A stretch of DNA of 64,000 nucleotides from Desulfobacula sp. (GTDB lineage: Bacteria; Desulfobacterota; Desulfobacteria; Desulfobacterales; Desulfobacteraceae). The position numbers were made by a program, and so were the translations under genes. Numbering within the stretch: the stretch's first letter is position 1; every line of letters begins with the position of its first letter. The DNA lies in assembly GCF_030145145.1 (NCBI RefSeq), contig NZ_JAQYWD010000023.1:1-64000 (forward strand), written 5' to 3'. A model generated the notes under the pieces. The model was not told the DNA's origin and made no database searches. It was given only the letters and a program-made list of their open reading frames with translations. Below are positions 1 through 64,000 of this stretch, piece by piece.

Positions 1-71
1 TCATCAACAATGTTACCATCACCCTTCATGGCCAGTGAATAAATGTTGGTGTCTATCAATACCTTTTTCAT
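1..71 (-). CDS. PIN-domain toxin (VapC-like), 3' part outside window
   Basis: Reading the minus strand from the ATG at 69-71 gives MKKVLIDTNIYSLAMKGDG, the classic start of a PIN-domain ribonuclease: a hydrophobic strand followed by an acidic D-T-N motif whose Asp binds the catalytic metal. The gene runs off the left edge, so only about 23 residues are seen. Its ATG overlaps the stop of the upstream antitoxin by 4 bp (ATGA), the usual translational coupling of antitoxin-toxin pairs. PIN toxins typically cleave tRNA or other RNA when the antitoxin is lost. The family call rests on the N-terminal motif and the neighbour only. Confidence 0.72.
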   Translation of the reverse strand, partial: MKKVLIDTNIYSLAMKGDGNIVD

Positions 72-328
72 TCCCAGAGATCCTGGTCGATTTTGCGTTG
101 CCTGGTTATTGAATCATTTATTTTTTTGAACTCATCATCGCTCCATCTACCAAACAGGTTATCCAAATCGTCATATCGGCGTGAAAATTTCTTTTCTTTA
201 TTAAATCCAAGACTTATTTTGATAAACTCAAGAATAAGATTATTAACACTCTTGCCTTGCTTTCTTGCAACTATTTTTAATTTTTCAGCTACTTCAGGTT
301 CAACACCTCTAATGGAAACAGTCTTCAT
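68..328 (-). CDS. Ribbon-helix-helix antitoxin (FitA/VapB-like)
   Basis: An 86-aa protein opening with a beta strand (MKTVSIRGV) and two helices containing VARKQGKSVNNLILEFI, the pattern of a ribbon-helix-helix DNA-binding fold of the plasmid-stability/FitA type. The charged C-terminal half (about residues 45-86) would be the flexible part that wraps the PIN toxin encoded immediately downstream with a 4-bp overlap. A G-rich Shine-Dalgarno stretch lies about 5 nt before the ATG. By family knowledge the protein neutralises the toxin and represses its own operon; tandem 10-bp direct repeats over the -10 element are the likely operator. Confidence 0.75.
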   Translation of the reverse strand: MKTVSIRGVEPEVAEKLKIVARKQGKSVNNLILEFIKISLGFNKEKKFSRRYDDLDNLFGRWSDDEFKKINDSITRQRKIDQDLWE

Positions 329-372
329 AAACGCCCCCCTAAAACAATGTCATTTTATGATTTCATATTAAT

Positions 373-404
373 GCTATCATATGCCATCATATCGATTTTG
401 TCAA
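373..404 (-). promoter_or_regulatory. Sigma70-type promoter and operator of the toxin-antitoxin pair
   Basis: On the minus strand TTGACA (404-399), a 17-bp spacer and TATGAT (381-376) form a near-consensus promoter about 50 bp before the antitoxin ATG. The -10 lies inside two tandem 10-bp direct repeats, ATATGATGGC and ATATGATAGC (392-383 and 382-373), a likely site for the ribbon-helix-helix antitoxin to repress its own operon. The T-run just before the -35 may also help end transcription of the upstream yjbH gene. Confidence 0.7.
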
Positions 405-422
405 AAAAGCCAACAGCTCCGC

Positions 423-2561
423 TTAAAACTTCCTCATGTCGTTAAGTGTTCTTTTGGTGTGGTTCGGGGTTGACCAGGGACTCATTGGATACAGCGAATC
501 CGGCTGCCGCACCATGGCGCCGGGGTCACGGGTAAAACTGTTTATGGAATAGCTCAAATGACCGGGTTTGTCATTGGGTTTAAAGATAGAGAGGGGAAAC
601 CGGATATAGACCCCTTTTTGATCGGTACCCCTGTTTTTAGGGGATTGAAAAATATCTGTATCTGTTTTTGTGTACCAAGCACCAATAGTAAAATATTTGA
701 AGGATCGTCTCAGATCTATTTGAAATCCTAAATCTCCAGCCAGGAACCGACCGATGGTCAGTCCTGCTTCAATTCCCTGGGAGGGTAAAATCTGAGAATA
801 AAGATTAAAAAATGCTGTAGAATACCATTTGTCCGGGTCGTCTCTTAATTTAAAATTATTGTCCGGGTCCCTTTTGCGGACAAATTCAGACTCAAATCCT
901 GCCCCCCAGAGTCCATCGTTAAAATACCGGAAGACCTCTGCACCAAATCCTGCATAGGCGGATTCAAATATCCCTGCGGCAAATCTTCCCTGGACAGACA
1001 ACGGAAGGTTGACTTTCTGCTCCAGGGCCAGCTGGGATATCCTGATGGTTGATTGGGCTTCATAGTCCAGCAGATCGGTCCTAACCGCGTTTTCCTTTTC
1101 CAGGGGAACATAATCCAATTCGTCATATTGATTGAACAGGGTCCATTGAAGCTCACCAAGGATATCACCGCCGTACCAGGGTTTGTATCCGGCTTTAGCC
1201 CTGAGAAACCCCTTATGTTTGAAAAAGCCTGTTTTATTATTCACAAATGTCTGTATTTTGGGGGTGATGCTATAATTAAACCTGTCATCCGGTTCATACA
1301 CCATTTTTGACGGGGTAGAGTCTTGTTGAAAATCTTTCCAGTTTTTGCCTTTGTAAAGATTAAGGTCAGAAAATGTGAGCAGTCCGTCTTTGTCAAGAGT
1401 GCTGTCCATAAAAGAATTAAAAGCACTTCTTGAAGTTTTAAAACTTTGCAACACGGTGATACCATCTTTTATATTCAGATAAAATTTTTCAATACGAAGG
1501 GGTAAGATTTTATCACAGACCATGGCCACATGACCAAAAGATCTTGCATTAGAAAGGTGAAGCGTGTTTTCATACTCAACCCACACAGCATCTGCGGTGC
1601 AGGATGCAGAGACATTTCCAAATCCCTGTTCACCCAATTGCTTTGCAATGAGGGCGGCGAGTCTTTCATTATCAGAAGTTTCGGCCTCCCATTTAAGTTT
1701 CTCTCCCGGGGTGTAGGGTTTGGTTTTTTCCCATGCCAGCATGCCTTCTGGTTTTAAGGGGAACTCAAAGTCAATACTGCCAGCAAAGGTATCTCCCCTT
1801 AAAAAAGCGGCTGTTGCATGGATATGGTCTGTCAGTTTATATTTAATGCCAACATTAATCGGAATAGATGAATCATCCTCTTTGAGGATGTTACCTGCGC
1901 TATCCCTGTATCCATAAGTGTTTGCTCTATCAATGCTGGAATATTCAGCTGCCAGGGTAAGTTTAGGGCTAACATACCACTCGATCCCTCCAAAAACACT
2001 TGTCGCTCTGAAAGGATCAGATGTCAAAAATGATTCTGCTGAATCAAGACCGCCTGTTCTAAATTCACCAGCAAGGATTCCCTGGCCTAAGCCTATTGTC
2101 ACATCGACATTACCGAACATTTTTGATGCGACCACATAACGTGATGGAAACAGGCCTGTTCCCAAAGCATCATAAAAGCCTGCTGAAATCTGGGGGAAAA
2201 ATTCATTCTCTTCGAGTAAAACCACCCGCATCCCTGCACTTCTGTCTTTATTAGCACCATAACTGTAGCCGGGAAAAGCTTGAATGGTATCTACTCGGGT
2301 AAACTGCCCATGGAATTCGAACCGGTCAAAAATTCCTATCGCCCCACCATAATAACGCCAGGGGTCTGCAGTACCCATTTTAAGCCGCACTGTCCAGTCG
2401 GGTTTAACCCGGGCTGTTGGCATTTGAAAGATGCCGGTATACGACTGCAGCGAACCCAGTGCCTGGGCATTTGATTCCCAGGCCATCACAGTTGTGGAAG
2501 AGAGACAAACAGCGAGAGAAACAAAACCGACTATGAGACTTTTGTTACAGCGAAAGGGCAA
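423..2561 (-). CDS. yjbH: YjbH-type outer-membrane exopolysaccharide protein
   Basis: About 712 aa, matching the YjbH (DUF940) family: signal peptide at about 1-27, then SLQSYTGIFQMPTARV and a long series of amphipathic beta strands up to KRTLNDMRKF at the C terminus, as expected for a large outer-membrane beta barrel, with a periplasmic domain in the middle (roughly residues 290-400). In E. coli YjbH belongs to the yjbEFGH operon for exopolysaccharide production. Here it lies downstream of an SLBB export protein and a YjbE-like small protein. The longest frame starts at a TTG at 2585; I prefer the TTG at 2561, which has GGAG six bases upstream and yields a standard signal peptide. The start overlaps the upstream stop by 17 bp. 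Confidence 0.85.
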   Translation of the reverse strand: MPFRCNKSLIVGFVSLAVCLSSTTVMAWESNAQALGSLQSYTGIFQMPTARVKPDWTVRLKMGTADPWRYYGGAIGIFDRFEFHGQFTRVDTIQAFPGYSYGANKDRSAGMRVVLLEENEFFPQISAGFYDALGTGLFPSRYVVASKMFGNVDVTIGLGQGILAGEFRTGGLDSAESFLTSDPFRATSVFGGIEWYVSPKLTLAAEYSSIDRANTYGYRDSAGNILKEDDSSIPINVGIKYKLTDHIHATAAFLRGDTFAGSIDFEFPLKPEGMLAWEKTKPYTPGEKLKWEAETSDNERLAALIAKQLGEQGFGNVSASCTADAVWVEYENTLHLSNARSFGHVAMVCDKILPLRIEKFYLNIKDGITVLQSFKTSRSAFNSFMDSTLDKDGLLTFSDLNLYKGKNWKDFQQDSTPSKMVYEPDDRFNYSITPKIQTFVNNKTGFFKHKGFLRAKAGYKPWYGGDILGELQWTLFNQYDELDYVPLEKENAVRTDLLDYEAQSTIRISQLALEQKVNLPLSVQGRFAAGIFESAYAGFGAEVFRYFNDGLWGAGFESEFVRKRDPDNNFKLRDDPDKWYSTAFFNLYSQILPSQGIEAGLTIGRFLAGDLGFQIDLRRSFKYFTIGAWYTKTDTDIFQSPKNRGTDQKGVYIRFPLSIFKPNDKPGHLSYSINSFTRDPGAMVRQPDSLYPMSPWSTPNHTKRTLNDMRKF

Positions 2562-5500
2562 CAGCGACTCCGGCTGTGGTGGCAATCTTAAATATAATAT
2601 CTGCGATTTCTGATATCATTTTGAGATAGGGGACTCGTTCAAGGTCTTCAGGAACAACAATGGTGTCACCCGGCATCAAAACCGTGCTGCCGAAGCTTGA
2701 AAAAAATCCGTTATTCTGGGACATGGAAAGGATTTCACCATTTGCCTTTAACAGATACATGTAATCTTCATCCGCTGTTTTGGCAATCCCGCCGCTTTTT
2801 GCCAGGTAAAAATCCAGATCCCGGTTGGGTTCATAAAGAAAAGACCCTGGAGAATAGACACTGCCAACCACGGAAACAAAAGAGGGTTTTGAAGGAATAT
2901 CAAGGATATCTCCATTCTTTAACCTGAAATCATAGAGACTGTTTTTAAAAGACGCTAAATCTGCCAGTTTAATGGCGATCCGGCCTTCCGCCTTAATGGA
3001 GGAGAGCTGCTGTAACAAATTTTTGGCTGTCTCTCCTGTCACTTCTGCGGCAGTTACATCTTCTGCCGATACCGCGGTCTGTGCCATGTTAGAGGAGGCC
3101 TTTGTGACGGACAATTGCAATCTTTCGATCATTTGATCAATGCTTTTTTGCTGGATAATCCGGGCTTTTTCTGACGTGTATTTCGCCCCGTAAAAATAGG
3201 CATATTCAGAAAAACCACCGGCTCGTTGGATCAAATCAGAAACCTTTTCACCTTCTCTAATGCTGTAGGTTCCAGGATAGGCCACCTCACCTGTGATGGC
3301 GACCTTTTCTACCAGGGTCGCATTCTTGATATTGGGAACCAGGATTGAATCCCAGGGCTCTAAAAGGAAGTCACCATCCTGGTCATTGTTCAGCATAATA
3401 TAGTCTGTCTGGACCCTGTCACCGTCAATGAACTGTCTGGCAATTTCAATTTTTTCTGTTCGCGCACCAAATTTAAGCCCCCCGGCCAGGGCCAGGGCAT
3501 CTTTCAGGCGAAGTCCGGGCTGATACGTAAACTCGCCTGTTTTCCAGACCGCCCCTTCCAAAGAAAATGTTTCAGCAATACCCAGTTCCAATCTGGACAG
3601 TATTTTAATTTTATCAAAGGGCTGAAGTTCAGCATCATACTCCCCTTTGAATACCTCTGCCAGAGGGAATCGAATCGAAGTGGTCCGGGTGGTTTTAGGA
3701 TCATACCGTTCAATCAGTCCAAACGCCATCATTGCATCGGGTTTTAAAATATCTTCCGGTTTTGGCAGATCCCTGGAAATAAGGATTTCAGATAATGTCA
3801 TGCCGGAATAATACTTCATTCGTTCAGGAAACCAGACATGCCCTTCAAGGCTGATAAAATAATCTTCGAGCTTGGGAACCCCTATTCTGTCTTCCGACTC
3901 CAGCACAAAATCAGCACTGTCTGTCAGATTCAGTTGAATATACTCGGTTTCAAATTTTGTACCGGTTTTGATCTTTCTTTTTATTTCTATGCGATCTGTC
4001 CTTGCATCGGTCATTAAACCACCGGCCAGGGCCAGGGCATCTTTTAACTTCAGCCCAGATTTATACTCATATTCCCCCGGTTTCCATACCGCGCCGGTGA
4101 TGGCAAAATTTTCACGGATACCAATGGCAGCTCGTGAAAGAATTTTTATCCTGTCAAAGGGATGAAGCGCTTCGTCATATTCCCCTGTAAAGACTTTTGA
4201 CAGGGGAAATTGCCGGGGGGTCACCCGTGTTGTTTCCAGATCATATCGATAAATTAAGGCAAACGCCATGACGGCATCCGGCATTAACAGCTTTGGTGCC
4301 GTAAGAACATCTGAAAGCTTCATCCCGTCTTTAAATTGGAAAATATCCGGTATCCAGACATGGCCTTCTAAATTGACCACATTGGGCAGCTGTGATAATG
4401 AAAATGTGAGTTCCAGCAGATCTCCATTTTGAATGGCAATTTTTTTCCACTCATTGATCGATTTGCTGTTGATATCGTTTACGACAAAACTTTGATTGTT
4501 TTCAAACCGGCGCAAATAGATGCGCGAGCCAAAGGCCTGGGGTAAAACATTGCCGGCCAGGCGCACAAGGTCTTGAACATTTTTTTCGCTGGTTATTTCA
4601 AAGATCCCTTCATTGTTCACCGCCCCGGCAACGGCAGCCGTTTTTCCGATACCGGGCACAAAAATGACATCTTTATTTTGAAGAATTTCATCTGCCCCCC
4701 TGTTGCCCTTCAGGAGCAGATCATAAACATCCAACACCTTTATTACTTTTTTGGCCCTGTTCAATTTGATCTGTCGTAAAGTTCCGGATTTCTTCACCCC
4801 ACCGGCAGCCAGCAGACCGTTAAAAATGGTTGAAAAAGACGGAACGATGTGCAATCCCGGATTTTCTACAGCCCCCACCACATAAATTTCAAGGCTTCTC
4901 AATTTCGTCAGCGTAACACTGACATTGATCCCCTGTATATATTTCTGGGCTTCTCGTCGAATGATGGATTCGACATCCCCATATTTCACCCCTGCCAGTT
5001 GGACAATGCCGATTTTGGGAACATTTATCGTGCCTTCCCTATCCACTGTGACCGAGTATTCTGCATCACTGCCGCTGCCCCACAATCGGATAAACAGTTG
5101 ATCTCCTGTTCCGAGAAGATATGCCGGATCCGGCACAGCCAGGCTTGACGGCTGCATTGTGGCAGACCTGAAAATATCATAACCAAATTGATTTAAATGA
5201 CCACTGAGGGTGGATGAATAGCCTTTCCGATACTGCTGTTCAATAATGGAAACATTGCCTGAAACTATATCTTTCGAGCCGTTCAGATCGGGTTTATCCT
5301 CGTTTGTTTTTTCCGTTCCTGATGCATCGGTTGTTTCCGTGTCACTGCCCAGTTTGTTAGCAATATTCTCAGCATCCGATGGGGCATTTTTTTTCTGTGA
5401 TGGCTCCTGGACAGACGTGGCGTTTTTCAGCTGCTCCATGTCCTCGGGGGACAAATTTTCAATAATACCGGGCGGCAGATTTTTCATATCTTGTGCAGTT

Positions 5501-5589
5501 ACGGTCTGGCCTTGATATTCCATTGCCAGGCAAGTCGTAACAACGGTGAACATACCCAAAAACAGAATGATCCATATTTTTTTAATCAT
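2545..5589 (-). CDS. Wza-type polysaccharide export protein with multiple SLBB domains
   Basis: About 1014 aa from the ATG at 5589 (a GTG at 5637 is possible but would bury the signal peptide MIKKIWIILFLGMF). After a low-complexity region (about 30-100) comes a Poly_export domain near residue 155 (LLGTGDQLFIRLWGSG) followed by SLBB domains. Two segments of about 140 aa are an internal duplication: both begin with LEGHVW and contain KIKILSR-like and LKDALALAGGL motifs. The hydrophobic C-terminal segment (IADIIFKIATTAGVAVAL) resembles the outer-membrane helix of Wza-type proteins. It is more than twice the length of E. coli Wza. Role by family: outer-membrane channel for extracellular polysaccharide. 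It lies between the YjbE-like gene and yjbH in one operon. Confidence 0.85.
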   Translation of the reverse strand: MIKKIWIILFLGMFTVVTTCLAMEYQGQTVTAQDMKNLPPGIIENLSPEDMEQLKNATSVQEPSQKKNAPSDAENIANKLGSDTETTDASGTEKTNEDKPDLNGSKDIVSGNVSIIEQQYRKGYSSTLSGHLNQFGYDIFRSATMQPSSLAVPDPAYLLGTGDQLFIRLWGSGSDAEYSVTVDREGTINVPKIGIVQLAGVKYGDVESIIRREAQKYIQGINVSVTLTKLRSLEIYVVGAVENPGLHIVPSFSTIFNGLLAAGGVKKSGTLRQIKLNRAKKVIKVLDVYDLLLKGNRGADEILQNKDVIFVPGIGKTAAVAGAVNNEGIFEITSEKNVQDLVRLAGNVLPQAFGSRIYLRRFENNQSFVVNDINSKSINEWKKIAIQNGDLLELTFSLSQLPNVVNLEGHVWIPDIFQFKDGMKLSDVLTAPKLLMPDAVMAFALIYRYDLETTRVTPRQFPLSKVFTGEYDEALHPFDRIKILSRAAIGIRENFAITGAVWKPGEYEYKSGLKLKDALALAGGLMTDARTDRIEIKRKIKTGTKFETEYIQLNLTDSADFVLESEDRIGVPKLEDYFISLEGHVWFPERMKYYSGMTLSEILISRDLPKPEDILKPDAMMAFGLIERYDPKTTRTTSIRFPLAEVFKGEYDAELQPFDKIKILSRLELGIAETFSLEGAVWKTGEFTYQPGLRLKDALALAGGLKFGARTEKIEIARQFIDGDRVQTDYIMLNNDQDGDFLLEPWDSILVPNIKNATLVEKVAITGEVAYPGTYSIREGEKVSDLIQRAGGFSEYAYFYGAKYTSEKARIIQQKSIDQMIERLQLSVTKASSNMAQTAVSAEDVTAAEVTGETAKNLLQQLSSIKAEGRIAIKLADLASFKNSLYDFRLKNGDILDIPSKPSFVSVVGSVYSPGSFLYEPNRDLDFYLAKSGGIAKTADEDYMYLLKANGEILSMSQNNGFFSSFGSTVLMPGDTIVVPEDLERVPYLKMISEIADIIFKIATTAGVAVALSL
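2559..2571 (-). promoter_or_regulatory. RBS and TTG that decide the yjbH start
   Basis: On the minus strand GGAG (2571-2568) is followed by six bases and a TTG (2561-2559). It sits inside the end of the upstream SLBB gene, so yjbH translation is probably coupled to it. The alternative TTG at 2585 has no visible Shine-Dalgarno. Confidence 0.6.
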
Positions 5590-5629
5590 AAGCGTACCAT
5601 TTAAAACAAAAGGATTGATTAGGAAGGAA

Positions 5630-5675
5630 AAATCCACAAAAACCAGTATCAGCGAGATACGATTTTTGTGGATTT
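5630..5675 (-). terminator. Hairpin between yjbE-like gene and SLBB gene (attenuator or partial terminator)
   Basis: A perfect 13-bp inverted repeat AAATCCACAAAAA (5630-5642) / TTTTTGTGGATTT (5663-5675); the loop holds a further GTATC/GATAC pair. It lies in the gap between the small gene's stop (5706) and the SLBB start (5589). On the minus strand only a short T-stretch follows inside the stem end, so it is more likely a partial terminator or an mRNA stabiliser than a full stop. It would let the small protein be made in excess. Confidence 0.5.
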
Positions 5676-5705
5676 ATTTAATTTTGGAATTTTGGGAAGT
5701 TTTCT

Positions 5706-6038
5706 TTAATGACCGGTATGACCGGTATGACCGGTATGACCCGCATCATCATTATCATCAGTGATGGTGGAAACAACAACACCAGCAACAACAGCACCGG
5801 CAACAACAGCACCGATAGTTGCAGCAGTAGACAACCCCAAACCAGCACCAGCAGCACCAGCAGCGCCACCTGCGCCTGCAGCACCACCTGCAGCACCACC
5901 GGCACCTGCACCTGCACCTGCACCTGCATCAGCACCAGCAGCAGCGCCACCAGCAGCAGCATCGGCAGCCATGGCCGATGGCGCACCAATACAGAATACC
6001 AACAAACAACTTAACAAAATAACAATCAGCTTTTTCAT
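5706..6038 (-). CDS. YjbE-like small secreted Ala/Gly-rich protein
   Basis: A 110-aa protein from the ATG at 6038, chosen because GGAGG lies five bases upstream; an upstream TTG at 6092 only adds an unlikely HIHIHIH stretch from a DNA repeat. Signal peptide MKKLIVILLSCLLVFCIGAPSAMA, then an almost pure Ala/Gly segment (about residues 25-65), a hydrophobic Gly/Ala/Val segment (about 66-92), an acidic TDDNDD and a tail of four GH pairs (GHTGHTGHTGH). E. coli YjbE has the same plan (signal peptide, Ala/Gly-rich, short hydrophobic stretch, polar repeat tail) and likewise opens a yjb operon. Sequence identity cannot be trusted at this composition, so the link is by architecture and context. Confidence 0.65.
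   Translation of the reverse strand: MKKLIVILLSCLLVFCIGAPSAMAADAAAGGAAAGADAGAGAGAGAGGAAGGAAGAGGAAGAAGAGLGLSTAATIGAVVAGAVVAGVVVSTITDDNDDAGHTGHTGHTGH
5709..5735. repeat. 9-bp tandem repeat encoding the Thr-Gly-His tail
   Basis: Three perfect copies of ATGACCGGT followed by a degenerate fourth (ATGACCCGC). Each unit encodes one T-G-H step of the C-terminal tail on the minus strand, so slippage would change the number of His residues without a frameshift. Confidence 0.8.
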
Positions 6039-6063
6039 TGTTTCCTCCCTACATGATTTGATT

Positions 6064-6092
6064 TTTCTATGTATATGTATATGTATATGCAA
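6064..6092 (-). promoter_or_regulatory. Candidate promoter with a hexanucleotide repeat as its spacer
   Basis: On the minus strand TTGCAT (6092-6087), 17 bp, then TAGAAA (6069-6064), about 26 bp before the Shine-Dalgarno of the YjbE-like gene. The spacer consists almost wholly of the repeat TATGTA (plus-strand 6068-6089, about 3.7 copies). Gain or loss of a unit would change the spacing by 6 bp. The -10 is only a 4/6 match, so this is a candidate. Confidence 0.4.
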
Positions 6093-6502
6093 AATATTTT
6101 TTAATATTTATGAAAGTATTAACTGTTAGACTTACATAGCAGTCTCTTGGATAAAAATCCATATTTTTTTATTTTTTTATGTCAAAAAATCGCCAATGGA
6201 TAAATTTTAAAAATAGCTCCGCCCTTTCAACTACATTGATCATGTAACTTAACTTACTGTTATGATTGATATTTTATTTAATTTTGCAAATAAGCGTTAC
6301 TTCATATTCGTTTATGGTTGCGCCTTCCCTGGAACACTTCAAGGATATCTCTATTCCAGTAAGATCTTATATTCAAAAAACCCGTGGGGGTCAAGAGAAA
6401 ATGATTTTCTAAAAAAAGTTTAAATTATGTGCTTACCCGCCACCATTTATGGTATATCACAGCAAATGAAACGTTTGAAAATATGGAAAAAATACAAAAA
6501 TA
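6093..6502. other. AT-rich divergent intergenic region
   Basis: This stretch separates the minus-strand exopolysaccharide operon from the plus-strand gspF group. It is strongly AT-rich and must hold the plus-strand promoter, but I cannot pick one with confidence. A 6-bp inverted repeat (CTGGAA/TTCCAG, near 6330-6360) is the only small structure seen. I find no coding frame, known riboswitch or RNA gene. Confidence 0.5.
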
Positions 6503-7237
6503 ATGAACAAAAATATTTATAAACCGATTGTCTTAACCACGCTGGCAATAACAGGATTGGCGCTGATATATTTAATGGTTACATCCAGAACCCCACCGGA
6601 TACTAAGACAGAAACACCTGCCCATCAAAACAAAAAAACCTATCGGTATGCAAAACCGTCCCAGCGCATTCGAGGGTTTCAATACGATGGGTACGAAGCG
6701 TCTCACCATTTATTATCCATCCGCAGCAGCCAGGTTACGATTCGCAGAAAAAAAATGGGGTTTGTACGATTTGCCCTGATCAAAGAAGCCCTGTTTGAGG
6801 AGGGACACATTAAACTTTACATGCCTGTTGACCCCCAAACGGCCATTAATCCCGATACGGATGGGATAGCTGACCCAGCCGGTCTTCAGCGAGCACTGGG
6901 GTTGATGACATCAAAAGACAGCAAACTGTTATCCAATTTTAAAAATGTTTCTTCGATCCTGATCCGTCCGGTGATCATTGAGATGTATAACGATAACCGC
7001 CTGGCCACCTCGATCTCCGGAGGATCCTGCGCCATCAGTTTAACCCGGCGCAACATTATTTTTACCGGATCTGTCATTGTTATTTCCGGGAACCGCAAAT
7101 TGATGCTTGACAGGCTGGCGTTAAACCCGGAAAATACCCTGCTGACGGGGACCGATTATGTTCTTTATACCCCAAAAGGGAAAACCGCAGGCAAGCAGAT
7201 CACAACGGATTTGAGCCTGCAAAAGGGGTTTGAGTAA
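6503..7237 (+). CDS. Membrane-anchored periplasmic protein, possible LptC/LptA fold
   Basis: A 244-aa protein with one N-terminal membrane segment (about 8-27) and a beta-rich periplasmic part. The C-terminal pattern (FTGSVIVISGNRKLMLDRL, then a leucine-rich strand, LLTGTDYVLYTP and TTDLSLQ) resembles the repeating strands of LptC/LptA-type beta-jellyroll proteins that carry lipopolysaccharide across the periplasm. The match is by pattern only, so I give no gene symbol. Its stop overlaps the gspF start (TAATG), so the two are translationally coupled. A role tied to GspF or to LPS cannot be separated on sequence. No strong Shine-Dalgarno precedes the ATG. Confidence 0.4.
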   Translation: MNKNIYKPIVLTTLAITGLALIYLMVTSRTPPDTKTETPAHQNKKTYRYAKPSQRIRGFQYDGYEASHHLLSIRSSQVTIRRKKMGFVRFALIKEALFEEGHIKLYMPVDPQTAINPDTDGIADPAGLQRALGLMTSKDSKLLSNFKNVSSILIRPVIIEMYNDNRLATSISGGSCAISLTRRNIIFTGSVIVISGNRKLMLDRLALNPENTLLTGTDYVLYTPKGKTAGKQITTDLSLQKGFE

Positions 7238-8454
7238 TGCCTGTTTATGAGTACAAAGCCTTAAACCGGAAGGGAAAACATATTGCCGGCTTAATTGATG
7301 CCGACTCCACCAAAACCGCCACCTTGAAATTGCGGCGGACAAAAATATTTCCCATCTCCATGACCGAGGTCACCACCCGGTCCGGAAATCCTAAAAAAAC
7401 CCTTTCATTTGCTTTCTCATCCATCCGGACCTCAGAAATTTCCATGATGACCCGGCAGCTGGCCACCCTTATTGCAGCGGGTTTTCCCCTGACTACCGCT
7501 CTGCACACCCTGCTGCCCCAGACCAAAAAGGAATCATTTAAACGCATCTTGTCTCAAATCAAAGATTCCATTGAGGAAGGCAGCAGTTTTGCCGGTGCCC
7601 TGGCACAATACCCCGGCATTTTTACCGCCGTTTATATCAACATGGTCCGGGCCGGGGAAGCCTCGGGTACCTTGGAGATTGTTTTAGACCGGCTGGCGGA
7701 TATTTATGAAAAACAACATCGATTGAACCGGAAAATCAAATCTGCCATGGCTTACCCCCTGTTGATGACCCTTGTGGGAACCGGCGTTCTTTTCTTTCTG
7801 TTAACGGTTATTGTCCCCAATATCACCTCCATCTTCGAAGAAATGAACCAGTCGCTTCCCATGACGACCCAACTGCTCATCAATACCAGCCACTCGTTAA
7901 AACAATGGTGGTGGTTGATTCTGGGGGTCATTGGCGGGGTGATTTTTTCCTACCGTATGATCATCAAAAACCCCGTGGTTCAAACGGCTGTGGATCAATT
8001 CATTTTAAAACTGCCCCTGCTTGGCGAACTGGTTCGAAAGATATCAGTGGCCAGACTGACCCGAACCCTGGGGTCGTTGCTGGAAAACGGGGTGTCGTTG
8101 CTGGATGCCCTTGACATTGTACAGAATGTGACAGGCAACACCATCATTGCAAATGCCATCATGGAGGCAAAAAAAGAGGTGGAGCGGGGCCGGGAGTTGG
8201 GGGATGTCTTGAGCCAAAACCCGAATTTTCCTTATCTGGCAGTGCAGATGATAAAAGTCGGAGAACAGACCGGCAATCTTGAATCCATGTTGAAAAAGAC
8301 CGCCCAGGTATATGATGATGAGATCGAAACCACAATTATCGGCATGACCTCCCTGCTCGAACCGGTGATTATCCTGGTAATGGCGGTTGTCGTGGGGTTT
8401 ATTGTGCTGTCCATCTGTCTGCCCATTTTTGAAATGAACCAGTTGGTAAAATAA
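7237..8454 (+). CDS. gspF: Type II secretion inner-membrane protein GspF
   Basis: A 405-aa protein of the usual GspF length. The start MPVYEYKALNRKGK and the two homologous T2SSF domains (about 70-190 and 270-395) are diagnostic; the first carries FPLTTALHTLL and GEASGTLEIVLDRLA, the second GVSLLDALDIV and VGEQTGNLESML. Three membrane segments lie near 170-190, 218-238 and 375-397. GspF is the polytopic platform protein that works with GspE, GspL and GspM in pseudopilus assembly. It is more than 20 kb from the other T2SS genes here and on the opposite strand. It follows the putative LptC-fold gene with a 1-bp overlap and abuts the next gene directly. Confidence 0.93.
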   Translation: MPVYEYKALNRKGKHIAGLIDADSTKTATLKLRRTKIFPISMTEVTTRSGNPKKTLSFAFSSIRTSEISMMTRQLATLIAAGFPLTTALHTLLPQTKKESFKRILSQIKDSIEEGSSFAGALAQYPGIFTAVYINMVRAGEASGTLEIVLDRLADIYEKQHRLNRKIKSAMAYPLLMTLVGTGVLFFLLTVIVPNITSIFEEMNQSLPMTTQLLINTSHSLKQWWWLILGVIGGVIFSYRMIIKNPVVQTAVDQFILKLPLLGELVRKISVARLTRTLGSLLENGVSLLDALDIVQNVTGNTIIANAIMEAKKEVERGRELGDVLSQNPNFPYLAVQMIKVGEQTGNLESMLKKTAQVYDDEIETTIIGMTSLLEPVIILVMAVVVGFIVLSICLPIFEMNQLVK

Positions 8455-9762
8455 ATGAAAAAACCGGTGGGCATTTTTTTAGCCAGTCTGGCCGGTTGTG
8501 AACTCCTGGCCTTTTCGTTTGTTTATCACTCCAACCTGGACCTGTATCAGACCCTGACCGATTTAGCCCAGGCCGGACACCGGGTGGTGCCCACAGGATC
8601 AGTGCGGTCATCCCTGGCACAGGTGATGCCTGCGGTCTACGGCAGCCTGTTTGTTTTATTCACTGCCGGTATCCTTATCTCGTTGATCCTTACCGGTTTG
8701 GCCATGATGAGGAAAAAATCAGATGTTAAACCGTCGGGAACGGGCTTCATCTATTTTCTCCCCTTCCTGACGGCATTACTGGTGTCAGGGCTGCTCCTGG
8801 TCACCCTTACCGACCGCTCCATCTTCCTGCGAACAAGGGATTACCTGCTGCTGTCCAACACGCCGGGCACGGCCCTGAACACGTTTTATTATACCTATAC
8901 CCCCTATGCGTCCCAGGCCATCAATCCGCCGGTTAAACGACCGGTAAAGTCCTGCTGGATTGATCCTGAAATTCCCCATCAAAACCGTCTGGCTTCACAA
9001 TTGTCCCGGTTTGGCTGGTTCACCACGCTTAAAAAAAACCACACAGCGTTTCGCATTGAACCGGCGCAAGACCATACCCTGATCTTTTGGCGTCACCAGA
9101 AAAAAATCTTGTCAGTATCTGTTGATGATTTCCATCAAGATCCGGGCCAGTATCTAAAACAATATTCTCAGCAAACCGATGCTGCTCTGTTTGTTCGATT
9201 TCTCTGTGCAGCCGGTCTTTTTACGGGATTGCCCCTGTTTTTTTTTCTGGTGCTGTTCTGGTTTTTTTCCCGGGTCTGCTGCAGATTTATATCAAAAAAA
9301 CCGGCCATGTGGATATCCGGCAGTATGGTGGCCGGGGTCACCTTGATCATTCTTTTGTATTTAGCCCCGGGTAAAGTGCCCAACGACACAGAAGGCATCC
9401 AACAATGGCTTTTGTCCCCCAACACCCGGACAAGGATTGAAGCCCTCCGGGCGATCTATTATCAAAGCCGGGACATCTGGCAGTTCCCGGCGTATGTTAA
9501 CCACCCGGGCAGTAACAGGTCCCGTGCAGAAAAATACTGGCTGGCCAAAGCGTTTTCAAGATCTGCATCGACAAAAAGCATCCCTCATCTTAAACAGCTG
9601 ATCCAGGCAGATACCATCAATGTTCAATCTGCTGCCACCAAAGCCTTGTCAACATTCGAATGTGATCGGGCATCTGCAACAATTTTCATGGATTTAATGG
9701 ATACCAGCCCCCACTGGTATGTACAGCAGGCAGCCTACACTGGGTTAAAAGGATGTCCATGA
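8455..9762 (+). CDS. Unrecognised polytopic membrane protein with HEAT-like C-terminus
   Basis: A 435-aa protein I do not recognise. Membrane segments are visible near residues 8-24, 60-84, 96-117, 248-275 and 286-307. A soluble region of about 130 residues lies between the third and fourth. The last 120 residues are helical with a HEAT-like rhythm (TRTRIEALRAIYY, IPHLKQLIQ, VQSAATKAL, WYVQQAAYTGL), suggesting a protein-binding platform. The gene starts one base after the gspF stop and overlaps the CPBP protease by 4 bp, so it is co-expressed with both. A T2SS-accessory or envelope role is an inference from context. Confidence 0.6.
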   Translation: MKKPVGIFLASLAGCELLAFSFVYHSNLDLYQTLTDLAQAGHRVVPTGSVRSSLAQVMPAVYGSLFVLFTAGILISLILTGLAMMRKKSDVKPSGTGFIYFLPFLTALLVSGLLLVTLTDRSIFLRTRDYLLLSNTPGTALNTFYYTYTPYASQAINPPVKRPVKSCWIDPEIPHQNRLASQLSRFGWFTTLKKNHTAFRIEPAQDHTLIFWRHQKKILSVSVDDFHQDPGQYLKQYSQQTDAALFVRFLCAAGLFTGLPLFFFLVLFWFFSRVCCRFISKKPAMWISGSMVAGVTLIILLYLAPGKVPNDTEGIQQWLLSPNTRTRIEALRAIYYQSRDIWQFPAYVNHPGSNRSRAEKYWLAKAFSRSASTKSIPHLKQLIQADTINVQSAATKALSTFECDRASATIFMDLMDTSPHWYVQQAAYTGLKGCP

Positions 9763-10400
9763 CAACAGATTCTTTAAAGATTCTTAAACTCGCCTGCAGG
9801 GCTGTCTTGATCCTGTGTGCTTGTGAGGCAGGCGCTCTTGTACTAAGCCCTTTCCTGCCGCCCCTGGCAGCCCTTGCGATAACACGGTCCACCCAGATCA
9901 TTGGTTTGCTGTTACTTTTATGGCGCACCCCCGGCGGACTTGCATTTGCCGGACTATCTCAAAAAAAAGGGATCTCAGGACTCAAAGCAGGCATTGTCTG
10001 GTCTCTTGGGTTTGCCCTGGCAGCGGGGATCACCGGTTTTCTGCTCAATTTGACCGGCATCAACCCGTTGTCAATGGCCCATTCACCCGTCCCCCCGGAC
10101 AACCAATGGCTTTTTTTTCTCACTGGTGGATTGATCAGCCCCGTGGCAGAAGAAATTTTTTTCCGGGGGATTTTATATTCTGTTTTAAGACGGCTGGGGG
10201 TGGCAGTGGCCGTTGTTCTATCCACCCTGGTGTTTGCCTTTGTTCACGGTCCCCAGGGGGGACTGCCCGTGTTTCAATTGGTGGGGGGCCTGGTGTTTGC
10301 CCTCTCGTTTGAGGTTTCCAAAAGTCTTGTCACCCCCATGGTCATCCATGTCCTGGGAAATCTGGCCCTGTTTTCCATGGCTTTGATCCCATCCCTTTAA
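9759..10400 (+). CDS. CPBP-family intramembrane metalloprotease
   Basis: A 213-aa integral membrane protein with the three CPBP (Abi/CAAX-like) motifs: EEIFFRG (about residue 130), FVHG (about 162) and HVLGN (about 196), whose Glu and His residues bind the catalytic metal. Homologues cleave prenylated or membrane peptides, or act in bacteriocin maturation and immunity. I start it at the ATG at 9759, which makes an ATGA overlap with the preceding gene and has AAGGA five bases upstream; the ATG at 9753 would add two residues. Its stop overlaps the stop of the convergent C10 protease gene through a shared TTAA. The substrate is unknown. Confidence 0.82.
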   Translation: MTTDSLKILKLACRAVLILCACEAGALVLSPFLPPLAALAITRSTQIIGLLLLLWRTPGGLAFAGLSQKKGISGLKAGIVWSLGFALAAGITGFLLNLTGINPLSMAHSPVPPDNQWLFFLTGGLISPVAEEIFFRGILYSVLRRLGVAVAVVLSTLVFAFVHGPQGGLPVFQLVGGLVFALSFEVSKSLVTPMVIHVLGNLALFSMALIPSL

Positions 10401-12442
10401 TCCCCATCCCAGAACAACGCCTCTTCAATTCCGATCCGGCCATCCCCATTGGCATCATCTGTACGGTCAAAGGCGGGTGTATCACCAAGGCAGGTAATGA
10501 TTTTTAACGCCAACAGTTTATCTTCAAGGCTCACCTGTCCATCATTATTGATATCCCCGGCAGCGAACAGATGTATTTGTGTCAAATCAATTCCCATGAG
10601 GTCGGCAACCTGTTCAATGTCGGCATCGGCCTGGGGAGCGGTTACCTTTATGACATATGCATCGTGGCTTCCCTGGGTATACGAGTAAGAACTGTACCCT
10701 GACCGCAGGGAGGCGGAGAGGGTATACCGGCCAAAGGGAAAAGAATGTTCAATGGCCGGAGACAAAGGGGTATCCGGGCCATCGGTATCGGGAATGACAA
10801 TAGTGCCCTGGCTGTCCCGGACACTGATATAAAATGCCTGGTTGCTGTATCCCCGATCCCCGGTGATGGCACAATCGCCTTCAAGTATGGCGGTATGGGT
10901 ATTGATATCTTCCTGATTTTCAAACAATCCCTTTATGGTCTGCGCTCGGCCAAAGGTCACATCCTGATCCGCCACCATGACCCGGAAATCGGCTGTAACT
11001 GATTTACCACCGGCCTGGGCCGTGATCCGGACCGTTGCAGCTTTATTTTGGCTGCCCGGAACCGGCTGGATTGTCAGGATATCATTGGTGATATCAGTGG
11101 TAATCGTTTCGGTATTACTTAAAATGGTGGAAAAAGTGACGGCATCGCCATTCTCATCCCTTGCGTCCAGGCGTATCAAATGAGGGGTGGGTTCATCGGC
11201 CGGGAGAAAAATATCCTTGAAAACCGTGTTGAGCTGGGGTGCAATATCCGTGGAAGGAGGCTGTGGGGTGACACAATCCGGGCCGGAACAGGGTTTGATA
11301 TTGTATATCATCTCCAGGTCGGGTTGAAAAATATAGGACGAGGTGGTTACGGCTTGATCCAGAAAATAATAGTCATCATCCAACCCGCCCCACCCCATGT
11401 TCACATGGAATTTTCGGCCGGTGGGATCAGATGCATACCCGTCCACCACCACCATATGGCCGGGAAAGGACAGCAGGACAGGCAATTCTGCATCAATCTG
11501 GCCTTTCAGTGTGGCAAAAAAGGTTTCCCCATTGGTGTTGTCCATGGAAGACAAAGCATTGGCATATCCAAAAAACCGGACAAAGTCGTCCTTGTGCAGA
11601 TAAGCGCTGGAGTAGGTCAGGCCGAATGTCGTGTGGTTGACAATGGCCAGGTCTCTTATGAGGATGGCCACCTCATCCTGCAGGTGGTCGGCCATGGCCA
11701 TGCCCGAGTCATCGGGCATGTTCGCCCAGTAATAAGGGTGCTGTAAAACAGCTGATAAGGATTCATTGTTCCATGCATAGGTTGTGGCACCGGCACCTTG
11801 ATCCGGATATCCATGGTATTTCATCACCTGGGCCACTGCAATGTTCACACAGCCTGCCAGGACAGACTGGCCATCAATTTTCGGCAAAAACTTGTTATAC
11901 GGATACCCCTGGTTCCAGGTGGTGGTCAACAAATGGGTGTCCGGCGCATAGGACAGGGTCCTGCGATCTGCAGGATCGGTATTCAACAAAAACGCCCAGG
12001 CAGTTTCGGCCCTGGTTTTTTCCGGAAGGCCCAGGCTCGTGCGTTGAGTGGATTGGGTTTCGGTTTCCAGGCGCGCGTAAAGCTCTAATTCCTGTTCAAG
12101 AAATTGCCTGTAGGCAACTGGAAGGGAGGTATACGCATTCTTAAGGGAATAAGCCTTTACCGGAGAAAATGACGGGGAGGAAGAGATCAACAGGTATCCC
12201 CCATCATTCAGGTCCATTACCCAGCCTGCGAGAACAGCGGATTGTGACGAGTCCAAACGGTTGCTGTTCAGGGCAGATGTTGCAACAATGGTTTTTGCGC
12301 TGCCCAGAAACCCCAGTAAGTTCTTAGCCGCAAGCGTTGCCTGGTCTTGACTGGTGAGTGCCAGGGCGGTTGAAAAAACACCCGCCATCCAGTAAAAAAC
12401 CAGTCCCAGAAAACACTGCCGTGATCTTAAAACAATTGACAT
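10397..12442 (-). CDS. Secreted C10 (streptopain-like) cysteine protease with C-terminal dockerin
   Basis: A 681-aa protein with a signal peptide (about 1-29), a Spi-type propeptide (about 30-150) and a C10 catalytic domain. The active Cys is C198 in LAGCVNIAVAQVMKYHGYP; the catalytic His is H329 in FPGHMVVVDGYA, followed by FHVNMGWGG. After beta-rich domains (about 385-610) the last 55 residues hold two calcium loops, DINNDGQVSLED and DANGDGRIGIEE, spaced as in a type I dockerin. Streptopain-family enzymes are secreted endopeptidases made as zymogens. The dockerin suggests docking to a cohesin, and two cohesin-like modules are encoded in this window. AAGGAG precedes the ATG. The gene is convergent with the CPBP protease. 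Confidence 0.88.
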   Translation of the reverse strand: MSIVLRSRQCFLGLVFYWMAGVFSTALALTSQDQATLAAKNLLGFLGSAKTIVATSALNSNRLDSSQSAVLAGWVMDLNDGGYLLISSSPSFSPVKAYSLKNAYTSLPVAYRQFLEQELELYARLETETQSTQRTSLGLPEKTRAETAWAFLLNTDPADRRTLSYAPDTHLLTTTWNQGYPYNKFLPKIDGQSVLAGCVNIAVAQVMKYHGYPDQGAGATTYAWNNESLSAVLQHPYYWANMPDDSGMAMADHLQDEVAILIRDLAIVNHTTFGLTYSSAYLHKDDFVRFFGYANALSSMDNTNGETFFATLKGQIDAELPVLLSFPGHMVVVDGYASDPTGRKFHVNMGWGGLDDDYYFLDQAVTTSSYIFQPDLEMIYNIKPCSGPDCVTPQPPSTDIAPQLNTVFKDIFLPADEPTPHLIRLDARDENGDAVTFSTILSNTETITTDITNDILTIQPVPGSQNKAATVRITAQAGGKSVTADFRVMVADQDVTFGRAQTIKGLFENQEDINTHTAILEGDCAITGDRGYSNQAFYISVRDSQGTIVIPDTDGPDTPLSPAIEHSFPFGRYTLSASLRSGYSSYSYTQGSHDAYVIKVTAPQADADIEQVADLMGIDLTQIHLFAAGDINNDGQVSLEDKLLALKIITCLGDTPAFDRTDDANGDGRIGIEEALFWDGD

Positions 12443-12466
12443 GCCGCTCCTTGGATAAAATTGTCC

Positions 12467-12961
12467 TTATTTGTATTGAACCAGTGTCTGTATCGGAAGA
12501 AATAATAACAGCGGCTTTCCGCTGAGGGAGATAAATCCGTATAGTTCATAATATTCTCTGGTATGATTATCCTTCACGTCGACAAAGAGCCCTATTATTC
12601 CAACATTTTCTGAAATAAGAATGACTTTTTCAACAACACTGCCGATCAAATGATTTCCATATCCTTTGTGCTGTTGATTTTTTGAAACAGCAAGTCTTGC
12701 CAATGTTAACCCAGGGACTTGATCCGGATATTTTTTAGCGATAGTCGGCGGCAAGTAATCCGTTTCAACTTCACAGATTGACAGGGTGTAAAACCCAAGA
12801 ATTCCTTTCGGGATTTTATCATTAATTAATACAAAGGTGCGGGACATACCTTTGGAAATGTGCTGCCGGGCTGTCTTTTGCAAAAAAGTGTTCAAGGGGG
12901 TGTTTCCACAATCAAACTGTTTTCTGTTATGCGATTTATCCAAAAGTTCGATCTTCAGCAT
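12467..12961 (-). CDS. GNAT-family toxin (TacT/AtaT-like tRNA acetyltransferase)
   Basis: A 164-aa GNAT acetyltransferase. It starts IELLDKSHNRKQFDCGNTPLN, has the TacT-type N-terminal pattern F-D-C-G-xxx-L-x-x-FL, the acetyl-CoA site LARLAVSKNQQHKGYGNHL (about 92-110) with Q-H-K-G-Y-G, and the YYELYGF motif near residue 138 with the catalytic Tyr. Toxins of this type acetylate the amino group of charged tRNA and stop translation. The start overlaps the DUF1778 antitoxin gene by 7 bp, the standard arrangement. It could be any of the TacT, AtaT or ItaT subtypes; the tRNA target cannot be read from sequence. Confidence 0.85.
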   Translation of the reverse strand: MLKIELLDKSHNRKQFDCGNTPLNTFLQKTARQHISKGMSRTFVLINDKIPKGILGFYTLSICEVETDYLPPTIAKKYPDQVPGLTLARLAVSKNQQHKGYGNHLIGSVVEKVILISENVGIIGLFVDVKDNHTREYYELYGFISLSGKPLLLFLPIQTLVQYK

Positions 12962-13239
12962 TTCAGATCCTGTTTGTATTGTTTCATTGTTTGAGCCAGT
13001 TTTGGATTAACCTTTGGCGGATTCTCAATCAATTCAAACAGGTGTTCCGCAGATTGTTGACGTAACCTGATTTTATTATCCTGTTCAATAATGGCCTGGG
13101 CTTTTTCAAGGGCTGCCTGTACCAGAAATTGATTTAATGTCGATCCCGCGATTTCCGATGCCTCGATTAATGTATTATAAACGCTTGGTGATATCCGCGC
13201 TGAGACACGAGCGGTTTTAGTTTTAGTTTCATTTTTCAT
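12955..13239 (-). CDS. DUF1778 (TacA-type) antitoxin
   Basis: A 94-aa protein with an N-terminal ribbon-helix-helix (ARVSARISPSVYNTLIEA, about residues 10-45) and a charged C-terminal tail that would wrap the GNAT toxin encoded directly downstream (7-bp overlap). Members neutralise the acetyltransferase and repress the operon. Its promoter region is bordered by a nested inverted-repeat element whose outer arm lies about 30 bp upstream of the ATG. Confidence 0.85.
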   Translation of the reverse strand: MKNETKTKTARVSARISPSVYNTLIEASEIAGSTLNQFLVQAALEKAQAIIEQDNKIRLRQQSAEHLFELIENPPKVNPKLAQTMKQYKQDLKC

Positions 13240-13270
13240 TTTCTAATCCTCTACTGATCATTTGTATTTG

Positions 13271-13415
13271 ACTCAACTTTCGGTCTTCAGCTTTAATGGA
13301 CGGGGTCAGGCTTTTTTTATTGTGCTTTTTATCATTATTTCATGACTATACGGGTAAAAAGTGCCATAAAGAAAGCCTGACCCCAGGCAGAAATGGCCAA
13401 CCCCGAAAGTTGAGT
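13271..13415. repeat. Nested inverted-repeat element (REP/MITE-like)
   Basis: Two nested pairs of perfect 13-bp inverted repeats: outer ACTCAACTTTCGG (13271-13283) / CCGAAAGTTGAGT (13403-13415), and inner GGGGTCAGGCTTT (13302-13314) / AAAGCCTGACCCC (13372-13384). The inner arms extend inward as an imperfect stem of about 30 bp. No transposase is present. Further copies of the inner motif occur at 13552 and 29125, so it is a dispersed repeat. It may be a palindromic unit moved in trans by a REP-associated (Y1) transposase elsewhere in the genome; that origin is an inference. Confidence 0.7.
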
Positions 13416-13551
13416 ATTTGATAGTCCATTTCACACCTGTATTGCACATTATATGTGTTTGGCGCCATTTTGGCAACAAAGACTTTGTTTGCATGGTATC
13501 AACCAGGTTTTAAATTGCAAAAATGATCCGAATCATTACAGCTGCTATAAG

Positions 13552-13564
13552 AAAGCCTGACTCC
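13552..13564. repeat. Copy of the AAAGCCTGACCCC motif (one mismatch)
   Basis: AAAGCCTGACTCC, one base different from the inner arm of the nested element 170 bp away. It lies just beyond the terminator of the secreted-protein operon. Confidence 0.65.
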
Positions 13565-13572
13565 ATGTAAAA

Positions 13573-13607
13573 TAAAAAAGGGGCGGCATGGTCATCCATG
13601 CCGCCCC
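13573..13607 (-). terminator. Rho-independent terminator of the secreted-protein operon
   Basis: A 12-bp perfect GC-rich stem, GGGGCGGCATGG / CCATGCCGCCCC, with a TCAT loop (13580-13607). Read on the minus strand it is followed at once by a run of six T. It sits about 30 bp beyond the stop of the last gene of the minus-strand operon (13640), so it closes that transcript. Confidence 0.9.
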
Positions 13608-13639
13608 CCGGGTTTTAAAATAGAGTCTTTCCTATTTGT

Positions 13640-16600
13640 TTAGTTTGTGTGTTGTTTCCGGTTCACTGCAATCAACATACCGGCTGCAAGTATGGCCATC
13701 ATGGAAATCCATGCCATCATATGGTGACCGGTTCCAGTGGACGTCAGCGAGCCGATGAAACAATTGTCGGAATCACCACCTGTACCCAAGACAGCAGACG
13801 CGTTTCCAATCCCCACAATATTGGCAGACCAGTCACAGATTTTTGCTTTGACCGAACTGTTAACACCGTTGTAATTGATTTCCTGGATATCAGCCCTTGG
13901 CACTTCCGTCCACTTGGCCAAACCATCGTTATAATACCACACGGCTTTTCCACCCTTGTCGATGGCAATGGCATCGTCCAGGGAACAAGGAACCTCAATG
14001 ACGGCACATCCCTCGTCGGTCATTCCGATAAGGTCCCATTTGATGCCGGATGTGATGGGACTGGCACTATCTGTTACAACCGTAAGGGCTGATGCATCAG
14101 ACGCTGCTATGCCGGTGACTTTCCCTGCCCCGGATGACGGTAAAATTTTCAGTTCCAGCGTTTTGGTGCCAACGGTAACCGTCTTTGTGCCGCCGGATAC
14201 CGGAATTTCATCCGCCGCTAACGCTGTGCCCATGGTCACCGACACGGTCGTGTACGGAAAACTGTCGGCCGTTATGGCGGTGGCGCCATACAGGGTCGCG
14301 GTGGATGCGGTGATGGTATAATCTCCAGGTGCCGGGGCTGTGGCAAAGTCAAATTTAAAATCACCATTTGCCGCGGAATCAATCGGTCCTTTTGCCAGTC
14401 CTGATTCGTCAAACAACGACACGGAAGACACGACACCATTGGTCACATTCCCCGAGATGGAGGTCGCAGATTTAGACAATTGAATCTGGCTGGACCCGTC
14501 TGAGGCAAGGTCATCAGATGTAAAGTCTTCGGTGACGTATGTGTCTTTTTCAGCCTTAAAGACGATTTTTGTATTTTCAATGACCGCCTGGGAAAAAGAG
14601 AAGACCCCGTCAGCCCCTGTGGTATCGGTCAATCCTTTGAATCCGGCAGGGCTGGTAATGGTCACAATGGCATTATTTAATGCAAACCCGTCAGTATCTG
14701 TAACAATGCCTGCAAACGTGGTTTGCGTCACCGGGACAATGGTGATATCCACCATGGGCGGATCCGTCAGGTCCTGAACCTCAAACTCCAGGCTGTAGTC
14801 TTTATCGCCCGTATCTGCGGTCACCGTGTAATCACTGGGATCAAAGGCATAAATGGCGGTATTTGATGCATTAAACAGCGCCGTAACCGGTGTGTAGGTT
14901 TCTGCATCATCCAGGCTGTCAACGGTCACGGTATAGGGAACCGCATTGGCGGCACCGGTGATGGTGAACGCGAACGGTGCTGCATCAGACATGATGGATA
15001 TCTTTGTGTCATCCGGTTCAATCACCAGCGGCACATAAATCTTGAAAGATTCGGCGTTTGTGCTGATGCTGTCTGTCACCGTTATCGTATAGTCACCGGC
15101 AAAATTACCGGTTGACGGTGCGGTAAATGTATAGGTCGACAATGCCCCGTCAACGACACTGGCCCCTGCCGGGTTGATATATGTCCAGGTATACGTGCCG
15201 TCACCACCGGTGACTGCAAATTCTGCCGACGCATCCCCCGGATCAACTGTCACGGTATCGGTGGGCAGATCAGTGATGGCCACATCATCATGGGCAGCAA
15301 TCGTTGCCGTTGAGGTTTTTGTGCCTTCGGTTACGGTGATGGTGGCATCCCCGGCCGCGGCCACGGTAAATACCGCCACGCTGTCATTGGTGCCACTGGG
15401 TGTTCCCAGGGACCCCACACCCGCATCTCCGCCGACTGCCCAGGTAACGGTTCCCTGGGCGCCTTCAACCGTTAAGGTGATTGTATCACCAATACGGGCA
15501 TTGGACGCTGCAGGGGATACAGAAAAGTTCACTATGTTCAATGTCACTGGGGCGGATGTAAGCGTTCCATCCCCTGCAATAACAGACACCGTTGTTGGCG
15601 CAGGCACCGTCCCGGCTTTTGTTGTAAAATCAGCCGCAGCTTTTCCGGCAGCGATTGCTTTTGTCATCGTTGTCCAGGCGGCATATGCCACGCCGGCACC
15701 GCTGACCGTATAGTCTATATTGCCGGCAGCCGCAGTCACGACATTATCATATGTATCCACAATGGTGGCGGTCAGGGTTGATGTTCCCTTTCCATCACTG
15801 GCCACCGTGTTTTTGCTGGCAGTAAGATCGATCTTGGTTGCGGCGGCAGCAATAACGGTACCATCAACTGTACCGGTGACACTACCTGTGGTTGCCGTAA
15901 TCTTATGGGCACCAGCGGTTGTTAATGTAACATTCAATTTTTTCACGCCGGCATCACCAGGACCAAATGCAACGGGTACCGGCAGGACGGCATTCGGATC
16001 TGTCGCCGTGATGGTCACTTCACCGTCATGCGTAAGCATTGTACTACCGTCTGCATCTTTGGCCGTTATGGTTATGCCATTCACGGCACCTGCAGCAGGA
16101 TCAAACGCATCAAACACGACCGTATAGCTGTCTAAGGGGCCGGTGGCGGTAATCGTGGCGGTTGCATCAATCCCCCCTTCACTGGCCTTGATGGTGGCTG
16201 TTCCGGATTTTGCCACGGTAAAGACAACATCCGTATCATTGGTTCCGGTGGGTGTTCCCAGGCTGCCAACGTCTCCGCCGGCAGTGATGGACCAGGTAAC
16301 AGGTCCCTGTGCACCCACAACCGTCAGGTTAACGGTATCACCAATGCCTGCGTCTGTGGCTGCTGGAGATATGGAAAAATTCACAATATTCAATGTCACT
16401 GGGGCGGATGTAAGCGTTCCATCGCCTGCAACAACAGACACCGTTGTTGGCGCAGGAACCGTCCCGGCTTTTGTTGTAAAATCAGCCGCAGCTTTTCCGG
16501 CAGCTATTGCTTTTGTCATCGTGGTCCAGGCGGCATATGCCACGCCGGCACCGCTGACCGTATAGTCTATATTGCCGGCAGCCGCAGTCACGATATTATC

Positions 16601-17692
16601 ATATGGATCCAGAAGGGTGGCGGTCAGGGTTGATGTTCCCTTTCCATCACTGGCCACCGTGTCTTTGCTGGCCGATAGATCGATCTTGCTTGCGGCGGCA
16701 GCAACCACGGTACCATTAACCGTACCGGTTACACTGCCTGTAGTTGCCGTAATGGTGTGAGCACCGGCAGTTTCCAGGGTAACCGCCACCGTTTTCACAC
16801 CATTCTCACCAGCGGTAAATGCAGATGCTGCAGGTAATGTGGCTGAACTGTCTGTGGCGGTTATGGTAACCGTTCCATCGTGATTTGTGATTATATTTCC
16901 ACCGACATCTTTCGCCGTAACCGTAATATTATTGCTTGCACCCGCAGTAGAATCAAATGCGGTAAATGCCACATCATAGCTGGCCAGCGGTCCGGTTGTA
17001 GCAGTTGCCGTAAACACGGCATTGGGAAATCCTGCCAGGGACACGGTCATGGTTTGCGCCCCCACGGCAGGTCCAAGGGTCCATGTGGCCGTTGCCTTAC
17101 CATTTGCATCTGTGGCGGAAAAAGCGGTAATCGTTCCATCGCCCACAGCGGTCGGTGTTTGGCCAACAACTGCATCCCCCAGATCATCAACAACCGTCAC
17201 TTCCAGATCTTTTGCCAGCACAGTGCTGTAAACCTGGGATTGTGCATCACCATCTGTTTTTGTCATGTTGCGCTGGCTGGCGGTCAGCGTAAACAAAGGA
17301 ATCGCCTGAAAAGGTCCGGCATCCAGTGTGGCTGTTGCATCACCGAATTCAAAGGACTGGGTACCGGCGGTACCGGATGTCACCTCTATTTTTATAGTAT
17401 CTCCATCTGCCCATTGAGCAGTGAAGTTACCCATATTGATGTTGACGACACCCACACCCTCGGCATAGGCAATTTCACCAATATCAGCACCACTGTACGT
17501 CGCCACCTGGCCACTGTTATCAGTGACCTTGATAACCGTATCTGCTGCGGATGGAAAAGTCACTGTGTCTGATTTAACAATTGGCCATAACACTGTTTTG
17601 GCTGAATTCAATGCAAATGCAGTTCCCATTGCAAAATACAAGGATAGCAACAATATGAGCACTACCTGTATTTTCAACTGTTTAACGTTCAT
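13640..17692 (-). CDS. Large secreted protein with repeated Ig-like (Big_1/invasin-type) domains and a Cys-TM C-terminal tail
   Basis: A 1350-aa protein with signal peptide (about 1-27) and repeated Ig-like modules typical of intimin/invasin-type surface proteins, for example TASKNTVASDGKGTSTLTAT and TITATTGSVTGTV, each present twice or more. A carboxypeptidase-regulatory-like segment (VTDTDGFALNNAIVTITSP) follows near residue 1030. The last 45 residues contain NCFIGSL, a hydrophobic segment (MMAWISMMAILAAGMLIAV) and a basic RK end, which looks like a sorting/anchoring signal. GGAG lies upstream of the ATG. It is the last gene of the operon and is closed by a strong terminator. Probable role: surface adhesin or structural protein; the ligand is unknown. 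Confidence 0.7.
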   Translation of the reverse strand: MNVKQLKIQVVLILLLSLYFAMGTAFALNSAKTVLWPIVKSDTVTFPSAADTVIKVTDNSGQVATYSGADIGEIAYAEGVGVVNINMGNFTAQWADGDTIKIEVTSGTAGTQSFEFGDATATLDAGPFQAIPLFTLTASQRNMTKTDGDAQSQVYSTVLAKDLEVTVVDDLGDAVVGQTPTAVGDGTITAFSATDANGKATATWTLGPAVGAQTMTVSLAGFPNAVFTATATTGPLASYDVAFTAFDSTAGASNNITVTAKDVGGNIITNHDGTVTITATDSSATLPAASAFTAGENGVKTVAVTLETAGAHTITATTGSVTGTVNGTVVAAAASKIDLSASKDTVASDGKGTSTLTATLLDPYDNIVTAAAGNIDYTVSGAGVAYAAWTTMTKAIAAGKAAADFTTKAGTVPAPTTVSVVAGDGTLTSAPVTLNIVNFSISPAATDAGIGDTVNLTVVGAQGPVTWSITAGGDVGSLGTPTGTNDTDVVFTVAKSGTATIKASEGGIDATATITATGPLDSYTVVFDAFDPAAGAVNGITITAKDADGSTMLTHDGEVTITATDPNAVLPVPVAFGPGDAGVKKLNVTLTTAGAHKITATTGSVTGTVDGTVIAAAATKIDLTASKNTVASDGKGTSTLTATIVDTYDNVVTAAAGNIDYTVSGAGVAYAAWTTMTKAIAAGKAAADFTTKAGTVPAPTTVSVIAGDGTLTSAPVTLNIVNFSVSPAASNARIGDTITLTVEGAQGTVTWAVGGDAGVGSLGTPSGTNDSVAVFTVAAAGDATITVTEGTKTSTATIAAHDDVAITDLPTDTVTVDPGDASAEFAVTGGDGTYTWTYINPAGASVVDGALSTYTFTAPSTGNFAGDYTITVTDSISTNAESFKIYVPLVIEPDDTKISIMSDAAPFAFTITGAANAVPYTVTVDSLDDAETYTPVTALFNASNTAIYAFDPSDYTVTADTGDKDYSLEFEVQDLTDPPMVDITIVPVTQTTFAGIVTDTDGFALNNAIVTITSPAGFKGLTDTTGADGVFSFSQAVIENTKIVFKAEKDTYVTEDFTSDDLASDGSSQIQLSKSATSISGNVTNGVVSSVSLFDESGLAKGPIDSAANGDFKFDFATAPAPGDYTITASTATLYGATAITADSFPYTTVSVTMGTALAADEIPVSGGTKTVTVGTKTLELKILPSSGAGKVTGIAASDASALTVVTDSASPITSGIKWDLIGMTDEGCAVIEVPCSLDDAIAIDKGGKAVWYYNDGLAKWTEVPRADIQEINYNGVNSSVKAKICDWSANIVGIGNASAVLGTGGDSDNCFIGSLTSTGTGHHMMAWISMMAILAAGMLIAVNRKQHTN
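15537..16665. repeat. In-frame 852-bp duplication inside the Ig-like protein gene
   Basis: The stretch 15537-15813 recurs almost unchanged at 16389-16665, an offset of 852 bp (284 codons); similarity continues at a lower level on both sides. The near-identity at nucleotide level points to a recent duplication or ongoing gene conversion between modules. Confidence 0.8.
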
Positions 17693-17735
17693 TCATCAAT
17701 CTCCTTTTTCAAAAATAAATATAAAATAATATCAC

Positions 17736-19301
17736 CTAGGGTGTATAAGTTCCGTTGCCTGATAATTGAACGAAATAGCCTTGTGCACCAATATCCAGAC
17801 TAAAATCAAACAAACCCGTTCCATTAAACACAACATACGCCGTCCCGTATCTTTGATTGACCGCATCCCAACCAAATATCTGTGAAATGTCAAGGCCCGT
17901 ATCCGTATTAAGTTCTGAATCAAAATCGGCTGCCATTACCAGGGTATTCAATTTGCTGTAGGGTGCAGATAATAGATTGAGACCAGTGGCCACGGAGATG
18001 GAAACATACTCACTACCTTGAATATTTAATGTGCCGGCACCATCGGTTTGAACAAAATAAGACGCGCCTTCAACCAGTTGGAAATCAAACAATCCTGTCC
18101 CGTTGAAAACAACAAATGCTGTCTGATACCGCTGGTTTGCAGCGTCCCACCCAAAAATCTGGGATACAGACACACCTGGGTTTGCGCTCTCAATGGCCCC
18201 TCTCAAATCAGATGCCATGCTCAGCCCGGTTCCACTCAAAGAAAACGGAACAAGATTCAATCCGGCTTTGTATGAATGTGTTATCGTATATCCTAATTGT
18301 TCAACGGTGATGATGCCACTGTAAATGGGAGAAGCTCCGGCGGTTTCCGCTTTGACCTTAATCGTCCCGTCGGATACACCGGTGACAACAGCCGTATATG
18401 CGCCGGCTTCAACCGTAGCAGCCGCTGAAGGGGTAGTACCATCTGCTGCATCCACAATGGTCCAGGTGTAGGATTCAGCACCGGCACCGGCGATTTCAAA
18501 GGGTCGGGTATTGCCAATTCCCAGCGTCAGGTCCTCTGGCGGGTCCATGAATTTACCGGCGATAACCGTAAAGGTCACACTGGCGGCATCGGAAATATTA
18601 CCGGCGGCATCTTCAAACCAGGCATACAGGGTCTTGGACCCCGTCCCTGCCAAGGGATAGGTGAGTGTTTTTGTAGATGGATCTGTAAAATCATAGGCGG
18701 TTGCCGTGTTAAACGACCCAGACGTATTGACAAAAACGGCAGTGATATCGGACCAGTCCCCGGTTACCGCAATGGTGACCGGGCTGACAGATGTGGTGTC
18801 GGCCGTCTGGCCGTCAACCGTTTCATCAAGGGAGATGGTTGCACTGGGGGGAACATTGTCAAAGGTATAGGGCCCGGCAATGGTATCCTCACTCAAGGCG
18901 ATCCCGGGAGCAGCCGGCAAGGTACTGTAAACGGTCTTCACATGAAGATACCAGGCAAGCCCGTCACTGGTGCCGAACTGGGCATCTGCATCGGTTGAGA
19001 TCACAATTTTAGCGGTATGGGGAACACTGGTATCCCCTGCCCCCAGGTCATTGTCACTCAGGGCAAGCTTGGAATTGTTCCAGGTATACACATACCGTAA
19101 CAGATCATATCCGGTTGTATCTGCCGTTGTAGGCGTAATGACGGCATCAAGATTACCCTCCGGGATCAGTTGCGGGGTTTCACCCGTGCTGGCATCGTCT
19201 ATGGTGATAGACGGTTCGAATTGAGCGTACAATACACCGGGCATTAACATCAACACCAGTGTAAAAACAACAACTAGGTTTGAAATATTTTTTTTAATCA
19301 T
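17736..19301 (-). CDS. Secreted protein with Ig-like domains and two C-terminal GWD repeats
   Basis: A 521-aa protein with signal peptide (MIKKNISNLVVVFTLVLMLM..., cut near 26), Ig-like segments (about 140-335), and two tandem repeats of about 85 residues (about 345-430 and 435-521). Each repeat starts GLNL and contains SQIFGWDA-NQRY, VVFNGTGLFDF and YFVQ. I do not know a function for this repeat. It is the fifth gene of the minus-strand operon, 43 bp before the 1350-aa protein gene. It has no dockerin, cohesin or membrane tail, so it may be a freely secreted or partner protein. AGGA precedes the ATG by about 9 bases. Confidence 0.6.
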   Translation of the reverse strand: MIKKNISNLVVVFTLVLMLMPGVLYAQFEPSITIDDASTGETPQLIPEGNLDAVITPTTADTTGYDLLRYVYTWNNSKLALSDNDLGAGDTSVPHTAKIVISTDADAQFGTSDGLAWYLHVKTVYSTLPAAPGIALSEDTIAGPYTFDNVPPSATISLDETVDGQTADTTSVSPVTIAVTGDWSDITAVFVNTSGSFNTATAYDFTDPSTKTLTYPLAGTGSKTLYAWFEDAAGNISDAASVTFTVIAGKFMDPPEDLTLGIGNTRPFEIAGAGAESYTWTIVDAADGTTPSAAATVEAGAYTAVVTGVSDGTIKVKAETAGASPIYSGIITVEQLGYTITHSYKAGLNLVPFSLSGTGLSMASDLRGAIESANPGVSVSQIFGWDAANQRYQTAFVVFNGTGLFDFQLVEGASYFVQTDGAGTLNIQGSEYVSISVATGLNLLSAPYSKLNTLVMAADFDSELNTDTGLDISQIFGWDAVNQRYGTAYVVFNGTGLFDFSLDIGAQGYFVQLSGNGTYTP

Positions 19302-19390
19302 AATGATTTTCCTGAATGTGTTTCATTAATATTAATATCAAATTGAAAAACAAATCATAGTTTCAGTTGAATTACCTGCTTTTATGTGTG

Positions 19391-19423
19391 GTTTGACTGC
19401 GGTAACCCGTACCGCAGTCAAAC
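19391..19423 (-). other. Perfect 14-bp intercistronic hairpin
   Basis: GTTTGACTGCGGTA (19391-19404) and TACCGCAGTCAAAC (19410-19423) form a perfect stem with a 5-nt loop, 7 bp beyond the stop of the cohesin protein gene. No T-run follows on either strand, so it is more likely an mRNA-stabilising or processing element than a terminator. Confidence 0.65.
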
Positions 19424-19430
19424 GACTTGA

Positions 19431-22400
19431 TTAATTTTTGGTTAATGTAATGTCCACATTCGCTGTTGTAGTGTTAACCGTCGTGGCATCCGCATATACG
19501 CCGGATGCAGCACCGGAAACATAGTATTGCAACGGGAATGTTCCCATAAGATCCTGGGCAAACACTTTATAATCCACACCAGAGGTGATCTTAATGGTGT
19601 AGTTAAACGTTTTGCTGTCCCCGGAATCCGCGGCCTTTACCTCATGCACCAGATCTGTTGCCGGATCATATGCACCGGCAATAACGATGGCCGTGGCATC
19701 GGCTTGAGACAGGGTGATGGTTCCTGTAATGGTGGCAATGGTCGACACCGTCACTGCGTAATCGGTCTTGTCCGCAGTGATGGAAATGGGGCCTTCCAGA
19801 ATTTCAGGTTTCCCGTCTCCCGGCAGCACCAGGAGGGAATAGTCTGTGCCGTCGGTAACATGGGTGAAGGTAAACGTACCGGTGGCAGAGGTCTGAACCA
19901 CTTTCTGATACTTGGTGTTGCTGCTGAACAGCAGGGCATATGCACCGACCACCGGCGTGCCCGTGACATCTTCTTTGACCGTACCGCTGAATGTCCAGGC
20001 AGTGACCGGAATCGTCAACAGCATGTCATGGGGCAATGTTGAACCTGCAAGGCCGGTGGTCACCACTTCCGCCACGTAGGGCGCATAAAGGGTTCCTTTT
20101 GCGACCTTTATGATATGATCACTGCTGGGTTTAAGCCCCCTGAACTGGTATTTGCCCAGTTTATCGGTCTTTACGGATTTCACGTATCCATCACCGGCAA
20201 GGGTCACGGTGGCTCCTGCCACAATGCCATTGGCATCAGACACCTCACCGTCGATGATGGCACCCTTTGTCATCTGTATTGTGGTGGCAGTCAGATCCGC
20301 CAGCACGGTTTCTTCCTGGGATTTCGGAAAATAATCCTTGTGGGAGGCGATCAAGGTATACACCCCTGACGGGATATCTACCAAGGTATACGCCCCTGAA
20401 GCATTCGTGTAGCTGGCAGATCGTAATTTGCCGCCATTGGTTTTCACAATATCCACCCGGGCGCTGGCAACCGGTGTATCGACCACATCTGCATCCATGA
20501 CAAATCCGGTGATCTCATAATTCTGGTCCACGATGAAATCTGCCGCCGCAGTCGTGTCTTTGGCCAGTACCACGTTTTTCACAAACTGTCGTGCATACGG
20601 TGGTGGCGGCAGGAGTCCGACATTGTAAGTTCCCGGGGTCATTTTTTCAAACAGATAGGCACCGTCACTGCCCGTCCGGGTCACAAACGGCAGCGGGACA
20701 TTGGCGGTTGTGTAGAGGCTCACCAGATAATGGCCAAGGGGTATCCCCCCTTTATCCAGGGAACGATTCAGTGTCACATGTCCTGACACTTTGGCCGTAT
20801 CCAGAACGGGAATGGCCACCGGAATATCGATATCCGTGACACTTGCACCGGACACATCAACCCGGGTGGCGGATGCGCGCACGCTGACTGCGACTGGGCC
20901 TGCATCCCCCGTACTGTAATAATAAGTTTTGTTCTGATGTTTAAAGAAAACATAATAGTCATCAGACTTGGCCACGGGTATTTTAAATTTGCCGTCAGCA
21001 TCCGTCACTGCAGAACCGAATTTATAATTGGTAAAATTAAAGTTATTGGCACTGACGGTCACACCGTTCACGGGCGTATCATCCACTGTCACAGTACCGG
21101 AAATCGTCACCAGGTCACCGCAGTTAAAGGTAAAATCCTTACCGCCCGTATCCTGATCAGCCGTGACACTCACCGTTGTTGCACTGTCATAGTCTTCTGT
21201 ACTGTCATAATAGACCGGTCCGACACCATCTCCCACCATGGACAGGATATAATCCGTTCCGGGCAGCAGGTTGGTCACGGTATAGGCATCGGCTCCAGCA
21301 GCCCCGGTCACCATGACGGACTTCTGCAGTTTGGTTGTTTCTGAACGAACAAACACTTCAACAACCTGATCAGGACAAAGAGCATCAATTACGCCGGATA
21401 CACTTCCCAGAGCAAGCGTCCAGTTGTATGTCGCACCCTGCCCAGTGATATCAAAGGCTTCATTTCCGTAAACAGCCCATATGGTATAGGTGTTCACAGT
21501 TGGCAGCGGCGGGGTTACATAATTGCCGTTTGCATCCACAGAAGCGGTTCCGATGACGGTGCTGCCGTCCCTGATTTCAATTCTCAGGCCGGAGGGATTC
21601 CCGTTATTAATGGTCACTGTGCCGGATTTTGCTGCATATTTGGCAAGGGTTATGGGATCAACTGTTTTGTTTGCACCGGCCACAGCAAATTCCGTGGTAA
21701 CAAAGCGTTTCTGGTATCCGGGTGTTGTGGACATCACTTCAACTTTATAGGTTCCATTCGGTGCCTTGGCAAATTTATAGCTGCCTTCCGTCACCACCTG
21801 GGTTGCCACTTTGAACTCGCCAGTGGTCATGACCTGGATGAGATTGACAACCGCACCGTTTGCAGGCGCTGGCGGCGTGCTGCCCTCGTAGCCAACCGTC
21901 CCTGTCACATCATACCCACCGGTAACTGAAATCTGGCCGGGCACAAAGTCAACCGCATAGGTTTGTGCCGCAGTGGGCTCTGCAGCCGGATCAAGACCCG
22001 CTGCCACAGCCAGTTCGGTATATTCGGTATAGCCGGCATTGGCAGCCGTATCCGGCCCGATAATGGTTTTTTGAATCCCGATGCCATAGGTACCGCTCCC
22101 GATACCGGGTTTGACTTTAAATTTTGCTTTAAAAGCGACAAACGGATCACTGAAAAAATTAGCCGCTGCGGCAGCGACCATGACGATCCCATCAGCGGGC
22201 TTGTTATTGAATTGATAATACAGTGTATTGGCAATGGTTTCCGCTGTCGGCGGGTTATCCGGATCATAGGTTGAACCGTCATCAATGTCCATGCCGCCTT
22301 TTTCCAGTCCTTCAAAGGTAAAGACAGCCGGGTTATAATTCAGTGTAAACACCAGGCCGTTCACATCACTGCCACCTGCCAGGGTGATATCCAATGTGGC

Positions 22401-22547
22401 CGTTCTGGCAGCATCGTCTCCTGTATTGCTGACACTGGCATTGCTGCTGAGACTCAAGGTCTTGCCTGGCAGCAGTGCCGCATGACTGAAACTCATGGTC
22501 ATCAGCAATATTAAACAGATGATAAAAATTTGATTTAACTTCTTCAT
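19431..22547 (-). CDS. Secreted cohesin-domain protein with carboxypeptidase-regulatory-like repeats (scaffold-like)
   Basis: A 1038-aa protein with signal peptide (about 1-23). Residues about 24-205 fit a cohesin: NGLVFTLNYNPAVFTFEGLE, then AFKAKFKVKPGIGSGTYGIG and a closing FVPGQISV. The rest is a string of about eight domains of the carboxypeptidase-regulatory-like beta-sandwich type, recognisable by GTVTV/DANG-YV, DG-YLFEKMTPGTYNVGL and GLKP-type turns. Cohesins bind dockerins tightly in a calcium-dependent way. With only one cohesin at its N terminus this is not a multi-cohesin scaffoldin, but the stalk of repeats would hold a cohesin away from the cell. GAGGAA precedes the ATG. The start is 10 bp from the stop of the STN-domain gene. 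Confidence 0.7.
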   Translation of the reverse strand: MKKLNQIFIICLILLMTMSFSHAALLPGKTLSLSSNASVSNTGDDAARTATLDITLAGGSDVNGLVFTLNYNPAVFTFEGLEKGGMDIDDGSTYDPDNPPTAETIANTLYYQFNNKPADGIVMVAAAAANFFSDPFVAFKAKFKVKPGIGSGTYGIGIQKTIIGPDTAANAGYTEYTELAVAAGLDPAAEPTAAQTYAVDFVPGQISVTGGYDVTGTVGYEGSTPPAPANGAVVNLIQVMTTGEFKVATQVVTEGSYKFAKAPNGTYKVEVMSTTPGYQKRFVTTEFAVAGANKTVDPITLAKYAAKSGTVTINNGNPSGLRIEIRDGSTVIGTASVDANGNYVTPPLPTVNTYTIWAVYGNEAFDITGQGATYNWTLALGSVSGVIDALCPDQVVEVFVRSETTKLQKSVMVTGAAGADAYTVTNLLPGTDYILSMVGDGVGPVYYDSTEDYDSATTVSVTADQDTGGKDFTFNCGDLVTISGTVTVDDTPVNGVTVSANNFNFTNYKFGSAVTDADGKFKIPVAKSDDYYVFFKHQNKTYYYSTGDAGPVAVSVRASATRVDVSGASVTDIDIPVAIPVLDTAKVSGHVTLNRSLDKGGIPLGHYLVSLYTTANVPLPFVTRTGSDGAYLFEKMTPGTYNVGLLPPPPYARQFVKNVVLAKDTTAAADFIVDQNYEITGFVMDADVVDTPVASARVDIVKTNGGKLRSASYTNASGAYTLVDIPSGVYTLIASHKDYFPKSQEETVLADLTATTIQMTKGAIIDGEVSDANGIVAGATVTLAGDGYVKSVKTDKLGKYQFRGLKPSSDHIIKVAKGTLYAPYVAEVVTTGLAGSTLPHDMLLTIPVTAWTFSGTVKEDVTGTPVVGAYALLFSSNTKYQKVVQTSATGTFTFTHVTDGTDYSLLVLPGDGKPEILEGPISITADKTDYAVTVSTIATITGTITLSQADATAIVIAGAYDPATDLVHEVKAADSGDSKTFNYTIKITSGVDYKVFAQDLMGTFPLQYYVSGAASGVYADATTVNTTTANVDITLTKN

Positions 22548-22557
22548 TTAAAATTCC

Positions 22558-23328
22558 TCAATCTTGTTGTTGTTTATCCAGGGTTGCTTTGCTCTGGTTA
22601 AAATGTTCCACTCGATGCAGGTTTTCCAATAGGTTGATATGATGTTTCTGCAGCGCGTCAAATGCTTGATATTTATCGAGCAAAGCCATAGACAGGACAT
22701 TATTTTTCGTTTCATCCGGTTCATTGTTGAGTTGTTGTTTGAGCACCTGGATCGCTTCCCAGGCATCGGTCTCTTTTTGTTCAAATTCAAGTGCGGTTGG
22801 CACAAGCGAATCATACTCAACGGTGCGAACATATTCCCCGGGATTCAGGATGTCGGTGCTGTCCTTTTCATATCTTGTTTCCCTTTTTACAGCCGCCTCA
22901 GTCTCAGGAACACTGCTCTCAATGACCACATTCATGGGACCGGAAAAATTACCCTTGGGGTAGATTTTAACCGCGGTCACCCGGGTGATGCCCTGTTCCT
23001 CGTGATAGACCATGGCCACGCTGAACCCTTTCAAAATCCGGTTTAATGCTCTTTCCAGCGGAAGGTTGTTTACGTGGGCGCTGACATTTCCCGGGTCAAA
23101 TCCCTGGGCGATAAAAATAACCACCTGGGTTGCTTTTGCAATCTCTTCCAGCAGGGGAATGAGCGGTTCATTTTCGGCAAAAAGGGTCAGCCGGTCATTT
23201 GAGAAGGCAATCCTGCCGGCTGCACTGCACATCAGCGCGCCTGAAAAAAGGATGCCAGCAACGATCAGAGCAGAAAAAACGGCTCTGAACTGAATTCGAA
23301 ATAAAAGGGTCATATAGATATAACTCAT
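22558..23328 (-). CDS. Periplasmic STN (secretin/TonB short N-terminal) domain protein
   Basis: A 256-aa protein with an N-terminal signal/anchor segment (about 15-37). An STN/N0-like domain follows at about 40-105, with PLIPLLEEIAKATQVVIFI and NLPLERALNRILKGFSVAMV, the betaalphabeta pattern found at the periplasmic end of secretins and TonB receptors. The C-terminal 65 residues are helical and Gln-rich (coiled coil). There is no secretin pore domain. It could be a periplasmic adaptor, or a relative of FecR/TonB-type sensing proteins. It lies within the operon of secreted proteins, directly upstream of the cohesin protein gene. The first ATG is used; the ATG at codon 7 is possible. Confidence 0.65.
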   Translation of the reverse strand: MSYIYMTLLFRIQFRAVFSALIVAGILFSGALMCSAAGRIAFSNDRLTLFAENEPLIPLLEEIAKATQVVIFIAQGFDPGNVSAHVNNLPLERALNRILKGFSVAMVYHEEQGITRVTAVKIYPKGNFSGPMNVVIESSVPETEAAVKRETRYEKDSTDILNPGEYVRTVEYDSLVPTALEFEQKETDAWEAIQVLKQQLNNEPDETKNNVLSMALLDKYQAFDALQKHHINLLENLHRVEHFNQSKATLDKQQQD

Positions 23329-23364
23329 CCAACTATAAAAATAATGTCGTTCTAATCGTAAAAA

Positions 23365-23820
23365 TTACACGAATGTTGATGGGACAAACACATGTTCAGG
23401 AGGGGGGAGATCCGGTGGGAATGGATCGATTTTATAAACGTTTTTTTTATTGAACATCAGAACAAAAAAATCCGGATAGGCACTGAACATCAGCCGCATT
23501 CCGGGTACGGGAAAATCCGGAACGATTTCCGTTAAACTCACAGCTGATTTTTTATGGGTTTCATGGCGTTTTAATTGACCGGTGGCAATCTTCAATTCCT
23601 TGAAAATGGATTGCATGGACCGGTCCAGGTCTTTTGGGGATGATACCTGAAACACGTGTTTCTTGACCATGATGGCGGAAACAATCAGCCGTGTCAGGTC
23701 CGAGCGACCATTCATGGACAGATACCATGTACCGGTCACCGGCAGGTAGGCAACACTAAAACAGACCAGCATTGCTGCGGCGATCATGTGTTTTTTATTC
23801 AATATCAATGATTCTGCCAT
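23365..23820 (-). CDS. Unrecognised 151-aa membrane-anchored protein
   Basis: One N-terminal membrane segment (about residues 11-30, MIAAAMLVCFSVAYLPV), then a region of mixed helices (DLDRSMQSIFKELKIATGQL) and a proline-rich C terminus (FPPDLPPPEHVF). No family is recognised. It lies between the 1717-aa dockerin protein gene and the STN-domain gene and reads in the same direction, 36 bp before the latter. The arrangement (short membrane-anchored protein beside an STN protein) suggests the two act together in the envelope, but nothing in the sequence fixes a function. Confidence 0.5.
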   Translation of the reverse strand: MAESLILNKKHMIAAAMLVCFSVAYLPVTGTWYLSMNGRSDLTRLIVSAIMVKKHVFQVSSPKDLDRSMQSIFKELKIATGQLKRHETHKKSAVSLTEIVPDFPVPGMRLMFSAYPDFFVLMFNKKNVYKIDPFPPDLPPPEHVFVPSTFV

Positions 23821-23871
23821 CCCGATATTCTTTGTTCAGTCAATGGATCATGAATATCCTTATATTTAGCA

Positions 23872-23911
23872 TGCGGCCCTGTTTTAATGCAATGGAAAAA
23901 ACAGGGCCGCA
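23872..23911. other. Perfect 14-bp hairpin between the first two genes of the operon
   Basis: TGCGGCCCTGTTTT (23872-23885) pairs with AAAACAGGGCCGCA (23898-23911), loop 12 nt. A T-run (CATTTTTT) follows on the plus strand only, so as an intrinsic terminator it would act against antisense transcription. On the minus strand it could attenuate or stabilise the mRNA after the 1717-aa protein gene. Confidence 0.55.
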
Positions 23912-23934
23912 CATTTTTTGTCCAGACAAATTCC

Positions 23935-26900
23935 TTATTTCTGGGTGTTATGCAAAATCGGTATCGCATCTTCCAGGTTCAATTGTTTATCCTTGTTGAC
24001 ATCTGCTTCCATGGACAAAATAGCAGGGGTGCCCCCCGAGATCACGCCCAGGACCTTTAAGGCATCTTCCAGGTCGAGCACGGGGGGACCTGCCATGGTC
24101 GTAAAATGGTTCTGTCGGGCAAAAAACAATTCATTGACTGAAACATTGTCAAGATCTGTTGTGCGGGGATCCGTACCATAGGCATAAATTCGGTACCCGT
24201 AAATTTCACCGGGTTTAAGGATGTTGACAGGAACAATATAACTGCTGGCATCCAGGATACCGGATTGATGGATTATCTGATTCCAGTGCTGATAGATTCT
24301 CACCCGATAAAAATAGGGTCCCCCTGCAGGGTCGGTCCAGTCTATCACCGGTCTGTCCGAAGAGACTACAGCACCATTGGCCGGAATCATATACGAGACA
24401 AGGGGAACCGGTTGTTTGACAAGGGTATCGGTTGCCGTGGCCGTATTGCCGTCCTCATCCTCAACCGTAAAGGTATACAGGCCTTCCGGTACATCCCCAT
24501 AGGCCCCATATCTCAGTTCATTCCAGTACTCTGCGGTATGGTCGTCGCCGGGGGAGTCATAATTGAGCTGCAGGGTGCCAATAATGCCTGGGCCCTGCAC
24601 AGTCACGGATTTGATATTACCCGGCACCCCATCCGCGTCCGTCACCTTTACGGAAAATTGAATCCAATGGGAGGGGTCCCCTGTAACCGGGTGCTGAAGA
24701 TAGGTGACAGCAGCGCCAAAATGATCCGTGTCAATCCCGGGCTGATGTGACCCTGAAGTTACAGCGGGTTCTGTCTTGAAATTAACGGCCCGATAACCGC
24801 TCCAGGGAGAAGAGGATCCATTATCGGTATTTTGATCCCAGAACCGGTCCCGGGTGGTGACACGAAACCCGTAGAGCTCGCCCTTTTTAAGGAATCCTGG
24901 TGCCAGGGAATACTGGCTTTGGGTGGTCACAAAATACAGAATACCGTCATGGTGTTTATTATAAATCTCCAGACGGTAAAAGGCAGGGTCTGTTTCATCC
25001 GCTGCCGTGACATCTGCCCAGTCAAACTCGGCACCAGTACCATTTACCACAACACTTAGCGAGGATTCGGCCGGGTAACCCATGGGGTTCACGGTCAAAT
25101 CTTCTGTTGTGGAATTTTGATTTCCGTCTTTATCCACCACCACAAAGGTATACGTTCCGTTTTGCGGTGCTACATGGGCATCGTTTGAATAAATGGCACA
25201 GATGTCTGATTCATTGTATTCATAATACAGGTCTGTTTGCGTTGTTCCATCCGAATGTGTGACCTTGACACTTTGGATATTGCCCGGCGCACCCTGGGCA
25301 TCATATACCCGGATCCAGAAACTGGTCAGGGTGCCAATGTAATCGTTAGACCAGGTAGCAACCCCGTTAGTCTCAGCTTCAATATACGGTTTATCTGTCC
25401 TGGTGGTGGTGGTAAACTTGGGATAGTTATTTGAGGCATCCCTGGGGGGAAACGCTATATTTTCATCTGTATCAAACCCTCGATGACCATCCCGGGCTTC
25501 CAACCGGTACTGGTAGATTGTTCCTGGATTCAACACACCTGGCGGCACTGTGTAAGTGGTCACATTGTTCACATTCCCTTTCCATATGGTGCTGGTCCTG
25601 TTTTCATCATATATCCGGACCCGATATTTATCAGCCCCAGACACGGCATTCCAGGTAAAAGTCGGTGTGGTGCCGCTAACAACGCAGGTCAGCCCAATCT
25701 CCTGGGGTGGGGTAATATTGGTCCCTTCCAACATATCAGTGACCGATCCTTCACTCCCATCCGGATCAACGGCAAAAAACCTGACCCCGGCAAAATTTGA
25801 CGGCAGCATGCCGGAATCTATCCATCCGGTATAATACCCCAGGGTGCCATTTTCAGGATAATCAAAGCTCAAATCAAGCTGGTCCTCACCGATCAGGGTG
25901 CCGTTCTCGTCCACAGGTCTTGCCACTACATGGTGAGAACTGCCATTATATGCCACCCCGTCATGGTCAATGACCTTGACCGACATATCAATACCCGGTG
26001 TCGATCCGACATGGGACCATTTTACAGCCCCCCACCCGTCAAGATCCACTGCCGGAACCGCATCATGGGTTAAGGCAGCGTCCATGGTAAAGGGTACCCA
26101 TTGCGTATGGGACCGGTTGTCCACCTGTATCCAGTCCGAGTGGTCCACGGCCCGGATGCGGTATTGATATTGTTTGCCGGGTTGCAGTTCAGGAAGGGCA
26201 CAGGCGGTCAGGTCATAGTTTCGTCCTGTCTGGAAGAAAAACTCAGTGTCCATGCCATTTACCTCAAGGCGATAGGCAATACGGGTTCCCGATGCACTGA
26301 CCGGATCCCAGGTGACAATCGGGGTTTTTGAACCGGTATTGATTTTGACGCTGTTGACATCCACAATGGGGATGGTGATCAAATCTTTTTGGGTATCACT
26401 TTTAACTCCGATGGAGCCGTCTTTGCCGGTGACCGTGAACGTATACTCGCCAATCAGGGGAGAGCCCTGTTCTTCTCCCCAAAATTCATTATACGTAGGA
26501 TCATATTGCAGGATGCCGTCAGGATATACCTGCCGGACCGTTCCGTTGGGATCGGTAAGGGTGATGGTGTCGATATCCCAGGGAACATTTCCGGTAAATC
26601 CACTGTCAATCCCCACCGAATAGAACGTCCGCATAGTGGCGTTCCCCGAGTGAACGCTTTTCAGTTCTACATAATTGATGGGTAAATCGGCGACCAGCTC
26701 CAGATCGACATTGAGACCGGAGACATTGCCGGTGACCGGGAAGTTTATTTTTCCGCGATAATCACCGGAATTCAGTATGCCGTTGCCATCAATATCCAAA
26801 AATGCATAAAGATACAGATCTGCTGAGGAATACGGGACATCTGCCAGGGTAAAGCCGGTGGTGTTCTCAACATAGGCGCCCAGATCGGCCTCGTCACCAC

Positions 26901-29088
26901 TGGACAAAAAGTCATTGTCGGACAGATAAAGGTAGATCTTCTCTCCTGCATACCCACCGGGAACGGCTATAGTTCCCGAAACCGTGTAAACCGGTGCAAG
27001 TTTGGTGTTGTTCTCCACCCAGTCGCCGTCATTTATATCTGATGACCAGGTGCCATAGGTGATCCAGCTGCCGCCAAAGGTCTCCAGGGCTTCACCAAGG
27101 AGCGCCAGCGGCACTTTCCATTCAAGATAAGACCCTTCCGCAGAAATAAAATTGTCATCCAGGATCCCAAGATGCTGGTAATTCCCATCCCCATCCGTCT
27201 GGCTGACATAGACATTCCATTGGTCAGGTCCCGGATTATAAAAGGCATTGAAGCGCAGGGTATTTCTACCCCAGTCCTCCTGGTCTTTCCTGAATTCAAA
27301 CTGGTAATTCACTGGGGAAATTCCCTGGGGTAACTGGGTAATCGGGCTGGCTGACAATTCCATTGCCACATACAAATGCTGACCCTCTGTATCCGTTGCC
27401 AGATAGGTGTTGACAATATTCATTCCCTGAACCTCAGCCCAGCCCGGGAAAAAATCATCCGTTGGATCTGTATTGACCAGAAATTCTGCCGGCCAGGCTG
27501 ATGGTAGACCCTCAATCACAGTCGTGGAGGCTTTTGGAATCGTGAACACCCTGTACGGCGGATCAAGCTCCAGCTCTTCTGTCACTTTTACGTTGGTGAC
27601 ATAGTCCGGAAAAAGACCATTAAACACCGGTGTGGGAAAGGTGCCGGACAGGGGTTCGCCGAACGTATCAAACTGGGGCAGAAAATTTCGGATATCCAGC
27701 GGGGATTTACCGGTATTTCCGAATACGGCATTTAAATCAAACCTGTCCGTATCGAACCTATAGTGAGACATTCTCTCGGCGGTAAATGTGCCGCCTGCTG
27801 TTTGAACATATCCTGTTCCGTCATCGTCCAGGAGCGCATAGCTGCCGCTGATGCTCAGGCCGTCAGGGGCCAGGGTACCTGTCAATTCTATGCGTTTGTT
27901 TCCCCAATAGCGTAATATCATATTGACATTCGTGCCGGTAATTTTCCAATAGGGAACCCATCCCCGGATGTCAAACCCATCAATGGAAGCCCAGAAATCA
28001 GATTCATCCCGGCCCATGGACCCATTCCCGAACAGATCGCCCTCCAGAAGTACCCGAAGGGTATCCCCACTGTTATCACCGCTATTGAAAGTGACGTCCC
28101 AGGTTTCATTAAAATCCTGGGCCGTGACCGGTCGATTGCCCGCCAGAGAATCCAGCAGTTCGGCAAAAATAGTTAACACATTCTCAAATTCCTGCTCATC
28201 CCCTTCAGATTCAAGGGCAAACAGGTCATTGTCCTGATTTTCATGGTTGTCCAGTTCCTGTTTCAACGACAGGTAAGCGTCATTCAGGCTTACGGATGAG
28301 GCTTGAAGCGCTGTTTTTGCAGTGGCCAGAAGGGCTGCCCCGTTGTCGGCAAGATGTAAAAAGCCAGGGTATTTTTCAAGCAGTTCTGTCATCATATCCG
28401 GGTGAAGGTCCATCATGCCTGCGTTGGCAAGGGCCATAAGTTCCCGGATATCCGCGGCATTTAAGTCATAGGCGGTGACAATCAACACCGCCGTTTTTAC
28501 GGCATTGAGGATTGCTTTGGCAAGCAGGACATCTGTGTAATCCACTTCCGTGGCCATCAGTTCATCCGTTTCCTGTGCTGTCAACACGACATTGATCGTG
28601 GCATCAACCGCATCAAGGTCTGCCAGGGCCAGATCAATAACCCCCACCAGCCCCTGGCTCAGGACCGTTCTCACATGATCCCCGTTGGGCATGGTTTCCG
28701 GCGGGTTATAGTCACCGGCCAGCTCCGGTGCCTCACCAAAGGGTGAATCGTCATCAAGGAATGTATCCAGTTGAATCGGTATTCCCATGGCCTGAACCAG
28801 GTCTGCGATTGTTGAAAAGCTGTTATCCTCACTTGTTGTCAGGACAAAGGAAGCCAATCGGGTAACCCCCCGAAACACATGCGCCACTGGATCGGAGCCA
28901 TCGGCATCCACCGCGGCTTCAAATTTCTCATCCGCATTAAGAATGCCCTGGTAAGTCGGGTTCCCGTCGTTAAACAACAGCTGTCTTCCCTGTTCCACAA
29001 GGGCTTCTGATTGTGGAGAAGCCAATGCCAACGCCGGTAAAAGAGCCATAAAAAAGATGATCAATGAACACTTAACTTTACGATACAT
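23935..29088 (-). CDS. Giant secreted protein: helical N-terminus, Fn3-like repeats, C-terminal dockerin
   Basis: A 1717-aa protein with signal peptide (about 1-23). An all-helical, TPR-like region follows (about 24-310, starting ALVEQGRQLLFNDGNPTYQG). After it come beta-rich domains (about 310-720), a module with a calcium-loop-like DIDGNGILNSGDY near 790, and a series of fibronectin-III-like domains (about 880-1660) with recurring FTWNAVSGADKYRVRIYD, YRLEIYNKHH and YQYRIRAVD. The last 48 residues (LDLEDALKVL...DVNKDKQLNLEDAIPIL) match a degenerate type I dockerin, the second loop being the better one. AGGAGG is present before the ATG. It is the first gene of the operon that also carries the cohesin protein. 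Function unknown; a cell-surface or matrix protein is likely. Confidence 0.68.
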   Translation of the reverse strand: MYRKVKCSLIIFFMALLPALALASPQSEALVEQGRQLLFNDGNPTYQGILNADEKFEAAVDADGSDPVAHVFRGVTRLASFVLTTSEDNSFSTIADLVQAMGIPIQLDTFLDDDSPFGEAPELAGDYNPPETMPNGDHVRTVLSQGLVGVIDLALADLDAVDATINVVLTAQETDELMATEVDYTDVLLAKAILNAVKTAVLIVTAYDLNAADIRELMALANAGMMDLHPDMMTELLEKYPGFLHLADNGAALLATAKTALQASSVSLNDAYLSLKQELDNHENQDNDLFALESEGDEQEFENVLTIFAELLDSLAGNRPVTAQDFNETWDVTFNSGDNSGDTLRVLLEGDLFGNGSMGRDESDFWASIDGFDIRGWVPYWKITGTNVNMILRYWGNKRIELTGTLAPDGLSISGSYALLDDDGTGYVQTAGGTFTAERMSHYRFDTDRFDLNAVFGNTGKSPLDIRNFLPQFDTFGEPLSGTFPTPVFNGLFPDYVTNVKVTEELELDPPYRVFTIPKASTTVIEGLPSAWPAEFLVNTDPTDDFFPGWAEVQGMNIVNTYLATDTEGQHLYVAMELSASPITQLPQGISPVNYQFEFRKDQEDWGRNTLRFNAFYNPGPDQWNVYVSQTDGDGNYQHLGILDDNFISAEGSYLEWKVPLALLGEALETFGGSWITYGTWSSDINDGDWVENNTKLAPVYTVSGTIAVPGGYAGEKIYLYLSDNDFLSSGDEADLGAYVENTTGFTLADVPYSSADLYLYAFLDIDGNGILNSGDYRGKINFPVTGNVSGLNVDLELVADLPINYVELKSVHSGNATMRTFYSVGIDSGFTGNVPWDIDTITLTDPNGTVRQVYPDGILQYDPTYNEFWGEEQGSPLIGEYTFTVTGKDGSIGVKSDTQKDLITIPIVDVNSVKINTGSKTPIVTWDPVSASGTRIAYRLEVNGMDTEFFFQTGRNYDLTACALPELQPGKQYQYRIRAVDHSDWIQVDNRSHTQWVPFTMDAALTHDAVPAVDLDGWGAVKWSHVGSTPGIDMSVKVIDHDGVAYNGSSHHVVARPVDENGTLIGEDQLDLSFDYPENGTLGYYTGWIDSGMLPSNFAGVRFFAVDPDGSEGSVTDMLEGTNITPPQEIGLTCVVSGTTPTFTWNAVSGADKYRVRIYDENRTSTIWKGNVNNVTTYTVPPGVLNPGTIYQYRLEARDGHRGFDTDENIAFPPRDASNNYPKFTTTTRTDKPYIEAETNGVATWSNDYIGTLTSFWIRVYDAQGAPGNIQSVKVTHSDGTTQTDLYYEYNESDICAIYSNDAHVAPQNGTYTFVVVDKDGNQNSTTEDLTVNPMGYPAESSLSVVVNGTGAEFDWADVTAADETDPAFYRLEIYNKHHDGILYFVTTQSQYSLAPGFLKKGELYGFRVTTRDRFWDQNTDNGSSSPWSGYRAVNFKTEPAVTSGSHQPGIDTDHFGAAVTYLQHPVTGDPSHWIQFSVKVTDADGVPGNIKSVTVQGPGIIGTLQLNYDSPGDDHTAEYWNELRYGAYGDVPEGLYTFTVEDEDGNTATATDTLVKQPVPLVSYMIPANGAVVSSDRPVIDWTDPAGGPYFYRVRIYQHWNQIIHQSGILDASSYIVPVNILKPGEIYGYRIYAYGTDPRTTDLDNVSVNELFFARQNHFTTMAGPPVLDLEDALKVLGVISGGTPAILSMEADVNKDKQLNLEDAIPILHNTQK

Positions 29089-29416
29089 TCCCCCTCCTAA
29101 TTCACAATTTCATATGTGCCAGACAAAGCCTGACCCCATCCATTAAAACAAAAGATTCAAACTTGAGCTAAAAACACGCATGCCGTATTTAATACAGCAA
29201 ATTTCATACCATAACCAAGGACAATGAGCAAACAAAGAAAAGAGGATATTTTGTTGATTTGCCTTTCCCAATCAATCTCATTTATCCGACAATTTTTGTT
29301 TGGCGTTTGACAAAAAGGGGCCGACTGCATTGCCAGTCATGGTTTAACGATGGCGCTGTATCCGGAGAAACATCTCTTTACGCTGTCATTCTGGATCTTT
29401 CCTGATTTTTATGGTT
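29089..29416. other. Intergenic region before the secreted-protein operon
   Basis: This lies downstream of the T2SS/YidD/TPR transcript and upstream of the 1717-aa protein gene, both on the minus strand. It should hold the promoter of the secreted-protein operon. The best candidate, TTGGTT-18-TATTAA near 29185-29220, is weak and overlaps an 11-bp palindrome GTATTTAATAC. A copy of the REP-like motif lies at 29125. A short TTTTTGT/ACAAAAA inverted repeat is near 29290-29316. No convincing terminator, riboswitch or small gene is seen. Confidence 0.45.
29125..29137. repeat. Dispersed AAAGCCTGACCCC motif
   Basis: A perfect 13-bp copy of the inner arm of the nested inverted repeat at 13302-13384, 16 kb away, placed about 40 bp upstream of the 1717-aa protein ATG. 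Confidence 0.7.
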
Positions 29417-30388
29417 TTAAAAATCATATTTAAACATGAGGGCCACCCCATTGTTCACAAAACCGGGCTGGAATGACACGGCATCATGGTTGACACGATA
29501 GTCCTGTTTTAATCGATCAATAAACCCCTTTTTCTGCCCTTTATTGAATTTATGCGCACTGGCCACTGATCCATAAACATTCCCCGCATAAAACCCGGCT
29601 TCAACAAAAGAGATGACCCCCCCTAAAAATTCATTATCATTTTCAAATGATTGATAGGCCGCAAACATGAGGGATGTGTTTAACAGGAAGGACACCAGGG
29701 CATCCCGATATCTTTCACAATAAAAAAACCCGCCCCCGGGAATGAGAGACAATCCCCCGGCCACGGCCGGACGTTTCTGCTTTAATTGGTCAATGGTGTT
29801 CAGCGATGTCATCGTGTCGGCCATCCGGTATTTTTTTTCGCCTTCCGGACTGATCATGGAAAAATATTTTTTTGCTTCCCGGACCGGATATACGGCATAA
29901 TCGCTTCGGGATTTCAAGTCATCCGCATTGTCCAGGAGCAACCATCCGATGATAAAACAGGCCCTGTCACGGACCTCACCATTACGGGACAGTGTGATTA
30001 AATTTCTGAGAACCGATACGGCCAGGCCGGGGTTGTCCATGGCCATGTGTACTTCACTGAGTTTGAACATGGCATCGGTTGCCAATCCAGCATCAGAAAA
30101 ACGGGCCGCCATTCGTTGGAGATGCCGCCGGGCATCTTCAAGCTGGCCGGCATAAAAGAAAGCAACCCCCGTGTTATACCGGGCCATGGCCACTCGTTCA
30201 TGACGGGGGAACAAGTGAACGAACCGGATATACTCATGGGCGGCAGCAGAAAACTCTTTTTCTTCAAACAAGGTCTGGGCCAGTTGATATTGCCGCTGGG
30301 CATCCACGATCACCACGTCTGCTGGAAACCCGTTCACCGGAACGACCAACAGCAGTCCAAGAAGTATCCCCCCCAACGCCCGGTTCAT
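29417..30388 (-). CDS. TPR-type protein with C-terminal membrane hairpin, partner of YidD
   Basis: About 323 aa from the ATG at 30388, which forms an ATGA overlap with the yidD stop; a GTG at 30400 is less likely. Signal peptide (about 1-22), then TPR-like helices (about 27-170: YQLAQTLFEEKEFSAAAHEY, AMARYNTGVAFFYAGQLEDA). The C-terminal part is SLIPGGGFFYCERYRDALVS followed by two hydrophobic segments (about 220-275), a pattern I associate with DUF5683-like proteins found next to yidD. It is the last gene of the T2SS operon. A role in envelope or outer-membrane protein assembly is inferred from the context. Confidence 0.65.
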   Translation of the reverse strand: MNRALGGILLGLLLVVPVNGFPADVVIVDAQRQYQLAQTLFEEKEFSAAAHEYIRFVHLFPRHERVAMARYNTGVAFFYAGQLEDARRHLQRMAARFSDAGLATDAMFKLSEVHMAMDNPGLAVSVLRNLITLSRNGEVRDRACFIIGWLLLDNADDLKSRSDYAVYPVREAKKYFSMISPEGEKKYRMADTMTSLNTIDQLKQKRPAVAGGLSLIPGGGFFYCERYRDALVSFLLNTSLMFAAYQSFENDNEFLGGVISFVEAGFYAGNVYGSVASAHKFNKGQKKGFIDRLKQDYRVNHDAVSFQPGFVNNGVALMFKYDF

Positions 30389-30750
30389 TTGTCTGACCAC
30401 CAGAAATCATTGTTTTCAACGGGATCAAATGTATATTTTTTCCCCTTTATCCAGACCTGGGAAGCGGTTTTTACTTCATCCCTGCCACACCGGACCCATC
30501 GGTCAAGCCCCATTATCCAGCCGATCAACAGACCATGTTTTTGGATGCAGCGGTTGGCATATGTTGAACAGGACGGCGCCATGGGGCATCTGTGGCCGTC
30601 CACCGGCGAGATATAGTCCTGATACAACCGAATAAGGCCCGGAAAAGGTGCGGATACGTCTGTTTCCCCGGCACGGACCGGTGATGCAAAGATCAGCCCG
30701 ACAACAAGAACGGTCCAAACAACAGAAAACCGGTTACACCTGGGTAACAC
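30385..30750 (-). CDS. yidD: YidD-family membrane-insertion efficiency factor with a signal peptide
   Basis: 121 aa from a GTG at 30750. The YidD core is clear: LIRLYQDYISPVDGHRC, PSCSTYANRCIQKHG and a final RWVRCGRDE, with the usual Cys residues. YidD proteins help the YidC insertase put proteins into the inner membrane. Unlike the standard YidD, this one starts with a hydrophobic segment ending in an apparent signal-peptidase site (VVGLIFASPVRA), so the core would be periplasmic or membrane-tethered. AGGAGG lies six bases before the GTG; the longer ATG frame from 30801 would overlap gspE by 68 bp. It lies between gspE (17-bp overlap) and the TPR gene (4-bp overlap). Confidence 0.82.
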   Translation of the reverse strand: MLPRCNRFSVVWTVLVVGLIFASPVRAGETDVSAPFPGLIRLYQDYISPVDGHRCPMAPSCSTYANRCIQKHGLLIGWIMGLDRWVRCGRDEVKTASQVWIKGKKYTFDPVENNDFWWSDK

Positions 30751-32446
30751 GTAACACCTCCTCAATGGTTGTGGTGCCTTGAAATATTTTTTCAATGCCA
30801 TCTTGGCGCAGGGTTGTCATCTTCTGCTCAACTGCAAGGTCCCTCATTTCGGTTGAATCAGAGGACTGTAAAATAAGGGCTTTATGACGGTGGTCCAGAA
30901 CAAGGATCTCAAATATCGGCATCCGTCCCTTATACCCGGTATAAAAACACTTGCTGCACCCCTTTGCCTGGAAAATCTGCCGTTGCTCCCCGGCATCCGC
31001 CGCAAGGCCGATGCTTTTCAGGGCCAGGGCATCCGGTATATAACGCGCCTTGCAGTCATTGCACAACACCCGTATCAACCGCTGGGCAATCACGGCCCGC
31101 ACAGCCGAGGTAATCAGAAACGGTTCTATCCCCATATCCACCAGACGGGTAATGGCGCTGGCCGCGTCATTGGTATGGAGGGTTGACAATACCAGGTGGC
31201 CGGTGAGGGCCGACTGTACGGCAATGGAAGCGGTCTCATGGTCCCGGATCTCTCCGATGAGGATAACATCCGGGTCCTGCCTGACAATGGATCTGAGGCT
31301 TTTGGCAAAGGTCAGGCCTATTTTGGGATTTACCTGGATCTGGTTGATCCCTTCCAGTTTATATTCAACCGGATCTTCCACGGTAATGATATTAATATCC
31401 GGTTGGTTGATTTCCGACAGCATGGCATACAGCGTGGTTGTTTTTCCGCTGCCGGTGGGACCGGTCATCAGGATAATCCCATTGGGCAGCGAGGAAAGCT
31501 GGCGGATCAGCCCCAGCCGGCCAGGGTCAATCCCAAACTCCGACAGGGTCAGCAGGGAACTGGATTTGTCCAGCAGCCGCATGACAATCCGTTCACCAAG
31601 GGTGGTGGGAATGGTTGAAATCCTGATATCAACATTTTTATTGCCGATACGCACTTCAATGCGGCTGTCCTGGGGGAGCCGTTTTTCAGCAATATCCATA
31701 TCGGCCATGACTTTAATCCGGGTCACCAGGGAGGCCTGGATCCATTTGGGCGGTTCCAGCAAATCGTAAAGGATGCCGTCAACCCTGTACCGGACCTTTA
31801 AACTGTCCTGGCCGGGTTCAATGTGGATATCACTTGCTTTTGCTTTTACTGACTGGGAAATCATGTGATTCACCAGTTTGATGATGGGAGCGTCACTGGT
31901 ATCATCAAGGAGATCCGAGGTCTGTTGGATCTCACTCATGATACCGTCATCATCTTCCATATCATCCACTATTTTCTGGGCACTGTCACTCTTCTGATCA
32001 TAAAAATTATTAATGGTGGACAAAATCTCGCCCCGGGTGGACAGCACCAGTTGATATTTTTTAATTTTCAGCAGGATCACTAGATCATCCACCGCCTGCA
32101 GGGCGCTGGGGTCATTGACCGCAATGACAGATGTCGGAACCGCCAATGTGCTGTCTTGTTCTTTTTTGACCAGGGGAACCATGTAATAATTTTTTAAAAA
32201 ATGGATGGGGATGAGGTTGGTAAAGTCAGAACGGATATCCGTAACTGCCAGGTGCGCCTGGAAAGGAATGCCATACAACGCTTCAAACGCCTTGAGAATT
32301 AATTTTTCCGTGACAATCTTTTTGCGTATCAGCGCATCCTTCAGGGACTCCCCCTGCTTTTCGGCAGACTCCCGGGCTGCTGTCACCATATCTGCTGATA
32401 TGCCGAACCGATTTTGCAGGATGCTGGAAAGCGTTTCGATTTTCAT
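30734..32446 (-). CDS. gspE: Type II secretion ATPase GspE
   Basis: A 570-aa GspE/PilB-type AAA ATPase. It has an N-terminal MshEN-like region (about 1-150), Walker A GPTGSGKTTTLYAML near residue 330, the Asp and His boxes (VEDPVEY, STLHTNDAASAITRL), Walker B-type LRSIVRQDPDVILIGEIRD, and the zinc-binding four-Cys element CNDC...GCSKC (about 465-500) that separates GspE/PilB from retraction ATPases. GspE powers pseudopilus assembly from the cytoplasm through GspL. It starts 15 bp after gspD. The gene order L-M-N-C-D-E is unusual compared with the common C-to-N order. Confidence 0.95.
   Translation of the reverse strand: MKIETLSSILQNRFGISADMVTAARESAEKQGESLKDALIRKKIVTEKLILKAFEALYGIPFQAHLAVTDIRSDFTNLIPIHFLKNYYMVPLVKKEQDSTLAVPTSVIAVNDPSALQAVDDLVILLKIKKYQLVLSTRGEILSTINNFYDQKSDSAQKIVDDMEDDDGIMSEIQQTSDLLDDTSDAPIIKLVNHMISQSVKAKASDIHIEPGQDSLKVRYRVDGILYDLLEPPKWIQASLVTRIKVMADMDIAEKRLPQDSRIEVRIGNKNVDIRISTIPTTLGERIVMRLLDKSSSLLTLSEFGIDPGRLGLIRQLSSLPNGIILMTGPTGSGKTTTLYAMLSEINQPDINIITVEDPVEYKLEGINQIQVNPKIGLTFAKSLRSIVRQDPDVILIGEIRDHETASIAVQSALTGHLVLSTLHTNDAASAITRLVDMGIEPFLITSAVRAVIAQRLIRVLCNDCKARYIPDALALKSIGLAADAGEQRQIFQAKGCSKCFYTGYKGRMPIFEILVLDHRHKALILQSSDSTEMRDLAVEQKMTTLRQDGIEKIFQGTTTIEEVLRVTQV
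30748..30762 (-). promoter_or_regulatory. RBS and GTG deciding the yidD start
   Basis: A perfect AGGAGG (30762-30757), six bases, then GTG (30750-30748), all within the last codons of gspE. It is stronger than anything near the upstream ATG at 30801 and couples yidD to gspE translation. Confidence 0.75.
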
Positions 32447-32461
32447 GTCCCCTTCCTGCTG

Positions 32462-34387
32462 CTATTTTTTTTCACGGTCTTTGTATAATTTAATGGTGTG
32501 CTCCTTGATGTCTAAAATCTCGCTGTGTTTTCGCTGATAAATTTTGTCTGCCTCGGCGGGATTTTCAATAATATGGGGGGTCAAAAAGATATACAGGTTT
32601 GTCTTCACCCCGCTCCGGCTGGTGGATTTAAAAAGGTTTCCCATCAAGGGGATATCCCCCAGACAGGGCACCTGGTAATCCGTTGAATTTAAGTCTTCCC
32701 CGATCAATCCACCAATGACCACGGTGGCGGCATCTTTGACCACCACCGTGGTTTCGGCCGTCCGTTTCAAGGTGGTGGGCGTGTTTTCTCCGGTGGATGA
32801 CACTTTTTCAACCTTTTGATAAATATTCAAGCGGACAAACCGCCCCTGGCTGATCTGGGGGGTTATTTTCAGGGTCACCCCCACATCTTTGTATTCAAAA
32901 TTTTCATAGTTCTGGTCACCGGTGCCACTGGTTGTTTTATACGGGATATTCTCCCCCACCGTTATTTCGGCTTCCTCATTATCCGTGGTCATGATCTGGG
33001 GGGTGGCAATAATCTGTACTTTTTCATTCTTTTTCATGGCCCGGATGGCCGCTCCCAGATTTGGAAATGTAATCCCGCCGATGGTGATGGCTTCGGCCAT
33101 GATGCCCATGGCAAACCCGCCGGGAAGACTCAGCGAACCCGTACCGGAGTCAAGCGTCGGCAGAACGGCAGCATCCGAGGTAAATCCCCCATAGGCACCG
33201 GCAGGTTGTCCATCAATGGTACCGGCAGAGGTTGCCGCCGTCCATTCAACCCCCAGTGAGAAGTCCTCGGTATCCCGGACTTCCATGACCAAGGCTTCAA
33301 TATACACCATGGGCCGGGGGATATCGAGTTTTTTGATAACGGTTTCCAAAACCTGGTAATCATCCTTTTCAGCCATGATAATCAGGCTGTTGGTGGCTTT
33401 ATCCGCCGTGATTTTCACTTTATCAGACACCACCGGGGCAATTTGTTTGCCTTTTTCCGTTGTGGTAACTTTGCCGGACAAAGACTGGATAACCGTTGCC
33501 AGCTCTTCTGCCTTGGCATTTTCAAGATAATAGACCCGGATTTTTGCATCGCTTTTCGGCACCTGCTGATCCATAATGGCGACCAGGTCTTTGACCTTGG
33601 CCGTATCAAACTCGTTGGCCAGGAGAATAATGGTATTGGTCCTCTCATCTGCCACAAACTTTGTCAACTCATCCTGGGATATATTTTTCCCTTTTGCCAG
33701 TCTTGCCTGGAACAGCGTACTCAGGGTTTTCACAAGCTTAACCGCATCTGCATATTCCACGGGTATGACCGATATCTGGCGGCCGACATCCTTTACATCA
33801 ATGGCGGTAATGATTTTAATCAATCGGTTGATGTTTGAATACACATCCGTGATAATCAGGGTATTGGTCGGCGTGTAGGACAACACCACACTGCCCTTGG
33901 ACACAAGGGGTAAAAACAGTTTTTTAATTTCATTGGTATCGGCATATGTCAGCGGAATCAATTGGGTCACAATTTTATCCTCCGACACCCCGGGACCCAT
34001 TTTGAGCCTGGTTTCCACATTTTTTGAATTGGCCAGGGGGCCGGGAATAATTTTGGATATTTCTCCGGCCCTTACCGCCGTAAACCCATGAACTTCAAGC
34101 ACCGATTCAAACACTTTATAGGCTTCTTCTATGGTAATCTTGCCCGGAGAAATAATATTCACATTCCCTTTGACCCGGCTGTCAATAATAAAATTTTCAT
34201 TGGTCAATTCACTGATAAATTTTATAAACACCCGTATATCCACATCATTAAAATCAATGGACACATATTTCTGCTGAACGATGTCTGGTTTGTTCTCTTC
34301 AGCAGAGATTGAACTTAAATGAATCAATATCCAGCAGATCGCCAAAATGACAACCAAGGGTGTGTTCTTCGTGTGTACCGTTTTCAT
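32462..34387 (-). CDS. gspD: Type II secretion outer-membrane secretin GspD
   Basis: About 641 aa from the ATG at 34387; a TTG at 34408 would overlap gspC. Signal peptide, then N0 (about 38-110) and N1-N3 repeats (TNTLIITDVYSNINRLIKII, RTNTIILLANEFDTAKVKDL, NSLIIMAEKDDYQVLETVIK). The secretin pore domain (about 360-600) ends with the signature VPCLGDIPLMGNLFKS. GspD forms the outer-membrane channel through which folded substrates leave. The C terminus is short and charged, with no clear S-domain, so a pilotin may be absent or different. It lies 13 bp after gspC and 15 bp before gspE. Confidence 0.94.
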   Translation of the reverse strand: MKTVHTKNTPLVVILAICWILIHLSSISAEENKPDIVQQKYVSIDFNDVDIRVFIKFISELTNENFIIDSRVKGNVNIISPGKITIEEAYKVFESVLEVHGFTAVRAGEISKIIPGPLANSKNVETRLKMGPGVSEDKIVTQLIPLTYADTNEIKKLFLPLVSKGSVVLSYTPTNTLIITDVYSNINRLIKIITAIDVKDVGRQISVIPVEYADAVKLVKTLSTLFQARLAKGKNISQDELTKFVADERTNTIILLANEFDTAKVKDLVAIMDQQVPKSDAKIRVYYLENAKAEELATVIQSLSGKVTTTEKGKQIAPVVSDKVKITADKATNSLIIMAEKDDYQVLETVIKKLDIPRPMVYIEALVMEVRDTEDFSLGVEWTAATSAGTIDGQPAGAYGGFTSDAAVLPTLDSGTGSLSLPGGFAMGIMAEAITIGGITFPNLGAAIRAMKKNEKVQIIATPQIMTTDNEEAEITVGENIPYKTTSGTGDQNYENFEYKDVGVTLKITPQISQGRFVRLNIYQKVEKVSSTGENTPTTLKRTAETTVVVKDAATVVIGGLIGEDLNSTDYQVPCLGDIPLMGNLFKSTSRSGVKTNLYIFLTPHIIENPAEADKIYQRKHSEILDIKEHTIKLYKDREKK

Positions 34388-34400
34388 AATCCCGCATACC

Positions 34401-35297
34401 TTACTCAATTGAATATCTTATTTTTCCTGCCAGACCATTGCGTTTTATATCAACATCCGTGGCAACACTTCCCTCTAATTGCTTGAATCCAGTATAAAAC
34501 GTGGTAACATCATTGATAGATTTCATGGCTTCCCCGTTGACCCCTGCCACAATATCGCCATTTCTCAATCCCAGTTTTTCATAAAAAACCGAATTTTTTC
34601 GGATACCGGTTATCCGAAAGCCATCCATTTTACCTTTATAAAAATGGGGCCGGACCCTGACCTGTCGCCTCAAATTTTTTAAATCATCATTCAATGTATT
34701 GATATCAGCCCATTTTAGCTTGACCTCATCAACGAATCCGTCTGCACTGGCCTGGGCCGGGACTGAGGCGATCTGACCCAGCCTTTTTTTATCAGTTTTT
34801 TTGTCGGCGGTATCTTTTTTCATGAGCAGGGTTTCTTCTTTGCCATCCACCAGCAGGATAACCCGTTCTCTGAATATCGCCTTTATCACAGCCCGATCAA
34901 CCGTATCCCCTATTGCATAGAGCATCTCATTTTTTTCACCCGTTTTCTTGATAACGGCAAATGGCTCTGATGCAGTACCGGTGATGGTCCCTTTCAGGTC
35001 AAGTTTCAAAGCGGTCAGCTGCATTTTCGGGGCCGGCGGGGGGACCGGTTTGACAGCGGATTTCTTTTCAGGTGCGTCGTTTGTTTCTGTTTCAAACAAA
35101 TCCCGCCGGGCAATGCCCTGATAATAGGCTTTGTCCTGATAACTTTTCTTTTCAACCGGTTGTTGCTGCAGATAGGATGCCTTGGCATATTCATTGGTTT
35201 CAAATCCTGCTGTGAAATACGCATAAAGGCCGGAAATAAAAAAATCAATGATAAAAAAAATCAAGATCAAGTGCAGGACAGTAAACACGTTCTTCAT
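34401..35297 (-). CDS. gspC: Type II secretion protein GspC with PDZ domain
   Basis: A 298-aa protein with one N-terminal membrane helix (about 7-26) and a linker with proline runs. An HR domain (about 92-155: LKLDLKGTITGTASEPFAVI, AIGDTVDRAVIKAIF) contacts the secretin N0 domain, and a C-terminal PDZ (about 215-298: GFRITGIRKNSVFYEKLGLR, NGDIVAGVNGEAM) is linked to substrate selection in T2SS. Its ATG overlaps the gspN stop by 4 bp. Confidence 0.92.
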   Translation of the reverse strand: MKNVFTVLHLILIFFIIDFFISGLYAYFTAGFETNEYAKASYLQQQPVEKKSYQDKAYYQGIARRDLFETETNDAPEKKSAVKPVPPPAPKMQLTALKLDLKGTITGTASEPFAVIKKTGEKNEMLYAIGDTVDRAVIKAIFRERVILLVDGKEETLLMKKDTADKKTDKKRLGQIASVPAQASADGFVDEVKLKWADINTLNDDLKNLRRQVRVRPHFYKGKMDGFRITGIRKNSVFYEKLGLRNGDIVAGVNGEAMKSINDVTTFYTGFKQLEGSVATDVDIKRNGLAGKIRYSIE

Positions 35298-36166
35298 TTT
35301 TCCCCCGGGTCCATGGCAATTGTCGGTTGTTCAATCGTTCCGCCAATCCGCAGGTGAAGGATGGCGTTATCCACATCTGTTTTAGATACGTCAACCGGCA
35401 CGGAATCCCCGGCATCCATAAAAAACAAGGGGTGCAGCACGACCCTGGCGGTAAGGTTTAACCGGCTGTTTTGAAATATCTCAGCCACACGGATGTCACC
35501 GGATGAATGCAGATCCAGTTGCCGGCCTGTGACACTGAAGTCATCTATCCGGATGGTTTGATCCCGGGGCATGGAAAATTTCAGGGTACCGGAAGAGAAA
35601 GAATAGGTTTCAATGGAGAACAGCGGGTCCTGAAATTGTAACACGATATTTGAAACGATCATATCACCCTCATTTTTCAGGAGCTTACGGTGTTTAAAGC
35701 CTGTGGTCAGGGTGCCGTTCAATATCCCTGACAATGTGCTGTCTGACAAGAATTTACCCAGAGGAATTTTGTTTAATTTCAGATCTTTCAGCTCGGCTTT
35801 AACGCTTGCATCCCGGGGAGTTTCCCGTGATACGTGCATCACACCGGACAGGATACCATCAAAGACACGGGTTTTAAACGACCCTGTCACGGGGGTACCG
35901 AAAAGAGAGGTCACATCAACCGCAGACGTGAGCCGGTTCAGGGTGACAACGGGCGAACCGGCATAATACACGTTAACCTCATCTGCCGTTATGCCGGGGG
36001 GAAAGGACGGGTGAACCGTATCAATTTCCAGGGTGACATTCGACTGCAGCTGGGACAGCGTTTGCTCAAGATATCTGGCTGCCGTCTCACCGGGGAAACG
36101 GACATACAGGGAGAAAAGAATGCAGGCGGCAATAAACAGGGTATACCCCAAAAATTTAAGTTTCAT
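35294..36166 (-). CDS. gspN: Type II secretion protein GspN
   Basis: A 290-aa protein with one N-terminal membrane segment (about 5-22) and a long beta-rich periplasmic part of the GspN/AsmA-like kind (TLEIDTVHPSFPPGITADEV, LTSAVDVTSLFGTPVTGSF, LSGILNGTLTTGF). GspN is an accessory T2SS component found in only some systems, including many deltaproteobacterial ones; its job is not settled. It overlaps gspC by 4 bp and follows gspM by 17 bp. Confidence 0.85.
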   Translation of the reverse strand: MKLKFLGYTLFIAACILFSLYVRFPGETAARYLEQTLSQLQSNVTLEIDTVHPSFPPGITADEVNVYYAGSPVVTLNRLTSAVDVTSLFGTPVTGSFKTRVFDGILSGVMHVSRETPRDASVKAELKDLKLNKIPLGKFLSDSTLSGILNGTLTTGFKHRKLLKNEGDMIVSNIVLQFQDPLFSIETYSFSSGTLKFSMPRDQTIRIDDFSVTGRQLDLHSSGDIRVAEIFQNSRLNLTARVVLHPLFFMDAGDSVPVDVSKTDVDNAILHLRIGGTIEQPTIAMDPGEK

Positions 36167-36183
36167 TCAACATGCTTCTCTTT

Positions 36184-36711
36184 TCAGGTTTTTACGGTCT
36201 CTACATGCAGCACGGCACTGATGGATCGTTTGTTCGTCCCATCCATGGAGATCGCAAGCCGTTTGACAAAAACCACATTTTCAGACGTCTCCACAAGATA
36301 GAGGTAGGACATTAACTGGGACAATTTTATCCCCTTTAACTTCATTTCAACCAGGGATAATTCTATCTTTGACACCTTATCCAAAGTGGACGATGGTTTC
36401 ATATAATCAATGTTCCCGTTAACACCTGCTTGAACCGCAAGCTTTTCAAGGAATGCAAACAAGGTAAAGGTCTTTTCTCTCTGGGAATAAATGATTTTTA
36501 AATTTTCATTCTTGTTTAATATACTCTCATATTCTGACTTTAAGCGGGTCACTTGTTCGAGCACCGCGGTCTTTGCTGTCAGTTGTCGCTCATACACGTG
36601 TTTTTTTTCTAAAAACGGGGATATGCCAAACTGATACAGGACAACGACAAGGATGAGACCGCCCGCAAAAAAAACAGCATACGTTTCCCTCCTGTTCATT
36701 CTTAAAGCCAA
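36184..36711 (-). CDS. gspM: Type II secretion protein GspM
   Basis: A 175-aa protein with a single N-terminal membrane helix (about 12-30), a coiled-coil stretch (about 35-80) and a small ferredoxin-like periplasmic domain (about 85-175) containing LSLVEMKLKGIKLSQLMSYL. This is the GspM plan; GspM forms the inner-membrane platform with GspL. The longest frame begins at a TTG (36711) with GAGGAG 11 bases upstream; an ATG at 36699 is the alternative. It follows gspL by 27 bp. Confidence 0.82.
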   Translation of the reverse strand: MALRMNRRETYAVFFAGGLILVVVLYQFGISPFLEKKHVYERQLTAKTAVLEQVTRLKSEYESILNKNENLKIIYSQREKTFTLFAFLEKLAVQAGVNGNIDYMKPSSTLDKVSKIELSLVEMKLKGIKLSQLMSYLYLVETSENVVFVKRLAISMDGTNKRSISAVLHVETVKT

Positions 36712-36738
36712 ATTATACTATTCTCCTCACATTCAAAT

Positions 36739-38199
36739 TTACAGGACAATTTTCAAATTAAACGTCACGCGTTTGTCCTTTTTATCCATTGAAGCCGAAT
36801 GTATATCAACTTCTTTAAAAAGTGCAATATTTTTAAAATGATTTTTCATTTTATCAATGGTGTTAAATTGTGCCGCACTCCCGGTCACGATCAAATTATT
36901 CTCGGCCCGGACAAATCTTGAAAAAACAATATCAAGGGATGGGGGTAATGAGTTACTGATCTCATTTAACACATCAATACACAGCGGATAGCCATCAAAC
37001 ACCGCCAGATTTTTCTTTTCAGTTAATGCCGCCACTTTCAGCTGCATTTGATGCACCGGATCCACAATGGTCGTCACATCCGGAAAACAGGATTTAAAGA
37101 CGCGAACAATCCGGGTGTCCAATTGTTCTATTTGTCTTTCCATCCGGTTCATCTGTACCATGGGGTTAAGGGTCCATGCCAGGAAAAGAAAAAAAGACAA
37201 GACCGCTGACACGAGTATGCTGGATTTATTTTCCTGATAAAATAAGGCAAGGTCTGATACCTGCCGGCTGAAATTAAATGTTTCAACACCCTTTATCTCA
37301 TTAACGCCCATGGCAATGGCATTCCAAATGACATCGGGAGGGTCCTCGGAAACGGATTCAGGTATTGGCAGGCGCTGCGCCCCTATTAACATATCAAACA
37401 CACGCACCGGCATTGCCAGTTCTTTTTCCGTCTCAGCCACCAGCGTCGGCAGAAAAGAAACCGTTCCGGATAGGACAATCTCTTTTAGTTCCAAAGGATT
37501 GGTGAACATTTCATTGACGGATAAGACCGTATGAATCAAATTTTTTGTTATTGACGGGACCGGATGATCCGCATCAAATGACACGGTCCTGGTAAAAACA
37601 AGCTCACCCCATCTCACCGCATAAACGGATGCCAGTAATGGCTCCACATGGGCAAAAAGACAAAAAGCATCCGGGTCTGCGGTCCCGGCATAAACGAGAG
37701 CGGACCCATAACCGCTCCCCGCTGTAATCACATCCGGATGAACACCGCACTCGGAAAAAATCGTCTTGAATTGTTCCAGATGACCGGTCTGTATGCTGGC
37801 AACCCCTGCCATGGTGGTTTCAAACGCGTCTTTTGAGTTTTTCGGCAGCAGACAAAAATCGGATATCACGTCTTCAACCGGCCAGGGAAGATACCGTTCC
37901 AGCTCAAGAGAAAGAATCTGACTGATTTTTTTTCTATTTTTAAATGGCAGATCCAGGGTCCTGAAAAAAAAACAAGACAAAGGAAGGCTGATAACACATC
38001 GATCATACCCCTGCCCCAGTTTCTCCAGCAGCGGGATGAGGGTCTTTTTCACTGCCTGAAAAGGGACGTCCGCTTCAGCCATTTCAACCATCGGGCTGCA
38101 AGCAGTTTCAACAATACGGATCCCCTTAAGCCCCTGGCTTAATATAGCCGATGAAATCTGATCCTGCTGAATATCAATTGTTAATACGCTAGTGCTCAT
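36739..38199 (-). CDS. gspL: Type II secretion protein GspL (PilM-like cytoplasmic domain)
   Basis: About 486 aa from the ATG at 38199 (GGA eight bases upstream). A GTG at 38253 would place residues of no known kind before MSTSVLTIDIQQDQI, where the actin-like ASKHA domain of GspL/PilM begins. Conserved parts: LDLPFKNRKKISQILSLELE and LPWPVEDVISDF (about 80-115). One membrane helix near 325-345 (SSILVSAVLSFFLFLAWTL), then a periplasmic ferredoxin-like domain (about 365-486). GspL recruits the GspE ATPase to the membrane. It is the first gene of the operon and has a good promoter. Confidence 0.9.
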   Translation of the reverse strand: MSTSVLTIDIQQDQISSAILSQGLKGIRIVETACSPMVEMAEADVPFQAVKKTLIPLLEKLGQGYDRCVISLPLSCFFFRTLDLPFKNRKKISQILSLELERYLPWPVEDVISDFCLLPKNSKDAFETTMAGVASIQTGHLEQFKTIFSECGVHPDVITAGSGYGSALVYAGTADPDAFCLFAHVEPLLASVYAVRWGELVFTRTVSFDADHPVPSITKNLIHTVLSVNEMFTNPLELKEIVLSGTVSFLPTLVAETEKELAMPVRVFDMLIGAQRLPIPESVSEDPPDVIWNAIAMGVNEIKGVETFNFSRQVSDLALFYQENKSSILVSAVLSFFLFLAWTLNPMVQMNRMERQIEQLDTRIVRVFKSCFPDVTTIVDPVHQMQLKVAALTEKKNLAVFDGYPLCIDVLNEISNSLPPSLDIVFSRFVRAENNLIVTGSAAQFNTIDKMKNHFKNIALFKEVDIHSASMDKKDKRVTFNLKIVL

Positions 38200-38238
38200 A
38201 TGCTTTTCCACAAAAGAGGCAAAAGAAAACAAGACAAA

Positions 38239-38267
38239 TTTATATCCTCTCACGTGCTTTTATGCAA
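38239..38267 (-). promoter_or_regulatory. Sigma70-type promoter of the T2SS operon
   Basis: Minus strand: TTGCAT (38267-38262), 17-bp spacer, TATAAA (38244-38239), ending about 40 bp before the gspL ATG at 38199. Both hexamers are close to consensus. No other comparable promoter is seen within the L-M-N-C-D-E-yidD-TPR run, whose gaps are all short or overlapping. Confidence 0.75.
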
Positions 38268-38374
38268 GCGATTCATTGCCCTGAAAAAATATCAAAAAAA
38301 AGTTGACTTTTATCGGCTACTCCTATCTTAATTACCTCAAGTTCTGGCGTTGACCATTTGACAGGAGGTTCATA

Positions 38375-39385
38375 ATGACCCGTTTTATGCTATTTTTCCT
38401 GATGGTGCTTATCACTGCATATCCCGGCCAGGGGGTCTGCATGGCCCGGCAGGTGGTGGTTTACACCTCTGTTGACCAGGTTTTCAGTGAACCGATCCTG
38501 AAGGCCTTTGAAAAGAAAACCGGGATAACGGTCCGTTCCCTTTATGATGTGGAAGCCGCCAAAACCGTTGGCCTGGTCAATCGTCTGATGGCAGAAAAAA
38601 AACGGCCCAAGGCGGATGTCTTCTGGAATTCCGAAGTCACCCGGACCCTCCGGCTTAAGGAAGAAGGGGTGCTGACCCCCTATCAATCCCCCCAATGGCA
38701 GTCTTTCCCGGCACCGTTTAAAGACAGTGATTACTACTGGACAGGCTTCAGCGCCCGGGCCAGGGTGCTCATCTGGCACACGGGACTGCTCAAGGAGAGT
38801 GATTTACCCGAATCCATTTTTGAACTGACCCAACCGAAATGGCAAAAAAAGGTCGCCCTGGCCTACCCCCTTTTCGGTACGACCTCTATGCATGTGGCAG
38901 CCCTGTATTCGATCATCGGCCCGGAAAAAACAGAGGCGTATTTAAAAGGGCTGGCAGCAAATCAGGTGATTGTCGTCAATGGGAATTCCGTCACCCGTGA
39001 CCTGGTGGTGGAAGGCAAAATCCCGATAGGGTTTACCGATACGGATGACGTCAATGTGGCCATCCTGAAGGGGGCGCCGGTCCGGATGTATTTTCCGGAT
39101 AAAAAGGGTGTTGGTACGCTGCTCATCCCCAATACCGTTGCATTGATAAAGAACGGACCCAATCCGGAAACCGGAAAACAGCTCATCGACTACCTTCTGT
39201 CCCGGGAAACCGAGAGCCGGCTGGCCTTTAGCCAAGCCGCCCAGATGCCGGTGCGCACCGGGGTGAAAAAACCGGAAAATATGGTGGATTTTTCCCAGAT
39301 ACGGGCCATGGCAGTGGATTATCACAAAGCAGCCCAATATCTTGAAAGGGCTTCCAGATTCTGCCAGGAACTATTTGTCCGATAG
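38375..39385 (+). CDS. ABC transporter substrate-binding protein (FbpA/AfuA-like)
   Basis: A 336-aa periplasmic binding protein with signal peptide (about 1-24) and the family-1/6 opening QVVVYTSVDQVFSEPILKAF. Also seen are KADVFWNSEVTRTLRL and WTGFSARARVLIWHTGLL. The set resembles iron(III)-binding FbpA/FutA proteins. I do not see the paired Tyr ligands of FbpA in the expected C-terminal lobe; the stretch GFTDTDDVNVA is there instead, so iron is not proven as substrate. AGGAGG precedes the ATG. It directly abuts the permease gene. A weak TTGACT/TATCTT pair 15 bp apart (38303-38329) may be part of its promoter. Confidence 0.8.
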   Translation: MTRFMLFFLMVLITAYPGQGVCMARQVVVYTSVDQVFSEPILKAFEKKTGITVRSLYDVEAAKTVGLVNRLMAEKKRPKADVFWNSEVTRTLRLKEEGVLTPYQSPQWQSFPAPFKDSDYYWTGFSARARVLIWHTGLLKESDLPESIFELTQPKWQKKVALAYPLFGTTSMHVAALYSIIGPEKTEAYLKGLAANQVIVVNGNSVTRDLVVEGKIPIGFTDTDDVNVAILKGAPVRMYFPDKKGVGTLLIPNTVALIKNGPNPETGKQLIDYLLSRETESRLAFSQAAQMPVRTGVKKPENMVDFSQIRAMAVDYHKAAQYLERASRFCQELFVR

Positions 39386-40951
39386 ATGGGAAAGACACCC
39401 CACCATCCGGTGAATACCAGACACCTCCTGTTGATCATCCTGCCCTTTGTCCTGTTCATCCTGTCACCCCTCTTGTTTCTACTGACAACAAGCGTTGTGG
39501 ATGATACCGGGCAGTTGACCCTTGAGCATTTGAAGATACTGGCGGTCACGTCACGGCAACTGGGATTGATAAAAAACAGCCTGCTGCTGGCCGGTTCGAC
39601 CAGCCTGGCCACTGTACTGATCGGGGTTCCCCTGGCCTTTTTCATCCATCGGACAGATATCTGGTGTAAGAAATGTCTCGCGGCTGTCTGCCTGGTCCCC
39701 CTGCTGCTCCCGCCTTATATCCAGGCCCTTTTGTGGACAGGTGTCTCTGTTCCCTACATACACACCCTGGCCGGGGGGGTCTTCATTTTTACCCTGTCCT
39801 TTTTCCCCTTTGTCACGATCATCACCGGGTCCGGACTTCAGGCCACCGAGGGTTTGGTCGAAGAAGCCGCCCTGATGGCCCGGGGGCGACTGGCAACCAT
39901 CTGGAACGTCACCCTTCCCCTGGTCGCCCCCCATATCACGGCCGGTGCCATCATTGTATTTGTTTTCACGATTATCAATTTTGAAGTCCCGGACATCCTG
40001 AGGATAACGGTCTATCCAGTGGAAATATTCATCCACTTCAGCGCCTATTATGATGAAAAAACCGCCACCCTGCTGTCCCTCCCCCTGATAGGGCTGACCA
40101 TGGCCCTGATCTGGTGGCAGATGATGGTTATGCGCAACAAGTCTTATATTGCCCTGGGTTTCTCCCGTACCGGTCAACCGATTTTTTCCCTGGGACGGTT
40201 GCGCATGCCTTGTTTTATCGGCCTGTTGAGTATGGTCACCCTCTGTGTTATCCTCCCCCTGGGGGTGCTGATCAAGGGAGCCGGCGGCATGGAAACCTAT
40301 ATCAAGGCGTTTCAAAGCAGCCGGGATCACATTTACTACAGTGTGGCGGTGGCCGGCGCAAGTGCCTTGATCATGACGGGATTTTCATTTATCGTCTCCT
40401 ATTATCTGGTGAGAACCCGGGGATGGATCAGCACTGGGCTGGACTACCTGATCCAGTTATCCCTGGGGATTCCTTCCATTGTATTGGGAATCGGCATGAT
40501 CCATGTATGGAACCGGGAATGGACTGATTCTGTCTATACATCCACGTGGATATTGATTTTTGCCTTTGTATCCGGATACAGCCCGTTTGTGGTCAAGGTT
40601 GTCTCGGCAAAGATCAGCCAGATTCATCCGGAATGGGAAGAAGTCGCTATTATGGGAACCGGCAGCCGCATCCGGACCCTCTTGGGGATTGTGCTGCCCC
40701 TGGCCACACCCGGACTGATGGCGGGGTTTTTCATCGGGTTTATCCTTTCCCTGTTTAACCTGGGAACAGCCCTGCTGGTGGTGCCGCCGGGCAAAGGGAC
40801 ATTGCCCATCAGCATCTACAATTTCATGCATTACGGGGCCATGGAAACCGTCTACGCCCAGAGCCTCATACTGATTGCCATCGCCGTTACCTGCGGGGGT
40901 ATTCTTTACCTGGTATACCGGCTTGGATTTGGAGGAAAAATAAGGACATGA
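39386..40951 (+). CDS. ABC transporter permease (FbpB-like, two fused halves)
   Basis: A 521-aa polytopic protein with about 12 membrane helices, made of two homologous permease halves. Each half has an EAA loop that contacts the ATPase: VEEAALMARGRLATIWNVTL (about 154-173) and WEEVAIMGTGSRIRTLLGIV (about 417-436). This fused form is typical of Fe3+ and related importers (FbpB/SfuB). It lies between the binding protein gene (adjacent) and the ATPase gene (4-bp overlap). Confidence 0.87.
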   Translation: MGKTPHHPVNTRHLLLIILPFVLFILSPLLFLLTTSVVDDTGQLTLEHLKILAVTSRQLGLIKNSLLLAGSTSLATVLIGVPLAFFIHRTDIWCKKCLAAVCLVPLLLPPYIQALLWTGVSVPYIHTLAGGVFIFTLSFFPFVTIITGSGLQATEGLVEEAALMARGRLATIWNVTLPLVAPHITAGAIIVFVFTIINFEVPDILRITVYPVEIFIHFSAYYDEKTATLLSLPLIGLTMALIWWQMMVMRNKSYIALGFSRTGQPIFSLGRLRMPCFIGLLSMVTLCVILPLGVLIKGAGGMETYIKAFQSSRDHIYYSVAVAGASALIMTGFSFIVSYYLVRTRGWISTGLDYLIQLSLGIPSIVLGIGMIHVWNREWTDSVYTSTWILIFAFVSGYSPFVVKVVSAKISQIHPEWEEVAIMGTGSRIRTLLGIVLPLATPGLMAGFFIGFILSLFNLGTALLVVPPGKGTLPISIYNFMHYGAMETVYAQSLILIAIAVTCGGILYLVYRLGFGGKIRT

Positions 40952-41664
40952 TCGACATTACCCATCTATCCGTCATGACCGGTCATCAAACCGTGTTACA
41001 GGACATTACCCTGTCGGTGGAAAAAGGATCAGTGCTGGGCCTGTTAGGCCCTTCAGGGGCCGGAAAAACCACTCTGCTCAGAACGATTGCCGGACTGAAC
41101 AGGCCCTGTTCCGGTGACATACGGCTATCCGGGCAGACCGTCACGAGTCCGCACCGACTGGTGCCGCCGCATCAGCGCAAAACAGCCATGGTTTTTCAAT
41201 CCCTGGCTCTCTGGCCCCACATGACGGCCAGAAAACACCTGGAATTTGTTACGGGAAACCATCTGTTCAGCCATAAAACCAAGAGAAATGACCATATCCA
41301 GTCTCTTCTGGATATGATGCATCTGAACGGGTATCAAGACCGGTATCCGGCTGAACTGTCCGGCGGTGAACAGCAGCGCCTGGCCATTGCCCGGGCCCTG
41401 GCATCCCGTCCGGCATATTTATTAATGGACGAGCCGTTCAGCAGTCTGGATGATATATTAAAGCGTGAACTCCTGGACCTGACCCGGTCACTCAAACAAA
41501 CCAGCGGCATGACCATTCTCTATGTGACCCATGATATTCAAGAAACCTTGTATCTTGCCGATAAAATTATCATCATGAAAAAGGGAAAAATTGTGCATCG
41601 AATCGACAACACAGCCGGGTTAACCAAAGAGACTCTCCTCAAACACCTGGGGGAACCGTCATGA
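40948..41664 (+). CDS. ABC transporter ATP-binding protein
   Basis: A 238-aa ATPase with Walker A LGPSGAGKTTLLRTI (about 31-45), the ABC signature LSGGEQQRLAIARAL (about 136-150), Walker B YLLMDEPFSSLDD and the switch His in VTHD. It is about 100 residues shorter than FbpC/PotA-type ATPases because the C-terminal regulatory beta domain is missing. Overlaps of 4 bp with the permease upstream and the ChrB-like gene downstream show a single operon. Confidence 0.9.
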   Translation: MIDITHLSVMTGHQTVLQDITLSVEKGSVLGLLGPSGAGKTTLLRTIAGLNRPCSGDIRLSGQTVTSPHRLVPPHQRKTAMVFQSLALWPHMTARKHLEFVTGNHLFSHKTKRNDHIQSLLDMMHLNGYQDRYPAELSGGEQQRLAIARALASRPAYLLMDEPFSSLDDILKRELLDLTRSLKQTSGMTILYVTHDIQETLYLADKIIIMKKGKIVHRIDNTAGLTKETLLKHLGEPS

Positions 41665-42158
41665 AAAAAGCCCTGTTTGCCATGATGTTTCTTTTGGTTT
41701 ACCCTGTGGGAAATGTCCGTCCGGAGACATACGTCACATGGGACGGATTAGAAGCGGATAAGCTGGCGTCCATCTGGCTCATACAACGGTTCATATCGCC
41801 GGATGCGAAAATACGCCTCTACCCGAAAGGACAGACCCCGGGTACCGGCATCCAGTTCGACACCCCCTATTCCCCGATCAGACGAAGATTCAACCAGTCC
41901 ACATTTGAATCCCTTCTGGCACATTACCACCTGTCCGATCCGAAGCTCCACAGCATTGCCAGGCTGATCCATGATATTGAAATCAATGTATGGGAAAAAA
42001 AGGTATTCCAAAAAACCCGGGAAATGGAATTTTTTTTTATGGATCTCCTGAGCAGTTCCCTGGAGGACAAAACGATCATACAGAAGGCGGGTGACTATTT
42101 TGACCGGTTGTATCAGGCAGTGCCGGATACGATGATACAGCAACCGAAGACGAAATGA
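41661..42158 (+). CDS. Secreted ChrB C-terminal-domain protein
   Basis: A 165-aa protein with signal peptide (about 1-21) followed by the C-terminal domain of chromate-resistance protein ChrB: YVTWDGLEADKLASIWLIQR, then FISPDAKIRLYP and FESLLAHYHLSDPKLHSIAR with a His-Asp pair (LIHDIE). In standard ChrB this domain is cytoplasmic, fused to a regulatory part, and binds or reduces chromate. Here it stands alone with a signal peptide. The 4-bp overlap with the ABC transporter genes suggests it serves the same metal or oxyanion. The function in the periplasm is not known. Confidence 0.72.
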   Translation: MKKALFAMMFLLVYPVGNVRPETYVTWDGLEADKLASIWLIQRFISPDAKIRLYPKGQTPGTGIQFDTPYSPIRRRFNQSTFESLLAHYHLSDPKLHSIARLIHDIEINVWEKKVFQKTREMEFFFMDLLSSSLEDKTIIQKAGDYFDRLYQAVPDTMIQQPKTK

Positions 42159-42234
42159 TGACAAGGGTTTGCTCATCGGAATCCCAACAAATCCGGATGA
42201 AAAAACAGCCGGATGAACAGGATCGCCGAAAAAC

Positions 42235-42264
42235 TTGACAACCGACTAGAACTATCTTTATACT
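42235..42264 (+). promoter_or_regulatory. Sigma70-type promoter of the giant-protein operon
   Basis: TTGACA (42235-42240), 18-bp spacer, TATACT (42259-42264): perfect -35 and 5/6 -10. Transcription would start near 42271, about 40 bp before the ATG at 42310, which has a GGGGGGA Shine-Dalgarno four bases upstream. Confidence 0.85.
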
Positions 42265-42309
42265 ACAAAAATTATAGCAATCTCGATGGATAAAAACCGG
42301 GGGGAAAGT

Positions 42310-45300
42310 ATGATGGATATGCGCTGGAATAAATTTTTAGCTAACCTGACGGCTATTGTAGTAGCCATTCTGTTACTTCCCATGGCAGCATATGGACTGC
42401 CGGGAGACTTGAATGGTTCAGGACGGGTGGACGGATTTGACCTGATTCTGTTCGGACGGGCAAATGGGTCCGTTGCCACGGATACCGCCTGGAATCCGGA
42501 TGCAGACATGAACCAGGACAGGACCGTGGACCATAAGGACCTGGATATCCTGTCCGCCCATTTCGGGAAAAACGGCATCTCCTTTGGCCTTTGGGTGGGC
42601 GCTGAATACGACACGGAACGGGTATTCAAACTGTCAGCCACCGGAAACCGCCTGCAGCACATCGACGGGTTTAATGATCCGGTTTCCATTGCCGGCGATA
42701 TCCAAGATAACACGGTTTGGGTGGCTGATTCAGCGGATGATCAGGTGACAAAGCTGTCCGGGTTTGATGGCACACAACTCCTTTCTGTAAGCGGTATGGA
42801 TCCGTATTCAATTGCCACAGATCCCCGGGATGGTTCGGTCTGGATAGCGGATTATGCCAACAACCGGGTGGTCAAATTGCTGCCCTCGGTGACAGACGGC
42901 TATGCCGTGGGAACCGATACCGGGAGCCATATCGTGATCAGTGGATTCAGCAGTCCCCGGTGGGTGTCCGTCAATTCAGACCGCGGCGAGGTCTGGGTGG
43001 CAGATACAGGACATCATACAGTGGTCCGGTTATCCCCGGACGTCCCGGATGGGTATGACATCCAAACGGATATTGGCCATCATTCCACCAAAACCGGTTT
43101 CAATTCTCCCTATTGCGTGTCGGTGAACAGCGCGGATGGCACCGCATGGGTTGCGGATTATGGCAACAACCAGGTGGTAAAATTGTCTGCCACGGCCACG
43201 ACGGAAATCGTTCGGGTCAGCGGGTTCAATCAGCCCCGATCCCTGGATACCAGTACCACAGACGGTTCTGTCTGGGTAGCCGATTATAACAATGACCAGG
43301 TGGTCCGGCTTTCAGCGGACGGGTCTCTGATTTGCCGGGTGGGCGGATTTATTGATCCCTATGCCGTGGGGGTCAATCCCCTGGACGGATCCGCCTGGGT
43401 GGCGGATTACAGCAACAACCAGATTGTCAATCTTACTCCCAACGGAACGGAACGGATGCGGATCAGTGGGATCACCCGGCCCATGACCATCTCTGTTATT
43501 TCAGATGAGGTATCAAGCAACCGGTATCCCGGGGCAACAACAGCCCTCAATGTAACAACCGCTGCCGCCGGAGAGGCCATCACCTTCACCGGAACGGGAA
43601 AGGACCCCGACGGTTCAATTACACGGTATGAATGGGATTTTGACGGGGACGGCAACACAGACTTCAGCTCATCCACAACGGGTGTGACAACCCATACCTA
43701 CACGGCCGAAGGAATTTATAATCCTGTATTCAGGGTGACAGACAATGACTGGCTCACGGCAACGGATTATTCCCAGATTGTCCGGATCGGGGCACTAAAG
43801 GCGGTTGCCCAATCCGATGTTACCGTGGGGAATGCCCCTTTGGAAGTGAGTTTTACCGGCCAATTTATTGATCCTGTTGATGGGTTTGTGGACAGTTTTC
43901 AATGGGATTTTGACGGCGATAATATCTATGATTATTTTTCAGAAACCACTCCTGATACCACCTACACCTACATTGAACCCGGCCATTATGTTGCAACGCT
44001 TAAGGTGACGGACGGTTCCTATACAGCAACAGATCAGATCGCAATTAACGTGGACGTCTCTTTGCCGGTGGCCACAGTCAGCGCATCACCACAAGCAGGT
44101 GTCTCTCCTTTGATGGTTACTTTTTCCGGCTCGGGAACAGACCCGGACGGTGTTGTTATGTTGTATGAATGGGATTTTGAAGATGACGGCATCTATGACT
44201 GGTTTTCCATATCCAGCCCTGACACCTCTTTTGTTTACGGCAGTGACGGATCCTACACGGCCCGGCTCAGGGTAACGGATAATGATGGCCTCACGGGTAC
44301 GACCACGGCTTCCATTGACGTTGGAACCGCAGTGGTTTCCCTGACAGGGGTTGCCAATGCAGACAAAACATCCGGACGGGCACCATTTACCGTGAATTTC
44401 AACGCAATGGGCAGTTCCACAGAAAATATCACCACATATGAATGGCATTTCGGGGACTGTTCCTTATTTTCAGACAGCATGGACAGTGTATCCGACAAGT
44501 GGCAGGCCGATAGCCCCTGGGGACTTGTCACCTCTGATTTTCACAGTAAAGATACCGCCTGGACCGACAGTCCGGGGGGGGCATATGCCGAGAATGCAGA
44601 CCAGTCGTTAACAACCATTGCCTTGGATCTATCCGCCGTATCCACGGCAGCCCTGAGTTTCTGGCACCGGTATGAGACCGAGCGATATTATGATTACTGC
44701 AGGGTTGAAATCTCCGTTGATGGGGGAAATAACTGGAACCAGCTCACCTATTTTTATGGTACCCAGGCCCAGTGGACCGAAGTGACCACCGATATCAGTT
44801 CGTATCTGCCCAACCCTGATGTCCGGATCCGGTTCCGGCTGACATCCAATGGCAGCACAAATTATGATGGCTGGTATATTGATGATGTCAGGATATGTTC
44901 TGCAGAGGTTGACTGGAAGGAAACTGATGATGGCGCCATCAGCCATACCTATCTTCAATCCGGTCAGTTTACGGCCACACTCCGGGTAACCGATAATGAT
45001 GACAATCAAACAACAGATACGGTAAATATCAGCATTGACCCGGCCACTTTTCCGGAGGCCACCGCAGATGTCACCCCTAAAACAGGTGAAACCCCTCTAA
45101 GCGTTGCCTTTACAGCAACCGCATCAGACGCGGACGGGACCATTGAAACCTTTCACTGGAACTTTGGGGAGGAATATGTCTGGGTAGCAGATTATTCGAA
45201 TGATCAGGTGGTGCGGGTCTGCCAGGATGGCGCCTGCGAAATGGCCAGGGTCGACGGGTTTAATAATCCGTATTCAATATCGATTAATCCGCTTGATGGA

Positions 45301-48300
45301 ACGGTCTGGATTGCAGACTATTACCATCATGAGGTGGTCAGGCTCTCTGCCGACGGGCACACAGAACTGGTTCGGGTTGGCGGATTCTATTATCCGAGAT
45401 GCGTATCGGTTAATCCGTCTGACGGAACCGTCTGGGTGGCCGATTCTTCCCACAACCAGGTGGTTAAGCTATCCCCGGACGGAACAGAACTGTCCCGGAC
45501 AGGCGGATTTTCCACTCCCTATGGCGTATCGGTCAACCCCACTGATGGCAGCGTCTGGGTAGCGGATTATGGCAATCATCAGGTGGTTCAGCTGGCCCCG
45601 GACGGGACCGGACTGGTTAGAATCAGCGGGTTTTCCTCCCCCATCTCTTTGGATGTCAATCGTGCAGACGGAACGGTCTGGGTAGCCAATACCGGGAGCG
45701 ATACCGTGACGCGTCTGAACGCCGGGATTAGGGATGGGTACCATATTGGCCAGGATACGGGAAGCCATCTGGTAATTGAAGGGTTCAGCGACCCTTACAG
45801 CATTGCGGTAAATCCAACGGACAATACGGCTTGGGTGGCAGATTATTACCATAACCAGGTGGTCAAACTGGCCTCGGACGGGTCGGAAGTGCTGCGGCTG
45901 AACGGATTTTCTTATCCCACCGGTGTGGCAGTGAATGCCGGCAACGGTATGGTTTGGGTAGCAGATTACAGTCACAATCAGATCGTCAAACTATCCCCGG
46001 CGGGTAAAGAACTGGCCAGGTTAGACGGATTCAGCCTCCCCAGAGCTGTTGCTGTCAGGGATACCGGGTCTCAAAACACCTACACCTCTTCCACCAGTGG
46101 TAATACCACTCACACCTATACCATGCCGGGTATCTATCATACGGTATTTACGGCAACAGATAATGATGACCATGCGATCAGCCGATCCATGGACATTTCT
46201 GTTTTCAGTTCCCCGGACGTGGTGGCAGGCTCAAATATCATCAGCGGTCCTGCCCCGCTTGAGGTGTTTTTGACAGCCATGGTAACGGAATTGAGCGGAA
46301 CCATCACCCAGTATGAATGGGATTTTGATGGAGACGGCACCTATGATGCCATTTCAGACATCAGTCCCAACGCCCTTCATGTTTTCCAGACAGCAGGAAC
46401 CTATACGGCAACCGTTCGGGTAAGCACGGACCTTGGGCATAGCAATACCGATTCTGTCACGATTACGGTCACCCAAACCCCTCCCCAGGCATATGCATCT
46501 GCCGTGCCTGCACAGGGAAATGCCCCCCTTGCCGTGACATTTAACGGATCCGGAATGGATCCGGACGGCACCATTGCCACATATGAATGGGATTTCGACA
46601 ATGACGGCACATTTGACTTCACGTCAACAGACACGGGAGAGACCACCCACACCTACACCACGGCAAACACTTATACGGCAGCCCTGCGGGTGACCGACAA
46701 TGATGGATTGACCGCTATCCACCAGGTAACGGTCCGGGTAAAGGCGGCTACAGATCCTTCAGCACTTATCTATAGCCCCGACAGCCAAGGATTTTCACCC
46801 CATGGGGCCCGATTTTATGTCCATGGCATGGATCCGGACGGCACCATTGCCACCTATGAAATCGATTTTGATGGAGACGGTACGTTTGAGACCATTTCAC
46901 CGACTGCCTTCGGTGATACCATGGAAAACGGCGCCGCTTACTGGACGCCGGGCGGGTCATGGGCCAGGGTGGCAACCCAGGCACATTCTTTGTCCTATTG
47001 CTGGACAGACAGCCCGGATGGAGAGTATCCGGACAGCACAGATACGTCCCTGACCTCTTCCACCATAGACCTTTCATCCGCCACTGCGCCACGACTGATT
47101 TTCTGGCATAAATACAATTTTAAATATGGCGATTATGGCCAGGTTGAAATCTCCGGTAATGATGGTGCAACATGGAGTCAACTCAAATCTTTTTCAAATG
47201 CAACCCTGACCCAATGGACACAGGAGGAACTGGACCTGTCCGCCTATGCCGGAAATGCCACGGTTAAACTGCGGTTCCGGTTGACCAGCAATACCGCCGA
47301 TACAGCGGATGGCTGGTATATTGACGATGTATGGGCCGGGGATTTTATTGACCATACCTATACGGCCCATGGGGATTACACCGTGGCCCTTCGCGTGACG
47401 GATGATGCGGGAAATGCCACTGTCACAACCCAGACCGTATCCATTGTGGCCGGTGAAAATACAACCAATGTCTGGGTCGCGGATTATGCCAACAACCGGG
47501 TAGTCAAACTTTCAGACATGGGAGATATTCTGGCCACCGTGAATGGATTTAACCGCCCCCGGGTGGTTGAAGCAAATCCTATGACCGGAAATGTCTGGGT
47601 GTCTGATACGACCAATGACCGGGTGGTGAAATTATCAAAGGATGTGCCGGACGGATACAATGTGGCAGTGTCCTATGCCGCCGATGGCACTGCCAACAGC
47701 AACCGGGGAGTCCTATATGGAAATACAAGCGTTTCCGAAACCGGGCAGTTGAACAAGGGTTTTTATTTTGACGGCAGCGGTGATTATGTACAGATCCCGG
47801 ATGCCCCGATTTACCGGATGGCCTCGTGGACCCTTGAAGCATGGATCCAGCCGGATAACCTGAGCGGCAACCGGACCATTATCGGAAAAGTCAGCCAGGG
47901 CAAGGATTTTGCTCTGATGATGACCGGCGACAAAATCAGTGTACTGGCATATGACGGGGGCAGGCAGTTCCTGGCAACAACAGACCCGGTGACCATGGGA
48001 CAATGGTATCATGTGGCCGCCAGCTATGATGGAACCGCCGGGATGCTTCGACTCTATGTGGATGGGGCGTTTATTGCAGAAAAAGCCGTAACACCGGACA
48101 CCTCAAATACAGATCCCCTGATGATCGGCAGATCAAATTGCTGCAGCGAATATTTTTTCGGAACCATTGATGATGTCCGGGTCTGGAATGTGGCCCGGAC
48201 ACAAGCCCAGATTTCAGCGGGTCGTCAAAGTGAACTCACCGGCAGTGAAACCGGTCTTGTGGGGTATTGGAAACTGGATACCATTGAGTTGCCCCATCAT

Positions 48301-51300
48301 CAAATCGTTACCGGGTTTAATGATCCCTGGGGACTGTCCGTAAATACGGCTGACAACAGCGTCTGGGTGGCGGATCGAACCCATCACCAGGTGGTCAAAC
48401 TGGATTCAAACGGAACCGAAATAAAGCGAATCAATGGATTTTACAACCCGTCCGATATTGTGGTGAATTCAGGGGACGGTACGGTTTGGGTATCTGATAC
48501 GTCTAACGACAGAATCGTAAAACTTTTGTCGGATGTGCCCAATGGATTTGTGGCCTCTGCGTCGGGGATTACGCCGGACAGCACCTCAAACCAGAATATG
48601 GGGATGCTCATAGGAGATATTTCTCCGGATACCGGAACCCTTTCCGGCAGCCTGTGGTTTGACGGCAGCAGTGATTATGTCGTGATCCCACCCGATTCCG
48701 CCCTGGATGTCCAGAATTTTACCCTGGAAGCATGGGTGAAAGGCAGTTATGTAACGGACAGATGCCTGTTCATGCGGGGGAATGCATCCGGAGGGAATGA
48801 ACTCTATTTCGGTTTTGAAAATGCCACAACCCTCCAGGCCATACTGGATAATGGTAATTCCGTATACTACAGCGGTGACATTGATTTTACAGACGGAGAA
48901 TGGCACCACGTGGCCCTGGTGTATGACACCACCCAACTGCTATGCTTTGTGGATGGGGCCGCTTATGGCGATCCTGCGGCAATGGCCGTCACCCTGGATT
49001 TTGGCAACAGCCAGGCCCTTATCGGGGCTGATTTTGACGGATTTAACAGTTATCCGGGCAATTACTACAAAGGCCATATCGATGATGTCCGTCTATGGAA
49101 TGTGGCCCGCACCCCGGCACAGATTATGGCCGGCAAAGATGCCGAGATCAGCAGCAGTTCCCCGGGACTTGCGGGATACTGGATGTTGAATTCAGTGTCG
49201 GATTCCTATTCTCAAATCATCACCGGCTTTAATGACCCCTATGGTCTATCCCTTGATCTGTCAGACAATGGGGTCTGGGTGGCAGACTACTACAACAACC
49301 AGGTGGTGAAACTGGCGGCCGACGGATCTGAACTGTATCGAAAAAGCGGTTATAACCGTCCTTACAGCCTGTCTTTGAATCCCAGTGACCAGATGGTATG
49401 GGTGGCTGATCATGAAAACGACCGCGTGGTGAAACTGCGGCCCGATGGGGTAGAAACCGCCTGGGTCCAAGGACTTGACAACCCCCATGACGTGGCCGTA
49501 AATTCAGACGATGCCACGGTATGGGTGGCTGACTATCTCCACGATCAAGTGGTCAAACTAGCCCCTGACGGAACAGAACTCCTGCGGATTGGTGGATTTA
49601 ATGATCCGCTGTCCGTTTCCCTGGACACGGCTAAACGGAACCAGGTTCAACCCCCCATGGCAATGATAACTGCAACCCCCACAAGCGGGTCTGTTCCCCT
49701 GGCGGTGACCTTTACCGGAAGCGGCAGTGATAACGGCAGTATTGCCCAGTATGCGTGGGACTTTGACGGGGACGGCATCTATGACGACACCTCTGCCACC
49801 ACCGGCAATACGACCCATACGTATACCCTGCCGAACAATTACACTCCCATGTTCCGGGTGACCGATAATACCGGTCTGATGACCTATGCAACCCCCGGCA
49901 GCATTTATGCCGGCCCGGTGACGGTTTTTCCATCTGCCGCTCCCCAATCCGGGGAAGCCCCTTTGACGGTAACCCTGGGAGGTCATGTCCGGGGTCTTGC
50001 CGAAGATATCAGCATTACAACCTATGAATGGGATTACGATGGCGACGGCGTGTTTGATTACAGCAGCCAGGCAACTGCCGGCAGCAGTTATACCTATTCT
50101 CCCGGCGGCACCTACACTGCCATCCTCAGGGTGACGGACACGCTGGGAAACCAGGCCTATGCCAGCATACCCATACAGGTAGCACAGCAGGCCCCCACCG
50201 TCTCCAATTTAGCCACCCCCACGACGGGGAAAGCGCCCCTCAGCGTATCCCTCAACGGCAGTGGCAGCGACCAGGACGGGTCCCTGATCCGGTATGAATG
50301 GGATTATGATGGAGATGGCACCTATGACTGGTTTTCAACCGCCACTGGCGTCACATATTTTACCTATAAAACAGCAGGAACCTACGATGCGGTTATCCGG
50401 GTGACCGATAATGATGGCTTAACCGCCACAGCCACCCGAACCATAACGGTGGAGGAAACTCAAAATCCACCCATGGCAACTGCATCCGCCTCTATTTCCA
50501 AAGGATCTGTCCCATTGACGGTAACACTTACCGGTACCGGCATAGATGTTGACGGGCAAATTCAATTGTATGAATGGGATTTTGAGGGGGATGGCACCTA
50601 TGATTACAGTTCCGCCGATACCGGGAATACGTCTCATACCTATGCGCTTCCCGGTCCTTTCCATCCCCTGTTCCGGGTGACGGATGCCGACGGCCTGACA
50701 GCCACGGCAGACCTGTTAATTACAGCCCAGGAAGCCGGTGCTCCCATTGCCATGGCCAATGCCACCCCGAAAACCGGTGCCACCCCATTAACCGTCAACT
50801 TTGATGCCATTGGGTCATCTGATCCGGACGGGAACATCGTTCGGTATGACTGGTCATTTGGCAGTGATGTGGCCTGGGTGGCAGATTATTATAATCACAC
50901 GGTACACCGGTTGAATGGATATCAGACACAAACCCTTGTGGAAGGATTTAACAACCCCTACCGGTTGTCCATGAACCCGGATGGCACCGTATGGCTCAGC
51001 GATCACAGCAATAATCAGATCGTTAAACTCAGTGCGAATGGAAAGGAAGAACTCTCCAGGACCGATGGATTTAACCGGCCCTATGGCGTGTCAACTGACC
51101 CGGCAGACGGAAGTGTCTGGGTAGCCGATTACTACAACAACCAGGTGGTTAAACTGGATACCAACGGCACTGAAACCCTTCGGATTGATGGGTTTTATTA
51201 TCCCACTTCTGTGGCGGTATCTTTGGATGACAGCAGTGTCTGGGTGTCCGATTATTATCATAATCAGGTGGTCAAACTGGATTCGGATGGCAACCAATTG

Positions 51301-54276
51301 GCCCGGATAGATGGGTTTAACCGGCCTTTCTGGGTATCGGTAAATCAGGAGGATGGATCTGCCTGGATCGCAGACCGGTATAACAACCGAGTGGTAAAAC
51401 TGGCCGCCGATACACCGTCCGGCTACAACACATCCGTACAATCCGTTACCCCGGAGGCTCGGTCCGGTTTATCTGCCATGCTGTTCGGGAATACGGTCGC
51501 CGATACGGGTAACCTTTCCGGTGCAATGACCATGGATGGCAGCGGTGACTATGTACTGATACCGGAAAATGCGTTCCCGGATATGGACAGCTTTACCGTT
51601 GAAGCATGGGTCAAATCCACCTCCGTCAATGGTCGTACCATTTTCATGAGAGGCAATGGATCGGGTGAAAATGAACTGTATTTTGGTTTTTATAACAATT
51701 CAACCATTGAAGCCATTGTGGATAATGGGTCCACGAAACAATTCAGCGGTTCCCTTAATTTTGCCGATGGGAACTGGCATCATGTGGCCCTCACTTATGA
51801 TGCAGCAAATGAGACCTTGAGCTGCTATGCAGACGGGGTATCCTATGGTTCACCCGCCGTGTCGGTTCCAGCCGATATAAAATTTGAAGGTTCCCACGCC
51901 CTTATCGGGGCTGACTTTGACAGCTTTAACGGCTCCCTGGGAAATTATTTTATCGGTCAGATTGATGACGTACGGGTTTGGAATAAACCCCGCACGATGA
52001 TTGAACTGGCAGATCATAAAGAGAGTGAACTCACTGGTTCAGAAGTCGGACTGGTGGGCTACTGGAAGTTAAATAGTGTTCAAGACACCCCGTATCATCA
52101 ACTGCTCACCGGATTTTATGAACCCGTTCACATTGCCATCAGTCCTATGGATGGCAGTGCCTGGGTATGTGATTACAATAATGATCAAATGGTCAGGATA
52201 TCTTCAGACTGCACCCGTGAGATCGTTCGGGTTGACGGGTTCAACCAGCCCCATGAGGCAGTGGTCAGTGCTGCTGACGGCACGGTATGGGTGGCGGATT
52301 ACTACAATAATCAACTCGTTGTCATCACCGATACGGGAAAAGAACTCCGCCGCATCAGCGGATTTAACCGACCCACATCGGTTGTGCTCGCACCGCGGTC
52401 TGGAAATCTGGTCAGCCTGACAGCAGATCAGATGGTTCCCTATGTTTATCCGCAAATCGGTGAGTATATGGCCTCACTGACCGTTACGGACAATGATGGC
52501 AACACTGATACAGATACGGTTATCATTAATGCAGGCACCTATCCTGAAGCCATTGCCATTGCCTATCCCACCTCCGGAACAGCCCCTTTAACGGTGCGCT
52601 TTGCCGCAAACGGGAACAGTCCCAGTGGGACCATAGAATATTTTAGATGGGATTTTGACGGGAACGGGTCAACGGACTGGGAAACCCGGATCAGTGAGAA
52701 TAAAGAATATACCTTCAACCAGCCGGGAATCTATCCGGCAACCCTTACGGTTACAGACAATAGAGGGTTTAGCGATATCAAACAGGTCACCATTACGGTT
52801 CAGATATCGGATGATGCCCCGGTGGTTTCAGTCCTTGCAGATCCAACAGAGGGGAATGCGCCATTAGACGTTACCCTCACCGGGCTTGCAAAAGATTCTG
52901 ATGGCACCATTGTCAACCATGAATGGGATTTTGACGGGGACGGCACCTATGATTATACCTCGACGATCTCCGGCATCACTTCCCACCAATACACCGATAC
53001 AGGGGTGTATACGGCCACACTGAGAGTGACGGACAATGACGGCAACCAGGGAACAGGGACATCCCGGATTGAAGTCAAAGCCGAGGGTGCGCCCACGGCA
53101 AAAGCCGAAGCATCTGTCACCCATGGCGCTGCAGCACTGGGCGTTCAATTCACCGGCACGGGTTCCCCGGGGGATACCATTGTAACCTACGAATGGGATT
53201 TTGACGGAGACGGCACCTATGACGTCAGTTCCACTGATACGGGGAATGCCGGATATGTTTACACCCTTCCCGGATCATTCACTGCCGTTCTCCGAGTGAC
53301 GAATGATGCCGGTCTGACAGATACAGCGTCGGTGAATATTCTTGTCACCGCCGGGATCACGGCTTACCTGGGTCAGGAGAGTTTCGATCCCTCGGTGGGT
53401 GAAACCATTGATATCAACTCGGTTCTCACTGCCACAGCAACGGTAACGGTTCTGGTAACCGATCGGACAGGAAACACGATCAAAACATTGGTAAAAGATG
53501 CGTCCCGGGCACCGGGATACTATTCCGACACCTGGGATGGTAAGAATGAGGCCGGTCAGGTCCTGGCATCCGGCGCCTATCTGTACGTAATAGAATATGA
53601 AACCGGCGGTCAGACCTACCGATATGATCTGACCAATACCATCAGCCCGGATATTGCCAAGATAACCCCAACCTATCCGACCACGTTTAATCCCCTGAAT
53701 GCCGAGACCAATTTTTTCCGGTATGAACTGGAGACCAAATCCGAGGTGACCGTGTATATTTCTCCGTTCAGAGGCGGGGCCATGGATCGTATCAAAACCC
53801 TTGTGCTGAGACAGCCGCAAAAGGCGGGTAATTATGTATTAACATGGGATGGAACCGATGATTCCGGTAATCTGGTAGCATCAGAAAGCTACGTGCTGGC
53901 GGTTTTCAGATGGTATCTGCCTGAAAATGCCATTATCATCAATAACCGGCCGATGATATCAGATCCCCTGGTCAATCCGGCCTATTTTAATCCGGATGCC
54001 CTTCCCTACAGTGATGAGAATCAAACCATCATGTCTTATACCCTTTCAAAGCAGGCAGACGTCTCCTTAACCATCTATGACGGGTTGAACTATATTGTCA
54101 AACAGATAACAACGAAAGATGTGTCAGCCGGCCCGGGCAATATCATTACATGGGATGGTAAAAACACCCAGGGGAAAAATGTGACTCCCGGGGTGTATCG
54201 TACTAAATTGATTGCAACAGATGCGAACGGTAACAAGTCTTATGATGCCAATGCGCTGTTAATTATTTTTTATTAA
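42310..54276 (+). CDS. Giant secreted multidomain protein: dockerin, propellers, PKD, LamG, FlgD-Ig
   Basis: About 3988 aa from the ATG at 42310, chosen for its Shine-Dalgarno (an ATG at 42286 has none). Signal peptide about 1-29. An N-terminal type I dockerin follows (31-88) with loops DLNGSGRVDGFD and DMNQDRTVDHKD. Four arrays of seven NHL-like blades (motif VWVADYYNNQVVKL) lie at about 95-397, 956-1249, 1721-2444 and 2853-3367. Sixteen PKD-type domains (YEWDFDGDG) are present; four are split by an insert after the W-x-F strand: two by immune-inhibitor-A/MAM-like domains (about 716-872, 1532-1676) and two by whole propellers. LamG-like domains sit inside propeller loops (about 1777-1997, 2076-2302, 3037-3259). 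Three FlgD-Ig-like repeats end the protein (about 3684-3988). Probably an extracellular calcium-binding adhesin or matrix protein. Internal repeats make misassembly possible. Confidence 0.88.
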   Translation: MMDMRWNKFLANLTAIVVAILLLPMAAYGLPGDLNGSGRVDGFDLILFGRANGSVATDTAWNPDADMNQDRTVDHKDLDILSAHFGKNGISFGLWVGAEYDTERVFKLSATGNRLQHIDGFNDPVSIAGDIQDNTVWVADSADDQVTKLSGFDGTQLLSVSGMDPYSIATDPRDGSVWIADYANNRVVKLLPSVTDGYAVGTDTGSHIVISGFSSPRWVSVNSDRGEVWVADTGHHTVVRLSPDVPDGYDIQTDIGHHSTKTGFNSPYCVSVNSADGTAWVADYGNNQVVKLSATATTEIVRVSGFNQPRSLDTSTTDGSVWVADYNNDQVVRLSADGSLICRVGGFIDPYAVGVNPLDGSAWVADYSNNQIVNLTPNGTERMRISGITRPMTISVISDEVSSNRYPGATTALNVTTAAAGEAITFTGTGKDPDGSITRYEWDFDGDGNTDFSSSTTGVTTHTYTAEGIYNPVFRVTDNDWLTATDYSQIVRIGALKAVAQSDVTVGNAPLEVSFTGQFIDPVDGFVDSFQWDFDGDNIYDYFSETTPDTTYTYIEPGHYVATLKVTDGSYTATDQIAINVDVSLPVATVSASPQAGVSPLMVTFSGSGTDPDGVVMLYEWDFEDDGIYDWFSISSPDTSFVYGSDGSYTARLRVTDNDGLTGTTTASIDVGTAVVSLTGVANADKTSGRAPFTVNFNAMGSSTENITTYEWHFGDCSLFSDSMDSVSDKWQADSPWGLVTSDFHSKDTAWTDSPGGAYAENADQSLTTIALDLSAVSTAALSFWHRYETERYYDYCRVEISVDGGNNWNQLTYFYGTQAQWTEVTTDISSYLPNPDVRIRFRLTSNGSTNYDGWYIDDVRICSAEVDWKETDDGAISHTYLQSGQFTATLRVTDNDDNQTTDTVNISIDPATFPEATADVTPKTGETPLSVAFTATASDADGTIETFHWNFGEEYVWVADYSNDQVVRVCQDGACEMARVDGFNNPYSISINPLDGTVWIADYYHHEVVRLSADGHTELVRVGGFYYPRCVSVNPSDGTVWVADSSHNQVVKLSPDGTELSRTGGFSTPYGVSVNPTDGSVWVADYGNHQVVQLAPDGTGLVRISGFSSPISLDVNRADGTVWVANTGSDTVTRLNAGIRDGYHIGQDTGSHLVIEGFSDPYSIAVNPTDNTAWVADYYHNQVVKLASDGSEVLRLNGFSYPTGVAVNAGNGMVWVADYSHNQIVKLSPAGKELARLDGFSLPRAVAVRDTGSQNTYTSSTSGNTTHTYTMPGIYHTVFTATDNDDHAISRSMDISVFSSPDVVAGSNIISGPAPLEVFLTAMVTELSGTITQYEWDFDGDGTYDAISDISPNALHVFQTAGTYTATVRVSTDLGHSNTDSVTITVTQTPPQAYASAVPAQGNAPLAVTFNGSGMDPDGTIATYEWDFDNDGTFDFTSTDTGETTHTYTTANTYTAALRVTDNDGLTAIHQVTVRVKAATDPSALIYSPDSQGFSPHGARFYVHGMDPDGTIATYEIDFDGDGTFETISPTAFGDTMENGAAYWTPGGSWARVATQAHSLSYCWTDSPDGEYPDSTDTSLTSSTIDLSSATAPRLIFWHKYNFKYGDYGQVEISGNDGATWSQLKSFSNATLTQWTQEELDLSAYAGNATVKLRFRLTSNTADTADGWYIDDVWAGDFIDHTYTAHGDYTVALRVTDDAGNATVTTQTVSIVAGENTTNVWVADYANNRVVKLSDMGDILATVNGFNRPRVVEANPMTGNVWVSDTTNDRVVKLSKDVPDGYNVAVSYAADGTANSNRGVLYGNTSVSETGQLNKGFYFDGSGDYVQIPDAPIYRMASWTLEAWIQPDNLSGNRTIIGKVSQGKDFALMMTGDKISVLAYDGGRQFLATTDPVTMGQWYHVAASYDGTAGMLRLYVDGAFIAEKAVTPDTSNTDPLMIGRSNCCSEYFFGTIDDVRVWNVARTQAQISAGRQSELTGSETGLVGYWKLDTIELPHHQIVTGFNDPWGLSVNTADNSVWVADRTHHQVVKLDSNGTEIKRINGFYNPSDIVVNSGDGTVWVSDTSNDRIVKLLSDVPNGFVASASGITPDSTSNQNMGMLIGDISPDTGTLSGSLWFDGSSDYVVIPPDSALDVQNFTLEAWVKGSYVTDRCLFMRGNASGGNELYFGFENATTLQAILDNGNSVYYSGDIDFTDGEWHHVALVYDTTQLLCFVDGAAYGDPAAMAVTLDFGNSQALIGADFDGFNSYPGNYYKGHIDDVRLWNVARTPAQIMAGKDAEISSSSPGLAGYWMLNSVSDSYSQIITGFNDPYGLSLDLSDNGVWVADYYNNQVVKLAADGSELYRKSGYNRPYSLSLNPSDQMVWVADHENDRVVKLRPDGVETAWVQGLDNPHDVAVNSDDATVWVADYLHDQVVKLAPDGTELLRIGGFNDPLSVSLDTAKRNQVQPPMAMITATPTSGSVPLAVTFTGSGSDNGSIAQYAWDFDGDGIYDDTSATTGNTTHTYTLPNNYTPMFRVTDNTGLMTYATPGSIYAGPVTVFPSAAPQSGEAPLTVTLGGHVRGLAEDISITTYEWDYDGDGVFDYSSQATAGSSYTYSPGGTYTAILRVTDTLGNQAYASIPIQVAQQAPTVSNLATPTTGKAPLSVSLNGSGSDQDGSLIRYEWDYDGDGTYDWFSTATGVTYFTYKTAGTYDAVIRVTDNDGLTATATRTITVEETQNPPMATASASISKGSVPLTVTLTGTGIDVDGQIQLYEWDFEGDGTYDYSSADTGNTSHTYALPGPFHPLFRVTDADGLTATADLLITAQEAGAPIAMANATPKTGATPLTVNFDAIGSSDPDGNIVRYDWSFGSDVAWVADYYNHTVHRLNGYQTQTLVEGFNNPYRLSMNPDGTVWLSDHSNNQIVKLSANGKEELSRTDGFNRPYGVSTDPADGSVWVADYYNNQVVKLDTNGTETLRIDGFYYPTSVAVSLDDSSVWVSDYYHNQVVKLDSDGNQLARIDGFNRPFWVSVNQEDGSAWIADRYNNRVVKLAADTPSGYNTSVQSVTPEARSGLSAMLFGNTVADTGNLSGAMTMDGSGDYVLIPENAFPDMDSFTVEAWVKSTSVNGRTIFMRGNGSGENELYFGFYNNSTIEAIVDNGSTKQFSGSLNFADGNWHHVALTYDAANETLSCYADGVSYGSPAVSVPADIKFEGSHALIGADFDSFNGSLGNYFIGQIDDVRVWNKPRTMIELADHKESELTGSEVGLVGYWKLNSVQDTPYHQLLTGFYEPVHIAISPMDGSAWVCDYNNDQMVRISSDCTREIVRVDGFNQPHEAVVSAADGTVWVADYYNNQLVVITDTGKELRRISGFNRPTSVVLAPRSGNLVSLTADQMVPYVYPQIGEYMASLTVTDNDGNTDTDTVIINAGTYPEAIAIAYPTSGTAPLTVRFAANGNSPSGTIEYFRWDFDGNGSTDWETRISENKEYTFNQPGIYPATLTVTDNRGFSDIKQVTITVQISDDAPVVSVLADPTEGNAPLDVTLTGLAKDSDGTIVNHEWDFDGDGTYDYTSTISGITSHQYTDTGVYTATLRVTDNDGNQGTGTSRIEVKAEGAPTAKAEASVTHGAAALGVQFTGTGSPGDTIVTYEWDFDGDGTYDVSSTDTGNAGYVYTLPGSFTAVLRVTNDAGLTDTASVNILVTAGITAYLGQESFDPSVGETIDINSVLTATATVTVLVTDRTGNTIKTLVKDASRAPGYYSDTWDGKNEAGQVLASGAYLYVIEYETGGQTYRYDLTNTISPDIAKITPTYPTTFNPLNAETNFFRYELETKSEVTVYISPFRGGAMDRIKTLVLRQPQKAGNYVLTWDGTDDSGNLVASESYVLAVFRWYLPENAIIINNRPMISDPLVNPAYFNPDALPYSDENQTIMSYTLSKQADVSLTIYDGLNYIVKQITTKDVSAGPGNIITWDGKNTQGKNVTPGVYRTKLIATDANGNKSYDANALLIIFY

Positions 54277-54289
54277 AAGGAGCGTAAAA

Positions 54290-57200
54290 ATGCAACTTAT
54301 CCGGAACATCCTATTCAAGAGAAAAACGGTTTTACCCGTTGTCTTAATTTTGCTGGCATTGATGTATTGTTTCAAACCCGGCCATGCGTTAGCGTTTGAC
54401 AAGGATTGGGATGCCGGTCACACCACCACCGATGTCGAAGATCCTGATCCCACAGACCTGCCGGACGATGATACCGGCGGAGATGGGGATGATGATGACG
54501 GGGATGATGAAGATGACGGGGATGACGGGGATGACGACGAGGATGATGATGAAGACCCCGAAGAACCGGATGAGGATGAAGACGAGGATGACGAGGAAGA
54601 TAAGGATGATGATTGTAAAGAGGATTGTAATAATGAATGCAAGCCGGATGCCAAAAAATCTCCGGTCTATGTCAAGTCCGGCAACCTTGAACTGAAATAT
54701 ACCGATTTCGAAATTGCCGGGATCGGTCCTGCGTTAGGGGTTGTGCGGTCTTACAACAGCCATGACAAGTACAACGGGCCCTTTGGCCATGGATGGGCCT
54801 TTAACCTGATCGTGCGCCTCATCCGGGTGTCGGATCACAATAATGATTATATTATTATCCGCAAGCCTTCGGGCAAACGGCTTAAGTTCATTAAAACTAT
54901 GGATGGCACCTATTTCCCGACAGCCGCAAGCGTAACAGACACCCTTGTTGAAAATCAGGACGGGTCGTTTACATTAAATTGTAAAACCTGTTCCAGAACC
55001 TATCTCAGGCCAACCTATCATTTCAATATCCAGGGCAACCTGGCGTATATGTCGGATAATCAGGATAACCGGATCAATTTCACCTATGACACATCGGGCA
55101 GACTGATCTCTGCGTCCAGCAGCGTCACCAAGCGGAGCCTGACCATTGCCTATGGCGAAAATGATAAAATTTCCCAGATTACCAATTCCCTGGGCCGATC
55201 ATGGCGGTATGCCTATGATGCACAGGATAATCTGATAACGGTTACCGATCCACTCAACTATTCCCTGAATTATGAATACAGCCCCAAGCACAAGCTGCTG
55301 TCGGTCACGGATAAAAACGGCAATCAAAGTCCGGTGATTACCTATGATGAAAAATCCCGGGTAAAGACCTATGGCCGGGGCAAGGAGATTTATACCTACG
55401 CATATTTTTCAGGGTACACCACCAAAACAGATCCCCTGGGGAATGTGTTCACGTTTTATTATGATCAGAACGGAAACGTCATTAAAACCATCCTCCCGGA
55501 CGGATCTGAGGTTCTGGCCTATATTGATGCAAATGTTCACCCCACCAAACGGGTGGATGCCAATGGCAATGAATGGCAGTATACCTACAATGAATCCGGC
55601 CAGATCCTCACAGAGACCGATCCTTTAGGACATACCACCACCTATACCTATGATCCGGAATTCCAGAAAATAAAAACAAAGACAGACCCCCGGGGGGCCA
55701 AATGGACCTATACCTACGATACGGACGGGAATCTGATCAAAGTGGTTGATCCCCTCCTGTGTGAAACCCTTTTTACCCGTAACGCCAGGGGGCAGGTACT
55801 CACAAAAACCGATGGGGCGGGCAATACATTTACCTATGCCTATGACGCGGCCGGCAATTTAATCCAGGTCACAGATCCCCTGGGGAATGTGGAAACCTCA
55901 AGTTATGACGGCCTGGGCCGACTGATAAGCGAAACCGATGCCCGGGGGAATACACGGACCTATACCTACGATATCCTGGGCAGATTAACCGATGCCAAAG
56001 ACCCGGCCGGAAACCACCGGTACCTCACCTATGATGGAAACGGCAATAAAACCAGTGTAACGGATGAAAACGGAAATACCACCACCTATGGATATGACAT
56101 CTCCAACCGGATGATCACAAAAACCGACGCCCTGGGAAACCTGACATCCTATGTCTATGACGTGGCAGGCCACCTGAATTTTGTGACAGATGCCCGGGGC
56201 AATACAACAGGCAAAACCCGTGATAAGCGGTATAACATCACGTCTGAAACAGATCAGGACGGCAATGTCACCACCTACACCTATGATGCCTCCGGGAATC
56301 GGCTCACCAAAACCGATGCCCGGGGCAATACCTGGACCTATACCTATGATGCCATGGATCGCCTGCTGACGGAAACAGATCCCCTTGATAGCATTACTGC
56401 ATATGAATATGATGAAACCGGAAACAAGGTAAAGATCATTGACCCGGAAGGCAAAATCACCTATTTCACCTATAACCTGGTGGGAAGCCTGACCCGGTCC
56501 CTGGTTAAAATCGGCGACACCCTGCCCGAACCGGATGCCGATGATATTGTCACCACCTATACCTACGACTGCCTGGGAAGAAAACTAGCCGAAACCAATG
56601 CGTTAGGCCAGACCACGACCTGGACATATGATTTCGCAGGACATATCCTCACGGAAACCAATAGCCTGGGGGAGGTAAAGGCCTATACCTATGACGCAAA
56701 CGGCAACAAGCTGACCTATACCACCATATCCGGAAACGTCCTCGCCTTCACCTATGACACATTAAACCGGATGATCACGGCCGGTGATACAACCGGGCTG
56801 TTCGAGTCCTATACGTATGACGGGGTTGGCAACAAAATAAAAACCCTGAAAGCCAATGGGGATGTCACGTCAACCACGTTTACCGCCTTCAACAAGCCCG
56901 CTAAAATCACGGATGCCCTGGGCAATGAGGCCCGCTATACCTATGATAAAAACTACAACCTCATCCGGGTGGAAGACCGCTTGGGAAAGGTAACCGTCAA
57001 TACCTATGACAAGCTGAACCGACTGAACAAGGTAACGGATGCCCTGGGCAACATGTCTCTTTTAGCCTTTGACAAAGTTGGAAACATGGTGAAGATGACC
57101 GATGCAAAGGGCAATGAAACCGTTTATGCCTATGATACGGCAAACCGCATGGTGTCGGTAACATATGCGGATGGTACATCCAAAGCCGTTGCCTATAGTG

Positions 57201-59254
57201 CCGCGGGGAAAATTATCCAAAAGACCGATCAGAATGGTACCGTCATCACCTATGGCAGAGACGACCTGTACCGAATCACCCAGAGAGGGTATCCGGATAC
57301 GTCATCCAACACCTATACCTATGACAAACTGGGCCGGATGAAAACAGCCACCAATGCATATGGCACCGTCTCTTTTACCTATGATGCTGCCGGACGTATT
57401 ACCGTCATTGACCAGAACGGCACCCAGGTCACCTATGTCCATGACGTTTCCAAGCGAACCCGGACCCTTAATTATCCATCGGGCAAACAATTTGTTGAAA
57501 CCTATACCCTGAGAGATAAAATTCATAAAATTGACAATGCCGTTAATTCAACCAATGTGGTGACCTATACCTATGATGCCTTGAGCAGATCGTTAACCAA
57601 GACCCTTGGCAATGGGGTGGTAACAGGCTACACCTACAGCAAAAACAGCCGGATCACGGGAATATCCTATACCGACGATAATGGGGTGAATCTCCTGGGG
57701 TTTCAATACACCTATGACAAAAACGGAAATCGATTGAGCAGCCGGAATACGGCCCATTCAGATCGATCCGAACAATATGACTATGATGATATTCAGAGAC
57801 TGACAAGCTTCAAGCAGGGCCAGGCAGACGCATCCAACCTGATACCAGCGCCGCAGTTTACATCTGAATATGAACTGGATCCCCTTGGTAACTTTCTCAC
57901 GGTGACCCGGGACGGTACCGCACAATCCCGTTCGGTCAATGCCATGAACCAGTATACCAGCGTCAAAAGTGTACCCCTTGTGTACGATGCCAACGGGAAC
58001 CTCGTTGATGATGGCCAGAAAATCTATCAATATGATTATGAAAACCAGCTGATAAAGATTACCCGCAAATCAGATTCAACCGTTATTGCCGCTTTCACCA
58101 TTGATGCCTTAAACAGACGGGTAAAAAAATCAGCCGGCGGAACCACAACCGAGTATATCTATGATGACAGCCGGATCATTGAAGAGCAGGTCAATAAGGC
58201 GACGATTGCCACGTATGTCTATGGCAACAAGCTGGATGAAGTCCTCCTGATGAACCGGGGGGGGACGGATGCCTATTTCCTCACCGATGTCATCGGTTCT
58301 GTCATGGCACTGACAGACAATGGCGGCAGTGTGACGGAAACCTACCAGTATGATGCCTATGGTCAGGTCACCTTTTTCAACGCCGGGGGGACTCAGGTCT
58401 TTGCCTCGGCCCGGGAGAACCCCTATCTTTTTACCGGCAGACGATATGATGCCGGGGCCCAGATCTATTATTACCGTGCCCGGTGTTATCACCCTGCCCT
58501 GGGACGGTTCCTGAATCCGGATCCCAAAGGCTTTATTGATGGCATGAATCTGTACGAATATGCCATGTCCAACCCCCTCCGGTATGTCGATCCCAGGGGA
58601 ACCGCTGTAAAAACCTGTGATTCCCATTCCTTTTCCTATGATGTGGACAACGTTAAAAAAATACTGCCAAAATTTCTGTCAAAATACATGAGCAGCGGCA
58701 GTGTCAGCGTTGCCTACCAGAAATGCAGGGAATGCTGCGGTGAAGGCACAAAAAATGGCGGGGAATATGCGGTCAGCAAGGAGTTAAGTGTTTCCGTCGG
58801 CTGGAGCGGGGATACCGGATACATTAATACGCCCTGGGGGATCTCCTGGGATATCGACTGGTATGCGTTTCAATCAAAGGGATTCCTGGGGCTTGTGGCA
58901 AAGGTTTCCTGGGGAATTTCCGGAAGTCTTGCCGGCGGATATGACGGGTGTGAAGAAAAGCGCTATGGTAAAGGATGTATCAAGGGGTCCATCACCCTGG
59001 AAGCCCTTTATGGTGTTGCGGATGAAAACAAAGAGTCTTCCTTGATCAAGGCGTATATATCCGGCGGCGTAACCGGATATGTCGACCTCTGCCTCAAAAT
59101 TCAAAGTATGAAGTCCTCCTTGTTTACGTTAGAAGCCAGCGCTGGACTTTCCGGTGCGATTAAGGGTACGGTGGGGGTATGGAAATTCACCTATGAACGA
59201 ACCTTCTATGAAGTGACGGGGTATGTCGGCCCATGGGTAATCTTTTCGCTATAA
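54290..59254 (+). CDS. Secreted RHS/YD-repeat protein with variable C-terminal domain
   Basis: A 1654-aa protein with signal peptide (about 1-35). An almost pure Asp/Glu segment (about 43-105) is followed by a four-Cys CKEDCNNECK. Next are a DUF6531-type start (YVKSGNLELKYTDFEI, RSYNSHDKYNGPFGHGWAFN) and a long YD-repeat shell (TYTYDAxGNL repeated, about 230-1350). The RHS core (PYLFTGRRYDAGAQIYYYRA, LGRFLNPDPKG) ends at YVDPRG near 1433. The remaining 215 residues are unlike the shell: Cys-rich (KCRECCGEG), then Gly-rich beta strands. In RHS proteins this position holds the variable effector. The signal peptide argues for T2SS or similar export, not VgrG loading. It lies 13 bp after the giant gene with a GGAG-type RBS. 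Confidence 0.88.
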   Translation: MQLIRNILFKRKTVLPVVLILLALMYCFKPGHALAFDKDWDAGHTTTDVEDPDPTDLPDDDTGGDGDDDDGDDEDDGDDGDDDEDDDEDPEEPDEDEDEDDEEDKDDDCKEDCNNECKPDAKKSPVYVKSGNLELKYTDFEIAGIGPALGVVRSYNSHDKYNGPFGHGWAFNLIVRLIRVSDHNNDYIIIRKPSGKRLKFIKTMDGTYFPTAASVTDTLVENQDGSFTLNCKTCSRTYLRPTYHFNIQGNLAYMSDNQDNRINFTYDTSGRLISASSSVTKRSLTIAYGENDKISQITNSLGRSWRYAYDAQDNLITVTDPLNYSLNYEYSPKHKLLSVTDKNGNQSPVITYDEKSRVKTYGRGKEIYTYAYFSGYTTKTDPLGNVFTFYYDQNGNVIKTILPDGSEVLAYIDANVHPTKRVDANGNEWQYTYNESGQILTETDPLGHTTTYTYDPEFQKIKTKTDPRGAKWTYTYDTDGNLIKVVDPLLCETLFTRNARGQVLTKTDGAGNTFTYAYDAAGNLIQVTDPLGNVETSSYDGLGRLISETDARGNTRTYTYDILGRLTDAKDPAGNHRYLTYDGNGNKTSVTDENGNTTTYGYDISNRMITKTDALGNLTSYVYDVAGHLNFVTDARGNTTGKTRDKRYNITSETDQDGNVTTYTYDASGNRLTKTDARGNTWTYTYDAMDRLLTETDPLDSITAYEYDETGNKVKIIDPEGKITYFTYNLVGSLTRSLVKIGDTLPEPDADDIVTTYTYDCLGRKLAETNALGQTTTWTYDFAGHILTETNSLGEVKAYTYDANGNKLTYTTISGNVLAFTYDTLNRMITAGDTTGLFESYTYDGVGNKIKTLKANGDVTSTTFTAFNKPAKITDALGNEARYTYDKNYNLIRVEDRLGKVTVNTYDKLNRLNKVTDALGNMSLLAFDKVGNMVKMTDAKGNETVYAYDTANRMVSVTYADGTSKAVAYSAAGKIIQKTDQNGTVITYGRDDLYRITQRGYPDTSSNTYTYDKLGRMKTATNAYGTVSFTYDAAGRITVIDQNGTQVTYVHDVSKRTRTLNYPSGKQFVETYTLRDKIHKIDNAVNSTNVVTYTYDALSRSLTKTLGNGVVTGYTYSKNSRITGISYTDDNGVNLLGFQYTYDKNGNRLSSRNTAHSDRSEQYDYDDIQRLTSFKQGQADASNLIPAPQFTSEYELDPLGNFLTVTRDGTAQSRSVNAMNQYTSVKSVPLVYDANGNLVDDGQKIYQYDYENQLIKITRKSDSTVIAAFTIDALNRRVKKSAGGTTTEYIYDDSRIIEEQVNKATIATYVYGNKLDEVLLMNRGGTDAYFLTDVIGSVMALTDNGGSVTETYQYDAYGQVTFFNAGGTQVFASARENPYLFTGRRYDAGAQIYYYRARCYHPALGRFLNPDPKGFIDGMNLYEYAMSNPLRYVDPRGTAVKTCDSHSFSYDVDNVKKILPKFLSKYMSSGSVSVAYQKCRECCGEGTKNGGEYAVSKELSVSVGWSGDTGYINTPWGISWDIDWYAFQSKGFLGLVAKVSWGISGSLAGGYDGCEEKRYGKGCIKGSITLEALYGVADENKESSLIKAYISGGVTGYVDLCLKIQSMKSSLFTLEASAGLSGAIKGTVGVWKFTYERTFYEVTGYVGPWVIFSL
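54440..54625. repeat. GAT/GAC-rich low-complexity coding tract
   Basis: A simple-sequence region of GAT, GAC and GAA codons encoding the Asp/Glu-rich segment after the RHS signal peptide. It is prone to in-frame slippage, and the acidic chain could bind calcium. Confidence 0.75.
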
Positions 59255-59278
59255 AAATGAAAGGGACAAGGGCAACAC

Positions 59279-60328
59279 ATGAATAAAAATGATCCCCCTA
59301 GAAAATTGACCCGGCTGTTTATGGGCATTGGCTTAATTTTCGGTATCATCGTCGTCAGCATTTTTTTTCAAACCCTGACATTATGGAAAATCAGCCAGAC
59401 CTGGCCTGTGACCACCGGTATTGTCACCCGAACGGCCTCAAAAGGATGGTGGGATGAAGAAAGGGAGCGCCGTTACTATCTGGAATATGAGTATACCGTG
59501 GGAGAAAAGACCTATACCAATGTCCAGTTTCATTTTAAAGAAAGAAGCATAAAAAAATATAAGTACCTGATCAGGAAGTATAAAAAGGGAGATCCCATAC
59601 CGGTATGGGTTAATCCGGAGTCTCCCGACCAGGCGGTCATTAACACAGCCTACCCGAGAGATGGGTTTGCTCTCCTTGTTGTGTTGACCGGTTTTCTAAT
59701 GATGATGGGAACCATGATCCTCAAAGAAACCCGATGGCAGCGCCAGACACAGGCGTTAACCGCTGCCCTGCCCAAGGATTATCAAGGGGATCAACCATTG
59801 CCGGCATCCGGCATCCTCACCGACAGCGGCGGGGTTGTCCGTCTCAATACAGGTATGTCAATTTTCTGGAGTTTCGGGATCCCGTTTGTCTGTTTCTCCT
59901 TCTTGAGTCTTTTGTTCATGATGATCTTTCTAAATGAATTAAATCCCGGGTGGTCATTATTGGATTACTCAAGCATCATGGCCGGATCCTGGGGGGCAAG
60001 CCTGGTGGGTGGGTTTTTGATAAAAATCGGTTTCAGGAAAACACTTGAGATCAATGCCGATCAAAAAATGATAACGGAAACATCGGCCACTTTTTTCAAA
60101 CAAACGTCAAGGAAGTATGCGTTTTCAGATATCCAGGAACTGCTATTGGAAAGGGAGACATGGCGCAAGACCAATACCCTTAAAAACTGGATACTTTATT
60201 TACACACCCAATCACGGCAATCCATTTTTGTTTCTTTTCGGCACAGGGACATCCAGCCTTCAGATGAGGCGTATCTGGGCTGTGTCAAACAACGGTTGGA
60301 AACCCTTATTTTCGGAGCCCACCCATGA
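59279..60328 (+). CDS. DUF3592-family membrane protein (candidate RHS partner)
   Basis: A 349-aa protein with membrane segments near residues 13-33, 122-142, 195-217 and 228-250. Between the first two is a DUF3592 domain (about 38-118: WPVTTGIVTRTASKGWW, LEYEYTVGEKTYTN, YKKGDPIPVWVNPESPDQA). The C-terminal 90 residues are a PH-like soluble region (LEINADQKMITETSATF). DUF3592 has no settled function but is often found beside RHS and polymorphic-toxin genes, so an immunity or accessory role for the RHS protein 24 bp upstream is possible. Its stop overlaps the next gene by 4 bp. Confidence 0.72.
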   Translation: MNKNDPPRKLTRLFMGIGLIFGIIVVSIFFQTLTLWKISQTWPVTTGIVTRTASKGWWDEERERRYYLEYEYTVGEKTYTNVQFHFKERSIKKYKYLIRKYKKGDPIPVWVNPESPDQAVINTAYPRDGFALLVVLTGFLMMMGTMILKETRWQRQTQALTAALPKDYQGDQPLPASGILTDSGGVVRLNTGMSIFWSFGIPFVCFSFLSLLFMMIFLNELNPGWSLLDYSSIMAGSWGASLVGGFLIKIGFRKTLEINADQKMITETSATFFKQTSRKYAFSDIQELLLERETWRKTNTLKNWILYLHTQSRQSIFVSFRHRDIQPSDEAYLGCVKQRLETLIFGAHP

Positions 60329-61227
60329 ACCGCATGGCTCGCTTGATATCCGTCATTCTCATGGGCTGCCTGTTTTTACCCCAGCACATACCAGCGGCAG
60401 AACCGTCTCTGTCCGGAAACATCCTTTTCTCATCAAACCATTCCGGCAACTGGGACCTGTGGACGGTTCGCCCGGATGGAAAGAAACTTGTACAGGTCAC
60501 CCATACAGATGGAGATGACCTGTTTCCCAGCGTGTCTCCGGACGGAAAAAAAATTCTCTATGCAGATGGCAGACGGAATCTCTGGACCATGCGAGGGGAC
60601 GGGACGGATCGGGCGATGATACCACTTCCGCCCGGGATTTATGCCCATCCCACCTGGCGCCGGGATGGAAAAAAAATCGCATTTGTTAAATATACGGTAC
60701 TCCCGTCAGACAAAGGGGAGTTGTGGCAAATTGAACGGCACACAGGGGGATGGAAAGAACCGGAACGGCTCTGCGCCTATCCGCCCATGAGAAGTTATCC
60801 GTCTTATTCACCGGATGGCCTGGAACTGGCCTATGCCGAGTTCAGGCGGGACAAGATCCTGGGCGTGGTGGAGGAAGTCGGTATCATGGACCTGAAAACG
60901 GGGGGCTTTCGGCTGATGACTGCGGACCTGGCCGACACCTACCACCCGGTCTGGTCTCCAAAAGGAGATCAGATTGCCTATGTATCCAATAAGGCGGGGA
61001 ATTATGATATATGGATCTTGAATTTAAAAGACAAAACCCACCATTCATTAACCCGGGACCCGTCCTTTGACGGGGATCCTGTATGGTCTCCCACCGGACA
61101 GGAAATCGCATTTGTTTCTGCAAGATCCGGAAACAGGGAAATATGGGTGATATCGTTGATCGGTGACCGGCTCCGGCAGATTACCGACATGAAAAAAACA
61201 AGTAGCAATCCGTTCTGGGTAAAATAA
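60325..61227 (+). CDS. Secreted TolB-like (PD40) beta-propeller protein
   Basis: A 300-aa protein with signal peptide (about 1-25) and six PD40/TolB-type blades: DLWTVRPDGKKLVQVTH, FPSVSPDGKKILYA, HPTWRRDGKKIAFV, YPSYSPDGLELAYA, HPVWSPKGDQIAYV and DPVWSPTGQEIAFV. TolB binds Pal and TolA in the periplasm, but this protein lacks the TolB N-terminal domain, so it is better seen as a stand-alone periplasmic or secreted interaction propeller. It overlaps the DUF3592 gene by 4 bp and belongs to the operon of the giant protein. Confidence 0.78.
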   Translation: MNRMARLISVILMGCLFLPQHIPAAEPSLSGNILFSSNHSGNWDLWTVRPDGKKLVQVTHTDGDDLFPSVSPDGKKILYADGRRNLWTMRGDGTDRAMIPLPPGIYAHPTWRRDGKKIAFVKYTVLPSDKGELWQIERHTGGWKEPERLCAYPPMRSYPSYSPDGLELAYAEFRRDKILGVVEEVGIMDLKTGGFRLMTADLADTYHPVWSPKGDQIAYVSNKAGNYDIWILNLKDKTHHSLTRDPSFDGDPVWSPTGQEIAFVSARSGNREIWVISLIGDRLRQITDMKKTSSNPFWVK

Positions 61228-61255
61228 CCCGTATCCGGATAAAAGGGGGAGGATA

Positions 61256-62416
61256 ATGAACGTTAGAAACTGGTTGATAAAAAAAACCCGGCCAATGCCG
61301 TTTATTCCGGCATTCCTGGCCCTGTTCCTTTGGCTGAATGCGGCAGGCAGTATGGCTTCAGGGCTGGCCATTCAAAATGTACAGGTGGATCCGGGCACGC
61401 TCAGGCCCGGAGAGTCGGTTGGCCTATCCTTTTATCTTAACACAGCAGCAAGGGTGACGATCCGGGTATACACCCCTGACTATAATGTCATCCGGCATCT
61501 GATCACTGACCAGACCAGACCCGCCGGTATCAACACGGTTTCCTGGGACGGACGCGACGATTCAGGCCAAATGGTCCCCAATGAGGCCTACCTTTTTGGG
61601 ATTGCAGCCAGTGGTGCAGATGGCACCCGGGTGGTCTACGACCCGACAGCCCATTCCGGCGGGGAGATCAGTGACGTCCGGATTCAGAACATTGACGGTA
61701 CAGCCGGCAAATACAACATCTCCTATACGGTCCCGCATCCATCCCGCATCAGTCTCCAGGCCGGCGTCCATAATGGCCCGCTGCTGAAAACCCTCATCGA
61801 CTGGCAGCCCATGCCGGCAGGCGAATATGATTACCCATGGGATGGCATGGATGAGACCGGTCAGATACAGGTAATGGCGGAATCCGGAACTCACCTGTAT
61901 CTCGAAGGATTTCTCCTTCCGGAAAACGGGGTCATTGTCCAGGGAAGCGATCCAGATTATCTTGAATACCAAAAACGTCTTCCCGAACCTGAAAGGGAGG
62001 ATATCCTCTCCCATCAGACCACGCGGCGATCCACCATGGCCCGGATTAACGAGGGGGTGTCTGCCCAGTATTTAGTCGAGCGGTCCAGGAATGTTGCCCC
62101 GGTGTTTACCGTATACCTTGAAGGCGATACCACCACAGGGCTTGGGGAAAAGCCCGTAACGACCGTTTCCGGTGACACCCGCCTGAAGGTTGTGGTGGCG
62201 CCGGAGAGTATGGCTGCTTTCAATGAATCCCGGTATGAAATCATCATTTTTGTTGACAACAATCGCTTTGACGAAGAAGAACATGCCCATACGCCATATA
62301 CCTATACCCTTGACACCCGAAAGCTGTCAAACGGGGAACACCTGATAACGATCAATCAGGCTTGCCTGACCGGTCAGGTGGGAGCATATTCGTTCAAAAT
62401 AAACGTGAATAATTAA
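61256..62416 (+). CDS. Secreted protein with FlgD-Ig-like repeats
   Basis: A 386-aa protein with signal peptide (about 1-34). Two FlgD-Ig-like modules lie at about 36-125 (VDPGTLRPGESVGLSFYL, INTVSWDGRDDSGQMVPNEA) and about 140-225 (YDYPWDGMDETGQIQVM). The same kind of module (TWDGKNEAGQVLASGAY) ends the 3988-aa giant protein of this operon. The C-terminal 150 residues (about 230-386) are an unrecognised domain ending in a beta-rich IFVDNNRFDEEE...SFKINVNN. GGGGGAGG precedes the ATG. It may share a binding partner with, or assemble onto, the giant protein. Confidence 0.68.
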   Translation: MNVRNWLIKKTRPMPFIPAFLALFLWLNAAGSMASGLAIQNVQVDPGTLRPGESVGLSFYLNTAARVTIRVYTPDYNVIRHLITDQTRPAGINTVSWDGRDDSGQMVPNEAYLFGIAASGADGTRVVYDPTAHSGGEISDVRIQNIDGTAGKYNISYTVPHPSRISLQAGVHNGPLLKTLIDWQPMPAGEYDYPWDGMDETGQIQVMAESGTHLYLEGFLLPENGVIVQGSDPDYLEYQKRLPEPEREDILSHQTTRRSTMARINEGVSAQYLVERSRNVAPVFTVYLEGDTTTGLGEKPVTTVSGDTRLKVVVAPESMAAFNESRYEIIIFVDNNRFDEEEHAHTPYTYTLDTRKLSNGEHLITINQACLTGQVGAYSFKINVNN

Positions 62417-62434
62417 GCAAGAGGGGACAAAGAG

Positions 62435-63184
62435 ATGAGAGGATTAAAATCAGCCATAACCGATAACAGCCTGTTTCGCAGGGTGATATGGCATGCACGG
62501 CTTATGCTGTTTCTGATACTGGTTTATCCCATATCTTTGTATGCAGCAGCCGATATCCGGATAGAGGCCGCATCTATCCAGTATGTGGGGGGCGAATTCC
62601 GTGTGGATATCATGATTGAAGGGGTAAGTGACCTTTATGGCATGGCCTTTGACCTGGTGTATGATCCAACCTCCCTTGAAGTAATGGATGCGGAACCGAC
62701 AAAGGACGGAATTCAACCGAAAGTCACGGAAGGAACGCTGCTCAACAGCAATGGAACGGATACCACGCTGCTCAAGGCATCACTGGAGGATAATCTTCCG
62801 GGTAACCTGGTCATCGGCCTCACCCGGTCCGGAGATGTGAGCGGGGTTGCCTCCCCGGCGGAGACCGTGTTTTTGTCTGTTTATTTTCGACCGAAAAAAA
62901 TCGGGACCGACCAACTGGCCCTTCGCAACACGGGCGTAATCGGGGCTCAGAATCAGGATATTCTTGTCAGTTCATGGGGTGTACTTGATGTGACAATTCA
63001 AGACCAGAACTGGATCGGAGATGTCAATCACACCTTTTCCATTGATCTGGCAGATGTGATTCTGGTGTTGAAAGCGCTCTCCCAAAATACGGATGCACCT
63101 GTTTACCGTGATGCCGATGTGAACAAGGATGGAAAAATCGGGCTTGAAGAGGCTGCCAATGCATTGCAGCACCCCTCTGAATAA
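62435..63184 (+). CDS. Secreted cohesin-dockerin protein
   Basis: A 249-aa protein with signal peptide (about 1-33). A cohesin-like beta sandwich (about 35-188) shows FRVDIMIEGVSDLYGMAFDL, YDPTSLEVMDAEP and ETVFLSVYFRPKKIGTDQLA. The C-terminal dockerin (about 191-249) has two calcium loops, DVNHTFSIDLAD and DVNKDGKIGLEE. A protein made only of one cohesin plus one dockerin is an ideal adaptor or chain-former: its cohesin can hold one dockerin protein while its dockerin binds another cohesin. Intramolecular or homotypic binding is also possible. It is the last gene of the plus-strand operon, 18 bp after the FlgD-Ig gene, and converges on the TPR gene. Confidence 0.8.
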   Translation: MRGLKSAITDNSLFRRVIWHARLMLFLILVYPISLYAAADIRIEAASIQYVGGEFRVDIMIEGVSDLYGMAFDLVYDPTSLEVMDAEPTKDGIQPKVTEGTLLNSNGTDTTLLKASLEDNLPGNLVIGLTRSGDVSGVASPAETVFLSVYFRPKKIGTDQLALRNTGVIGAQNQDILVSSWGVLDVTIQDQNWIGDVNHTFSIDLADVILVLKALSQNTDAPVYRDADVNKDGKIGLEEAANALQHPSE

Positions 63185-63213
63185 ACCGCTGAAATGGGGA
63201 ATGGTTGTTTTTT

Positions 63214-64000
63214 TCATTTATGGTCAATAATCTTTTTTATCTGGTCTCTGTTCTGAACATTGGGGTTCTGTTCCAGGGCTTTTTTGAAATGAAGAACACT
63301 CTGTTTTTTTTTATTTAAATACTGGTAATACAAAATTGCCAGGTTCAATTGGGCATTGGGCCAGGCAGGATTTATGGCCACTGTTCTTTCAAGTATCCGG
63401 GCGGCTTGTTCGTATTGTTTCAAATACACCTGGCAAAGACCCATATTATACAGGATCATGGCATTGTCAGGTTCTGTTACAGCCGCCGTTTGAAAAGATG
63501 CCACGGCTTTGTCATATTGTTTTTGACCCATGTAAATCCCGGCTATATTCATGTGGGCTTTTGAAAAATCCGGTTTTATGTCAAGGACTTTTTGATAATA
63601 CCCCATTGCGGTGTCATGCTGGTTCAGGCCGCTGTAGGCGACCCCAAGATTTAAAAGCGCATTCATGTGGTAGGGATATGCTTTTATAACGGTTTGCAGG
63701 GCATCAATCCCCTTTTGATAATCTCCTGTTTCAATATATCCCCTGGCAGCGTAAGATAAAATTTTTTTTCTGTTCGGGTTTAACGCATATGCGGCGTTTG
63801 CAGCGGCAATAACGGATGTCCACTCTCGTCTTGTTTCAAAGGTCTTTGCCTGCAGATAATTTCGGTCACACGTGATATCCCGATCATAATATCTTACCGA
63901 ATACCACAGCAGGGGGACACATAAAACAATCAGCACGGCAAGCCCTTTTTCAGGCACCTTTATTCCAGGATATCCTGTCGGTTGTGACACACACAAAACA
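63214..64000 (-). CDS. TPR-repeat C-terminal part of a membrane protein, probably Wzy/O-antigen-ligase-like (5' end outside window)
   Basis: The reading frame is open at the right edge, and the first in-window start (TTG at 63996) is not convincing, so this is the 3' part of a larger gene. It shows one membrane helix (LAVLIVLCVPLLWYSVRYY), then TPR units over about 200 residues: EWTSVIAAANAAYALNPNRK, YQKGIDALQTVIKAYPYHMN, LGVAYSGLNQHDTAMGYYQK and AARILERTVAINPAWPNAQL. A last membrane helix followed by such TPRs is the usual C terminus of Wzy_C-type polysaccharide polymerases/ligases in this group; that identity is an inference because the catalytic part is not in the window. Confidence 0.6.
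   Translation of the reverse strand, partial: VLCVSQPTGYPGIKVPEKGLAVLIVLCVPLLWYSVRYYDRDITCDRNYLQAKTFETRREWTSVIAAANAAYALNPNRKKILSYAARGYIETGDYQKGIDALQTVIKAYPYHMNALLNLGVAYSGLNQHDTAMGYYQKVLDIKPDFSKAHMNIAGIYMGQKQYDKAVASFQTAAVTEPDNAMILYNMGLCQVYLKQYEQAARILERTVAINPAWPNAQLNLAILYYQYLNKKKQSVLHFKKALEQNPNVQNRDQIKKIIDHK

Follow-up and report, generated by a model that had tools for sequence, protein, structure and literature searches.

Split PKD domains that appear to host MAM-like domains and NHL propellers in a giant protein of Desulfobacula

Results

The locus and its gene cluster

The window, i.e., the whole stretch of 64,000 nucleotides of Desulfobacula DNA that was analysed, contains a giant gene that forms a single open frame and encodes 3996 amino acids when counted from the first ATG. 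An earlier interpretation made from the letters alone (the sequence-only reading) had given the protein 3988 amino acids, a length that fits a start at the methionine of residue 9 but not one at the first ATG. The most hydrophobic 18-residue stretch of the protein comprises residues 17-34, and its N-terminus looks, judged by eye, like a Sec signal. Pfam profiles mark 19 stretches of PKD_4, 18 of NHL, three each of Laminin_G_3 and FlgD_ig, and two each of Reelin_subrepeat-B and InhA-like MAM, together with a dockerin match that lies below the curated cut-off (the same profile, Dockerin_1, gives 26.5 bits in a diverged relative, G453, which is over the cut-off). The features of the giant gene are listed below, the PKD domains being numbered P1 to P16 and the domains found between two PKD halves being called guests.

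42286..54276, plus strand: giant secreted-type protein, 3996 aa (open reading frame, Pfam domains)
42400..42561, plus strand: dockerin-like N-terminal loop pair, residues 39-92 (Pfam Dockerin_1 22.3 bits, cut-off 22.9)
42583..43518, plus strand: free NHL propeller I, seven blades, two empty long loops (blade profile)
43525..44322, plus strand: intact PKDs P1-P3 (PKD profile)
44338..44457, plus strand: P4 first half (profile positions 5-41)
44458..44904, plus strand: MAM/reelin-subrepeat-B-like guest 1, in P4 (Pfam; fold matches with Z 12.2 for reelin and Z 11.8 for meprin MAM)
44905..45036, plus strand: P4 second half (profile positions 44-87)
45052..45174, plus strand: P5 first half (profile positions 2-42)
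45175..46071, plus strand: NHL propeller II, guest in P5, seven blades, one empty long loop (blade profile)
46072..46197, plus strand: P5 second half, including what is left of the ordinary PKD loop (PKD profile, join test)
46213..46743, plus strand: intact PKDs P6-P7 (PKD profile)
46756..46905, plus strand: P8 first half (profile positions 2-51)
46906..47334, plus strand: MAM/reelin-like guest 2, in P8 (Pfam)
47335..47442, plus strand: P8 second half (PKD profile, join test)
47464..49641, plus strand: free NHL propeller III, seven blades, two LamG inserts (blades 2+2+3, split blades counted once)
47662..48291, plus strand: LamG A, within a blade of propeller III (Pfam, blade profile)
48556..49206, plus strand: LamG B, within a blade of propeller III (Pfam, blade profile)
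49654..50727, plus strand: intact PKDs P9-P12 (PKD profile)
50740..50865, plus strand: P13 first half (PKD profile)
50866..52401, plus strand: NHL propeller IV, guest in P13, seven blades, interrupted (blades 5+2; AF2 model matches 7bid)
51433..52089, plus strand: LamG C, guest of a guest, inside propeller IV (Pfam, blade profile)
52402..52530, plus strand: P13 second half (PKD profile, join test)
52540..53346, plus strand: intact PKDs P14-P16 (PKD profile)
53362..54273, plus strand: three FlgD Ig-like domains, conserved C-terminus (Pfam and conservation)

The following neighbouring genes bear on export and docking.

30734..38253, minus strand: three type II secretion-type genes, candidate exporter (GspE 30734-32446, GspD 32462-34408, GspL/PilM-like 36739-38253)
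54290..59254, plus strand: RHS-repeat protein gene, 26 RHS stretches and DUF6531, 13 bases downstream of the giant gene (Pfam)
59279..60328, plus strand: DUF3592 gene (Pfam)
60325..61227, plus strand: PD40 propeller gene (Pfam)
61256..62416, plus strand: FlgD Ig-like gene (Pfam)
62435..63184, plus strand: cohesin and sub-threshold dockerin gene, candidate docking partner, end of the cluster (Cohesin 32.4 bits, cut-off 24.1; Dockerin_1 20.5, cut-off 22.9)

All five downstream genes (RHS, DUF3592, PD40, FlgD_ig and cohesin) are present in the relative G073. The RHS protein is found at the same place in G497 as well, where the genes after it are alike by position and length only, and a third relative, L031, has the cohesin gene and a 1691-aa frame at the RHS position. 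Judging from these neighbours, the giant protein may be exported by the adjacent type II system and, if the domain names are a guide, attached through dockerin and cohesin. An ABC transporter (binding protein, permease and ATPase) lies upstream at 38375-41664, with frames of similar length upstream in G073 and G497; a link to the giant gene is possible and unexplained. Large proteins, perhaps further exported repeat proteins, are also encoded near the type II genes at 13640-22547, where 19431-22547 carries CarboxypepD_reg over the cut-off and 13640-17692 has sub-threshold Big_1 and Invasin_D3 matches.

Four PKD domains are split in the same loop

A profile derived from ten of the intact PKDs in the giant protein finds sixteen PKDs along its length, 12 intact and four split (P4, P5, P8 and P13), in agreement with the count in the sequence-only reading. 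All eight partial matches in the protein form four complementary pairs of halves, between which lie, respectively, a MAM-like domain, an NHL propeller, a second MAM-like domain and an NHL propeller that itself contains LamG. In each case the interruption of the host lies in the loop that joins the W-x-F strand to the H-T-Y strand, with break and resumption at 44457/44905 in P4, 45174/46072 in P5, 46905/47335 in P8 and 50865/52402 in P13. The four host ends quoted earlier (EWHFGD, HWNFGE, EIDFDGDGTF and DWSFGS) are present in the sequence, and the associated claim that all four hosts split at one point holds for the loop but not for the exact position: P4, P5 and P13 break directly after W-x-F, P8 about 8 residues deeper in the loop.

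When the guest is excised and the halves are joined, each host becomes a full-length PKD match covering approximately profile positions 1-87, with 67.3 bits for P4, 74.5 for P5, 60.0 for P8 and 68.3 for P13. As a control, the first half of each host was combined with 50 guest segments of equal length, the maxima being 31.9, 44.4, 39.7 and 43.6 bits, respectively (those of P8 and P13 obtained before boundary correction). Intact PKDs of the same protein score 89-137 bits (89.1 and 90.8 for the two that did not enter the profile), compared to 60-75 bits for the joined hosts, and the hosts are therefore more diverged than the intact domains. Altogether 19 breaks in this loop were recorded in six proteins (four each in the window protein, G073, G497 and G453, two in L031 and one in G698), and in 18 of them the joined score exceeds the best of the 50 guest segments; the nineteenth is P13 of the window protein with its second half clipped, which gives 35.1 bits, less than its control, and which reaches the 68.3 bits quoted above with corrected boundaries.

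The guests and the domains within them

Both MAM-like guests, which had been proposed earlier, score over the cut-off for Reelin_subrepeat-B and InhA-like_MAM (PF21471, PF20773) and below it for MAM (PF00629), and a fold search with the P4 guest finds the MAM domains of reelin and meprin at Z of about 12. Each of the four propellers has seven blades if blades split by LamG are counted once. The sequence-only reading was thus right that the two propeller inserts have seven blades each, but the second is not uninterrupted, as LamG C lies inside it; this is one of three LamG domains that the reading had missed, the other two being those of free propeller III. Laminin_G_3 (PF13385) reaches 285.2 bits over the three stretches against a cut-off of 27.6. 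Because LamG C lies inside propeller IV, P13 is three levels deep, PKD(NHL(LamG)). The G+C content of the guests (48-55%) lies within the range of the rest (48-56%).

LamG interrupts a propeller blade between positions 17 and 24 of the blade profile. There are 13 LamG domains in five proteins, and the blade profile detects both half-blades for 10 of these, the exceptions being LamG A and B of G073 and LamG B of G497. On their left side, LamG sites are often flanked by a sequence resembling V-P-D-G-Y-N, and extended blade loops that carry this motif and no LamG number at least 11 in four proteins (nine with D-G-Y, one with N-G-Y and one with D-A-Y). Three LamG-free long loops are found in the window protein, and at least one such loop in G073 is missed by the motif pattern. 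Since LamG-free long loops stand beside LamG-bearing ones, empty and filled loops of the acceptor type coexist. Further NHL-like repeats were observed in a 2340-aa open frame of a same-genus genome that ends at the contig ends (L059, G019:C96), and a further NHL-like stretch in the same genome as the window (L041, G000:C41:110-499).

Conservation and distribution

The same domain order is found in G073 (4054-aa frame) and G497 (4000-aa frame) and, from P7 on, in L031 (2599-aa frame, a Desulfobacterales metagenome assembly; G596, identical to it in frame length and contig coordinates, was counted with it as one record). Identity over the aligned P13 unit is 43% for L031 and 44% for G073, the best L031 segment having 41%. 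In a tree of the PKDs, starred clades unite the domains of nine of the 16 positions (P1, P2, P6, P8, P9, P10, P11, P13 and P14) and weaker ones those of P5 and P12; P3, P4, P7, P15 and P16 form none. A full-length match to residues 678-1719 was found in none of 22 same-genus genomes, and the P13 profile matched at least five of the 389 genomes of the order sample when the best three candidates per genome were scored. The distribution across genomes is patchy.

Shorter relatives, recognised by a profile of the C-terminus, occur in 15 of 389 genomes of the order and four of 385 of the phylum. Among the ten loci examined (G173 was left out), eight have one to three guest-free PKDs, G483 has none, and G698 holds a fragment of a gene like that of G453. 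We considered these shorter genes as empty versions of the giant gene and rejected the idea: judged by order, the host PKDs are apparently absent from them, and they therefore provide no empty orthologous slot. Elsewhere in the same genome as the window, two other proteins contain five distinct PKDs of near full length. At another locus, L008, nothing scored above 5 bits against the PKD profile of the giant protein, and the half match there appears by eye to be an ordinary PKD before an RHS region.

Exchange of guests

LamG domains and propellers differ in how they group across relatives. A single clade is rejected by the approximately unbiased (AU) test for both LamG A (p 3.6e-35) and LamG C (p 5.8e-5) and is not rejected for LamG B (p 0.16), for which a change of slot is accordingly not shown. 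LamG C of L031 is of the A type and LamG A of G073 is of the B/C type, as had been noticed in the sequences ahead of any tree, whereas propellers III and IV of the same two proteins group by their own positions, as do the propellers generally with the exception of G453's III. Since LamG does not group by slot and the propellers group by position, we conclude that LamG guests moved between slots and the propellers stayed.

The diverged relative G453 (3691-aa frame) has a different set of guests in the PKD loop, namely two MAM domains, one F5/8 domain (Pfam 44.2 bits, cut-off 28.2) and a 171-aa domain without a Pfam assignment (L057, residues 2805-2975; its best row, Cadherin-like, has 14.2 bits and is below the cut-off), which we take to have the look of a jelly roll. 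By gene order the 171-aa guest occupies the position of NHL(LamG), and the same holds in the G698 piece, from the same genus; the grouping of its host with P13 has an AU p of 0.31, and the orthology rests on gene order. A ConA-like guest (3keto-disac_hyd 42.5 bits, cut-off 26.8) is found at residues 1627-1800 of the same protein (L057) in a different PKD loop, a second acceptor that precedes the W-D-F strand; the uncontrolled joined score of its host is 54.0 bits, against 16.3 for the first half and 45.1 for the second. The tree of MAM guests is compatible with a single origin of m1 and with a single origin of m3 and does not settle the deeper order.

Discussion

A probable stalk with sideways guests

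The giant protein is probably an exported PKD stalk in which four split hosts close round binding-type guests that point sideways, with LamG plugged into propeller loops. In such an arrangement a long stalk of Ig-like PKDs would be exported and four of the PKDs would serve as hosts, the two halves of each flanking a complete binding-type domain that would point sideways while the host would still close. One level down, LamG would sit in an extended loop of a propeller blade, giving the PKD(NHL(LamG)) nesting. Propeller, LamG, MAM and F5/8 folds have both of their ends lying together. Guests with adjoining ends could be lost, gained or swapped with the stalk left intact. Surface location and sideways projection of the guests would fit this arrangement, and the domain names suggest that the guests may bind ligands and mediate adhesion to polymers or cells. 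PKD domains withstand force, as described in the accessible part of PMC2862302, which suits the role of a stalk.

A more far-reaching version, which we put forward tentatively and regard as rather less likely than not, would treat both the PKD loop and the long loop of the propellers as permanent acceptor sites in a plug-in scaffold of two tiers, in which recombination between slots would swap the displayed binding domains; the stalk would then be a diversifying, non-RTX display rack, assembled with a cohesin-bearing partner.

How the hosts arose

The origin of the split hosts is where the strongest alternative lies. A single PKD could have been split once, and the split host with its guest duplicated along the stalk, the guests being replaced later, so that the loop would not have been targeted repeatedly; we give this a chance just short of even. 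It is in line with the propeller tree, in which the PKD-hosted propellers II and IV are separated from the free propellers I and III by a branch with support 98/97, and with the AU tests, which reject neither one clade of the 18 split hosts tested (p 0.38) nor P5 with P13 (p 0.29) nor P4 with P8 (p 0.24). This failure to reject is, however, weak, because the power of trees from 86 columns is low, and the two break spots about 8 residues apart (P4, P5 and P13 versus P8), together with the other PKD loop occupied in G453, favour several insertions over a single one. The sequence-only reading had seen in the repeated use of one loop a modular way of building side-branching proteins. That idea is supported by the reuse of the loop, kept in other assemblies, and by the other guests in a relative; the independent splitting of the hosts, in contrast, does not follow, one split-host ancestor being compatible with the AU test.

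The arrangement might also be ordinary domain insertion without general significance, variable loops tolerating inserts and this gene merely being rich in them, a view to which we assign a minority chance, somewhat behind that of a single split. According to the available text of PMC13114784, 20% of multidomain proteins carry insertions and nesting to six levels is known. In keeping with this view, the MAM matches of our phylum sample outside the gene family stood beside no split PKD at the 24 loci with a readable frame. The PKD(MAM) profile matched at least 29 rows in 19 of the 395 phylum genomes when the best seven candidates per genome were scored, and four of these rows belong to the giant gene of the window and its G073 counterpart. 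From the remaining 25 rows, whose loci partly overlap, came 24 loci with MAM in a readable frame of at least 150 aa, and none of these had a PKD scoring at least 10 bits beside it (L090 had no frame of at least 150 aa bearing MAM); diverged hosts could be missed in this survey because the PKD profile is specific to the window. A search of other genomes for PKDs with inserts at this loop, as the earlier reading had proposed, thus succeeded in relatives but not beside the MAM matches of these 24 loci outside the gene family. Against ordinary insertion stands the size of the guests, which exceed their hosts 1.7- to 6-fold in length in all 18 measured cases (with boundaries set by us), whereas the inserts of the survey are smaller than their hosts in 77.0% of cases (PMC13114784, available part). 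Two tiers of acceptors and exchange between slots likewise exceed what a chance insert would give.

Do the halves form one domain?

It is quite improbable that the domains are simply beads in a row, the supposed halves being short linkers of beta type that form no common fold. Besides the lower scores of the hosts relative to intact PKDs, this view can draw on the modest confidence of AF2 in the host halves. The model of the P13 unit, made from an alignment of 8 rows, has a mean pLDDT of 76 and a pTM of 0.62, with ten-residue blocks at pLDDT 77-98 in the propeller, 23-87 in LamG (below 50 for approximately its first 40 residues) and 47-77 in the PKD halves; the mean pLDDT of the P4(MAM) model is 63. 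The models contain the strands of both PKD halves. The propeller IV model, the one propeller for which the ring was modelled, matches the designed seven-blade protein 7bid with Z 38.5 and an rmsd of 1.6 over 277 of 286 residues; since the alignment spans model residues 47-557, across LamG, the ring is predicted to be closed around the LamG insert. Propeller and MAM matches took up the results of the fold searches, leaving the hosts out of reach.

Against the row of beads speak the complementary pairing of all eight partial matches, the joined scores at the level of a whole PKD, and the match of both halves to one solved PKD. In the last comparison, positions 11-47 of the PKD(MAM) profile fall on residues 19-56 of the collagenase ColH PKD (4jgu) and positions 207-242 on residues 59-94, so that the two halves would come together as a single compact domain, the guest sitting at residues 56-59; among the 19 listed sequences of solved structures, none had its best stretch over the whole PKD(MAM) unit. 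Closure of the split hosts as one PKD domain is thus supported by the sequence comparisons, and we infer that the hosts close in this way in three dimensions. An assembly or frame artefact, for which the many diverged repeats of the gene (each copy sharing 60% identity or more with its reference) might be cited, is as good as ruled out by the one open frame and by the domain order repeated in the separate assemblies of the orthologues G073, G497 and L031.

What the arrangement would mean

If the preferred reading of a PKD stalk with sideways guests holds, it would carry the split-domain principle of adhesins past RTX proteins to PKD stalks and would provide a natural case of three-level nesting in which the guests are far larger than the hosts. 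With empty and filled loops available, and with guests that differ among relatives, what a domain requires in order to accept a guest would become directly testable, and the protein could serve as a natural template for the design of branched proteins. It would also be a warning that annotators may label such hosts as broken fragments.

Comparison with known systems

The archaeal surface-layer protein 1l0q, which is among the fold matches of the P13 model, likewise combines PKD with a (YVTN) propeller in one surface protein, but by its entry title the two are in tandem, not one within the other. The ColH PKD is of the same domain type as the hosts, and both halves match it as one domain; it is, however, uninterrupted, with two residues between the stretches that flank a guest in the giant protein. 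Immune inhibitor A and the MAM domains of reelin and meprin (4yu5, 3a7q, 4gwm) belong with the MAM guests both in fold and in sequence family. In the literature searched, which covered few subscription papers, we found no PKD hosts of this kind. An ECOD survey of 48,263 insertion pairs describes A1-B-A2 and nested A1-B1-C-B2-A2 architectures that resemble those of the giant protein (PMC13114784, in the parts available), from which the giant protein differs in having guests larger than their hosts; the words PKD and propeller are absent from the main text of that paper.

The closest parallel is offered by RTX adhesins such as AhLap of Aeromonas hydrophila and FrhA of Vibrio cholerae, in which, according to the accessible portions of PMC12077191 and PMC10865825, split Ig-like domains project ligand-binding domains and, in AhLap, insertion is recursive (an RTX roll containing vWFA, which in turn contains an insert). 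Discontinuous Ig-like stalk domains, a ligand-binding domain emerging from them and guest ends on one side are the points of likeness, and the giant protein shares with these adhesins, at the level of sequence, the principle of a complete guest emerging from a split Ig-like host. It differs in its PKD-type hosts, in the MAM, NHL propeller, LamG and F5/8 guests found all along the stalk in its family, and in its conserved FlgD Ig-like C-terminus. The RTX motif GGxGxD occurs nowhere in the window protein and once in G497, and the giant protein is not filed as an RTX adhesin because RTX repeats are absent. Projection from split Ig-like domains is a principle already described for RTX adhesins, and the giant protein represents a variant of that principle outside the RTX proteins, with PKDs as its hosts.
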